From Apostichopus japonicus (lineage: Eukaryota > Echinodermata > Holothuroidea > Aspidochirotida > Stichopodidae), in assembly GCF_037975245.1 (NCBI RefSeq), contig NC_092562.1, positions 17,869,521-17,933,520 on the forward strand: a stretch of DNA of 64,000 nucleotides. The letters are read 5' to 3'. Under the pieces are notes generated by a model. It was not told the DNA's origin and ran no database searches. It saw only the letters and a list, made by a program, of their open reading frames with translations. Numbering within the stretch: position 1 is the stretch's first letter; each line of letters starts with the position of its first letter. Of this stretch, positions 1-64,000 are shown piece after piece. The translations under genes were made by a program, and so were the position numbers.

Positions 1-1774
1 CAGCTTAACAAAAAGTGAAACTTTGTCCTTCCGAGTTCCAACCGTACGGTATAATGCATAGTGCAAGAACTAACAAGTGACAAGATGGAAAAAGTCTCGT
101 CATAAAGATATATGCTACAATAGACTTTTGTTGTCTGTCAGCCAAAAGTGAAAATGGACAAAAAGAAACATTCCACAGGAAAAGTTACAATATTAATACA
201 GGAAAAAAGAGGTACCTTAAATGGAAAGAAAAACATGATTTAACAGGCTGAAAACTTGTGGGATTGGTCTTTTGTTTTCAAAACCAATTCTATTCATTTT
301 TTTTTTTGGGGGGGGGGTGTCAATTTGAGCATTGTTTACAAGTCATAGTGCTAGAAAATATGCTAGAGAGTCAAGCAATGGTCATGCATGATCAGATAAT
401 TCAACAAACACACTTGCATGGCGCTGCCATCTCCAGTGGATTTTGCCTCCAGATCACTGATACAATCAATTGTCTAATTGAATACTCTGAGAATACTCAA
501 CATCCGGGAATAATGCAGAATGTCAGTAGCTTCTGAAAAGAACTCCAAAAAGAATATTTAGTCTGCTTAGTATGCTGTATTGGCCCCAAATATGCTAGAT
601 ATTCATATACAGTAAGGTGAATATATTTGGTCAAAATTTACTGTTTGTATAACAAACTTGGAGGAAATTTTCCTTACTGGGACATTCATTCATCTTGTGT
701 GTTCCATAAAAAAATGTCTAAGAACAACTTGGAGAGTAAAAACCTCCAGGAAAGTACTTGTTGGAAACTTTTAGCAATTATAGCATGCTGTAATATGGGG
801 GCCTATACTGCCTACCTTTAAATTTGTGGACAGTAATGATGGCTTTTAAGGAAGTAGCTGTTTACAAATAAGTCTATTGTTACTGTAACAGTATATATAC
901 CAGTTATAACCCTGCATTCTTTCTGAATGGATTCACTCACACCCACAAACAAAGCCTGTTTCTGTGTTAGGGAGTGACATGACACCACTATACATAGACA
1001 TTTATCATTTACAGAAGATTTGTCTGGCTGTCACAGCTAAAAATTAAAGGAATTCATGTTATTCGATATATCCAAAACCTCTTTATATTGATTTCAAATT
1101 TGGTGAAAGTGTCATGAGTTCGAACAGGCGTGGCATGTACAGTATCATCAGTACACTATTGAACTGTGAGTCATTTTGTGTGAGGGTTCATGTGAGTTTG
1201 TGAAGTGTAATTTATACAAAATTTGAAGCAGTCTTGTTGTTGGAGGGGCAGTACAGGTAGCAGGGATATTCCATTTATTAGATAAGAATAGTCATATGTA
1301 CACCAGTTTGTTGAAAACCCAATCTCAATACCTTGTTCCTAACTTTATCATATGATTGCTTTAACCATTTCGATTGGCAAAAACTTTCATAGGCCTCGTT
1401 AACATTTGAGAGTGCGGCTAGGAGTGAATCAGGTTCCTACATTACCCACAGAGAGAGAGAGAGAGGTGATAAAGCAAGAATGCAAGGTTATGAGGAGGTG
1501 AAATGAAATAACATTACTCAATCACTTATAGGTCAGGATGATTGCCTACAATTCTCTCTGAGGGTTTTATTCTGTATGCATGTGATATTACTTCTGTGCC
1601 AGTCTATGTGGAAGTCACAAGGTTAAGTCACATGAGATCTCCTTTGCCTGAATTAAGGTTTCATTATAGAGAACTGTTTGTAATGTAAAACCTCCCATAG
1701 AGCAATTTTTTCAGTTATACTTAAATTATTTCAATCTTGATCAGGGGGTGTTGAAAGCCTGGTCGGGCCCAGGG
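1..1774. other. No gene recognised
   Basis: I see no convincing exon, RNA gene or mobile element here. Short open frames lack codon structure, flanking splice signals or recognisable protein similarity. The stretch is AT-rich with homopolymer runs, such as T then G near 298-318. It may be intron of the gene whose last exon is at 4264-4499, since a plausible acceptor there implies upstream exons outside or hidden in this region. Confidence 0.5.
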
Positions 1775-2276
1775 TGGGGGGGGGGAAGGAAGCAAGGGAG
1801 GGGGAGGAAGTGGAGGAGGGGGAAAAAGTCTTCCATTATCCTGAGGGATCTGTTTGTGTATGTTTATAGTGGGTTACATAATGCTGTTTTAAATGAGTAC
1901 AGTTCACTAACAGAAATGTGCACTCTCACTATCGTTATTAAGCCAGCTGGAATCAATCATCTCCACAACTAATATCCAGAAGGAGATCATGACAATCAAT
2001 GTGTTATTGGAGGGGTAGGAAGTGGGGAGGGGGAGGAAGTTGGGGAGGGGGAGGAGGTTGGGGAGGGGGAGGGGGAAAAAGTTACGCAGCTGGTTGAAGT
2101 CTTCCATTTTCCTGAGAGATCAGTTTGTGCATGTTTATCGTGGATACTGCTGTTTTAAATGAGTACAGTTATAAAGACAGAAATATGCACTCTCACTATC
2201 GTTATTGAGTGAGCTGGAATCACTCGTCTTAACAACTAATATCAAGAAGGAGATCATAACAATCAAAGTTATGTCA
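1775..2276. repeat. G-rich tract plus tandem duplication of a ~175-bp block
   Basis: Two diverged copies of a block lie in direct order, about 1826-2000 and 2098-2276. Both begin with AAGTCTTCCATT and share CACTCTCACTATCGTTATT and AGAAGGAGATCAT. Each copy is preceded by a purine-rich tract of GGGGAGGAAG-like units (1775-1825 and 2014-2085). The duplicated unit is therefore tract plus block, roughly 270 bp. The G-runs could form quadruplexes. No coding function is evident. Confidence 0.8.
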
Positions 2277-4263
2277 TGTCCTTTGTGAGTGCTCTTCAAG
2301 CTAGCTTTGTGTGAGACCACATTTTAATTAAAAAAATGGAAACTCACATGTTCATATTTCCACTAATCAGTCCAACTTTTTTCCCTACATATATTTAATA
2401 TCTCATACAGTATGTGACTATAGTTACAATGTTTACTCATACAAAACATTACTGCAGGTTAATGAGAGCTATTTAAGGATACACATTTTTTTGATATTGC
2501 TAGGTTTTTTTTTTTTTCTCATCACGTTATGGCAGCACGTCATTTTCTTATTTTCGCTGTTCTTCTAACAGTGCGAGGGGAATTTCAGCACTTTGTTGTA
2601 TTCCTCTTTCATTATTCTCATTGAGTTGTTGCTACTGCATGTCTTCATTTCTACTAATTTATTTGTAATTCATTCTAAAATCTCGTTTGCGTTCATAGCT
2701 TAACCGTTACACCAGTAAACGGTCATAGTCCTTCGCCAGCCGCTGAGAGGCGTTCGGGGACGTTCCATAATCCAGATGGAAACTTTGTTGAACTGTACCC
2801 TGCCACCAAACCGGCATGGGAAGGAAATGGTAAATGATGATAGAGACTTGTCCCCTCCCCGCCCCCTTCCCATCTTCTCTTCCCCATTCATTCCTCTTCC
2901 ACTTGTATGTGATCAGTGTAACTTCGAAACATGCTTTTATGAAGGAGACAATAACTCTGCTAGTAAAGTACTGTATGAAGTAGAAACTAGATCCTTCCTC
3001 CCCCTCCGCCTCCCACTTGGCTTTCCCACCTTGTGTTCTCTTAAACAGTATCTTACAAGTAAACTATCACCAGATTCCAAGTGCTGCACAAATTTCAAGC
3101 AAAATCACTGACGAGAAGCACATGAACATTTGATTAACACACAAATCAACATTTATGTTTAATACCATGCAATTGTCCTAATTTTGAAGCATGGATCATT
3201 TAAATGCACGTTTAATTTGAACTACTGTTTTCTTTTATTGTTATGACCTTTGACCTATCATTCATCGCATTGGAGCTTGGCTGACAATGTTCAGTTTTAT
3301 ACAATTTGCTGCATTATTCAACATCTGGTCTGTTCATGCATTTACATACCATTATGTCTGTATCAACTAATTTAATGGTTTATCAATATATTTATAACCA
3401 TTTTATCAATTATTATTCATGAATGTGATTTTGCATCATGTTCTTCATTGCATTATCACCACTGGTTCATCTTTTACTACTATCATTTCTCCTTTAAAGA
3501 ACAAGAGTATCCTTGAACCTGATTTTGACTCAAGGTTTATGTAATTGTCAATTTCCAAATGTTGATGGGGTTTGCGCTATAAAACCAGCTGCATTCCTGT
3601 TGCTGTGGCTGGAATTTCCAGTGGCAACAACTTATAGTTCTAAGTTTTTGTGAACTCTTGTTCATGTATGTATACCAAAGACACAAATATAGGCTTAAAG
3701 TACAAGAGGGTATTGACTGACAAACACTACATCTTTGCTTTTTATTAAAGTTCTTAGGCAGGTGATTCCAAATGCAACATTGCCTTTAGGTTGATTCACA
3801 CCTACCATGCTGTGACCCAGTTATTGTAGGGAATACCCCCCCCCCAAAAAAAAAAAAAAAAAGTGGTTTTCCATTTGTTGTTGTTCAAATATCACCAGCT
3901 ACAAGGATTGATTTTTGCTGTCTGAAAAATATTTGGTCACCTCTGCTCTGTGATGACCTCATAAATCAGTACATTTAGGTTATCTTCAGTGAACAGGGAG
4001 ATGCCAAGTTAACCTTAGCAAGGTATTTTAAATAGAAAACATATTTTGAGAGATGTTGATATGTTTTCCTCCCACCTGCCCCCAATCAAGAGTTACAATT
4101 TTGATAGAGCCAAATATGCCTTTGTGTTTGGTACTAATAGAAATAAAATTGTTTTGCTTTGCTATTATTTCTGATGTTCTTTTTAGGACAAAAGTTATTG
4201 ATCCTTTTTGCTTTCTCTTCTTTTTTTTCTGGTCTGTGTCCTTTCGGTTTATGACTCACTCAG
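2277..4263. other. No gene recognised (probably intron)
   Basis: AT-rich sequence with scattered homopolymers (T run near 2508, C/A run at 3834-3862). I find no supported exon. The last 60 bases form a pyrimidine-rich tract ending in CAG at 4261-4263, consistent with the 3' end of an intron. Confidence 0.5.
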
Positions 4264-4499
4264 ACAATGACGGCTACCAATCTGATTCTGAAGTTAATGG
4301 TAAAAATGGTGGTAACGGTGACAGCGGCGTGGTCGTCTCACCCAAACCCGAAATGAACGGCACGGAAGAAACGAAGGAAGATAATAAACCAAAGAAGAAG
4401 AAAATGAAGAAGAAGAAGAAGGCACCGGATTTGAACGAGTCTTTAATTGAGAGACCGCCAGCGGAGAAGAAAACAAAACCTACAGAAGTTACAACGTGA
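4264..4499 (+). CDS. Last coding exon of an unidentified gene, lysine-rich tail
   Basis: Seen: a strong polypyrimidine tract (about 4200-4255) and CAG acceptor at 4261-4263, then an open frame to a TGA stop at 4497-4499. It encodes about 78 residues beginning with a split codon, then NDGYQSDSE. The tail is hydrophilic: an acidic Asn/Gly-rich start with repeated NG, then a long lysine block (PKKKKMKKKKK), then ESLIERPP and a Thr/Lys end. Codon use looks constrained compared with flanking DNA. I do not recognise the gene. The composition resembles cytosolic tails of TLC-domain ER proteins (TRAM or ceramide synthase, whose tails have DDxRSDxE-like motifs), but this is only a guess. The rest of the gene lies to the left or in unseen exons. 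Confidence 0.5.
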
Positions 4500-7400
4500 A
4501 ATATTTTGGCCGAGAGATTGTTAGACTTTTTGTATATCATTAACCAAGCAGGGGAAAAAAAGGGTGAAAAAAAAGTTTCACCATTATCTTTTGAGCGAAC
4601 AACTGTCGTTTAGTTAATGGGAAAGAAACTGAATATGCTGCTACTAACTATAGACAAGCGGTGGTCCAAACTGTGTAGACATTCCGAGGACGAAGTTTAA
4701 AATGCTTGTACGGACAGAAGTCTGACCACAACTTGTAGAGCTATGCAATCATGGGTGAGGATCGAGTTATTACCAATGACATTTCATCTTTCGAAGTCTT
4801 TCCTTTCGTTCACGTATAGAGATGTAGAGGAGAGGTTGGGCAGGGATAGATTTAACCTGTTGGTTGTGCAGAGGAGATGAAGTGTGAAGGACAGTTGATC
4901 TGTAGATGGCCCGCCCCCTTTGATAAAACAAAATGAAGGTTGAAGGTCTCTGGTAATGATGGTTCTGTTTAGTTAATATCTTAGAAGGTGGACTTTGTAA
5001 TGCAGGTAGTGTGAAGTTCATGGTTTTCAAGGTTGTGGTTTACAATATCACAACCAGGGCTATTGATAATCGAGGTGGGTCTGCTCACTTCCTTGTCACT
5101 TACTTGAGTGGATTAAAAATATAACCTATCAAGATGGTCTCTGTAAAGTAAACAAACAAAGCATTGAAGGTTATCAGATAAAAGAGTCTGTTGATGGCCT
5201 GTTGTGGTCTTGTCTAGGTTACTGCTACTTTTTGCTGTTTCCTGGTTCAATCTTTTATTACTACAAGCAGTCAGTCTGAAGTTAGCCTTAGTATAATTAA
5301 AGGAACATCAAATAATGCAATCCTGCCGACTAAAGTCCCCTTTTGTTCTGTAACCTTTCAGCAATGCCTCCGAATCACAAAGTTCGCGCACAATATTTAG
5401 TAATTACAACAAATTTGACTGTTAAAACATGGTATACAATTTTCTACAATTTTTTTATATTCATTGAAACATATTTCATTGCTTTAAGTGATTTAGTTAA
5501 CTCTAAAAAAAATAAGGGGAATTTTAGTTTGTACAAGTGCGAAATAATGTGTCTTTGTTTCAAGAACTGTTTATAGCCCGTGCACTGTAGTAGAAGTAGT
5601 AAATGACTCTCATTAAACAATGCTTCACAGTTACCCAAGCCCTTGATCAATGCAATAAGAAAATTAATAGGTAGAAGAAGTCATAAAACTGTGAAGGAAA
5701 CTTTACACGATGCTCTACGCACACACTAGCTCTTTAAAAACCGTTTTAATTTACAATGAACTCTAAAACCACTTGTGTAAACAAGTGTAACTTATTCAAC
5801 GATTCTGTGTAGTTCAAGAGAATCTCGTCAAAGAATGTTTGTAGTTAACACTTTAGTAGTTTGAATAGCCTTACTGCAGTTGGAAATAAGTTATCAGAGA
5901 ATACTTAAACATTCTTTTATAGAATAGTTCGAAGAAAGGGGTTATGTACAGGCTGTACAGCTACTTAATGGTTCACTGCTTTCTGAAGCATAACCTGATA
6001 AAAATAGAATTCAAATTGAGTTAGAGCTTAAAGAAACCTTTTACAAAGTCCGGTCAGCAGCTTTCCCCAAAACTTACCCAAGTAAAATTACAATTGATTA
6101 AACAGAGACACTCTACTAGAGTGAAGCTTCAAGAGTAAAAATAATTAAAGAACTTGATTAGATCCTGAACGTTTTTGTCATCTGGACACTTTGCATATAG
6201 TTACATTTAACACAGTATAAAAAACAAGAGTTAAACATGAAAAATTGCAAAATTTGAAAAATTGCAAAATTTTTAACTTTTAATCCACTATTTGAGATCA
6301 GTCCTACCTGGTCAAGTGAATTAATTCCATTTGAGTGTGAAACTTAAATCTTTTACTTGTATCCATTTCAAGATTTTCAAAATCGCTCTCTCTCCCCACC
6401 CCCCCCCCCCCAAGTACAAGTTCCAACTGCATTGCAAAGCTGTAAGGATGAGTATGTGTAGCATGCTAGAATATGTGTATGTATGTACAGGATATCTACA
6501 AATGTTTTATATCTGTACTATCAGAAATGAAATTCAATCAGCATTTTTGATTTGATTGTTTTTCAGTGCCTTACTTTCCACTTATTATATAGATAAATGT
6601 ATATAAATATATGTAGATATTTATATGTAAACACATGCATATAGATGAGGCCTTAATTCATGACTAGATATCTACATAATTACAGAGCCAAGTTCTTTAA
6701 CATATATTTTCGAGGGCCACAATTTTTTGGCAGGTCCATCTCCAATAAAATTGCAATGCTTAACTTGCAAAAATGAATGCACCTGATTGACAACTCTTAA
6801 TCTTGAGCACTATTTTAATGTAATGATTCAATGACAACTTGAGAAATTTTTTCTGTTAACTTTATAATTTTTTCAGAAAGGGGTTATGCAAAAATATTTG
6901 ATAATTTTAGTTATTCAGTTGTTTTAGTTATCCAGTTGTTTTAGTTATCATTATCACTATAGTGCAGAATATCCTTAATTTTACTAGTGTTGTATCACAA
7001 GGATAGCAGTTGAAGGTTTTTGATCAAATGTAGATAATGTTTCTATACACCACTAGGGGGAAGAAAATATGAAAAAACCTGCTCATTTATGATAACAAAA
7101 AGCTTATGTAGATAATTTTTGAAAGTTAAGATGTTTTCACCCTAGCAGGATTTGACAATTTTGGGCAGTGCTCAAATCTTGATAAAATATTCAGAGAACA
7201 CTTTCCTATCAGCTGGATTCATTAGAATTAACTCACAGATATTTGACAAGTATCAATGTAGATAACAGTGTTCCTTTATGAGGAAGTAAGGTAGAAGTAC
7301 TATCGATAAGCCTTTACATCTTTAAGCAAACAAGTTTCAACAGTTATTCAAAGAGAGCTATATACGTACTCCTCCTAAAGGTTAAAACTCTCAGTTCCCT

Positions 7401-10400
7401 GCTACTGTAGTAAAGAAAGTACCTGTTTCCTTTCATTCAAGTGAAAGTTAAACTTGCACAGAAACAGTTTTTGGAGGTCAATTGTTTGCAAGTTGCCAAG
7501 TCAGTGAGATTATGTTCCTCTTTATGTTGACCCACAATAGTTCATTACTGCTTGGCATGCCAAGTATTACAAAAGTTATTAGTATCAGCAGTTGTTGTAC
7601 CATTGTACATGGAATACCACGATGTGAAACTCGCTGTTGTAGATACAAATTAGCTTCATCATTTCCTGTAAAACTAGGTTGTTAAATACTTGAGGTGGTT
7701 GTCTATATGAATGCAACAGGAACTGGGAAGCAGTCGGATGTTTTGTTGTTTGGTCGGTCTCAGTGATCACACAAATTCCTTGAATACTAACACATGATTA
7801 TAAGGTGTATTCCCCAACTGAATAGGTAAAGAGAAAAAGTGAAATGCCATCTGAGAAGTCTTGCCCTCCCCCTATCCTAACCCCTCCCCCTCCCCCTCCC
7901 CTTCCCTGATGTCTTTTTGGGAGTTAATCTTGGACTAGCTATTTTGTTTTGACAAACTGGAATATGGAGTGCAATGAATATTCACTATTTGATGACATCG
8001 ATTGTTATTTTTAAATTGGAAAATTGCCCATTTTCATTGGTCAATTTTTAAAGTCTTTTAGTTCAACTCTGGACAACTAATAATAAAAGTATAAAATGTT
8101 TTTATAATTTGTACAGGACTATATTGCAACTTGAACATTCCTCTTTATACCCCCCACTGAATTTCTGATGATAACATCAAGTAGGGTCTGTGTGGTATGG
8201 GAGGAGTAGAGAGAATAAAGTCAAAACATTGTCTTTACGAGATTAACCGTTTAGTTTGTCAGTATAGTCTGGCATTTAGGGTGTTTGATATTACTTTTTA
8301 TCCGATTACAATAATTTATACAACTCATACTATTCCCTGTTGGTAATGGAACCACCAGTTGGCTGGTATACAAGGAAACAGTCTTTATAAAGTTATAAAA
8401 AAAAAAGGAAACACAATTTAATTCATAAATTTGTTTACGTAACCCAATTCAAAACCATTGTTAGCCTTCACCATCTTTCTTGTTTGTAACTTTGCCAAGT
8501 TCTTTAGTTTTGCTTGTAATTTGTTTTTCTTTCCCTTTTTTTTTTCATTCTTCTTCTGTGTTCATTTCATTTTTACCTTGATCACTTTCAGTGCAATTTT
8601 AATTTTCACTGTTTTGAAACATGAATGATTTGTGGGGGGGGGGGGGGGTATACAGGCAGGTCGGGAGGCTACAATCCTTCTGCTTGGGTTCAATAAGAGG
8701 GGGTGGGGGAATGAAGTATGGCTCTCAAAGCCTTAGAGTGAGGGGACAAGCAGGAGAAAGAAAAGGTGAATAATTTAAAATTTTGAGCAATAGAATCGTT
8801 TATGGAAATGTGATTTACTTATTCAATTTGTGAAACCATCCATTTTTAGTTTTTAATTTTTTCGTAAAGGAAAGACCCTGTTGTTTTCATTTTACTCAGA
8901 AAATTGTTTTCCCTTGACAAAGTTTTTTCTTCTTTATATATGCTGTTCTTTATGGAATTTTTATTTTCTTGCCCTTTTCTGTCCAAGTTTGGGCCAATCT
9001 CTTGTACTGGTCAAATTTAATTTGGACCAGAAAGGAGAATTAGTTCACAGCAAATGGCCAGAGATCTTATAACAGCTAGATTGAATAATGTTCATCGAAG
9101 GCTGGTAGGCAACTCAAGCCTAAGGTTTGAATTAAGGGACCATCCCCCCCCCCGCCCCATGAGTGCAATATTGCAGGCAGATTTTTTTACTTAGTTTCTT
9201 TCATGGGCCAGACTGAACTCTTTTACTAGTGTAATTTGGCCTGTGGGGAATCTGATAAGAACCCCTGGTGTATACATGTAATGGCCAATTGATATTACAC
9301 AATTATGTGTCTATGTGTGTTTCACCGTCAAGCTACAAATTCTGTTATAATTATATCAGGTGTACCAGGGATGTGCTCATGCCGGGCGGCTGGAAAAAGA
9401 TTTGCCACCTAAGCATAGATCATTTGCAAAACTTTTCCTAAAGGGGAGGGACCTCTACCCCTCAGACCCCTCCCACGGGACAAGGATCACACTACCGCAC
9501 AGATCCGCCTGGCACTCGAATATCCCAGTGCACATCCCTGGAGGACAGTCCAATATTTGTGGAACGTACCAGTTTAATTCATACATGGCTTTATACAGGT
9601 AAACACAAATTTTGATCAATAGATTGTTGTAGGCTCATAGCTAGGATTTCTGAATTGGGATGGAGCTGGGGGGGGGGGGGGAGGTTGGGGTTGTGGAAGG
9701 GGACAGTATTTGTGTGCTACAACTTGTTTGAGTTATTGTACACAATACATGGTCGTGGCACAAAGGAGGGTGTGAGGTGTGGCATAGTAGTCTGGCTACT
9801 GTCCTGAATGTAATGTCTGTAGAACATCTCTTACACATCTCTTACACAATAGACAGCTGGGAATGCACAGGGTGCTGCTCTACAACTTCTACTGAAGTAG
9901 GTATTTGTTTGCTCAACTGTTAGGAACAATGTCACTTCATGTTGTGTGTATGAGAGGGAGGAGGGGGGGGGGGGGGTGGAGGTGCGATTGATTTGGTAGA
10001 GTTATGGTTAGGTAGATCCCGACAGATATCGCACAACAAGAAACCACTTATTCTTGTTCTACTCATGTTTATGCGGCATATATGCTGTGCACATTCCTGT
10101 TCTTGCTGGTAGACACTCCCACTGTAAGCCCCTCCCCCACCAGCCCCGCCCCCATTTGTTAAAGCCAAGTTGGAGGTTATCCAGTGATAGACAAGTATAT
10201 ACCAACTCTTTAATTTTCCTCTTATTTTGCTCCATCATTATATATTATTATGGTGATGAATATTAAACTATCGAAGATTCAAAGCTTTAAAATATTCCTC
10301 CTGTACACCATATAGTCTATAAGCTTTATTATTATAGTCCTTGCCTATTATAAATATGTATATATCTATATATGTGATTTGATATGTGAAGATTAGGCCC

Positions 10401-12925
10401 TGGAGTGCTTGGAACATTTGTAGCATACTATCAAAGCAGTACTATGACCACTTATAACTTCATGATTTGTTGAAGTAAAATCTTGACAAATTTATATTTG
10501 TAAATCTTGTTTTTCTTTGCTGTTGTGTCTCAAAGTCATTCTTATGTAACAGTTCTATCCTTTTTGAAGCCAGGTATCCCCCTAAATTATGATGTATTAT
10601 GTTGTTCCATTTGTTGAGTACCGCATGCATCCTTCCAGAGAACCTAGACTAAATAACAGATAAATACCACCTTTTGTGACCATTTATGGCATTCTTAAAT
10701 AAGTATTTGAGTGCAAGTAAGTGAGAATCGTATGGCACGCGGTTTGCTAATATCTTGGCACTTCTCATTTAATAGGATGCTAGCTGGGTGCTACACAGTT
10801 ATATCCCTGTACATGTCTTGTGATATCTTAAATATACAAGACCATCAAATTATTAAGCTGATTGTCATTCCTCCTAAATCAAAGTGAATCTGAACAATTT
10901 CCAATCACTTTGGCAATTATTATTATATCTCACATCTAATTAAGAAGGAATATAAATTTCTTTTAATCATATATGAAACAAAACTAAAGAAAATATAGAC
11001 TAGAAAAGTGTTTAAGTAAAATGGAATGTTCAATTAATCTTTGTTAATACATCCAACACGATTTACAGTTTAAAAAAAAAAATTCAAGACTAGATAACAA
11101 AGTTTGCTTGGAACCTGTGGAAACAAACAGGTTGTGTAAAAAAAAACAAATATAACACTGAACAAGCTGCAATACTTCCGAAGAAAAAATGCGGAGGTTA
11201 TCAATTAGAGGGGGAAAAAAACTATTTGGGGCTTAAGATTGATAACAGCTGTTAAAGTCTGTACGAATATTTTAGTCGTTTCCAATTTTTATTCGTTCTC
11301 CACTAAAATCAGAAAGATTGACCTTTGAGATCGAAGAAAATTAATTTTGTCAATTATTGTGAACTAAAAAAATGAAGCAGGATTCACATAGAACAAAACT
11401 TGATATATTTGTGGGGGAAAAAAAGAAAGAATTATCACAAAGAGAGGGGGAAAAAGTCATAATAACAAAAGATGGATATTAAATGAACTTTTGGTATCTG
11501 TAATGTATCTTTCAAGTTCCTTCCTACTTGAAGACAGAATGTCGATATCCATTTTTCTTTACACCTACAAATCCCAATCTTTCCCCACAAAATATATTAA
11601 CACTTTTAAAAGAATAATAACTAAACATATTTTCCAGAGCAAGTTTGAGATTCATGCATTTGATCATTAAAGATTGGGCTTTTAGCCCTAAAGGTGTTAC
11701 ACATCTTTGCATTTCTGTGACAATTTTGGCCAGTTTGCAGGGTGCAAAATAATAGAATTGATATGACTTAAAAATATTTGGGTCAAATATTCTTATAATA
11801 TGACCTTATTCATATGACTAATAGTCTGGTTGTATCTATTTCCATTTGTAGCATCTAAACAGGAAAACTTAATTGTGGAAAAATTTAGACAGCAAGCAAT
11901 TCAAAAAAATAATTTTAGATGTAAAACTTGACCACAATCGCACACAGGGTCCATAGAAAATTACTGACAGAGATAATTTTAATGGTATTAAAGAACAATC
12001 TTAATTGTTGATATGTTGCAAACAATTAAGATACACGGCTAAGTGTATGAAGTGGGTTTCTCAAAGCACTTAAGTATTGAGAAATGACCCTATAATCAAG
12101 TGAGGTTCATCAGTTTAAGTGTTATACACAGACCATTAGGTCACATTAGGTTCACAAAACTGAATAATGGATAAATAAAATCTTTGTGTGCCCTCAAAGA
12201 CAGGCTTGCAATACATTACATATTTATATTGTAATTTCTTATATAAAGAAAGGAAAAATTGGTTGACCAGTTTTCACAATGGACTGCAAAAAGTTGGGAA
12301 GAGGGAATTTCTTTAAATATGGAGGATTAGTTCAAAACTTCTACTCCTAGTTCTACTGCTCTTATTTTCAATGCAGTTTATGTTATTTTGGTTGACACCT
12401 TAGGTTATAGAGAAACCCTAAGTATTGTTGTTTTAACCTCAAACATGCATAACAATAACAAATACCTAAACATTCATTCAAAAATGCCATTCATTTTATA
12501 ATCTTCATCCTCTTACAATTTAATTTTATAACTCACTGGCAGTAACAGAGAGAGAAAGAGACAATCTTGCTTTGTCAATGAAATTAACTAGATGCAAAAA
12601 CAATTCCATATTTCTTTCCTGAGTTAAAAGATCAATGTCAGTCCAATATGAAAGTTTAAACATAGCAGGTAGAAATTTCATGTTTTAAATATGGAAATAG
12701 CTCACAGCGCCATTCATATATTGGTTGAACTTGGTTCTCTCACTGCGTTTGATATCTCGGCATCTAATGGCCTCTTTCTTGCATAGAAACTGATAGGAAA
12801 TCAAGATGCGTTGATACAGACGATGATGATAAATAAACTCTGCAGTCTCTATCCAAGCAGTACCACACCGACTGCCAGATGTACTTTGCACCTATTTCGC
12901 ACCTACTTTCAGCCCTAATTGTCTA
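4500..12925. other. Intergenic region, no coding sequence recognised
   Basis: This lies between the stop of the unidentified gene and the stop of ORC1, two genes pointing at each other. The left part may be 3' UTR; an AATAAA at 6744-6749 is one possible polyadenylation signal. Low-complexity features include direct repeats of a GAAAAATTGCAAAATTT-like unit at 6238-6275, three ~17-bp GTTTTAGTTAT units at 6904-6952, G or C runs of 10 or more (6400, 8635, 9146, 9669, 9964), and AT microsatellite near 10350. No exon with splice signals and recognisable protein was found. Confidence 0.6.
9363..9541. mobile_element. Possible short inverted-repeat element
   Basis: CAGGGATGTGC near the left end is mirrored by GCACATCCCTG at the right end, enclosing about 170 bp. 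Such CAGGG ends recall hAT-type miniature elements. No matching 8-bp target duplication is visible, so the call is weak. Confidence 0.3.
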
Positions 12926-15900
12926 CTAACTCTCTGATTGGCTGAGAGCAAACCTAACATCATCCTGACTGACATTGAGCAAGATTCTTTTTCCAATCTC
13001 ATTAAAACCAGCTTCAAGTAGCAATAGTTTGGAGGATGCTAGACGTACACAAACAGACCAAATCTCAGAAACACTGGGTGGAGTGAAACCTAGTGGAGAA
13101 ACAATACGTAAGAGAGTGAGAAACAAAATGGTGAATAAACTGCTAAACAATATACTGGAGAGGGCATGTGTATGTAAAAATTGATTAAAGTGAATGAAAT
13201 TGATATTTTGATCCTAACAGGTCTCTTTTTGCAGAGTCATACTTCACATTAAAAAGGAGAAAAGGAGAAATGAAAAGCTTCATGGTGACATATTTTATAA
13301 TTCGAAAATATGATAATTAGTCTGCAAGGTATCTTATGATGCAAAGCAACCAATTGTAAAACTGGAGTTGACTGTTCCATGGGTAAGAGGGATGGGGGTG
13401 CAAAACCAAAACCAGAATCCTATGGTAATATATTTTCCAACAACCCCACCCCCTTCCTATCTGTCTAAACAGAGGATAATGCCAATTCAAAACAGAGCCA
13501 ATTCAGCCAACAGCCAACTCAAAACAATTCAAAACAGATAATGCCAATGCAAAACAGAGGATAATGCCAAATAAGCACTTCCAAAGTGGATACGGTTGCT
13601 TACCTTGTAATCTACATAAGGAGACATGTTGCTTCAACACCTGCAATAGATAGGATAAATATATTAACATTGGCTAAAGAAATTTAGTTGTTACTATTTT
13701 TTATTAGATTAACAACGGGTTGTTTAAACTTCAAGAGAGTTAAATAAAAATAAAACAGTAAGCTTAGAAATAAACCAAAAATATGAACCTTGTATATAAT
13801 TTACACATTAGAATCATTTAGATGTTGTAAGGTCAATTAGCATTTAATTGAAACCTTCTTGGGGGAGGGGGTTCAGAAATACTTAGTATTTTGAAGAACA
13901 ATGCATTAGTTACTGGAATACAATGGCTTTGGAAGTAGAATACAAATTATTTTCCCTAATGATATTATAACCAGCTAATTTAATGATCAGCAGAATGCCA
14001 TTAACAACTCATGTTGGATTCTCATAATTATTGCATCTGAGGAAGTATTACTCACCTCTTCAAAAGTGGTTTCTTCCAGTCCAGTCTGTCTGAATTCTGA
14101 TATCAGTGCCCTGAGGAAGATCTGTTCCTGCTCGGAAGCATTCCTGATGGCCATAATCTTTGGAGAGCAAAACATCTCCTCCACCGCCCACTCGACGTGG
14201 TTTAACCCAACGGTACCTTTCGAACCCTTCTGTTTGGTCCTCTCGGCGATCTCTGTGGCCCGTCTGCAAATGTCTAGGGCCCTCCTGGCATCTCCCGAGA
14301 GAGCTGCCACCTAAACCACAAAGAACAGATATTAGAGAGAATGAGATAGCTGCAACATTATAACAACCAGAAAATTAAAGCAATATTCTATCTTGTTTGA
14401 TGCTAACAAAATGAAATCAGGCAAAATAGTTTTGCTTTCATGAAAATAAAATTTAGTAGAAGATCCCCTTAACCTCTTTCATATCACTTTGAACAACAGA
14501 ATAGAATGTATTCTCGTAGACAGAGGAACGCCATGCAAAGAAATATCAACACTGTCAAAATATACATTGTCGGTGTGTTGTACTAACTTCTGCATCGTTT
14601 CCCACTTCAGCAGTGTTTTCAGCTGGTGTTACCATGGAGACCATCTCATATTTGTTTTTTTCTTTGAATTATTATTCGTAGTTTAATTATTGTACGGATT
14701 ACAAATGACTTAAATATCCCAACAATGGAACTTGGCTTTGCATCCGTTTTGTATTTTTGGGTTTTTATAAACTGCTGCAAAAATTTATCAAATAAGAGTG
14801 TCCAACAAGCATGGTGTAAAATTGTACTCAAATTCTCTTCTCATGCAAATTTGTGAACAAGCAGTGGCGTTACCAGACTTTTTGCTTATCTGGGGGGGGG
14901 GGGCTAAGGAGGGTGGGCAAAGAGTGCGAGTGGGGGGCTCAAGTTTCTTGCGCGACCAGTTCGGTCATGTTAGGTACTTTTGCATAAACCCCATTCCCAA
15001 ATACTTGAAACCATGGTATCGGAACTGTTATAAATGTTGCTTTACCCAAATTGAACAATTCATTCCTGAGTTACATATGCTAAATTGTTGAAGGGATAGT
15101 CCAACTAAAATATGAACATTGTAAAGAACGTCAAGCACATAGCCAGGATTTCATCGTAGGGGGCGGTGCATATCCAATGTATTGACATGTCAACAAGAAA
15201 GCTTTGTGCCAGCTGCATAGGGTCCAGGTGACTGCCATGGGGGCCCCTGGTGCCTATGGTGGACTTAAGAGGCTTCAGTGCTTCAATTTTTATTTCAATT
15301 GGCCGAGATTTTAGCCATGTAAAATTCTATAAGAAATGTTCAAAATATTGCATATGATGAGCCTAATATTGATTAATATGGGATATTTTGGGGGGGGGGC
15401 CACCAATGTCATTTGAGAGGCAATCGGAGGGGGCAAGACATTTCACTTGGGGGTCCCACCTCCTGCCCCCATCTGGTTACGCCACCGTGAATGAGACACC
15501 ATAAAAGTCATATTTTATTTGCTGTTAGGTGGAGTAGCACATCATCAGTATTATTGTATACTATAATAATATACTATATTAATATATTATATAAATATGT
15601 ATAAATATTATATACATATCAAAAACCATAGTCGCCTGCATGATAGTGTAAATCTTATTTCACCTGCATGTAGCTGCGGTAAATCTCCTTACACACAACT
15701 TTTTGGCAGTGAGATATATATATTTGGGAAATCCCATTCTAGCCAAAAATTTGTGTAGTCCTAATTACATGTGGCAATTTTCTACCAGCATTCTGTTTTA
15801 GAACTTGACCTGTAAGCTATGACATGTTCAACATGGTCGCGTCAGATACTAAATGGCTCTTTAAGTTTAGAATTAGCCCTTTAAAGTGAACACACATGCT

Positions 15901-18900
15901 TTCTGTCTGTTATCTGTTGTGTCATATGCAGAGGTCTTACGTACCTTTCGAGCAGCTAGTTGGATGGCTTCTGAATCGAATGCACGTAGACCCTGTAATC
16001 TGACTTCGACGATCTCTTGAAGCTGTTTGAAGGTGTAGGGTTGGAACGTCATTCGGCTTAAACCCTAAACAAAAGAAGAAGAATAGAAAAGTGTGTTGTC
16101 GTGGTAACAATTGTTAAAAGATATGAAAATAGGAATATGTATGAGTTTTATATAATGTCATTCACTGAAACAGAGAACAAGGGAAAGAGAAATAGGAAGG
16201 ACCATAAAATTTAACCAGGCAATCCAGATCCATGCCATGCGACATTGCAAACATTAAAATGTTTCAACAAGCATGTCACTGAAGAACATCAGAATATGGC
16301 ATTATCCCTTCACCCTCCCCCCTTCTAAAACATGACAAGAAAAGTAAAACAACGGATATCTCAGAGACATATACAAAATTTTGAATACTAACCAGTCTGC
16401 TGGAAACCCGGTTCATCATGATCCTCTCCGGTAAATCCATTGTGTTAGCTATCGCCACGACGATCAGTCCAGATTTTGGTTTTGTTGGCCAATCGAAAAT
16501 GCTGTAAAGAACGTCCTGCTTTCTTGTCCATAAGAGATCAAGCTGTAACAATTACATACAGACCAACATATATGATTATATGTTCAAACCTCTCAAACAA
16601 TGTTTGCATAACAGAAAGTCCTCACCAAGTCACCAAAAGTCTAACATATGTCTTTGAGAAAAACTTGGCAATTTGCAAACACAGTGTAACTTAATGTATG
16701 ATTTCTGTTTTTGTATGGAGTGTTTATAGTCATTAAACAATTGAAGCAATTGCTAAGACATTAATCAACATTATCACAAAAAAACAAACACTGTTCAAAA
16801 TATGTTTACTACTGATCACTCAAAACTAAGACAACTCTTCAATTGTATTTTGACTTAAAGAGCTGGTAATTGTCAATTTTGTCTGCTCTGACATCATAAA
16901 TTGTTCACAAGGATGCTCTATACAACATATGTATCAATCATTTGAACAATCACTCCCTATGAAAGAACTAATATTCTATATTTCCCTCATTGAAATTAAC
17001 TTAAGCTACGTAAACCTACTAATTACATTGTGATGATCATATGGTTTAGCAAAATCAAAACGGTGCAGAAGTCAGTTGCCTCAACGTAATTGTGTGTAAC
17101 TGATGCTAATCCTCAATATGAGGGGGGGTGGGGATGTTGAGGGGAGTAAACTATCCATGACTAGAACCAGAACCACACCAACATAAAGAATTACACATTT
17201 AATAACATAGTGAAGACACATTCCTTAATAATATGAGAGGATCTATGCCTTAGGTTTTTACCTCATCTACAATCAGGACTACAGGCTTAGACTTCGGTCG
17301 AGGCGAAGAGAAATATTGTTCCAACAAAGAGGCTGCATGTTGTGGAGTTGCCTTTTGACCAGTCAAATGCTGCAAGAATAAAACAAAAACAGAAATAGAA
17401 GTGGATTAATAAGAAAACTGATTTTCTGCCTAGTTTAGACTAGTTTAGCAGAAATAATTTAAGTGTGACCCAATATGTTAATAAAGAGAAAAGAGTATTG
17501 ACGTGTAGTAGTGCTGATAGTTGACTCTTACTTTTGTAGTCGATTAATCGCATTGCTCTTCTCGCGATTACTCGGTTTCAGTTATGACGTCATCACATTT
17601 TTACAATGCAGAAATACAGTCAACACAAATCTTTCTCCATGGTGCACTGCCTTTATTTGTTCTTGTGTCTTAATGTGTGGTGTCTAAATCATGTTAACAC
17701 CAATAAAAACTGTGAACAATTTTCAATCTTAAATGTGTCCTAAATCGTTCATAGTAATTCATAAACTTTCGAATGAATCTACGAAGCTACTACAACTACT
17801 AACACTAATAAAAGCAAACATGCAACAATGAATAGATGTAACACCTTGTAGCGGTGTGATGAATAGTGTGCATGCCTTTTCTGTAGCTTGATAGCAGGCA
17901 CATATTTTGCTCATTGAAATTAAACTACACCGTAATCGACACACTCGATCAGACATCTGATAAATGTGAACCAGGCCAGTAATGAATTGTAAACATGTTT
18001 GAAGAAATGACAAATATTTGGCAATGGTAAAATATTAATAACTTACAAACTTGCAATTATGGGCAATGATCAATCATTGCTAGGGCTGAATGTTGCACTG
18101 CAGAACAAGATTATTACTGACAAGTAAACACATGCATCAAACCGGAGCAGGTGCTTGTCAAATTTGAACACAGCACAGTGCTACTGTAGCATTATTAGAA
18201 CCTGTACTTTTTTCAATATTTGCTGTCAAACTGCTCTAGTGTTGTGTTTGGTAGGTTAAGCTATTTTTCAAAAGCAGATTTTGTGTAGTGCTAGTTTGTA
18301 GTCGAGTTAATCCCAACTTAGGTTTTGAGCACGATTAATCAAACTTCCAAAATGTAATCCGGACAACTGGCGATTAATCAATTACGGCTATCAGCACTAA
18401 TGTGTAGCCCACCTTGCTAAAACCAGGCTACAAGCTTTATGACTTCAAGCTAATGCATTATGAATAAGGATGTGAATTCTGAATATTTAAAGGTGGCGGA
18501 AGGGTGCAATACTTAACTATTCTAGCATTAGAAAGGGTACCTATCAGTATTGAAATGGATCATTTTCACAAACAGAAATGGAAGAAGGTGGAGGGGGGGG
18601 GGTGTATCGTAATGGGTATCAATTCATGGTTAGCAAGGAATAGATAATCAAACTGCCAGGGACCACAGAATGAATCATTAATCACACATCTATAAACCTA
18701 CCTTTAGAATTTGAACGAAGGCTTGATGGGGTTCCGTTAGTCTCATTCCATTGATCTCTATTGTCTGGAAGGCCGGTATCTCACCTTCCTGTACTTCTGT
18801 GTTTAGTTCTTCCAGCATAGCATGGACAGTGGCTGTCTTACCAGTCCCTGGGACCCCAGACACGTACAGACATCTTCAATAAACAGACATTAAAATAAAA

Positions 18901-21900
18901 AAGCAAGGTCAGCAATGACACAGGGCTGACATGCTTACAATTCTGACAGGTGGGAAAAGTGATGAAAGTGCAGGATTGGGGAGGAGACATGTGAGAGGAA
19001 GTAAAGTAATTGTGAACTAGAAATAAAATCCAGCAGAGTTTTACATGGATCAAAGCTATAACTGCTGATGTTTTACAGGTCACCATGGTGATGACAAGAC
19101 CCACAAAGAAAGAGATGAGGGAGAGGGATTGGGTTGAGGTTTATTAGGAAACCAAGACACATGTAGTTAATATTTTGTAAAAGAAAGGACAACATTTTTT
19201 CAAGTGTGCTCAAGTAATTTGACCAACGATTTATAAAATTTAAATAACACATTTCTACTAATTATTGTTTATTAGTATTGTATATTAGTATTGTTATTGT
19301 TATAAGTATTTTAATAAATATTGTTTATTAGTAATGTTTATTACATAAATGAAAACAACCCCACAATACTAGACCTCTTGCAGCATTCTCTCTCGACAAT
19401 TGGTTTGGGTGAAACCTGCTTCAACTTACCCCCAGAGTCTGTCAATCAAGTGGCCCTTGACGAAAGAAAATATGTCGGTGAATTCATCTTCCCTGCACGG
19501 CAGGCTGGATGGTACTGCCGAAACGTGAAGTCTAGTTTCCAGGGAGACAGAGAATAAAAGTTAAGAATAACGATAAAACTTATAACAGCAATATATAACA
19601 ACAATATATATATATCACTTAAACTCATTTTTCAATTTAATCACTCTTTGATCACTTACAGGACATTTTCACTATTCACTTTGACAAGGAATGTTAGTCT
19701 TCAACAACATTTTGTTAAAATGCATCAAAACATTACATTTAATATAATAAAGACTACATATGAGCTCCATCTCTTGTCTAAATGTCCTATGGTGAATAAA
19801 AAAAAAATAGTACAAAAAAAGAAGAATTAATTTGGATTTGGATTTTCTGTAGGCAGACAACAATTTTTAAATATAGAGGTCACAGAATACCAGTGAGACT
19901 CCTTCAACAGCCTTACACATTTGTAGTAATATTTGTAGTATTGTCAGGGGTGTCAGAAGCTATTTGGGATTGATACAGCAGATCAGAGTGTGCCTATCTA
20001 TCATAATTATCGGGGGGAGGTTTGGTAGGTCAAACTGCGCTACGCGCCACCATGGTTGGCGCGTAGCGTTAATGAAGAAAATTTTGGAAAAATGCCTCCC
20101 AGATTGCAGGAAATGGCACTTCCCGAGCTTGAAAACAAGACCCCTGCCATGCCAGAGTAGTCACATTTAGCCTACTTGCCGTCATCATTATTGAAAATTA
20201 TTGAAAAATATACCTCCCAGATGCGTTCTCCCTTGTCTGTTTTTGTACCCGATTAATCTTCTGAAAAACATTTTTGAAGTGTGTTTCATTTTGGTTCTTT
20301 ACTTTTTGCCATTTTTTTTTCTTTGTCCTACTTTTTTTTGCGCCATGAATATTGGTGCGTACTGGCTCCGACGCCACTGATTTTGGTGAAAGCTCATTTC
20401 TTGTTCGTAGTTGACATATGTTACATGAAGCTTTCTTTAAGGCATATTGAATATCCAGAAGAACATATCCAGAATTACATATCCAGAAGAACATACATCC
20501 AGAAGAACATACAAGAAGAACATACATCCAGAAGAACATATCCAGAAGAACATACAAGAACATTATGGAGTGTTAGCTCAGTGGTTAATGCCGGTGCATT
20601 TCAATCATAAGGTCCCCGGTTCGAGTCACTCCCAGATTAATGTATGTCGTCCAGTTAAAGAGTTGTTGACAATGAGCAATTCATAATCATGGACGTTAAA
20701 TATGAATGTAAGAGACTGACTTCGGTCAGCTTGCGGATTGAATAAGGCAATGAGGCTTCTTCACAAGTTCCTGCTTGCAGGAGGATCTAATATACATACA
20801 TACATACCTGACTCTAGCCTGTTCCAGTGGTTTCGATGGTGTCTTTCTAGGAGTTTTTCTTGACCGAATCTGAGGAGTTGCTGCTTTAGCGGAGACTTTA
20901 ACCTGTCAGGAAAAATGTGGGAGAAAAGTTCAGTAACTTCCAGAAAGAAAGGATTTGTTCCAGAAATGGTGCAAAAATTTGTTCTATGACAGTGAAAAAA
21001 AAGAAGTAGTTTTGTCTTCCATTAAAAAAAAAAAAAAAAGTAGTTCTTTTCTGAAAAGTTTATACATTTCATTTCCAATCAGACAACCTGCCCTTACTTA
21101 CAGAGGTTTTCAAGGCTTGAACAGCAAAGCTTGTTAAACAAAGCAAAATGAATCTGTGACTGAGAGAATTTGTAAATAAACTAACTGTTCCTCAGATGAC
21201 CGCAGGGGACGCTTTTGTTGTATGACAAAAGACTCGAGTCATTTGAAATCACTGGACAACCCCTAAATGACTGGACAACCCCTAAACACTGGACAATCCC
21301 TAAAATCCAGCAATGATGAACATTCAGGACTTTATTTTTAATTTGTGTACGTTTATTAAATTATTAGCAATGTCATATCCACACCTCATAATACATAGTG
21401 CATGAAATAAAAAATAATGTTATTAATTTATTTGCTTTTAGTTTGTGATGAAAGATTGCAGTGTGAAGAATGCATTTCAACTGTAATTTTTCTATATTTT
21501 TGCTGTTCACCGATTCTTCAAATACATCCCTGTCAACCATCACAAACAAAAGCAAGGAAGGAAAGAAAACAATAAGAAAATAGACAATCCCTTGACTCAT
21601 AATTAAACAGACCTTTGGGGTAGCCACAGTCCTTCCTTTCACTGACTTCTTTGGTGTTTTCGCTCTCGAGGGACGATAGTTGCTCTCCTCCTCCTCATCG
21701 TCACTGCTGCTCTCGCTCCCATCCCATTCATCTTCGTCATCTTCGTCTTCTTCTTCTTTTATGGATGAGAAGTTGATCCGTCTCTTAGGAGTCTTCCTCA
21801 GAGATGATCTCCTGCTTGAAGCTCCAGGCTGTGGACACGACTGGGGGACCTTTTTACTGGCGACAGCTTGACGGGGGGTATCTTTCCTTCTCTTCACAGA

Positions 21901-24900
21901 TACCTTTGAAGTGGTCCTAGGTGTCTCAGACTTACTTTCAATCACCTTCTTTTTCAACCTCTTCAATTTCGCTAACCTCTCGTCCTCATTTTCATCTTCG
22001 ACCAAGGAGTCGCTATCGGAATCGACGTCCTCAAAGACGAGCTTTCTGTTTCGTTGGGATTTAGTCTTGGTCGGGTCTCTGTGCTTCTGGCCTTTACCAC
22101 GATCTAACGGAGGGCACGACTGAGGGACCGAGATCCGTACGCTCTTCCTCCTAGTGGGTGTGTTTTCACCTCTTTGGCTAGTCGATAGTCTGGACGTGGT
22201 CCTCGGGGCGGCCGCAGATTTCGGTTTTGTATTCTGCCCGGAATTTGCAATATTTCTTGTCAGACCGTTCAAGACCGTCACAGATTTGTTCCGTCCTTTG
22301 ACAGTGTCGTAAATAGTTTTATCTAAATCTAGGTCGCAAATGTCATCTTCCCGAAAAGTCACACTGCTTGACGTAAATTTCTTCTTCTTGGAGAAGGTTG
22401 ATCTCGATTTACTTTTCGGGGTGAACTCATCTCCGCTGCTGAAAAACAGGTCCAAAGCATCTACCACGTCCATGTTACCTTGGGAGACTCTACCAGTGGT
22501 TTTATTGGCTGAGAATAGAAGACAAAAATTCTGAGACTTCAAGCATTTGATGACATTACAAATGCCGAGATGTTTGAAATATTATGTACAATTATAATCG
22601 GCATGTTTTGTTTTTTTCAAAATGTAATTTACCAAATAAAAAGGAGAAACTAACCCAATTGTCATCATCATCCAATTTGATTTTGACACTTACATCAGAT
22701 GGAGGCAATCATTTGTGCGCCTAACTTCTTCATGTTAATTACTGCATCTTTAAGTTTCTGTTAGTTATACAGGCTTTGCTAGTTGACAATTTAAGACATT
22801 TCAAGTTCTTAACATGATCAAATATTGACACATTATCAACACTATTTTTTTCTCTGTTCATATTGAAATTATGGAAGATTAAGTAAGTATGATGGAAAGT
22901 CAAATGATTGTTAGGCAGGAGCAAAATTTAGCAAATGGTTTTTATCCCATTCTCAGAGCAGTTTTAACACTAAAGGTGTTATGTTGCTCTGAGATTTTAC
23001 AACACTGAGTATCTTAGTAGCTTCAATTGACACTGGAAATACTGTGAAGGATCCTTCTGTGTACTTAACTGTATGGTGCATGATTTATTTTTGGGGCCAA
23101 AAATGTCACATTTTTTTAGCTTGCCTAAGAGATAGATTAAGTTTTCTCTTTAACATCAATCCCATCATCTAAGCTAGCTTTCATGCATTTTGAGTCATCA
23201 TGGAAGACCCTTGGGGTTGAGGGCCTAAACCTTTTCAGACCAAGGTCTTAGAGAGAAAATTTGAAATCTTTACACTTGTAATACATCACAAATACCTTTT
23301 CTATGAGGTAAAGACTTAGTCAATGCGGCCTTATCTCTCGTCCGCCTAGCAGGCGGAGTCCTTGCTATCCTGTTTCTCCCTCCTGCCTCTCTTTCCTCTT
23401 CATCCCCACTCTCTTCATCAGAGCTCTCTTCATCTCTTCGTCTCACATCTTTCCTTGCTTTTGGTGTTTTCTTGGTCGATTTAGCATTTGCTATGTCATC
23501 GGAGAACATAGGCAAAAATTGTGTCCCATCAAAAGTCCACCGGACAAAGTAAAATGGCCGGTTATTTTTTGTTTTGAAGGGTGGTATAGAATCATCTGTA
23601 TATATTGCCTCAACCTGAAAAAGATTTGAGAAAAAAGAAAAATTCTAATCAGAGAAGGTAAGAGTTGATGTCTTGGTGTAGGGAAATTCTCAATTTAAAG
23701 ATTTCCATGCAAGCATTCACATTCCCAATGTACAAATAAACACCTGTCCACCAAGAAAGGGGTTTGTTTCCTTTCTAATGGTCATATGAACTACCATACA
23801 CTATCTTTGTCAGATTAATCATTTATACCACTTTAAATGGACAATGGGGAAAGCTAATCAAGTATATGTACGTATGTATGAAACAGCAATGAGTTGGCAA
23901 ATCTTGAATGTTGACAAACTTCCAGCCTGTACTGAGACTTGAACCCTGGCCTCATGCTATATGCAGACACCTTAACCAAGTAGACTATGGACACTGATTG
24001 TATGTCCAGAGGTTCCAAACCAGTTAAGAAACATCGCCATTCCACTAGATGGCTCTCCCCACCTGTATCGAACAATATTAGCTAGTGCTCATTGGTGACA
24101 TATATCTGTTTCACTCTTGAGATCAGATATTTATTATATACATACAACTAATTTACACATATTTACTTGCTAAGCATGTACTTGATAAGCTCCTTTTACA
24201 ATACTCACAATACATTGACCAATGATAGTCTCTGCATCGATATCAACTTCCACTATGCTAGATTTTGGTCTGTTAAACAAAAACAACTCTTGTTCATGAG
24301 CCACCATGGGCATCCGGAGTTCCCCAAGGGCTGGAAGCTCTGATTTCCTCAGGTACCATTGGACCTTAGCCCTTTTACTGTCCATAGCTTGACCTGTGAG
24401 TCAAGCAGAGGGAAAAATCTTGTCAGGTTAATTGGGTAATGATTATGAATTAATGTATAAAATTTCATGATTCAGTTGCACATATGAACACCTATAGATC
24501 CTAATAGCCTAAATTATTTTGTTTGATGCTGGCCAGCAGGGTTGTCGATTACAGATGGCAGTGCCCCCCCTCCCCCCCCAAGGATATACACGGTCACTGT
24601 ATAAAATTTTGATATAGTCATAATTTGGTCCCTTTATATCAAAAATTTAAGAAGAACAGTAGTGGAAGGAATCAAACCATGGGGTGAAAACTAGAAATGT
24701 TGGTATAATTACAGGCTGGTTACAACATCAAGTCAAAGTTTTAACTTTGGCAAAAAGGGAAGGAATGAGAGGGAATAAAACCAAGATTAAACTTGTTACA
24801 TTTTCTTTCACATTATCCTTAAACAAAACCCTGAAGTATATCTTCAATAAAAAGGAGATAAGTGTAACATTATCTATGACATTATAAATATATAAATTTT

Positions 24901-27560
24901 ACCATTGCTATTATTACACTATCAACAAGTTTACTAACCATTATCATAAAAGTGTTCAACCACAGCCACAAAGTCCTCTCCATCAACGTTGTCAATGACG
25001 ACAATATCCCCTGTACTGACAATGGTTTGGTCTGGTAATTGTAAATGCCTGAGAACAAGAAAATAGTAATTTACATAATTCAAAATGTAACAGTGGTAAC
25101 CCTTACCGATGGACTTGGTAAAAGGCGACGAGCGCCATCTATTTTACTTCACTACTTTTTTTATGACAATTGTCACTACTATTACTACTTTTTGCGAATG
25201 GTCTTCTATTCCGTTTTTACAGAGCCATTCTTGTGCTTAACAAGATCATTTGATATTCAGGGTAAGCTTTAATTCATGATTGTGTGATAGGATTTAATTG
25301 CAGAGTGATGAAGAGTGTATTTGATTTCGAAATTGCTGTCAATTAAGTAACTTAAGTAACTTAGCTGTCACGGTAGATCGCTGTACACCACCGTGCTATC
25401 CTAACGCACGTGTGTTGTGGGGCCTTGGCCTTGACATTATAAGATCTTTGTCACAATGTGCGCTATACCTCATGTTATTGCTAAGTTGTATACTATTAAG
25501 CTTATACTTATCCCTTTCGTCATTATCATAATCAGTGATGGATGATCAAACTTATAATTATTAACCATGATTCCTGGAGATTGGTGAAGGTGTTAATTAG
25601 TATTATATATAATCTCCTTAGCAACCCAATTGTTAACATGAAGTTGGTCACATGACATGTCACCTGATTTGTTATTCTTTTTATTTCCTTAAGTGATTTG
25701 TTTAAATTCTTTTTGTTGTAGTAATTGAGATTGTTGGATTCATTTAGTGCTTCGCTATGACCAACATCTGAGAATAATGAGACAATATTTAATCAAGTAA
25801 GAACAATACTCAATGTTTATGACTCCTCGTCACTCATGTATTGGTTCTCATTGCACATTTAATTTACATTAATTATCCATCATAAGTAATTACCTTAATC
25901 TTGTATTTATGATCCTTTTGTTTTGTCTTTGCAGGGTTTTTATTTCTTACTTGTTGTTTGTTAACCGTACAAATACACCGCATAGCAACATGAACCTGTG
26001 TTTCGGTCATTACAAAAACTATGCAGAATATCTTTTGACGCATCATACTTCTTACTAGCCTACCGTACTGACCAAGGAACTCTACAAGAAGGAAAGAAAT
26101 ATCAACAAATTTGTCCTTAATGGTAACTGAATGTGACCCTTAAAGAATCATGGATTTTGCATTGAAGTTTAATTTTGCTTCACTCTGACCAATTCACATA
26201 ACATTAAGACATAATTTGTTAGCCCTCAATATGCAGTTACAAATTACAACTAATTGGTTGAGCAATCATAATGGGACAAACTAAAACGAATGACAGCGAA
26301 TGACCGAATGACAATTGATTTTGTACAGGGTTAATATTCATTCGCGAATGACAGCGAATGACAACAAATGACAACGAAGGACAGTGTTGATCAAGTGCAG
26401 ATAGAATGATTAACGGAGTGGAGTAAATGCGGTTATTGGTTTTCTGCGCAAAATTGATTTGAGGAAAATCTCATGTCACGTGGTTGCAGAGTTTTTGTGT
26501 AATTTACGGATAGAAACCACAGGGAAAGTTTTTGTGTGAGAATTAATGCGCTTGAGTGCTGTGCTTTTGACATTTACCTCTGTAGATTTATATAGAAAGA
26601 TAACTGAGGCCGTTTCAAGATTATAGTATATATTGTTAGTTTCTAACAAATCATATCGGAAAAATGACGTTAAATTTACTTTTTAAAATCAAACTTACAA
26701 TTTCGCTTACTATAAGGTGCGTTTTTATCTTGTCCGTACTTTACTAGATCTAGATACACACGAAATCTGAACTGTGATATCCGGTTGAAGCAAATGTCTG
26801 TGCTGTCATTATACTGTCATTCGTTTTAGTCAACGCATTTTTTTAGTGTGTACAACATATTGTCATTCGTTATGTGTAACGCAATTGTCATTCGTTTTAG
26901 TAACACCCATCATAATGATGGTTGAGTACTTAAGTCCTTTTTTAGTAATGTGTTACATTTTCATTTGAGAATGTTTCATCATTGTTTCATCAATGTTGGT
27001 ATGATTTTGATGGACTATGTTATCAGGTACAAGTCACAGTTTTGGAATTTCATGGATAGTGACTGACAAATGTATTGTCTATCATGAAGTATACTTTAGA
27101 ACAGAGTATAATGCAAGTGTCTACAGACATCACTAATAGGCCTTTGAAAAGCCCATAGCTACAATTTTTGAGCACACTAGCCCAGCTGCAAAACAAAGCA
27201 TGGCAATTTGATCATGTTGTGTATCGCATGCCCTGCATGTCTGGTTTGGCCTTGGCCTATAGGCCCTGAAACATCCTTTTTGCTGATCTATGTATAATCT
27301 ATTGTATTTCTTAGAATCAGTTTGGCGATGCGGCCTTATGTTTAACTGTCGTTACATTACTGTTATGTTAGTAAAATATATTCGATGTATGCAAATATCC
27401 CTTTAACTTACGTTTAACAAGGCTATTACGTATCTACAATAATTGAACGTGCATTATGTAGGCTACACTGACTTAGTGCTTACTCGTAATATTTCTTCGA
27501 TCTACGCTTTGAAGCTCCCTCCACGGTGAACTTCCCTTTCCAGCAGTATTGCATTTCCAT
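12926..27560 (-). CDS. ORC1: Origin recognition complex subunit 1
   Basis: Largest ORC subunit; binds origins, hydrolyses ATP and loads MCM2-7 in the nucleus. Fourteen coding exons in reading order: 27484-27560, 24939-25048, 24209-24393, 23296-23614, 21613-22508, 20808-20902, 19430-19531, 18702-18873, 17262-17369, 16393-16542, 15945-16064, 14056-14310, 13604-13640, 12926-13089. Phases join to 2790 nt, 929 residues (human 861). The start is the first in-frame ATG after an upstream stop at 27681-27683. BAH domain about residues 25-165; charged linker 165-555; AAA+ with Walker A GVPGTGKT (601-608), Walker B VDELD (686-690), sensor 1 Asn721, arginine finger Arg737, sensor 2 GDARRA (784-789); C-terminal winged helix ending LNVSQDDV, as in human. 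Exon 13 is only 37 nt. Introns hold several transposons. Divergent neighbour: PRPF38A. Confidence 0.96.
13380..13575. repeat. Degenerate AATTCAAAACAGA-type repeats in ORC1 intron
   Basis: Units such as GATAATGCCAA and AATTCAAAACAGA recur irregularly from about 13475 to 13570, just downstream of ORC1 exon 13 in its reading direction. It is a local minisatellite with no evident function. Confidence 0.6.
14862..15487. mobile_element. hAT-like non-autonomous element in ORC1 intron 11
   Basis: The left end CAGTGGCGTTACCAGA is mirrored by the right end, whose reverse complement is CGGTGGCGTAACCAGATG. The flanking 8-mers TGAACAAG (14854-14861) and TGAATGAG (15488-15495) differ at two positions, consistent with an aged target duplication. 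The 626-bp interior has G-runs and no transposase frame. Ends and duplication size suggest hAT; assignment is inferred. Confidence 0.7.
17509..18399. mobile_element. hAT-like non-autonomous element in ORC1 intron 8
   Basis: It starts TAGTGCTGATAG and ends with the exact inverse CTATCAGCACTA. The flanks ACGTGTAG (17501-17508) and ATGTGTAG (18400-18407) are an 8-bp target duplication with one mismatch. Subterminal GATTAATCG motifs occur at both ends. The 891-bp interior has no transposase-like frame. TAGTG ends with an 8-bp duplication fit the hAT superfamily. Confidence 0.85.
19945..20379. mobile_element. Probable hAT-like element with palindromic module, ORC1 intron 6
   Basis: The left end CAGGGGTGTCAGAAGC resembles the inverse of the right end (CAGTGGCGTCGGAGCC). 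The interior carries, in reverse orientation, the module shared with elements at 44966-45269 and 60445-61530. Here it forms a near-perfect palindrome (about 20036-20068, centre CCATGG). Flanking 8-mers match at only five positions, so the exact borders are uncertain. Confidence 0.55.
20449..20566. repeat. Minisatellite of AGAAGAACATA-type units
   Basis: About seven irregular units of roughly 14-17 bp containing CCAGAAGAACATA run directly into the 5' end of the SINE at 20567. It sits inside ORC1 intron 6. Confidence 0.85.
20567..20807 (+). mobile_element. tRNA-derived SINE, copy 1 (ORC1 intron 6)
   Basis: The head is tRNA-like: an A box TAGCTCAGTGG near 20574 and a B box GGTTCGAGTC near 20617, the RNA polymerase III internal promoter. 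The body continues with GACTTCGGTCAGCTTGCGG and ends in a TACA-repeat tail. A second copy at 57917-58095 shares head and body. The tail touches ORC1 exon 6 (20808-20902), and the exon's splice donor, read on the minus strand, lies in it. Confidence 0.88.
26273..26908. mobile_element. Non-autonomous DNA transposon, GGG-end family copy 1 (ORC1 intron 1)
   Basis: The ends are imperfect inverted repeats of about 23 bp that start GGG and share ACTAAAACGAATGACA. The flanks ATCATAAT (26265-26272 and 26909-26916) form a perfect 8-bp target duplication. Subterminal GAATGACA units repeat at both ends. The 636-bp interior has no long frame. A sister copy lies at 47962-48525. The superfamily is unassigned; hAT and Merlin both make 8-bp duplications. 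Confidence 0.92.
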
Positions 27561-27707
27561 GATTCCAAATAAACGAATGCTCCCTAACCAAACTGAGGGT
27601 AATGAGGAAAATATATCTTCACCTCGAATTAGAGATTTTAACACAGTATTGCAAGTGAACAAATTGATCAGCTGTTTATTTCAGTGTTGCCGCGGCGTCA
27701 TTCATGC

Positions 27708-27718
27708 TTCGCGCGAAA
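27708..27718 (-). promoter_or_regulatory. E2F-type site upstream of ORC1
   Basis: TTCGCGCGAAA on the plus strand reads TTTCGCGCGAA on the ORC1 strand. This contains TTTCGCGC, a perfect match to the E2F consensus TTTSSCGC, in a palindromic core. It lies about 150 bp upstream of the ORC1 start codon. Human ORC1 is a known E2F target at the G1/S transition, so the position is meaningful. Binding itself is inferred. Confidence 0.65.
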
Positions 27719-28361
27719 TGAAGCACGTGGTACAAAACACTGTTGGTCGATTCCATTCTGTTTAGAGGTTTGTGTGTTTGGTTTGTGTGTTTGGTTTCAA
27801 CTTAGTTTAGCAATTTTCTAAGGTATCGTAACCAATCGAATACTGACTGTGCAATTGGGAATTAATTTTAAAAGAGCAAAGACATTTTGGGCGATGAAAC
27901 GAAAATAAGTGGTATAAATAGCCCGTATAAAGTATAAGTCATATAGAAAGAAGAAAAGAACGACAATAATTTTACCAAAGGAAAACTAGTATATCAAAGC
28001 TGCAACTGCTTGCCACGAGCCTTCCACCGTGGACTCCAGCCTGGACACTAAGATCCATACAAAAGGCAATTCGAAGCATTTTTTCCTTCTATATTTGCTT
28101 GTAAATTACCAAAAGAGATGATGAAATATCTGTCTTACTGGACTGTTCCAGGGCCCCTGCAGAGCCCTGCATGGCCACCATCCCAGTTCAGTGTAGCGTA
28201 AAGCAACTTGCCATCCGCATCTTCAAGAAAAAGAAGCATGAATTGCAAAATGGGCCTACATAATTATAGGAAAGGAGATGAGGCCTGTGTTTTCTTAGAA
28301 ATCCGAGAATTGTTAACCTTTTTAAGAAAGGGCCCAGGGGAGGGTATACATTACCCGATTT

Positions 28362-28432
28362 TGTAATGTAATGTAATGTAAATAAAATCTTATATAGCGC
28401 ACTACGCGCGATGCAACTGTGCGCTTTACAAA
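28362..28432 (-). mobile_element. Retroposon 3' end with TTACA-type tail
   Basis: Read on the minus strand, a segment with paired GCGC-containing motifs (AAAGCGCACAG, GTGCGCTATATAAG) ends in a short ATTAC/TTACA repeat tail. This is the usual look of a truncated LINE or SINE 3' end. The family is not identified. Confidence 0.5.
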
Positions 28433-28511
28433 CAATCTAGAAAATACAATGCCATAAAACAATAAATAGAAAAAAAAACAGTAAATACATATACCATCTA
28501 CAGAAATATAC

Positions 28512-28835
28512 AGGAATATGAGATCGAAAAACTATTAAAAGTACTGGTGAAGCGTAAAGCGATAAAACAGATTGACTACAAAATCTACAATTTGAATGCT
28601 AAAAAGTGATAATTCCAATTGAAGTAAGAACCTAAAAACCAACACGACAAAACAATATAAAACAGATATAAACAGGAATATGAGATCGAAAAACTATTAA
28701 AAGTACTGTGAAGCGAAAAGCGATAAAACAGATTGACTACAAAATCTACAACTTGAATGCTAAAAAGTGATAATTCCAATTGAAGTTAGAACCTAAAAAC
28801 CAACACGACAGAACAATATAAAACATATATTTTAG
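28512..28835. repeat. Two-copy 162-bp tandem duplication
   Basis: AGGAATATGAGATCGAAAAA occurs at 28512 and again at 28674. The whole 162-bp unit repeats nearly identically through AACACGACAAAACAATATAA. The second copy is slightly altered. It lies between the ORC1 and PRPF38A promoters. Confidence 0.92.
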
Positions 28836-29217
28836 GTAGGTTTGGATCATTATCATAACATATAAAACAGGAAGCGAGTAAGAGTCCGTTTCTACATAGA
28901 CATTCAAACTTATATGTGACCGGGTTTCACATGAGAATATATATATGGCGCAATAGCTCTTGTACAGACTCAAAGCCATACGGACTCAATATGGCCCCAT
29001 AGAGACACAGAGCCTGTTTATTTACCCCCCCATTTTTCCTTAGGCCTCCTGATTTACCCTGGTCCCCCAGACTGTAGCCCCTCTCATCCCATCTTGTCAG
29101 GCCTGCTTAGGCACTAAATACGGAACACCTCCAATTCTAATATTAGGGACTGAACTGGGAAAGAGGGAGCTCGACTACTTTTTTTTCGGCGTTGAATTGG
29201 TCAAAGTTGCAAACAAA

Positions 29218-32200
29218 ATGGCGAATCGCACAGTGAAGGACGCCAAAAGTGTGAAGGGTACAAACCCTCAATATTTGATCGAAAAAATCACACGTTCAAG
29301 AATTTATGAATGCAGATATTGGAAAGAAGAATGTTTTGCTTTGACAGGTATGTTTCAAGTTCGAGCAGGTTAGAAATAATTGTTGCGTTGACGTTAAAAT
29401 TGTAAGCCTAGTTTGGACCGCTGATGTAATCTAGGCTGCACTAGTCGTATAGGTTTCACTCAGTAGTAAGGGTGGGCGAAGCCTAGTTATGCGAATTTTG
29501 CGATCACTCTACGGGGAATTCGAAGGCAGGGTCAATTTCAACTCCTTGTACTGATACATGAGAGATGAGATGAGAGTTCCAGATATTTCTTACAAACTCT
29601 GACAAAAACATAAAATTTGAACTACGTTACTTGGCAACGTTAGAATGACTGAGGGGATGTGGTTGCCAGCAAGACAAGCCTAGCTTAGGCCTAAGTAGTA
29701 AGTCTAACATTAATCACTTGAAAAGGTTTACGATCTCATGAGTACACCAAGAACTTTTCTTTTTGGTATAATGACAGGTATATACTTTTCGCTTGACATA
29801 TAAATAAAGGGGATTATTTTTTGTCTCGTAATGTTGGCATCAGTGTCTAAAGAGGTAATTGACGCTATGTAACACTTTCCACACATTCACAGCTGAATTG
29901 TTGGTAGACAAAGCGATGGAACTTCGCTACATTGGAGGTACATTTGGAGGCAACATAAAGCCAACACCTTTCCTTTGTCTGATACTAAAGATGTTACAAA
30001 TTCAACCCGAGAAGGACATCATCATTGAATTTATCAAGAACGAAGACTTCAAGTAAGTTTTTGAAACTTCCATCAATTGTTTTGGTAGGTAAGGTATTGC
30101 TAGTATTCAGGGCAGTGCTCTTTTTCAAGTGTTACTTCTTAAACAATGTTCTGTAATAATCTTACCTGTGAAAAAAAAGTAGGAAGATTCAGTTTGTTAT
30201 ATTTAAATCTATAATTGAGCCTGATAATGAGGTTAATGTATGTAACATTGGCTGACTTTCCACCAAACTCATAAATGTGTTTTTAAAGCTGCTATTAAAA
30301 GTAGGAAATAGAAAAGGTAACTTATTTGAAAATAATTTACTTGAAATTAATTTCTTGTTTCTCTTATATTGATTTCAGTTTTGTCATGATTATTATTATA
30401 TATTATTTTTATTGTCATTAATATTATTATGAGGCTGAAAAGCAGTCTTCTACCTTGAAGTACCTGTCCCTAGAAATGAAATGCTTAAAGTTTTATTTTA
30501 GAAAATTAGCCTTTATTTTATATGTTTGCACAATAGAAGTACCTTATTTTACATTACTTTTTCAATTGTATTATTTTATGGTTGTTGTTTACAACTCATA
30601 GCTAAACCATCATGATATTTCGATGTTCTGTTTGCTAGGTACGTGCGTCTACTAGGAGCATTTTATATGAGGATCGTAGGTGAATCTCTGGATGTTTATA
30701 AGTATCTGGAACCGTTGTATCTGGACTACAGAAAAATAAGAACTCAGAATAAACAAGGAGGTACTGTGATCTCTCAGTCTAAAGAATACCCCTATATTAT
30801 TTAAGTTAGTAGGCTGCTAGTGTTAGCTGCTGCTATGTTCAATAATTGTCGTTAGCAGAAATCTTCAAGTACTGTAGTGAGAGAAGAAAAATCCCAAAGG
30901 GAACAGGGGCATGAGGCAGGGGTATGAGGCAGGGGGTGAGGCAGGGGCGTGAGGCAGGGGGAAGGGAAGGTAACCAGGGAAGTGGATGGGGAAGCAGGCA
31001 GGGAATTGATATCTTTATACCAACTAAATTACTTCCATGAAGTGATTTTTCTTTTTTCATTTGACCTAAACTGTGTTACATCTAGATTATTATCCAGTCA
31101 ATAAGAACAATGCCTCGTTAGTAACTTATATTGTTCAGATAGCAAACACCTCTTTGTGTACGTACAGTAGGTTATTGCCATCATGGGTTAATTTTGTCAA
31201 ATTCACATTTCTGCCGTTGTTGTGACCTAACAGATTTTGTGCTCTCGCACGTGGATGAATTCATCGACGAAATTCTCCGGGAGGAGCGAGTATGCGATGT
31301 CATTCTCCCTCGTATACAGAAGAGAAAGGTGTTGGAAGACAATGAACAGCTGGAAACCAGGGTAAGTTCATTTTATGATAGCTAACTTTCATGCGTTGTC
31401 CTACAGGTGGAATTAGAATAGTAATTGTGGCTTCGTGTAGGTTCAAGAATCTTACTAAGAAGCTAATTCGAAAGGTTTAGTCTACCTTTTTTTTTCTTGA
31501 AAGATCGCAAAAGTATATATTGATGCTGAAATGTTTTCTTTTTCGTATTTCTCACCAGGTCAATGCCTTAGAGGAGGACATGGATGAAGTGGAAGAGTCA
31601 AGTGATGAAGAAATGGAACTTGAGGTAATCCGCAAACGTGGTTAAAAAATATAATTCCGGATGCTTTCATGTGTTCTGAAAGTAACCTATAAACTACATA
31701 GCAACGTTACAGTTTAACTGTTTACTGACCCCATGTTCAGGTTGAAAGAAGAAAAAAAAGTAGCAGATGTTTCAAGAAGCTTAAACATATCTTTGGACAT
31801 TACTCCAACAAAAGTAAAAAGGATTTTTATCTCTCCGCGTTTTTTTTACGATTTATATAATGGACAGGTTTCAAAATGAAGAAGAAGAATGTAAATCATT
31901 AAAATTTTCATTACAGGAGCTCCAGAGGCACAAGTCTCCAGAGCGGAGGAGAAATCACGAAAGAAGGAGAAGGAGTGCGTCGCCACGACATCGGAGAAGT
32001 AAAAGTAGATCGCCACATCGAAAGTAAGATCATGTTAAAACACATTTTCCTGTTTCTTAGTTTCCTGAAAGGGAAATCTATGGAGTCATTCTTACCAACC
32101 TTGCAAATTGTAAGGGGGACCACAGGTTGCAAGTTGGCTATGACTATAAGGTGGATTGCAAAGTCGGTAATTAATATTACGGTTTGTTTCGTTCAACACT

Positions 32201-34425
32201 TCAGCATACAGAAACGTTGTACTCAAAGCCGAGGCCAAAGTGAATTTATCAGGTCACATATCCGGAGTCTATGCATGCTAAGTTCTTCAATACTACTCTC
32301 ATTACCTTTCAAGAAAAATTTCATAGTGCAGTTTTAATTTTTTTTCTTTCAATAGGACAAAATATTATCTAGACTTTCCATTTTGTGAATTGCATAGGAA
32401 TTTGTTGATGAATTCTGAAATAGTGACAGAACAAAGACGACCTTAAGGACTTGACCCTCATAGTTTCTTAGTTGATATATGTCATTCTTTGGAAATCCAA
32501 CCGCATCCACTCCATACATTAGCATCCTGCAATCTGCTGATACTGTTCCAAAGCTTTCATTTTATTGCGAGGAGCAAAAATAGATCTGCAATGCTCTCTC
32601 TTTTGGTTGTAAATGTGTAAAGAAAGATGAGCTCTGTTCTGTTTGCAGAAGAAGAAGTCCCTCCCCGAGAAGAGAAAGACGAAGAAGTAGATCACCCAAA
32701 CGCCGCAGGAGTCCTCATCGTGAGAGGAGGAGAAAGTCCAGATCACCAGGTAAGTAGAAATTTACAGCATTGTCTGCTTTAGAACTAGAAAGGGGGGGGG
32801 GGGGTGAAAGGAAAGCGTGAGATATAAAGCACTTGGCAAGTTATCTTCCTTCCCCTTCTGTCCGATTCTATCCTTCTTTACTTTCACAGATGCTGAGAAT
32901 GTCTTTGAAAACCCCAGTCATAACTACATATGACTGTTTTATATCTCCCGGGTGGCATGCATGTTTTTCACATTAAATGATGGAGTTTCTTACAGATTTC
33001 ATATTTACAGAAGACTTACAGATATTATTAACATGTCCATGATAACTTGTATCTTGGAGATATAATTTAAAGTTGACCTGAGTCTTCTTATAATGAGATT
33101 GATATCCCCCCCTACCCTCACCCCCTGTCAAAGGATATGGTACATAGAAAGCAGGAAAATTGAAGTACTTTCTCTTCTCAAGTGGCTGTTCTAATGTAAA
33201 AAAAGATAGTGGCATATTTCAGCTGACAGGTGCACATTAAGCCCAACAGTGGAAGCCCCCACACTTGATTTTTTTTTCTATTGCCACCACATACAGGACT
33301 CATGATTCTGTTTAGTGAATTCAGGCCTTTTCCCTTGTCAATTAGTGTGTTCACAGGCAGTGGTTAACAATCCATCAACTGCTTAGAAATGGAAATTTTA
33401 GTGATTGTGAAACACACTGGATATTGGAAACAGTTTTAAGTCACAAACATTGCTTCAGTCTCTAAAACATATCATGATGATAATGTACAATTGTGATGGG
33501 GAAGAATTGGTTGGGGGGGGGGGGGTTTGATTGAATTCTTCCTTAAATAACATTAACTCCACATTTGGCATTATTAGTGACTTTGTATCAGCAGATAACC
33601 ACTTCCATGTCAGAAATGTGGATATTTTTCTCTGCATTTAGTCTGTTTGCCTTTTGAGCAGATCTGATGAGAGAGCTTTTGAGTAAACAGTTGTAATTGG
33701 TGAGTATGAGAGGCAAGCCAGTCAGTCGGTAATCAATAATTACAGTGTAATAACCCAGTGCCAATTTCATCATTCAAGTCTGATATTTTTGTATAATTTA
33801 ATGGTATTTTCACATCCTTGTTATTTTATTTTATTTTATTTTATTTACATAGATCATAGGCACAGAGATGTCAGAGATAGTGACCATCATCGTAGAAGAC
33901 ACCGGTCTACCTCACCAAACGACAGGTAAGAGCAAAACATTTGTAACCTGCTGCAAGGCACCCTCCCAGATTTCTTCAACTAACGAACCTTGGTGTTGTG
34001 AGCACTCAATGAAACCATTTTACTATAGACATTTTTTCAGCCAGATACTTTTCAATATCAGTATAAAGCACACAAACAAAGACAAACGAGTCATTTCATT
34101 CTTTTCCATTATTATTTGAAAGCAATGTCCTAGGTTAAACCCCTGTCATGAATGTCGTCAAAAAGTTATTTTTAGTGATTTTGTCATGGTACTGTTGTCA
34201 AAAGGTTATTTGAGAATGAAATATGAATGAGAATGAATCCAGCACTGTTAGACTGTACAGTAAAACCTTTCCAATTTGATAAAACAGTATTTTTCCAATC
34301 TCTCCTTGGAAAAAAATCATAGACTGTCATTAATTGTGACTGTTTTCAAGTTTGTGACATATACTTCAATTTTTGGTTCTTTTTACTTTTCCCTTTTCAG
34401 ACACAGAAAGTCTCATCGTCACTGA
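29218..34425 (+). CDS. PRPF38A: Pre-mRNA-splicing factor 38A
   Basis: PRP38 is a spliceosomal B-complex protein needed for activation of the tri-snRNP-loaded spliceosome in the nucleus. Nine coding exons: 29218-29347, 29893-30052, 30639-30760, 31234-31361, 31559-31624, 31917-32023, 32649-32749, 33853-33925, 34401-34425. Phases join to 912 nt, 303 residues (human 312). The start ATG (context AACAAAATGG) gives MANRTVKDAKSVKGTNPQYL, almost the human N-terminus. The PRP38 domain spans about residues 1-180, with the conserved stretches GGNIKPTPFLCL, MLQIQPEKDI and VDEFIDEI. An acidic patch (EEDMDEVEESSDEE, about 184-200) follows, then an Arg/Ser-rich tail with SPERRR and RSRSPKRRR repeats typical of splicing factors. 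It is divergent with ORC1 and convergent with EIF2D. The exon 8 acceptor tract is a TTTTA microsatellite. Confidence 0.96.
30904..30965. repeat. GCATGAGGCAGGGG minisatellite
   Basis: Four to five units of about 13-14 bp (GTGAGGCAGGGG variants) lie in PRPF38A intron 3. No function is evident. Confidence 0.85.
33817..33852 (+). repeat. TTTTA microsatellite forming a splice acceptor tract
   Basis: About five TTTTA units are followed directly by TTTACATAG, the acceptor of PRPF38A exon 8. The repeat replaces a normal pyrimidine tract. Length changes here could affect splicing. Confidence 0.8.
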
Positions 34426-34700
34426 TGACAAGGCAGATAATAATGTCAGTGTAAGGAGGACGGTTACAAATGTTTTTAGGAGACAGTCAAGAATTGATTC
34501 ATTTTCATGTGTCGGAACTAAGTTTGAAGCAAGGCAGGTTTCTTGTGATAAACTTGTCATACGTAACCTATGAACATATATGACAGTGCTGCTCACTTGG
34601 AAGATCAGTTTACTGTGACTGTACCCTAGACAGTATGCAGGAGTGATGAAAGTTTTTGGGAGGAATGAAAACTATTTAACCCCCAGAATGGAATAATGAT

Positions 34701-34706
34701 AATAAA
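34701..34706 (+). promoter_or_regulatory. Candidate polyadenylation signal of PRPF38A
   Basis: AATAAA lies 276 nt past the PRPF38A stop codon. It is the first canonical hexamer I see downstream. Confidence 0.5.
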
Positions 34707-35682
34707 AGTTATATTGGCTGGAAGTGGATGGAATTTAACAGCTATGAAAGAGATACACTTGTATTATGCATACGGTATATCATTTATGTCGTTATTCAAC
34801 TTTTGATGGGATCTGTTTGCTTCTACAAAACGTACAAGAACTTAATATCGGAGACCTGCAGTTCTTTTTGAATAGCAAATGTAACCATGCCTGATCTCTT
34901 CTTTTTTTTTTGGGTGGGGGGAGGGGTAGTGGGTGGTATTGTCCAAGAGGAGAAAGAAAAATCTATGACACAATTGCATCAATTAATTTATGAATCTATT
35001 GGCAATCTATTGGAGACTTCAAGGAGTCAATGTATGTTTCCAGTACATTTGTGAAATCCAAGGCAAGAATTCAGCTTACAAAAGATATTCAAATCCGGCA
35101 GCTCATTGTGAAATCTCTGAGAATGATTTTTTGTATTATTAAGTAACTTTCCATTTGTAATCTCGTTTCTGGACCTTTCTCAGAGGCTTTTTTTTAGTCG
35201 TTTCGACATTCATGTTTGAATGAGGATAAATACTTTGAGGGTGGTAGTAAAATGGTTGTTGAAGTTGGAGTATGGGCGACCATTATTGGACTTTCTAGCA
35301 TATAATGGGCAATGGGCTAGTACTTATGATCTTTAATGAGCTGAAGTTAATTTCTGTAAAGGCTCATCTTTATGCAGAATGCTTTCGTCAGTAAATATAA
35401 AGGGACAGAGAATCTTCAAAGTTTCTATTTGATTTTGTTTTTTGTTTGTTAGCATTCATTACAATGACATTACGATAAAAATACATTTCAGTTAAGACAG
35501 GTATGAAGGAGGCTATTTTGAAATGTATGGAGGGGTGGAGCTGAGACCAAGATTTCTGGAACCTCATACTCTGTCAAAAGCAAGATAGAGCACCAACAGC
35601 AGTGGGGTTAGTAGGATGTTGTCATTAGTGGAGGGGGGGGGGGGGAGGAGAGATGGTGAAAGGGGAATAGTTAAATATGTAA

Positions 35683-35857
35683 ATGAGCATGGCTATACCA
35701 CTGGTGCAGGGGATGTGATGAGCATGGCTATACCACTGGTGCAGGGAAACTAATGAGCATGGCTATACCACTGGTGCAGGGAAACTAATGAGCATGGCTA
35801 TACCACTGGTGCAGGGGATGTTATGAGCGTGGCTATACCACTGGTGTGGTGATGGGG
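35683..35857. repeat. 35-bp minisatellite, five units
   Basis: Units start with ATGAGCATGGCTATACCACT at exactly 35683, 35718, 35753, 35788 and 35823. The first four are nearly identical and the fifth is diverged. The unvarying 35-bp period suggests recent slippage or unequal exchange. It lies between convergent gene ends. Confidence 0.95.
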
Positions 35858-36200
35858 TGTGTCTCAAATTACTCTAAAAAATAAGTAAAAGTGGTTTTAG
35901 ATCTTTTATTACTCACTCATTTAGAAATTGTTTGCAGTCTGAAATACCAGGTGTAAAGAAACAACCAAAACACATAAATATTAATTTTACCTCAAAGATT
36001 ATTATTCAATATAACTCAATGTAATAATGCTGATATTTAAAGTCAAATCCCTTATAGAGACAAAACTAAGAGTTAAATTTAAAAAAAAAAATTGGATAAT
36101 ATGTGGAGTCACAATTCTTCCATCATCAGCCATCGTCAATACACTTCAGAACGGAAGATGGAAAAACAAAAAAAAGCCGATCTGATTTGCGGTTGAGTTG

Positions 36201-36206
36201 TTTATT
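36201..36206 (-). promoter_or_regulatory. Candidate polyadenylation signal of EIF2D
   Basis: TTTATT on the plus strand is AATAAA on the EIF2D strand, about 12 nt after the TGA stop. If used, the 3' UTR would be only about 30-40 nt. Confidence 0.5.
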
Positions 36207-36217
36207 TGTTGTTAAGG

Positions 36218-39200
36218 TCACCTCTTCTTACTCTTAGGTGCTAAGTCCAAACCTTGTACGAACCTTCTTGGAATCTCGTACTCTTCTGTGAATGCAGAAA
36301 GGAAAGAGTAACAATTCGTTTGCGAGCATCTTCACTCGCACTAGTCAAAGAAGTCAAAGTTCTGTCTCCATGGTAACGTCTCTCACACACATACAAAACA
36401 CATACATACAAAACATACCTTGAGCAGTCTTTTGCTATGGTTTGTAATAGCTTATTTACCTCAAGAAGGTTACATTACACATCCCAAACATGTATTTATG
36501 CTACACCTTACCTCCCCCCCCCCTTTCAATACATTATTCTTTAAGAGGGATGGATACTTTGGTGTTTGAAGTTCATTGCTTTAATAACAAAAGTGCTGTA
36601 ACAGTAGGTCAAGAGTCAAAGCTGATGCCATGTTTTATGCAGGAAATATTTAATTTTTTTAGTTGCTGGTAAGCAGCAGAGTAGAAGATGTTATCATAGC
36701 AATTGAATCAAAAATGATTTTGTTTTTCCTGACAAATATGTACGATCCTTCGTCCACAGACGGAAAACAACATTTCTACAAAAAGAATTGCATTTCTAGA
36801 ACAATGATTGCCAAACGAACATTCCAAAAATGTCACATTTTCAAGGATAATATATTTCAAATCCAAAAGTAAAACTACTGAATATTTTCTGCCATAATGA
36901 CATCACAAACTACAATATGTACTGTATTGCCATCCACCTCTTAGTGTATTAGAGAATATTACAGCTAGTTTGTCAAAATAGGTTAGAATCAATCGACCAT
37001 ATCTTGAGTTCAGAACAAGATATTGGGTTTTCAGCAAACAAGATAGAATAGTTCTCTCTTTACGATAGATGTTACATTCTTTACCGCCAAAATATCCCTT
37101 ATGCCCTTTATGGAAAGGCCGACCTTCACGGCAAAAAAATGTTTGACTACATATGCTATTTGCAGACTGAGAGTGGATGAAAAAAATCAACAGTATAAGT
37201 ATGATGCTGGACCTCACCCAATAACAGCTTGCTCAAATAGTTGATTTGGTTGCCCTGAACTCTGACCTCCTGGCCAGACTTTTGACCGTGTCCTTGGGAG
37301 ATGGTTGCACTGGCCGCGACCCCTATCTGTAGCCGATGGGCAAAATCTTTTATATCAATACCATACGGATCGAGATTCTGGATGACCGTCATCTGTGAAA
37401 AGGGAATGAGGAAGGGAGAAGTCAGAGGAAATGGTAAATTAAAAGAAAGTTGGAAATAATTAATGAATTGTGATCATGGCTATACTGGAGTGATCGGAAA
37501 CTATATGTGTGGTGTGCCATCACCTACCACAGAACTACAGGAGTGTGGTCTGATACAGCGGGAACCATCTCATGGAGAATTCATGTGAGGTCCAATAAGG
37601 GATGGGAAGGGAACTGAACCCTCCTCACATTCCTTGGATATTTTTTACGTAAAGATAGCTTTCTTGGTAACATTCAGAGATAACAATAATCACCACCACA
37701 ACCTTATATGATTCTGAAGACTCCAAATTCTAATGCTGTTTGTCCCCTGAACAACCAGTTGTACTGAACATCTGTAAAATGTTGTACAATGTTAAGAGAC
37801 ATGCCTTTTGTTCTTCCATACATTCTAGAGGAAAGATGAAAGAGAAACAATGTTTATTCCTACCAACTTGTTGCCAGCTTTTCTCTCTATTTTCAGACTT
37901 ATTGGTTTCAGTTTGCCTTTGATGACTGGTCTATTGGAAGCCTGTTCTGAAGGTAACATCTGGTAGCCAGAACTCATTTTAGCAAAACACCTGATGATGG
38001 AATACCCAAAGACACAAAAAAAGTGAGAAATAAATAAATAATAAATAAAGGATTAAGAGCAATATTTTCAGAGAAATACACCCGCTGGTCAGTTATTACG
38101 AAGCCCTGGTATAATTTTAAGTACTACTGGGCATGCTACTACAATATTAAAACCAGGAGGTACAACGATCAGCAAAAATTATCAGTGAAAGAACCCTGTA
38201 AATAGAACTTTACATGCATAACCATCTGACAGTACTATTTATAGAATAGATATGGAAACTGAAGGTCAAAGGTCAGAAAATAGATGTATAATTGAATTAG
38301 AATGTATTGACCTGTCTGTCTGTCATACCTTGTAAACACCTGATCCCAAGGTAAATGAGTTATGTAACCTTCTGACTTATCCATGATCGCATCATGTAAA
38401 TGAGGGTCAAGGATCACCTGACTGGGGAATAAACACAATGAGATAATTACTTAACACTTACATTTGTGAATATAATATAATTTCAGGAGAAACTCAATTT
38501 CTTACAATTTCAATGAGACAGTAGGGAAAAAATAGGTTTTTATCAACACCATATCATAATATAATCTGTAAATAAGTACTAGGTTTCTTTACGAGTGGCA
38601 ACTAGCAATAAGTCTTTAGACAACTTTACCTAATCCAAACCCTATAAGGGCTATCTACAAAGATATCTTGAACATTCTTGAGAAATTTTTGCAACCAACA
38701 AAATTGATTTGAATAAATAATTAGTGAGACAAATAACTTCAAATTCACTTTGAAGGTAACCCAATCCTCAATATTACATTCTAGTATTAATTTCCAGCAT
38801 CTGGTCTCTAGAATTTGGTGACTTAATTGATTGCATTATCAGTTCTACAGTGTAAACTGTGTTGAAAAATAATATAATATTTCTCTTTGTACTATTTTAT
38901 GCTTGTAAGTAAGTAATTATGAGAGATAATCAGTAAACTTACCTTCTGTTCAGTGGATCAACCAACTCATTTCTTTTTACGTATTCTGTCACAGCAGATC
39001 TAACTTCTTCTGCCTTCATCCACGAACCTTTCCTGAATAAATACAAAAAAGGAGAAGAAAACATCAAGTATGGAACACTTTCATTTGTACAATTTTCTTG
39101 CCCAGTCAATGGTATCTTCACCAGTCTACTTTCACCGATGTGTTAGACTCCGCCCCCCCACCCCATTCTCAGAGAAAGCCAAAAAAGTTATCCCACTCTC

Positions 39201-42200
39201 CCTCCCAACTACCTCCTTGTCATATTTAAGCTTTGGCAACACACCTTGTTTGCAGGTTTAACCGATTATGTAGCAATTATCATAAAATACTAAAGAGTAT
39301 CCAAATGCTTGCATCTTATTTATTTTAATATTCTTACATTCCTTAGTATAGAAACTATCCGGTCAGGGAAACCACTAATCCTTCAACTAAATTCCCCACC
39401 CCCCTTCCCCTTCCCAACCCCTCTACTAATTGTAGAGTACTGTAAACAGAAAGGTAACTAATTCTCATTCAGGCAAAAGAGTCACCCCTGCACTGAACCC
39501 CCCCCCTCCATCCTTCCTCACCCTCAGACTACTAACTGTAAATTACTGTATACAGAAGGGTAACTGATGTTTATGCAAAGTACTGACTAATTGTGCCATC
39601 TGGGGAAAACTTCTTCGACTGTGTAAAGTATATTGCTCAAGTAACTGGAGGAGCAGAGGTGGAATACTGTTAATGGCTGAAAACCAGATACATCAGTATT
39701 CCAGAGACGCATTCCTGGCCACAGCGATACTCTTCGGTAAGAAAGCAAGATTGTGCAGCCAGACATGGTAGGAAATGTGGAAGGACCATTCACCTGTATC
39801 CCATTGGTTCAAGAACACGGGCCATGGCTGAGGTTACGCTGTACATCTGGTGTAACGTGCCTTGCCAACTACCTTTGGTGTCATTGCTAGCCTCCTGGGG
39901 TATATGAAACTTTCTTTCCTCCTTCACATCTTCCGAAAAGACATTTTCAGGAATTTGAAATTCTAGCAAGCTATTGGTAGAGACACGAAGATAAAAGGAA
40001 CAAGATGTGTGAATAGCTAAATTATCTCTCATCTTAACAGGTTGAAAGGGATTTGAATGAAAAATTCAGTAAAATTAAATCGATATCAATGGATGACCTG
40101 TTAGCCTGGTGACATTCCTGTTAGCCTTGTGACATTTCTGTTAGCCTTGTGACATTTCTGTGAGTCTTGAGACATTCCTGTGACTTTGTGACATTCCTGT
40201 GAGTCTCCAAATTTGAGATAAAATGTTGAATTGAAACCCACCAGGCATGTAAGTTGTAATCCGTAAGCCCTTACGGGCTTCTCCCACATTTGGGGTCCCT
40301 AAAACATTGTAAAAAAATAACTGTTGATTATTATTATTATTATTGCAACATTCCTGTGAGTCTTGAGGCATTCCTGAGAGTCTTGAGACATTCCTGTGAC
40401 TGTGTAACATTCATATGCATCTTGCCACTGCTATGAGTTTGTGACATTCATGTGGGGAGTGGTGACATTCATGTGAATTTTGTTATTGTCAGGCACATGC
40501 TTATCTAGAAAAATATTTTAAAGTATGTTTAATTAACGACGATGCCTCAGGGGTTTCATCATGTCATTGACATAAAGTGAAACCCCCACGGTTCACAAGT
40601 GACAGATAACCAGCAAACATATCTCAGGTTCTATTCTTTGTCTGTTGCAAACCGTGGTGAGTTATTAATTCCGGATGGTGATAAATGAAAAACTTAAACA
40701 GTTAAAAAATAAATAAATCTTTTTATCTAGAGTACATTCTTCAGCAAATGAAAGTGAGCAGTTAAAACTTAAAGAAAATGTGACGTTTACTATTTGCTAT
40801 ATATCAGTTTTGCTAGTTTAAAAAAAAATTGAAAAGAAAAAAGGTACAAACACAAAAATAATAAAATAATAGTAACCAACAATCATTGGCAAACAAGTAC
40901 TTACTCGTTGTGTCTACGATCAAAGTTTACAAGACTGTCAACACCTCTGGACGTTTCTTTAACTTCAATCAAGCCTTTACTTTCTGCGTACCCTAGAAAC
41001 TTGTTCAACTTTTTGTAACTAGACTTTTTAACATCTAAGTTCATCGATGGTGGACTGTATTAAGAAAAAAAGAAAACAGATAAAGATAAATGAGAAAGAG
41101 TAATATTTTATACTTTAGCAACTTTTAGGGTGATTTTTGTGGGAAAAAAATTGCAATTGTTGACAACTTTGAACCCTTTATAGCAGAGGCAAGGGATGAA
41201 TCATGATTCGTTTCTGGTCACTGATCATAATGAGGTACTAGGTCATATCAAGGTATTGCTGTTATAGGTTAACTTACCAAACAGATCTCATGTGTGTTCT
41301 GTATAAGATGATGGTGGTCATCGGTAAATCCGATGCTTTCACTTTTGTCTTCAGACTATGAAGGAGGCATTGATAGAACAAAGCATCCATTTGTTCTGGA
41401 AGTAAAATAAAAACAATGGAACTTATGCGGGGATTGGATTTTGGTTACTCATGAGCTGTTTACTGATAAACACTTGTCCGGTTGGCTACAGTTCACCCTG
41501 TGTCATTATTGCCATCTTAAAAGCAAATCCCTCTGGTTGTATTTTTGTATGCCAAAAATAGCATAGATACAAATTGTGGTTGAGTTGAGATGAGCCCAGT
41601 TAGGGTGGGCTGAAGTAGGCTGGAGTAGGCTGAGGTAGGCTGGAATAGGCTGAGGTAGGCTGAGGTAGGCTGGAGTGGGCTGGAGTAGGCTGGGGTAGGC
41701 TGAGGTGGGCTGAGGTGGGCTGAGGTAGGCTGAGGTGAGTTCAAGTTTTTTTATTCTTCCATGGTTTCTAAGTTCAAGTTCAAAGTGATTACTCATAGGC
41801 AAGTTATACAGAAAACAATCATAAGTACATTTACCTTCAACCTGACATGGTGGGCATGAACAATCCATATGAGAGGCAATCCTCCTGTCACATTACACAT
41901 TAAATACAATAATTCTTTGTGTAGAAGATAACAGCTGCTCCACATTAATTAGTTGATGATACATACTCAGAATTATAATCAACAACAAAAAAGTGACGAA
42001 AAAAAAGTCAACATTAGTTAGACAAACAAAAAGAATACATAAATAAATAAACAACCTTCCAGCATAGGCATTGAAAAGTGTCTTCACATCATTGTTCGAG
42101 ACAGCAAACATTGCAAATGTTATGAGGTATCAAGAAGATTAACAATAGCATAAGTCAAAACTTATGAAGAATATCTTCCCTGATGACATCACAGATCACT

Positions 42201-45200
42201 CACTGTGAGGAACTTCCTGAAGTAGGGAAAAGTTTAACATATATATACATTCAATAAACCATACCTCCAGTTAGGGACAAGATATCAAGTCAGGCATTAA
42301 AAATCCTGAATATTTTTCATTTTTAATATAAGTTTCACATAATCTGCCACCAGAAGATCCCTCTATTAGCCTTTTAACATGCAGATATCACACCACTAAA
42401 ACTGTTAGTGACACCATAATGGAAATTTCATTTAATAATTGATATTAATATTTACCGACTGGTGATAAGGATTCTCCTTCTTCTTCCTCTCCATTTTCTG
42501 CATCCTTAGCTAGCTGTTCTGCATTCTCCAATGCCTCCTCCTGAGTGGCCACTCTATTCTCCAAGGATAGAGAATCCAGTTTAAGTTCCCCAGACTCTTC
42601 CTTCTCTGCCAAATTGTCAGTTAGAGATGCTTCTGGACTCTCGGTTGACTCTTGGCTTTTGAGATCTCCTGGTGGAATGTGAGGCGGGGTAGACTTATCT
42701 CCCGCTTCCCTATAAAAGATAGGATTTTATACAAAACAAAAGTCAATGCAATGTGCTGGTCTTCCGGTCATCTCCTACTATTTTTTTTTTTTTTTTTGTG
42801 AAATAGGTTAGAAATATGATTTAAAGGAAATGTGGTATGGTAAAATTTCCCACTTCCTTGTGGGATGGATTAATGAACAAGATGAAAATGCATAATGAAA
42901 GTGGGGGTGGAAGGTGGAAGTGCTGGGTTTACCCCTTGCACACAAAAAAGGCTGTGGCAACCCTTACCTATGTCCATTTTACCCATGAGAACACATGTGA
43001 AAAAACCTACACTTCTGGAACCAACTTCACACTTAAACTTGAATGTTCAATAACATGAATGTTCAAAAACTGGAATGTTCAATAACATGTTAAAATGTAT
43101 GGATAACCTGTGACAAAGTTTGAAAAAGTGTGTGTTTATATCTGTAGTAAGCCCAATGGGTTTCTACTCAAGGAAACATGCAGTAAAAAATTGTTTGAAA
43201 ATTCTGTGTCACACAATAAGTCTGCAATTTCTGGGGCAAGTTCACACCTAGTCATGCATTGGATATTTTGTCACAGTCTGTTGGAGATTTTTGTGTCGGC
43301 CAGTGTTATGGTCTTTCCACACTTTTTCTTACAAAAAGAAAAAAAAAAGGAGTAATAATATTAGGGAAAGGGTGAAAACTTGCATTCTTGTGTCAGTTTT
43401 CACCAAAGATATGTATTTCCATGCCAAAATAAATTATATGATTCGATGCGATAGTCAAAAAATTGCCACATCCAAATTTGAAACGAGTAACATGCCTTCT
43501 TTCCTCACTCATTGCAGACTTTGTGGATGAAACAATAAAGTAAAATGCAAACTTGAGGAGACTTTTCTTCTACCTCCTTTTAGAACTGGACACAAAAACC
43601 CCACTCAAAGTAACTGCAAGTCAGGAGAGGGGGAAGCGAGGTGAGGGGAGGAAGGAGAGTGGGAGTGGAGGGAAGGGGATGAGGGGGGGTCTAATGTATC
43701 TCTCACTGCCATCTGAAATGGATAACGATACATGAAGTATACATAAAGTAGTTACTTGTGACAAATTGAAAACTCTGAGATTCCAAGTCAGGATTTGTAT
43801 AAATATATACATATGGAACAAGAAACGTACCACAAATGATCTCCGAAACAGTGTTTGACAAGAACCCCTTTGCCTTTCATTCCACAGCTGGTCATGTCAC
43901 CGCTTGCCATCGACGTGCTCCCCACAGCCATGGCTGCGGCATTGCCTTCCAGATTCACCGCACATGGACGATTTCTCACAAATTCGGGCAGTCCGGTATC
44001 CGGAACCACCACTCCAGGTAACATTAGATCTATGAGTTGAAAACAAAATTATGCTTTTTGTAGGATTCTCGGAATTAAAAAAATACTCACAACATTTGTC
44101 ATGTTTAGTTTTTTCCATGATGGAGAAAGTACACACAGAAAATAAGGTTAATTGTATATAAATATTCAAAAGAGAATAGTAGAAACTCGGGGCTTAATAT
44201 GACAGAACACGACTTGGATGAGAAAAGAAGCAGAAGACCTAGAAATGCTTCTAACTATCTATACATTGATATCTGCTATCACGAAGAAGTGTGTTTGTGA
44301 ATTCTGAGGTTTAGCAGAACATCCTGGAGAGTTTAATTTAATGCTCAAATTGTGTGTATAGTGTTTACAGAAGTTTTTTTAATCTCTGAATTTTGTCTCA
44401 TATAGAGTATCATGGATCCTGTGTACAAACCTGCTATACATCTTTGCGTTTGTATAGCAACTTTGCTCATATTGTGTAGCATATTGCAATGCAAAACTGG
44501 ATAAGTTTATTCACTGGACTTCACAAAATTATATGAATCTGTTGTGGCATTGGTGCAACACACTTACAATATATATTTGATCAAGTGTATTTGAAAGTTA
44601 CACGTACTGCTAATAGAATCAATTCTTTGGGATGTGAGTCCAGCATGTCAACAGTATTTTAAGTATTAAACAACAAATACAACAATGAACATCAGTGTAA
44701 ACATTTCCCACAAATGTTGTCCCTAACCTAGAGAAACAAAAGTATTTTATATCAGTCAGAATTCAAATTATCTTCAAGGCTTCAACGAAAACATTAAAAT
44801 CCCTAAAATTTCAATTGAATGACTGATGTAAAACCTCCATTAGCATATTTGACGAGCCATACTTGATTCATGTCAATGGAAGGGTTTGCGTGGTCATTTT
44901 GAGCACCTTGCACAATCTAGAGGGTGATAAGATTTGCAAGATAGAAAACAAGACATTAAACCACTCAGGCGCGTAGCCAAGGGCGCGAAGGGCGCAGCCG
45001 CCTCCCCTTGAGCATATTTTTATTTTTTTATTTTATGTTTTTAGGATATCGCTAGTAATTTCAAAAGAGAAAATGCTGAGATGACTTACAAGGCCTGGGA
45101 AGTGCCATTTCCAGCAATCTGGGAGGCATTTTCAGCCAAAATTTTCTTGTACGCTTCGCGCCAACCATGGTGGCTCTACGCTTAGATAGTTAACAATGCC

Positions 45201-47019
45201 GTAACTACGGCTCTGATAGTTTGCCAACATTTTCGCCCCTTCCTTGGCAAATTCCTGGCTACGCACCTGAAACCACTAGCATTACATTAATCTCTTTTCA
45301 TCACAGATCCACAAAATGAGGATATGAGGTTACATCTTTGAACTTGTGAATGAGAACTCTTACAATATGACAATTACAATTTCTAACTAATTTCTAACTA
45401 AGCATCTACACTATAAAGTAGAGTTTCTGGTGGTATCACTTGGGGAATCTAGCCTTACTCAGAAAGTATTTTATTTTTTATTTGTAAACTTCAAATGCGT
45501 CAAATTGAATGTACATGCTGCATTCTGTTTGGACATTACAGCCTTAATACTGTCATATTTCTAAGTTAACAGTACTTAGTGTATGACTGTTGCTCTTCTG
45601 TGAGAAAACACTTTCCAAATCTATTACTCACCTGCCCCTTTGGCTAACTTTTCAAAGACTGGCGGCCACGTGCTCAACGATGGAACTAGATCAGGCAGTG
45701 ACCAGAGGATGTACACTGGTAACAGAAAAACACATACATACATGTGATGAAAAAAGTGAAGAGTATATGCCAAGGAGAGGTTGAAAGTGGAGGGTAATCG
45801 GACAAGAGGGAGCCGTGGCGGGTGGGTGGCTGGAAGGGTGGGTGGGGGAAGGTCGGGGATTATTTGATAATGCTGAGGGGTAGAGGTGGATCCATGCAGT
45901 GGGCCTTGGAGGGAACAGAGAAGCAATATCTGGGCACGATGAAGTAACACGACCCAGACAGAGATGATTGAAATTAACAACAATAAGCTGTCTATTCAGA
46001 GAATAAGTTCCACTGAATTAAACCTTGTAGTTCTACCTACATTGCCAATAGTTTGGTATAGATCTAGATCTGATCAATTATACAACATTCTCCCTTTTTT
46101 CAGTTGAACCTGCTTGCAGTAAGGTAGGTATGCATAATATGTAGATTTAATTGATACTGCTGCTACAAAAGACAAAGCAAAATATTCTAACGTCAACAGA
46201 AGATATTCACCAGTAGGATAGAGTCGCTCGTTACACTCGAAAAAGAGAGGTTGAGATTCGAGGAGGTAAACCAGAATGTCTTCGCCTGAATGCGTGGTGA
46301 GCTTCATCACGTTGACAGTCATTTTGTTTGGAAGAATATCAGCCATGACTTCGGGAGTCAGGACCGGAAAGCATTCTGAAAGTCTTCCTTTCAAGTGGCG
46401 TCTAAAAGAGAAAAGTATTTTTTCGTTATCTTTCATCAATGGCGAGTGAATTTTTCGCCACTTGTTTCAATCATCTTGTGGGGCCTCTACTTATATGTTG
46501 ACAGCAAAGAACATTCAGAGGTAAAAAACAATGTTTGTATTTAAAAGCAGCATTTGGGTTCATTTTGATAACCTTTTTTTGATGCCATGCCACACCAATG
46601 TCTCATTGCAGATTAGGTAATTAGTTTGACTATCGGAGTGTCATATAATGAAGTACAAGTGGTGAATATTTATATCTTCCAATCTCCATATATGTACGTG
46701 TACATGATGGTGACTTCAAGCAGTACGTAATATCAAAATAATTAAAATAAAAGAAAAGAAAGAGAAGAAAAGTATAATTGTAAATATTAAATGATATCCA
46801 ATCCACAGATGAGGTGATAATATCATTTCCATTTTTTGCAGTATTAGAGTCCAATATTAGAGTCCCCAATTATAGACACACACAATAAACAGAGGAAAAA
46901 GAGACAGCCACACCAAAGAAAACAACATGAAAACCATATTAGTTAATATCTTAAATACAGTACCTGTCAGAGCCCCTCATGTTGGTATTTGACTTCACAT
47001 GAAACGGTTTTCGAAACAT
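36218..47019 (-). CDS. EIF2D: Eukaryotic translation initiation factor 2D (ligatin)
   Basis: eIF2D delivers tRNA to the 40S P site without GTP and removes deacylated tRNA and mRNA from recycled 40S subunits, in the cytosol. Thirteen coding exons in reading order: 46964-47019, 46211-46401, 45632-45715, 43831-44029, 42456-42709, 41278-41395, 40905-41054, 39794-39970, 38943-39032, 38329-38421, 37864-37990, 37218-37392, 36218-36285. Phases join to 1782 nt, 593 residues (human 584). The start MFRKPFHVKSNTNMRGSDRR matches the human N-terminus. The PUA region (about 85-177) has LWSLPDLVPSLSTWP and GDHLW. An acidic linker (178-261) is followed by a winged helix with DVKKSSYKKLNKFL, a SWIB/MDM2-like region (about 375-470, THLPWDQVFTR) and a SUI1 domain (about 490-575) containing VIQNLDPYGID. 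The C-terminus ends in a basic tail. A noncoding 5' exon is likely because an acceptor lies at 47056. Confidence 0.96.
40098..40470. repeat. GTGACATTCCTGT minisatellite in EIF2D intron 7
   Basis: Roughly 20-bp units, GTGACATTCCTGTGAGTCTT and variants (TTAGCCTTGTGACATT), repeat from 40098 and again from 40348, interrupted by a retroposon tail at 40206-40344. Confidence 0.9.
40206..40344 (+). mobile_element. LINE-like 3' end with ATT tail inserted in a minisatellite
   Basis: The segment contains the hairpin GTAAGCCCTTACGGGCTTCT and then a TGTAAAAAAATAA stretch, ending in an ATT microsatellite. This is the usual shape of a non-LTR retrotransposon 3' terminus. CATTCCTGTGAGTC occurs on both sides, either as target duplication or as minisatellite unit. 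The LINE remnant at 58157-59268 has an analogous AAGCC/GGCTT hairpin near its 3' end. Confidence 0.6.
41601..41740. repeat. 10-bp minisatellite, 14 units, EIF2D intron 5
   Basis: Fourteen consecutive 10-mers of the form TGAGGTAGGC or TGGAGTAGGC keep exact 10-bp register. The reverse strand is translatable as Pro/Ser/Tyr repeats, which makes spurious open frames. Confidence 0.96.
44966..45269. mobile_element. hAT-like miniature element, EIF2D intron 3
   Basis: The ends CAGGCGCGTAGCCA and the inverse of its right end (CAGGTGCGTAGCCAGG) match closely. The flanks AAACCACT at 44958-44965 and 45270-45277 are a perfect 8-bp target duplication. The 304-bp interior contains the shared module (GAAGTGCCATTTCC, then CTTGTACGC and CCAACCATGGTGG). 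It has no coding capacity. Confidence 0.92.
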
Positions 47020-47054
47020 TTTGGTGAAGTATTCGTTGAGTGTCTTAATTTCAA

Positions 47055-47056
47055 TC
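47055..47056 (-). other. Probable 5' UTR splice acceptor of EIF2D
   Basis: On the minus strand TTTAGTTCACAG ends at 47056, 36 nt upstream of the EIF2D start codon, with pyrimidine-rich sequence before it. It implies a noncoding first exon somewhere to the right, which I could not locate. Confidence 0.45.
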
Positions 47057-49727
47057 TGTGAACTAAACAGTAATTAGGATTTAAAAATAAATTAATTTAA
47101 AAAAATTTCATGCAGTATTTCAATTCAAACTGGTCATACTACATATAAATGCATGACTGAGTCCTCCTGTGTCATATTTGTGATTGTTTTAAGTATCCAG
47201 ATTGGCAGTGAGCCATCATCTCTACCTAATGATAGGAAATTCATTACATATATAAATGTTTAAAACCTGATAGCTGAGAGAAACTGATCTACTATTATGC
47301 TAGTTGTAAGTTATACATAATGGAATAAATTCAATTCACTTCTCAGGGTAATTTGAATCAATCTTAAAATAAGTTTAATTTAATTTTACATGAATTTATT
47401 ACCATGGAGCCAAACATAGTCACACAATGCTTGAACTTTTTTTTAATAAATACTACTGCACTATATGCTTGCATTGCTTATAAAGCCATGACCACATAGC
47501 CAATTGTAGCATTCTTGTGTCAGTTTTCACCTGTCATGCATTTTCATACAAAAGAAAACACTGATGTTTCCACATCCAAATTAGAAATGAGAGACACACC
47601 TTTTTTCATAACTCAATGTGGACTTGATTAAAAAATACAACGTTAATGCAAACCTACGGAGACTTACAATATACTGTTTGATACACCTGATTTAATTGAC
47701 CTAACATTATGTCAGAGATTTTTAAGTTATATGTGCACTAATTCAATTCACAATACATCTAAAGGTTACTGATAATGTGTTCACCCATTTGACTGAACTT
47801 CTTTTTTTTCAAGAAAAACAAAGTCTACTACAAGTATTAAATTCTCACTCATGCACCATGACCACGCAGCAAACGCTGACAGTGTAGTCACACAAGAAAC
47901 TTCCTCCGGACTTTTGTGATCATATGATGTATGTGAAGGCTAATGTGTAAGTCCTCAAAATGGGACAAACTAAAACGAATGACAGTGGACAGCGAATGAC
48001 AACGAATGACAACGAAGGACAGTGTTGAGTGGAGAGATAGAATGATTAACGGAGTGGAGTAAATGCGGTTATCAGTTTTCTGCGTAAAAATGATTTGAGG
48101 AAAATTGCATGTTACGTGGTTGCAGGGTTTTTGTGTAATTTACGGATAGAAACCACAGGGAAAGTTTTTGTGTGAGAATGCTCTTGAGTGCTGTGCTTTT
48201 TACCTCTGTAGATTTATATATAACTGAAGCCGTTTCAAGATTATAGTATTGTAAGTTTCTAACAATTAATATCGGAAAAATGACGTTAAATTTACTTTCT
48301 AAAATCTAACTGACAATTTCGCTTAATATAAGGTGCGTTTTAATCTTGTCCGTACTATACTAGATCTAGATACCCATGAAGTCTGAACTGTGATATCCGG
48401 TTGAAGCAAATGTCTGTGCTGGCATTACTGTCATTCGTTTTAGTCAACGCATTTTTTTAGTGTGTAAAACATATTGTCATTCGTTATGTGTACCCCAAAT
48501 TTTGTCATTCGTTTTAGTAACACCCCTCAAAATGCTTACCCCATCAAATGACTGTGTAGCTGACTACCAGTACAAGGCTGTAACAGAGGTCAAGACTGCT
48601 TTACAGTTGCAGTGTATATTTCTGTTATGTGCAGTAGTGTTGCATACCAACTTGCTAATATGGAATGTAAGCATTACATAGTAGGAGTAAATTGAGCCGT
48701 GATGTAAGTGTAACTTCAGAATCAAATTCAGTCATAGTGCAATATGGAAATAGGCTAGGCCTAGGCTAAGTATGTTATGGTATTATAACAAAGTAGGTGT
48801 ACTTGATAGACATGGACCACCTAGACTAGTCCTTTTAATTTGATATTCGTCTTTAAATGTTAACAATTTTCACGTCATGCGAACCTTCTTACGATAGCTG
48901 TCTTCTGTGTGGAAAGGTTGTTTCTACGACTCTACTAACTTCCTGAGAGTACAAAGATATTCTTACTGTACTGTAGTGTTACCGCAAAGTATTAAATATC
49001 ATTGGAACCGATTCCGCAAAACCTATGTCACGTTGCCAATTACGCAATCGGAGTGAAACCCATGTCAGTTTTTTGACTATTATTTAATTCAAGAATATGC
49101 TATATTGGCAGGCTAGAGGACTTAATTTTCAGTTCCGAGGTTTGCCGTTATCCTGCAATCAGCTTTTATGGATCAGATATGGGCAGTGGGGGAAATCCAC
49201 TTAGTTTTACGGGAAATCATGACATTTGTTATGCAGCGCTAATAATAGCGGAACATTTACCTTTAGTTAGCTTATATTCGTTCAGATGTTAAATATCAAA
49301 CCCCAAATGTATAGCGGTTGGAATTTGCACAATAATCACTATGTATTTTGGGGGTTAGAAAATTGTAAATCGCGTTCATGATTGTGAAAGACAGGGCAGT
49401 GACAGGCTTGTATGATGGTCGCTCATGTCCAAAAGTTGAACACATGTTTTGCTATTAACCTATTAACATTCTTCCTCGCTGCGATAGGCCTATTCGAGTG
49501 TCTGATTGAATATTATATAATGTCGGAGAATAATATGCCAGTGAAAAGACATGTCCTCCTGAAAGGTATTTTTAAAACACCGTGTCAGCAAACTTAGAAT
49601 CCACCGACCAAACTTTTGAGTCAATATTGAATAACCTTAAGGGTATATCTCCTTCCGAGGAGGCTCAATGTACTGAATACTATTGAATGTTGTGTGAGGT
49701 TAAAAGGGGGTGTAAAGTCCCCAACAC
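47057..49727. other. EIF2D 5' intron or upstream region, no exon recognised
   Basis: Apart from the transposon at 47962-48525, this is AT-rich sequence without supported exons. The EIF2D promoter and first exon may lie here but show no clear signature. Confidence 0.5.
47962..48525. mobile_element. Non-autonomous DNA transposon, GGG-end family copy 2
   Basis: Same family and orientation as 26273-26908, with extended near-identity and small deletions. The GGG ends share ACTAAAACGAATGACA. The flanks CTCAAAAT (47954-47961 and 48526-48533) form a perfect 8-bp target duplication. Length is 564 bp with no transposase. Confidence 0.92.
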
Positions 49728-49973
49728 TCGGCCGGGATCCGCGCCTGTTATCGTCACCTGGGCGCTGACACCCGTATTGGTTACATTTAAAAAATAAATC
49801 CCATCGGTTGGGCACGTCACTGTCCTTGGTAGAACCGGTAAGGAGTTATAGATATTTATCCCTTCTATAGCCTCTGCATCCCACCCACACCACCACATAT
49901 TAAATAAATCTCGAGGACCACAAAGAAATTTTCCACCACGGACCTCTGCAATTCCTGTCATCAGGCACGGGGT
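49728..49973 (-). CDS. Orphan exon-like open frame, 82 codons
   Basis: Seen on the minus strand: acceptor CAACAG, 82 open codons in phase 0 and a possible donor (CCGA then GTGTTGG), so the exon would be symmetric. The peptide has five cysteines, a tryptophan cluster (NMWWCGW) and the strand-like GIYFLNVTNTGVSAQVTI, resembling a secreted beta-sandwich or Ig-like fold. GC content is above that of the flanks. I recognise no family. It could be a lone exon of an unknown gene, a gene fragment, or chance. Confidence 0.3.
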
Positions 49974-50200
49974 CTGTTGTAACGTTACATGCAAAAAGAA
50001 ATAGGTAGTATTTAACCTTTCAGCATTTGTTTAGTACGTAAAGATCTGTAAATGTTTATGGTATTGTCAATGGAATGTATTCATTTATTATTGGGTCGGT
50101 TAATTTGCATTATAAGATTATATATAATGGTTTAGGTGATAGCTAGAAGCAACAACGGTGTTTGCAAGCAACCTATTCACTCAGAGATTACAACTATTCT

Positions 50201-50446
50201 GTTAATCTCAAAGTTTGGTACCACAGTTAAAACTGGATCGTGCTGATAAAGCAAATTAATCGGTATCATGTGCTATTAGGTTAACAGTAAGAACTGAGGA
50301 TATGTGTACTACCAACAAATGCATCAAACGAGATTTGTTGGGATTAAACTTATCCTCAGTTAATTACTGTAAACCTAATAGCACATGCTACCGATTTATA
50401 ATACGATCCAGTGTTAACTTTGGAACAAAACTTTTAAGATTTACAG
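50201..50446. repeat. Large imperfect inverted repeat
   Basis: Left arm 50201-50302 and right arm 50351-50446 are reverse complements over nearly 100 bp with mismatches and small gaps, for example CTATTAGG against CCTAATAG. The 48-bp spacer makes a potential long hairpin. Confidence 0.85.
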
Positions 50447-50580
50447 TAGTTACTATGTGTTCTCTGTGTGTATATCGGGTGTTACAAGAGATAATCCCGG
50501 ACCTAAATACGACACTTTTAAACTTGGTGAAGGGAGAGCTCCCTCTTCAGTGGGTAATAAAATGCTTAACTTGAAGTGAC
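50447..50580 (+). other. Short open frame with NPGP, possible LINE remnant
   Basis: A forward frame open from within the right arm of the inverted repeat reads SGVTRDNPGPKYDTFKLGEG, with NPGP at 50493-50504. An NPGP motif after a short leader occurs in 2A-like N-termini of some echinoderm non-LTR retrotransposons. Here the preceding residues deviate from the usual DxExNPGP and the frame is short, so this is only suggestive. Confidence 0.25.
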
Positions 50581-50752
50581 AGGCTGCATTACATCATTGT
50601 AACCATATCACACTAAGGCTGGGCTAGATTTACCAAAGAGACTTTATCAAAGTTTTGTGAATCGTTTGTGAAAGTTTTCGCAAAACGCGCAATTAGTCGA
50701 TTCTTATGGTGATAATGACTATAACGACTGTCCCAAATCGTGTCAGCGGATT

Positions 50753-51590
50753 GGGCTAGGTTAATTTCTTCTGATGTATACATAAGATAGTGTGGTATAC
50801 CAATTATGCTGCTCAAACAAGTGACGTATATAGTTTCTTTTCAAAAAATTTATGCTGGCAAGATAATTCACACTACAAACCAGATTGCTTTAAACTGATG
50901 ATGGGAGCTAAACTTACTTCAATTGGTGGTAATTTATGAACAAGTTTACCAAAGATTACCTACATGGCACCAAACCAGTTTGGTTTTAGTTCTCCCCCTG
51001 CATATATTGAAATTGTTTATCGTGTACACTGTTTTGTATTGATTTCTTAATATCGTCCCCACTGTCACGGAATAGTTATATACTAGGCCGTGTTATCAAA
51101 TTTGTCAGTTGAGGAATGGAAGGGGTTGGAAGGGGCGGGTGGGTAGGGCTTGAGGATAGTGCGATAGCTAGATAGTCCCATAGTTTCATTACGCAAGTGA
51201 TGCTATATGACTTCGCACAATGGATTTAAAATTTCATGCGATAAGCGTCAAGAACCAATAAGGAAAGAGTTTTTATGAACTCGAGAGTATGTTTGTTGGG
51301 GGAAGCTATATACGCAGTAAACATAACCGTTACTACAAATAATCTACTACTACATCTTCTGAGTAAATCAATGAGTAGGCTACTGTTAGAAAAGGGGGGA
51401 CTTCCCGATACGTCTTCATACGTCATACAAAAATTACACTGGAAAATATAAAAAACAGCCATATTGACATTCTTAATACAAATGTGATATATAGGTTGAT
51501 GATATTGATATCAGTCACGGTTACTGATCATTGTTAATAACTCATTGCATTCCATTATTTTTCTTGGTAGGCTACATGGAAATCACCACG
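50753..51590. repeat. Direct repeat copy 1 (~840 bp)
   Basis: It is colinear with 52793-53622 at an offset of about 2040 bp, including TAAGATAGTGTGG at the start, CCAATAAGGAAAGAGTTTTT in the middle and AATAACTCATTGCATTCCAT at the end. Point changes and small indels show age. No coding capacity is recognised. Confidence 0.88.
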
Positions 51591-52792
51591 CTACCAGAGC
51601 ATAATGCATATATCGGAATTGAACACAGCATCTTTTAGTCCTTATTCACTGTTTTGGCTTCACCAATATATATGTAATACACTAAATAAAACAACTTATT
51701 TAGCTTTTTCACAGGTAACACAAGCCTGGACATTCTTCTACTACACTACACTGCAAACATACCGTAACTTTAAGTATATTGTTGTAACCCATTTAATACT
51801 GTTATAAGATAACTTTTTCTGCTGCATCACTTCATACGTAAGACACTAATTCTGATCTGTTTAATAAGTGTTTATTGACTTAAAGCAAATCAATCATTGA
51901 CATCTTTGTGTATACCATCGTTCATTCCAGGTAAGTAACACACATGCATATAGTGTCAAGATGTTGTTAACATTAACACGTATAGTTCAGTTAATGATCA
52001 TAAATAGTTTACAGGATCTTGTCTATGATATCACAGTGCCCAGCCGTGGTGGGGATTAATAGCTGGAAACATAACCTTTGTTACTCCTCCTTAGTAATTC
52101 CTTAAATACTGTCATAAAATATTATTTTCGTCTGCATCACTGTTTGTTAAGTGTTTGGGACTTAAATTAATGTGGACATTGCTTTGTCGAAATTTCTTTA
52201 TTGCAGTTCAGTAACGCGTAAAATGTCAAGAGCTTGTTAACACTGACAAGTATAGTTAAAGGGATACTCCGATTGACATACAATGTGATACATATACATT
52301 GAAAGTGGAACAAAAATATGTCACACATTTAAGTTGAAAACTCCAGCACAATACCATATTCCTAACTCAAAATATGGTTGATTGGAGTGGAACTGGCTAA
52401 AACCTCGATTCTTCCTTATAGAGTTAATCACATTGGAAGGTCAGTGATGTTGTTACGGCAAATGTTCTTCAAACGCTTTACTTTCATATTATAAAATATT
52501 ATAATAATCTTTTGATGATTTATCTTTGAAACCTGATGCATTGGTCATGTTTGCGGAACCTTCAAGGTTCTCTGTATTTATAACCCTTTCCTCTAGTGAG
52601 ATAAACATTATTAAAAGAAACTAAGCAAAACAGCTTTTCACTGAATTCTCGTGATGACACAATTCACTTTGCTATTGCCAGATGCATTCCCAAACTATAC
52701 CACCAAATTTAAAAAGAAATCACATCTTCGCCATACAAAATGCGTCGAGGATGTGTTTTTTTTCTTGGAAGATGCAGAAAATAGTATATGCA
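51591..52792. other. Spacer between direct repeats, diverged internal repeat
   Basis: A block around 51800-51990 (TCTGCTGCATCACTTCATACG, then TAAGTGTTTATTGACTTAAA) recurs in diverged form at about 52110-52260. No gene is seen. Confidence 0.5.
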
Positions 52793-53622
52793 GATTAGGC
52801 TAAGTTAAGTACCTATGCATAAATATATAAGATAGTGTGGTCTACCAGTTATGCTACACAAACAAGTCACGTATAGTGTCTCCTCAATCCCTTTTGTTGA
52901 CAAGATAATTCACACAACAAAGACAACCCAGACTGCTTTAAACTGATGATGGGAGCTAAACTTTCTTCATTTGGTGGTCATTTATGAACAATTTTACCAA
53001 AGATTACCTGCATGGCACCAAACCAGTTTTGTTTTACTCCCCCCCCCCCTTCCCTCTCTGCATCAATTGAAATGTATTGTTATCGTGTACCCTATTTTTT
53101 ATTGATTTCTTAATATCGTCCCCACTGTCACGGTATGTTATACTAGGCCGTATTATCAATTTTGTCAGTTGAGGATTAGAAGGGAGGGTTCAGTTGAAGT
53201 GGTTGGGGTAGGTAGTGCTTTGAGGAACGTGTTATAGGAACTGTTTCTTTCATTGCGCAAGTGATGTTACGACGTCGCACAATGGATTAAAGATTTCATG
53301 TGATAAGCGTCAAGAACCAATAAGGAAAGAGTTTTTATGTACTCGAGAGATTTATATTTGTTTGGAGGGGGAGCTAAGCAGTAAACATAAACTCTACTAC
53401 CAAGAATCTAGTACTACATCTTCTGAGTAAATCAATGAGTACTGTTAGAACAAGGGGACTTCCCGAGACTTCTTCATACGTCATTCAAAAGTTACACTTG
53501 AAAATAAAATAACAGCCATATCGACATTCTTGATACAAATGTGAATGCAATAGGTTGATGATATTGATATCAGTCAAGTAAATAACTCATTGCATTCCAT
53601 TTTCTTGGTACCTGGAAATGTT
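52793..53622. repeat. Direct repeat copy 2 (~830 bp)
   Basis: Partner of 50753-51590. A third, more diverged partial copy is visible near 59560-59900 (GATAAACGTTATAAACCAATAAAG and the following segment in the same order). Confidence 0.88.
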
Positions 53623-55182
53623 TTTTATAAAACAATCAACTTCAGTCCACCTGCAAATAAAATAATTTGACATTTTCCTCCCGCCCCAGTCCTCCCTATA
53701 CCCAATCACACAGTTCTTTCTGTAGTTTCATATAAGTCATCTTGTACTCTGAAGCCTTGTGAAATAAAATGAGCGTAGCAACTGAATTAAGTTGAAAATC
53801 AGTAACTTTAATTATTATCATAATTTACTCTCACTCAAGCCCGGAACATGTCATTTTGTTGACAAATGGTGTGGATTGGAGAGTAGGAAGGGGGAGGGGA
53901 AGGGGGGTAATCAGTTAACTTGGTGTCTAAAGACTGTTGGAATGTATTTCATTAGGTCTTAGATGGGTAGTTCCCTGAAAGGTTCTTTCAATTTAAACAG
54001 TAGTAACAACGCTTTCTATTAGACATGGCCGCACAAGAGGCATCCCCTCCTTTAGAAAAGCCTTGATTCTCCGCTAGGTTATTTCACTATTAAGGTCCAC
54101 GCCCTGCCTTAATCATGCAGTCAGGAGAGAAATTTTGAATTTGGTTCTGATGTTTACTCCTATAGTTTCTTTTCCCCACCTCCGCATTCTTATAATACTC
54201 TTTTCTTCTTCTTTTCTAACAAAGTCATAAAATACGGAAGTGCAGAGAAACGGAATTTCTCAATACATTGTTCATTAATGGAATCAGTCACCAATTAAAC
54301 TCGTTATGAAAATGGTTCTCCTAAATTACTACAGTGCATTCTTACTTTGAACTACGTATATACCTCGTATAGTTTAATTGTTTGTGTACCTTGCTATATC
54401 TAGCCTATGAAAGTCACTGGTTTGTGGAGGTAGCACACAGGAACTTCTCTACTACTATCCATGCATTACGTTACTTGATGGTGGGTTTTGTGCAAATTAA
54501 TTGCAAAACATATACACACTATGCTCAGCCATCACATCGGAAATCTAATGTCGCGATTGTACCGAAGAAGATTATCAATGAAGTCTAAATTTACCTCTTT
54601 CCGTTTAGGGAACTTGGACAACATTGATCACATGCCTTGTACACTGAGTATATAGAAGGTATTATACAACGAAGGTAATTTATCCGTTAGAATGTTTTAA
54701 GCTTAATTATATATAATACCACCCCCCCCCCTCACACGCACACACCGCCCCTCCTCCGTTAATATACTCAGGGGAGATTTAATAATGTCAAATCGGACCT
54801 AAATATGACCTGTTGTGGATTTAGTGACGGTACAGGATTCCCTGCATGAACCGTAAAATACTAAGTTACGGTTGTTAGGAATGTGATTTGAACAAAACAG
54901 AGGCCCCTATAATTTTTTATTAAGTTACCTTCACAGATAGTGGTACAGCCATTCAGAGGTTAGGGGAAAATGACCTGTCAGTGGCACATTGATATACCAT
55001 ATGACATTGTGTTGCTGTACTATTCATTTTGCTCTGAGTTTTGTTCCTTTTTACCCCTCAGGTATGTTCTTTTTACTTTATTGTACTTATTACTCTTATC
55101 TTTAATAGTTAAAGGATCTAACTGATGTATTCTTATTAGTATTCATGGTCGGCTTTCACTAGAAATGTCAAGATATTGAAGT
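53623..55182. other. No gene recognised
   Basis: AT-rich intergenic sequence with a C-run at 54720 and one copy of a 78-bp direct repeat (54986-55063). No exon or RNA gene is supported. Confidence 0.5.
54986..55063. repeat. 78-bp near-identical direct repeat, copy 1
   Basis: From ACATTGATATACC to CCCCTCAGGT it matches 57596-57673 with one difference (TTTTTACC against TTTCTACC) and no gap. The flanks differ on both sides. Confidence 0.95.
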
Positions 55183-56901
55183 TAGTGTTCAACCGATTAA
55201 CCTAATCGGAATCGGAATCGGTACGAATATTGCATAATCGGAACGTAATCGGAATCGGTAAAAATTACGTGGAATACCAGTTATTTCATACCGATTATTC
55301 AAAAACATATGGAAGGTGAAAATATCATTATTCAAAAACATATGGAAGTTGAAAATATCAACTAATGTATTAGGTTTGTTCTTTTACTACGAAATATTAA
55401 AATAAGACACCCTCTATATACGTCTTTCACAGTGTATACTTTCATCAATTTACGCTGCCAGGGTCGCCGATTTTGCTTCCCTCTTGGTTAGTGACTTCAA
55501 ATTTCTTGGCACAGTAGGCATAGCAGCAATACCAATTTCGCGAATTAACGAATGTGCTTGACAGGGTCGAAAATCAGCGGGAGCGATGTGCTAAAAAGCC
55601 CTCCTAAAGCACAATTACGAGTGTGAAAAAGAAATATAAGAAAATCGCCCTCGTTATATCAGGTGTCTATGTAAAATTAATTGTGACATGCGTTTGCTTT
55701 AGCTAGGAATTGCAGTTGCAGCGCGAATCGCGCAAACAGTTTTCACATCTCGCATCAAATTTGAAGCAGTGCGGTAGGGTCGCGCACAATCCCCGGGAGT
55801 TACCGTGGAAAATTACGGCGTGCACGAAGCAATTTCAGTACCAGCGAAAATAACCTAAAATCCTCACAAATCTCCGACCACATGGTAGCCTTACTTCACA
55901 CTAAGTCAACTGCATGGAAATCTAACCTTGCCATCTTTTTATTCGCTCTAGTTGTGTCGCAAATACAAAATAAAAATATCCACGGAAACTGCAATCTTCG
56001 ACCACATGTAAGCCTAACAACCACACTAAGTCAATGAGAAATGTAGCCTAACCATCGGTTTGCACAAAAAAAAAAAAAATGCGCAGCAAACTTTAAATTT
56101 GCTGGAAATCGGCATTTGTTTGGAAGGTACTGTAAGTGATATGTCTTATAGAGGGAATGTTATATTTTATATTGGAGTAGTTTCTAGTTGTTATTATTTC
56201 TTTACATCAATCTGGTATTACATTTTAGAGTAATTTTAAACAAGTTACGATGGTACAATTTGCTTTTCAGTTTGATTGGCCTAAGCTTACATTTTCTAAT
56301 TGAACCTGAATAGAGTTAAATAGGTAACGAATAGGTATGTTTAACTTGAAGTTCGTAACATTTCTATTTGTTCATAAACAGTATAATACTGAAAATAAGT
56401 AGAAAATAATGTCGGAATGAAGGCAACATGTCATTAAAATTTACACTTTGGTAAAGATTGAAGATGGATGGTTTGTCTGAGATACTTTTTGAGATGGATA
56501 TTTTGAGTAACTATTCTTAGCCCATTTCAAGCCATCAACAGGTGACATTCACGTCGAGGTGGTTAGGCCATTCGCTTAGCACAGTACTGACTAGGTAGGA
56601 TGTCATATTTCCGTATTTTGGAAATTTAAAAAAAAAAAAACTTTTTTTTCTTTCCGAGAAACTCCAGAGGTAATTTGGTACATACAAAATGATACCTTAG
56701 AGCCTTGTATAATAACGTAGCAAAAGGAAACAGGGGAAAATCACAACAATTATTGTTTCTGTCAAACTTTATTGCCGATTTCGTATATACGCGATATTTT
56801 CGCATTTTCAAATAATCGGAATCGGAATCGGAATCGGTACGATTATGGAAAAAATAATCGGTAATCGGTATTTTCTGTTATGCATAATCGGTTGAACACT
56901 A
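55183..56901. mobile_element. hAT-like non-autonomous element, 1.7 kb
   Basis: It starts TAGTGTTCAACCGATTA and ends with the exact inverse TAATCGGTTGAACACTA. ATTGAAGT flanks both sides (55175-55182 and 56902-56909), a perfect 8-bp target duplication. Subterminal arrays of AATCGG occur at both ends, a pattern I recall from hAT elements. The interior has an internal short tandem (ATTCAAAAACATATGGAAG twice near 55300-55360) and no transposase frame. Confidence 0.93.
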
Positions 56902-57595
56902 ATTGAAGTGCACCTTTTTATCAATGCTAGTAGTTTTATATGTTCTTAATATAGCCTTAAGCTGTATGTTACCTGTATGGTACATTGTTATTTGATATGG
57001 TGAAGCCACTGCAGCTACGCCCAGGAACGAGGTGGTTCCATGGTGTCAAATTACTTAGCAGGTATAACCTGTGCTGCATAGACTACTTAGATGGATTGTT
57101 CTATTGGAAGAGGGGTTGATTAAAGTAGCTACACAGCAAGCTGCATAGGGTAGACCCCCTACAGAGATCTGGGTGCACAGGATTGGTGGAACTGTTTAGG
57201 TTACCATGGCAATCCTATACCAGGTAGAGATATTGTTCTTATTAGCTGTATACTGCCTGTGCTGTGGTAGTGTGTGGGTACAACTATATTGAAACCTTTG
57301 TTTTAATAATAAGTCGTAAGCTAGCTCCCTAGTTCATGCAGGGAAATGTTGCTAGTCTAGGGGTGCACAGAGGATTAAGATGTTAGAATAAATATTAACA
57401 CTTCAGTGCAGCTGTGTGGGTCATGTCAGTTAGTTTGGTGGATATGTTTGTTGGTCTATGCGTGAGTGTGTGTTATCTGTAGGTTGATTAGGTTTATCTG
57501 TTTATCAATAAATGCATGATGTTGCACTGAGGTTGATATGATATAACAGAGAGCTGTAAAGGACAATTATGTTCTAGATTAAAGGGTTGTAAATA
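56902..57595. other. No gene recognised
   Basis: AT-rich sequence between the hAT-like element and the second 78-bp repeat. I see no splice-flanked coding frame. Confidence 0.5.
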
Positions 57596-57673
57596 CACAT
57601 TGATATACCATATGACATTGTGTTGCTGTACTATTCATTTTGCTCTGAGTTTTGTTCCTTTCTACCCCTCAGG
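57596..57673. repeat. 78-bp near-identical direct repeat, copy 2
   Basis: Partner of 54986-55063, at a spacing of 2610 bp. Its 3' end, a pyrimidine tract then CCCCTCAG, resembles a splice acceptor in both copies. Confidence 0.95.
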
Positions 57674-57916
57674 TGGCCTATATATTGGCTCATACCTAGG
57701 TCACCCGAATCCCCGGGGTAACACGGTATTTGTTACCTTTGGTGTAAATATATAATACAAACAGGCAAAAGAAGGGGGTTAGATTCACCGAATCAACTTT
57801 ATAAAAATACTGAGAACGGGAAAGTTTCTCTTTAAGCCAAGACAAATTCGCAATCAGTCGGCTAATAATGGCTATCGATAGAGGCTTCTTTATGAAACCT
57901 TGTATGTTATATTAGG

Positions 57917-58095
57917 AGTGTTAGCTAACGCCGGTGCCTTTCAATCATATAAGGTCCTCGGTTCGATTCACTCCCAGATTAATGTATGTCGTCCAGTTAC
58001 AGAGTTGTTGACAATTGACAATTCATAATCATGGACGTTGTATATGAATGTAAGAGACTGACTTCGGTCAGCTTGCGGCTTTGATAAGCCGATCA
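57917..58095 (+). mobile_element. tRNA-derived SINE, copy 2
   Basis: Same tRNA-like head and body as 20567-20807. The A-box region has lost several bases (TTAGCTAACGCCGG), while the B box GGTTCGATTC and the GACTTCGGTCAGCTTGCGG body remain. The 3' part is truncated or diverged after GCTTTGATAAGCCGAT, and the TACA tail is absent. Confidence 0.85.
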
Positions 58096-58156
58096 GTCAA
58101 ATGCTTTCTGAAACAACCTCTATACTGGCAAGAGAATGATACAAACACATGCATTA

Positions 58157-59268
58157 TTTCTAAATTTGTATTTGTATATTTATTTGTTTCATCACAAGTT
58201 ACAGTGTGACGGGAAGTCTCCTATAAAGCCTGCAAGGCTTAACAAAGTAGGAGACTCCCCTAAAAGAAAAAAAGAGAGAGAAAACTTAAGAGTAGAAAAA
58301 GAAAAGTTAATAGTAGCATCTACAATGATGTAATAATAGAATTGGCGCTAATTGAAATTAATAATCTTAGTAAACAATAGTAACAATCTTTATTATGATC
58401 TTAATCGCAAACACACACAAGAATAAATCCATCAATAGTGAGAAATAATTTCAGTTTGGAGATTCCTTTTGAATACAGAGTAAGAAGACTTATTCTTAAC
58501 ATTATCTTGGAGATTATTCCACGTTTTTATGGCACGAATACGAGGGCTTAAAGAACCCATAGTACTTCGATGGGATAAAACATGTGCGTTATTACAATGG
58601 CGTGTTTGATGGTTGTGGATTAGTCTATTACTATAAATAAAATCTTTAAAAGCCTCGGGTAGCAATATATCCCATGCTTTATATGCAAATGTTGCAAGCT
58701 GGACTCTTATAAAATCATTTAGTTTTAATAAATTTAATCTTTTGAATAGTGGGCTAGAATGATCACGTGGTGCAGCATGTGAAATATGGCGGATAGCTCT
58801 CTTCTGGAGGACACATAGGTGATTAAGATTTGTAGAATAGGTTCCTGACCAAATAGTCGTGCAATAAGTTAATTGGGGTATAATCAGAGTTATATAAAGT
58901 GTTCTGAGGATATTTGGAGGTAAATAATGTTTTAATTTGCATATAATACCAGTATTTCTAGCCACTCTGTTACAGACTGCTGATATATGATCACGTCAAG
59001 AAAGTTTACTGTCTATGTACTATGTTTACTGTCTATGTTTACTGTCTATGTTTACTGTCTAAGTTTACTGTCTATGTACACCCAAGAACTTAGTAGTATT
59101 AACCCGATTAATAATTTTATCATTCATGGTAATATTGTGATCCCATCTGAATGAGTGACTAGCATTAAACACCATAGTTAGTTTTTTCTATGTTAAGAGA
59201 TAATTTGTTGGCTGCAAACCAGCTGGAAAATATAGTTAGCTCAGTAGAAACAGTTTTATGTGATAGTT
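58157..59268 (-). mobile_element. Degenerate LINE, reverse transcriptase C-terminus and 3' UTR
   Basis: The longest frame (58432-58965) encodes the C-terminal end of a non-LTR reverse transcriptase of the jockey/CR1 kind: LTYCTTIWSGTY, then LQKRAIRHISHA and LFKRLNLLKL, ending KTWNNLQDNVKN with a FKRNLQ motif. Upstream, translation continues with WFAANKLSLNIEKT, a frameshift, then FRWDHNITMNDKIINR and KFLGV. A minisatellite (59004-59078) breaks the frame again, and a TGA replaces the expected Trp before RDHISAVCNRV. The 3' UTR has an AAGCCTTGCAGGCTT hairpin and ends in an AAATA-rich tail near 58157. It is dead and 5'-truncated. Confidence 0.88.
59004..59078. repeat. Minisatellite grown from LINE coding sequence
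   Basis: About five units of GTTTACTGTCTATG are tandem. On the LINE strand the unit is CATAGACAGTAAAC, covering codons for the YIDSK part of the reverse transcriptase, so the array arose after insertion by local duplication. Confidence 0.9.
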
Positions 59269-60444
59269 AAATGGCAAGTTACAAAGTGATATATATCATT
59301 GCTCGTAAGCTTTCTGACAATTTATAACTGACAACATATACCGCATATTCTATCAGCCGTAACTGCAATTGAAGAACTAAATACACTCGCTCATCTCTTT
59401 ATCACTATAATAGTTGAACGTTGTTTACTTGAACGATGGTACGATTAAACGATTGAACGTTGAACGATTTTATACTGTGATTCCATTCGATTGTCAAAAT
59501 AAAAAGAGAAAACACTGGCAGAATGTATAGAGTTGTACACTTTTTCACACGAGGAAGATGGGCAGGGTTGGGGAGAGGAAGGGGGGGGGGGGTCGGGGTC
59601 GGGCGAGTTATGTAGGAGTGTTGGGAATAGTGAACCACATGTTTCTATATGTAACTGATGTAGAAAGCATATCGGCTTCGTTCACATATTTAATGATTGT
59701 ATGTGATAAACGTTATAAACCAATAAAGAAGGATTTTATGTAGGCTACTTGAGAAGTTTCTGGTTTTGCTTGAAGGGAAAAGGCACGCAGTAGCCTACAC
59801 ATAACCTTTACCACTGTGAAATATTAGTATTGTATCTTTTAAGTGGTTCATTGAGTACTGTTGTAAAAGGGGCTTTCCTGCTGTGCCTTATACAAACGTA
59901 ATACACTGATAAGTACGTCTTTATTACGTATTTGCCTCTTAAAATCAACGTTGTTTTGCTGATATATATTCAAGTTACTGATCGTCATAAATAGTCCTAA
60001 ACGAAGTCCTAAATGAAGTCATAAATGGAGATTTCCTATGTAAATAAAGTAATAAATGATGATTTTATTATATTTCTATATATAACATGTAATCATACAT
60101 AGGTCATACAATCATCGATAAGACTGAATCCGGGATCAAAGAATTTAAATAAACCATCGTATAGATTTATTGAAAAGTCAAATGCTTAAAAGGATGCGTT
60201 CTGGATGTGAATCTCTCACAATAATATCATTGCGCTCTTAGAAAAACAAAGTTGAATTATTTTTGGGCCGAACTTGAAACTTCTCATCGATAGACTCAAG
60301 ACATGCAAAAAGCAGACTTTACCATGGATCATGAACCTCGACTTGAATACAAGGTATGTATTTTTATGAAGCCATATGTCCGACTGATGGAGAGAAGAAA
60401 TGATAATGCTTGCTTCCTTGCGTGCAGCGCAATCGCCGGCGAGT
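59269..60444. other. No gene recognised
   Basis: This contains a diverged third copy of the 840-bp repeat near 59560-59900 and a G-run at 59579. No exon is seen. Confidence 0.5.
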
Positions 60445-61530
60445 CAGTGGCGGCGGAACCGGGGGGGGGGGGCTCAGCCCCCAATAAAAAAGTTGAGGGG
60501 GCAAATGCATGATAAGCCCCCCCAATATTTACCAAGGCTCCGAAACGTGCATCTGCCCATTTTTCAATGCATACTTGTCGATCTGTCCGATGCACACGTA
60601 TACTATACAAGTGTAATAATTTTAGTAAATGCTGGGGGACCCTCGGCCCGTCCCCTGGCTATAGACCACATTGTCACCCCAACCGCTTCTTCACGCCCCG
60701 TGAAAAGTGGAAGCAGTGAGTGTGAGTACCGGTAAGCTCAACACAACTTCGTCTTAGGCCAATGACTTGCCTCATTTCAGCCAGTTCTCCAACATCTCCT
60801 TACTCAGTGGCGAAGCGTCCATACAGTCAGGGGCGGATGCCCCCCCCCCCCACCCCCTGACGGACTCAAATAGACTGCTGGTGCCCTTTTCAGCTTTTCA
60901 CTACTTTTAACTTATTCGCGATTATTGACTATTTGATTGCGCTCTCATCTATCTATTGACATTTGTCATATTCTGTTGGTGTAATTTTCCGACAAAATGG
61001 CGATGACACCTATTTATTCTCCGTTTATCTGCAAATTAGCAAGGCCCGGAGAGGGTCATTTCCTGCAATCTAGGGAGTATCTTTACTCAAAAAATTTCTG
61101 TACGCTCCGCACCAACCTGTGGTGGCGCTCCGCTTAGATAGTGTCGAAAGTGCCCCTACAGACCATTCTTGCCCCCCCCCCGACCAATACCCCTAGCTCC
61201 GCCACTGCCCTTACTACACTCAAAAAACGTCTTTGCGAGAACACTACGAGTAATAGCTACTCTCTTAAAACACCATCGGATATACAAATAACAATGTTTT
61301 TACAGACTTTTACGTGTAATCTGAGAAATTGCAGGCTTGAGACCCATATTTTAGGGCTAGGTATTCGAAGCATAAAACACTCGGGAAGTGCCGTTTCCGG
61401 CCATCTGGGGGTTTGAAAAAACCCAAAATTTTCTTGTACGCTCCGCGCCAACCGATGGTGGCGCTCCGCTCAGATAGTCTCCACACATTAGCCCCCCCCC
61501 CCCAATAACTTTTCCGTTCCGCCGCGACTG
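60445..61530. mobile_element. hAT-like element with a nested relative
   Basis: The left end CAGTGGCGGCGGAAC matches the inverse of the right end (CAGTCGCGGCGGAAC). CGGCGAGT flanks both sides (60437-60444 and 61531-61538), a perfect 8-bp target duplication. Near its right end is the shared module (GGGAAGTGCCGTTTCC, CTTGTACGCTCCGCGCCAAC, GGTGGCGCTCCGC). Poly-G and poly-C runs lie just inside the ends. A related element is inserted at 60805-61207. Confidence 0.92.
60805..61207. mobile_element. hAT-like element nested in 60445-61530
   Basis: It starts CAGTGGCGAAGC and ends CTCCGCCACTG. The flanks TCCTTACT (60797-60804) and CCCTTACT (61208-61215) are an 8-bp target duplication with one mismatch. 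It contains its own copy of the module (GGTCATTTCCTGCAATCTAG, CTGTACGCTCCGCACCAAC, GGTGGCGCTCCGCTTAG). Its insertion postdates that of the host element. Confidence 0.88.
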
Positions 61531-62430
61531 CGGCGAGTCGTACGGTCGAACAGCTGACCGATACCGCAGATTCGAAGCCTAACCGGACCGAGTTGACGTA
61601 TTGTTAATCATCATGTAAGATAGTGTCGTATAGATTCTAATCAAATTCCAAAGAGCAGATTTGTCATTATATCTAAATGTCGTTGCATTTCGGAGACGTT
61701 TGCAGCTGCACTGATCTTTCAGCATGTCAAATAAATATACCCTACCTGCAGCTGCATAAAAATAGTAGAGACAATTTTGTAACGACTATATATTTATATG
61801 TCATGCTTCAAAAACATTGTACTGACAGTGTGAACATCATGTTTGTATCACATTAAGTTTAGTAATTGTTCATATTGTCAGTATACGTTGTGTATTGAAG
61901 CATGATAAGAGAGGACACATATATAGCGTGGTATTAGCTTTGAAAACTTGTCCTAACTGGCTGTCCATATAAATATATGTAACTGTGTTATCTTGCTCTT
62001 CAGGGACATTTCAGTGGTGCAATACAGTTGTATATGGCCGTATGAAATGCATACATTTACTTTAATAAATTAATAAATGATAAGTTATTAGGTGACGTCA
62101 CACAATACGATATGTACATGCACACTGAATGACTTGGTCTCTATTAGACATTAGTCAAAGGAGGGAAATGTCCATATTTAAATTATTCTGCTGCAAATTT
62201 CAAGCTATCATCTTTTGGTTCCCGATTTACCGACGATTTCTAAATTTTACCCCCATCCCCTCTCTATCTCTCGGTGTGCGTGTGTGTGCTGGTGCGTGAA
62301 TTTTGTGTTTGTTGAGGTTAAGGGGGGGGGGGGGGAAGGGGAGAATTAAAAAGTGAGAAAATGAAACAATGGATTATTTTTGCAGAAAAAAGATCCCTTA
62401 GAATTTAACCAATTCTTTCGCGATTTTCAG
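61531..62430. other. Upstream region of the BRICHOS gene, no exon recognised
   Basis: AT-rich sequence containing the hairpin at 61799-61906 and a G-run near 62322. A first noncoding or coding exon of the downstream gene could lie here but is not evident. Confidence 0.45.
61799..61906. ncRNA. Candidate pre-miRNA-like hairpin
   Basis: TCATGCTTCAA on the left pairs with TTGAAGCATGA on the right, and ACTGACAGTGTGAACA pairs with TGTTCATATTGTCAGT through G-U wobbles if the plus strand is transcribed. Arms are about 38-41 nt and the loop about 29 nt. The wobble pattern fits an RNA hairpin on the plus strand, but an old miniature transposon could look the same. I recognise no known miRNA seed. Confidence 0.3.
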
Positions 62431-62439
62431 AGGATTGAG

Positions 62440-63862
62440 ATGACCATAAAGGGGATTCGGGTGGTGAAACTGGGAGTCGGGTCAAAGCCGGAAGAGGTGA
62501 ACCCTAATGTGATCTGCAAGAATTAATCAAAATCTTGGCAGTCTGTATAACCATTCGATTTTCATGCAAAGGAACGTTTTCATTGTATCCCTTAGGGTAA
62601 GGATAGGACCACGCTGTACGTGGTGGCCATAACAGTCATTGTTGTGACTATCCTGGTGGGATTCTTTGGTGTATTTTATTTGCTGCTATCAGCACCAGAA
62701 CCAACGGTTATTAACAACTTGTCAAATGAGGTCGAATCCGAAACCCCAGCTCCCATTTCACGGGTAAGTATACCATGATCACAGTGTGAATGAGGGTCCT
62801 GATGGGGAGTCTGGCAGTTGGAGAGGGCTGGAAGAAGAGGGGTATGTGATCGACAATTCAGTGCACGCTTACACGGTGTCGTCCGAACGTACAGTGACGT
62901 GCATAGGATTTCAAAGGTGGGGGAAAAGGGGCAAAAATAAATTTCCTCCCACTGATTTAGGTGAACTTTATTATTGGACCAGAGGCGAGTCAATGACTTA
63001 TCAAGGTGGAGTGTGGCACATGGGATCGTTGAAGCCCACTCACATGTAGGTGTGGGGTCCGACCCCCCCCCCTCGCCCCCGGCAGACAAAAAGTAAAATC
63101 GTGGAAGTCAAAAGGTGCATTATTTGGCACATCCGACTATTCATTGTCACTATCTCTCGCATCTATCAAAAGTCAAGTTGTAGATTGGAAATTTTACTGC
63201 TATCTATTTTCCTTTATTTCAGAGTGTATCGTTCGACATGGGTGATGGTGTGGAACACTGGGAGAAAACGACAGCCGATGGTGATATGCTTACCATCCAG
63301 AGTCTTGATGAGAATTTTATTGCAATATTTGACCATGGAAGGGTAACCAAGCAAGTTTTGGGGTTTATGAAGTGGTATATTATGCGATGGAGAGAGAGTG
63401 AGAGGGGGTGTAAGGGTATGTAGTCATTACAATTTTCGGGCTATTTATGATTCAGAAGTCATCTCTAAGTAAATGCTTTGATGGGTTTTTTTAATGATTT
63501 CCTTTACTAGTATATAGGAAAGGAGAAAAGGGACTCTCTCGGGGGAGTCATGACCCCCCCCCCCCTTTCCCCACCATGTCGTAATCACACTTCGATCAGT
63601 CAGAAAAACGGTCCTCTTTTCTCCACCTGAACACTTTGTTTCCGGTTGTGAAACATTTAGTTCTCATAAAATGAACAAAATTAATCCGAATATCTAAGAT
63701 ATTTCCTGTTATTTTTTTCTGCAGGAAATAACTATGTTTAAGAACCTGACGTCTTCTAGATGTTACTTTAGTCATTTGGACGAAATTCCTGACATGGGAA
63801 TGAATGACATGGATAACGTTCATCCATTCTACTTTAGAGAAATAGAGCTGGGATCAGATTCG
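62440..63862 (+). CDS. Type II membrane BRICHOS-domain protein, N-terminal part
   Basis: Four exons in phase 0: 62440-62496, 62596-62763, 63223-63342, 63725-63862, encoding 161 residues before the window ends in an intron. A short basic cytosolic N-terminus (VVKLGVGSK) precedes one transmembrane helix (about residues 26-50, LYVVAITVIVVTILVGFF). A stalk with the sequon NLS follows, then a region with IQSLDENFIAIFDHGR and EITMFKNLTSSRCYFSHLDE. Alignment to the Asp and first Cys of BRICHOS domains in chondromodulin, tenomodulin and ITM2-type proteins is my reading. BRICHOS assists folding of the protein's own beta-prone C-terminal part in the secretory pathway. The second Cys and C-terminal peptide are beyond the window. 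The start is uncertain: an acceptor-like CAG at 62428-62430 leaves the frame open upstream, and the first donor is weak. Confidence 0.65.
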
Positions 63863-64000
63863 GTAAGTAAGATATAATGATCACAACTGTAGTTTTGTTA
63901 TAGGGTAACAATGATACATTTTAGAAATTATTGTTAAATGTCATCTAAGCCGGCCGCACAGCTGTCATAATGGTGATTTTATTGGGTGGAATAAGATATG
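63863..64000 (+). other. Intron of the BRICHOS gene, continuing off the window
   Basis: The donor GTAAGT at 63863 opens an intron that is not closed before the window ends. Confidence 0.6.

Follow-up and report, generated by a model that had tools for sequence, protein, structure and literature searches.

The closest described counterpart of the locus studied here is the human ORC1-PRPF38A pair, which we take to lie at 1p32.3. The earlier note on this DNA had it that the two genes stand head to head in human. This is confirmed in print, where they are named as the divergently paired gene ORC1-PRPF38A, one of three human pairs of this kind that link the cell-cycle and spliceosome pathways of KEGG (PMC3815023). 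Both genes are assigned to one stretch of 571 bp, chr1:52869831-52870401, in a methylation table (PMC3975093). The human ORC1 promoter has a functional E2F site; once this site is mutated, the promoter becomes derepressed in G0/G1. The promoter is described as having no CHR (PMC5716687). This fits uneasily with the list of 210 candidates for p53-p21-DREAM-CDE/CHR control in which both genes appear, since that list was made of genes that are DREAM-bound, have a conserved CHR and do not exceed -3 in p53 Expression Score (PMC4705690). One shared promoter could yield binding and CHR calls that are counted twice; the expression score is given per gene.

Bidirectional promoters in general have been defined by transcription start sites (TSSs) located within 1 kb (PMC2423431), and examples spanning more than 1 kb have also been reported (PMC2871058). 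An enrichment of divergent genes with short gaps between them is seen in mammals, whereas none was detectable in fishes or in non-vertebrate animals (PMC2871058). Deep conservation of human divergent pairs is uncommon but documented, since 66 of them are kept in fly, 50 in worm and 18 in yeast (PMC12672016).

We have analyzed a window of 64 kb of sea cucumber DNA (the term refers to the whole stretch, 64,000 nucleotides) in which the same two genes are found in the same divergent orientation as in human (PMC3815023). They are adjacent, on opposite strands and with their 5' ends facing each other, without any gene in between (Table 1). The start codons point apart over a spacer that matches the 1.66 kb given in the earlier note, and the inner ends of the first coding exons are at 27484 for ORC1 and 29347 for PRPF38A. 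Six spacer ORFs were compared with Pfam and none gave a match at E 0.1, and the whole window contained neither Rfam matches at gathering score nor tRNAs. Where a single 571-bp stretch is assigned to both human genes, the sea cucumber has the full spacer between start codons and a duplicated segment within it. The locus resembles the head-to-head pairs described by PMC2423431 in that two unrelated housekeeping or cell-cycle genes are involved, but differs from them in the distance of over 1 kb that separates its start codons.

Table 1. Coordinates of the features of the ORC1-PRPF38A locus, in positions of the window.
Feature	Position	Strand	Evidence or remark
ORC1 coding span (not every exon boundary resolved)	12926..27560	-	homology and ORF list
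ORC1 second coding exon, where the BAH domain begins	24939..25048	-	splice sites, frame, homology of joined BAH exons
ORC1 first coding exon, predicted	27484..27560	-	open frame, phase-2 donor GTAAGC, in-frame BAH join
Spacer between start codons	27561..29217	.	1,657 bp
TTTCGCGC, exact TTTSSCGC match	27711..27718	-	151 bp upstream of ORC1 start codon
CACGTG E-box beside E2F match	27724..27729	.	one palindromic site in gap; 6 in window
Tandem duplication of 161 bp, its two copies identical at about 95%	28500..28830	.	self-comparison
AAAATGGC, YY1-like, at PRPF38A start codon	29215..29222	+	motif match, weak
PRPF38A, nine coding exons, 303 aa	29218..34425	+	splice model and homology
EIF2D-like gene, convergent with PRPF38A	37159-46466	-	Pfam SUI1 E 5.2e-13, Pre-PUA E 1.9e-12

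Sequence comparison identifies both genes firmly. The PRPF38A model consists of exons at 29218-29347, 29893-30052, 30639-30760, 31234-31361 and 31559-31624 (exons 1-5) and at 31917-32023, 32649-32749, 33853-33925 and 34401-34425 (exons 6-9). All eight introns are GT...AG and the reading frame is uninterrupted over the 303 residues. Residues 1-302 align (E 4.3e-124) with the PRPF38A of structure 5o9z, presumably the human protein, and 155 of the 204 positions in residues 1-204 (76%) are identical, a level that points to an animal outside the vertebrates. The assignment, for which the direct comparison was with PRPF38A, follows from the PRP38 domain (Pfam, E 7.7e-67), the N-terminus and the RS-rich tail. 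When residues 1-203 were compared with viral contigs, none of the eight pattern-matching stretches was confirmed as a relative. In the case of ORC1, whose stop is at 12926, the exons of the ATPase and lid match the ORC1 of structure 5uj7 (E 1.2e-48), the best Cdc6 entry (7jgr_G) reaching only E 8.9e-17. The joined BAH exons match the ORC1 of 7ctf (E 2.4e-9) and Pfam BAH (E 5.6e-8), and the last exon matches Cdc6_C at E 4.8e-5, short of Pfam's cut-off. The product is then a protein with a BAH domain and an ORC/Cdc6 AAA+ ATPase with lid, nearer to ORC1 than to CDC6.

On balance, and with some reserve, we favour the reading that this is the counterpart of the human pair by common descent, now working from two separate core promoters. 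An ORC1 core promoter would be located just upstream of 27560 and would be driven through the E2F site in the spacer, giving cell-cycle-dependent expression, and a constitutive PRPF38A core promoter would be located just upstream of 29218. Growth of the spacer, partly via the tandem duplication, would have pulled apart any compact bidirectional promoter that existed before. That the genes have remained neighbours may be due to an open region that both promoters still share, or to no break having been fixed yet.

The E2F match supports a promoter on the ORC1 side. It is the only exact match to TTTSSCGC (the E2F consensus) on either strand of the whole window, and it is oriented with ORC1. Its proximity to ORC1 agrees with the functional E2F site of the human ORC1 promoter (PMC5716687). 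Shuffled sequences gave an expectation of 2.09 exact matches in the window, so that the single one found is no excess and only its position is notable. A first-order Markov simulation put the probability of at least one match in 200 bp at 0.0059 with the composition of the whole window and at 0.034 with that of the 200-bp stretch directly upstream of ORC1. Weighing against two promoters, the chance of at least one match anywhere in the gap was 0.127, and the site had been spotted by eye before the probabilities were computed. The matches with one mismatch (31 in the window versus 24.25 expected) are at background level and were given no weight. The counts of other elements in the gap region, compared with the expectation from their density in the window, were 9 versus 4.27 for TATA (four of the nine being one overlapping TATATAT run), 4 versus 6.84 for Inr, 6 versus 3.47 for CCAAT and 7 versus 3.18 for TCT; they carry no significance values and were not used in the conclusions. 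The YY1 motif is a feature of housekeeping promoters, and the YY1-like match at the PRPF38A start codon is weak, because there are 11 such matches in the window, two of them in the gap region.

The observed/expected ratio of CpG was 1.19 (undepleted) over the 200 bp that precede ORC1, versus 0.51 for the whole window. Farther into the spacer, two bins covering 28000-28299 are depleted (0.21-0.36), the AT-rich and repeat-bearing middle (28300-28899) is undepleted (1.01-1.42) and 28900-29199 is depleted again. The 200 bp upstream of PRPF38A had a ratio of 0.39 (depleted), with 0.97 in about the last 100 bp, a value based on 4 CpGs. Being undepleted beside ORC1 and mostly depleted on the side of PRPF38A, CpG favours a promoter close to ORC1 and is nearly silent on that of PRPF38A; that it marks no clear second promoter tells against our reading. 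It may also be that the TSSs are less far apart than the start codons. The tandem duplication is a sign of spacer growth, but it explains only about 161 of the 1,657 bp, and a shorter original gap in the sea cucumber lineage would be a supposition. Separate promoters are in keeping with an enrichment of short-gap divergent genes that was detected in mammals and not in fishes or non-vertebrate animals (PMC2871058). That the spacer is a transposon present elsewhere in the window was rejected, because self-BLAST (E 0.01) recovered the tandem pair only.

Common descent is the best reading of a comparison of two species, with human taken from the literature, because the same neighbour in the same orientation would be very unlikely by chance. 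The arrangement is then probably very old. It is presumably not universal, as orc-1 is on chromosome III and prp-38 on V in C. elegans, and the yeast genes ORC1 (YML065W) and PRP38 (YGR075C) do not share a chromosome either. Ancient conserved microsyntenic pairs of metazoans have reportedly been described by Irimia et al. 2012. Our case is similar to them in that unrelated neighbours have been retained over long times, and differs in that two species are compared here and in that we see no developmental target gene, which makes a bystander model fit poorly. No description of the pair outside human was found among the matches listed from a limited full-text collection, and under the fly locus names no paper among those listed placed ORC1 and PRPF38A together. 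The best 15 of 330 matches on sea urchin, amphioxus and synteny mentioned neither gene. Neither gene is named in the main text of PMC12672016 and PMC3024869, ORC1, Prp38 and PRPF38 are absent from PMC2871058, and ORC1 is absent from PMC2423431. The finding is a wide-gap case of an already known pair. If the pair is ancestral, it would provide a natural test of the longevity of divergent pairs, the gap being wide and yet the neighbours kept.

Slow rearrangement might have kept the neighbours together passively, without any regulatory tie, although we consider this rather unlikely. In favour of this, the spacer has tolerated a duplication. Besides, the gene beyond PRPF38A is here EIF2D-like, while the human pair presumably has TUT4/ZCCHC11 and CC2D1B as neighbours and EIF2D is not known to be adjacent to it; the wider block would then have been reshuffled and the pair kept. 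TUT4/ZCCHC11 and CC2D1B are named only as genes at the human ORC1/PRPF38A locus (PMC7780623). The same study, in human osteoblast cultures, found that knockdown of PRPF38A cut mineralisation and knockdown of ORC1 did not (PMC7780623), in line with this reading. However, a reshuffled block with a retained pair fits either constraint or luck, since rearrangement around the pair is also predicted by constraint, and head-to-head pairs of less than 1 kb are commoner than tail-to-tail ones in chicken (PMC2423431).

That one nucleosome-free region drives both genes and that E2F ties replication licensing to splicing is close to the shared promoter or co-regulation that the earlier note had proposed, and we regard it as unlikely in the sea cucumber. 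It is less likely than two promoters because the published definition requires TSSs within 1 kb and the gap between start codons is larger here. The CpG-depleted segments at 28000-28299 and 28900-29199 and the tandem duplication are interposed between the two genes, and the sole exact E2F match, beside ORC1, is about 1.5 kb away from the start of PRPF38A. On the other side, bidirectional promoters of more than 1 kb are on record (PMC2871058), the 200 bp upstream of PRPF38A have no CpG-rich zone of their own except in the last 100 bp, and both human genes are assigned one 571-bp stretch (PMC3975093). The co-regulation part of the proposal keeps some support in human, where both genes belong to the 210 p53-DREAM candidates (PMC4705690). 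That E2F control acting across the gap couples licensing to splicing, and has in this way kept the pair since the ancestor of human and sea cucumber in spite of more than 1 kb, seems to us distinctly improbable.

The preferred reading of two core promoters uses an ORC1 start that we infer from splice phase and frame, phmmer having given no alignment of the first exon (27484-27560) to ORC1. Its start codon (27560-27558) opens a frame that continues through the donor GA/GTAAGC and the acceptor TTCTCAG, ending at 25049, into the BAH exon, and no in-frame ATG precedes 27560 before a stop. The search for an ATG followed by at least 12 codons and a phase-2 GTRAG donor within 25051-29217 gave four rows, corresponding to three distinct exons, and that at 27484-27560 was picked among them by eye as ORC1-like. 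A misplaced start, with the real 5' end elsewhere and a different spacing, is very unlikely in our opinion and would be compatible with any of the promoter readings; the unaligned exon and the other candidates of the right phase (28139-28239 and 25951-25991) speak for it, and what speaks against it is the join, which is open and in the correct phase, together with the E2F match directly upstream. The orientation and the neighbourhood of the pair are independent of where exactly this exon is placed.

Some minor features of the window deserve mention. Among the flanking ORFs compared with Pfam (the 150 longest of 325 that passed a filter of 45 aa in length and of composition), the only matches were SUI1 and Pre-PUA, which belong to the EIF2D-like gene, and CoxIIa once (E 0.00077). 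Neither this comparison nor a ranking by codon usage gave a name to the gene(s) on the left side of ORC1, where there is a lysine-rich, exon-like ORF at 4050-4496 (+). An ORF of 187 aa at 58432-58995 (-) looks by eye like the terminal part of a reverse transcriptase from a retrotransposon, with no Pfam match at E 0.01. Within the spacer, the ORF at 28139-28239 (-) starts with MLLFLEDADGKLLYATLNWDGG, has a phase-2 donor after it and gave no match in Pfam at E 0.1; it might be either a fragment of a gene or an alternative 5' exon. A short upstream ORF at 27676-27705 (-), with nine codons (MNDAAATLK) and a stop, lies in the interval from the E2F match to the start codon of ORC1. Finally, in the first intron of ORC1 a unit similar to CGAATGACA is repeated in short arrays at 26344-26384 and 26847-26896.
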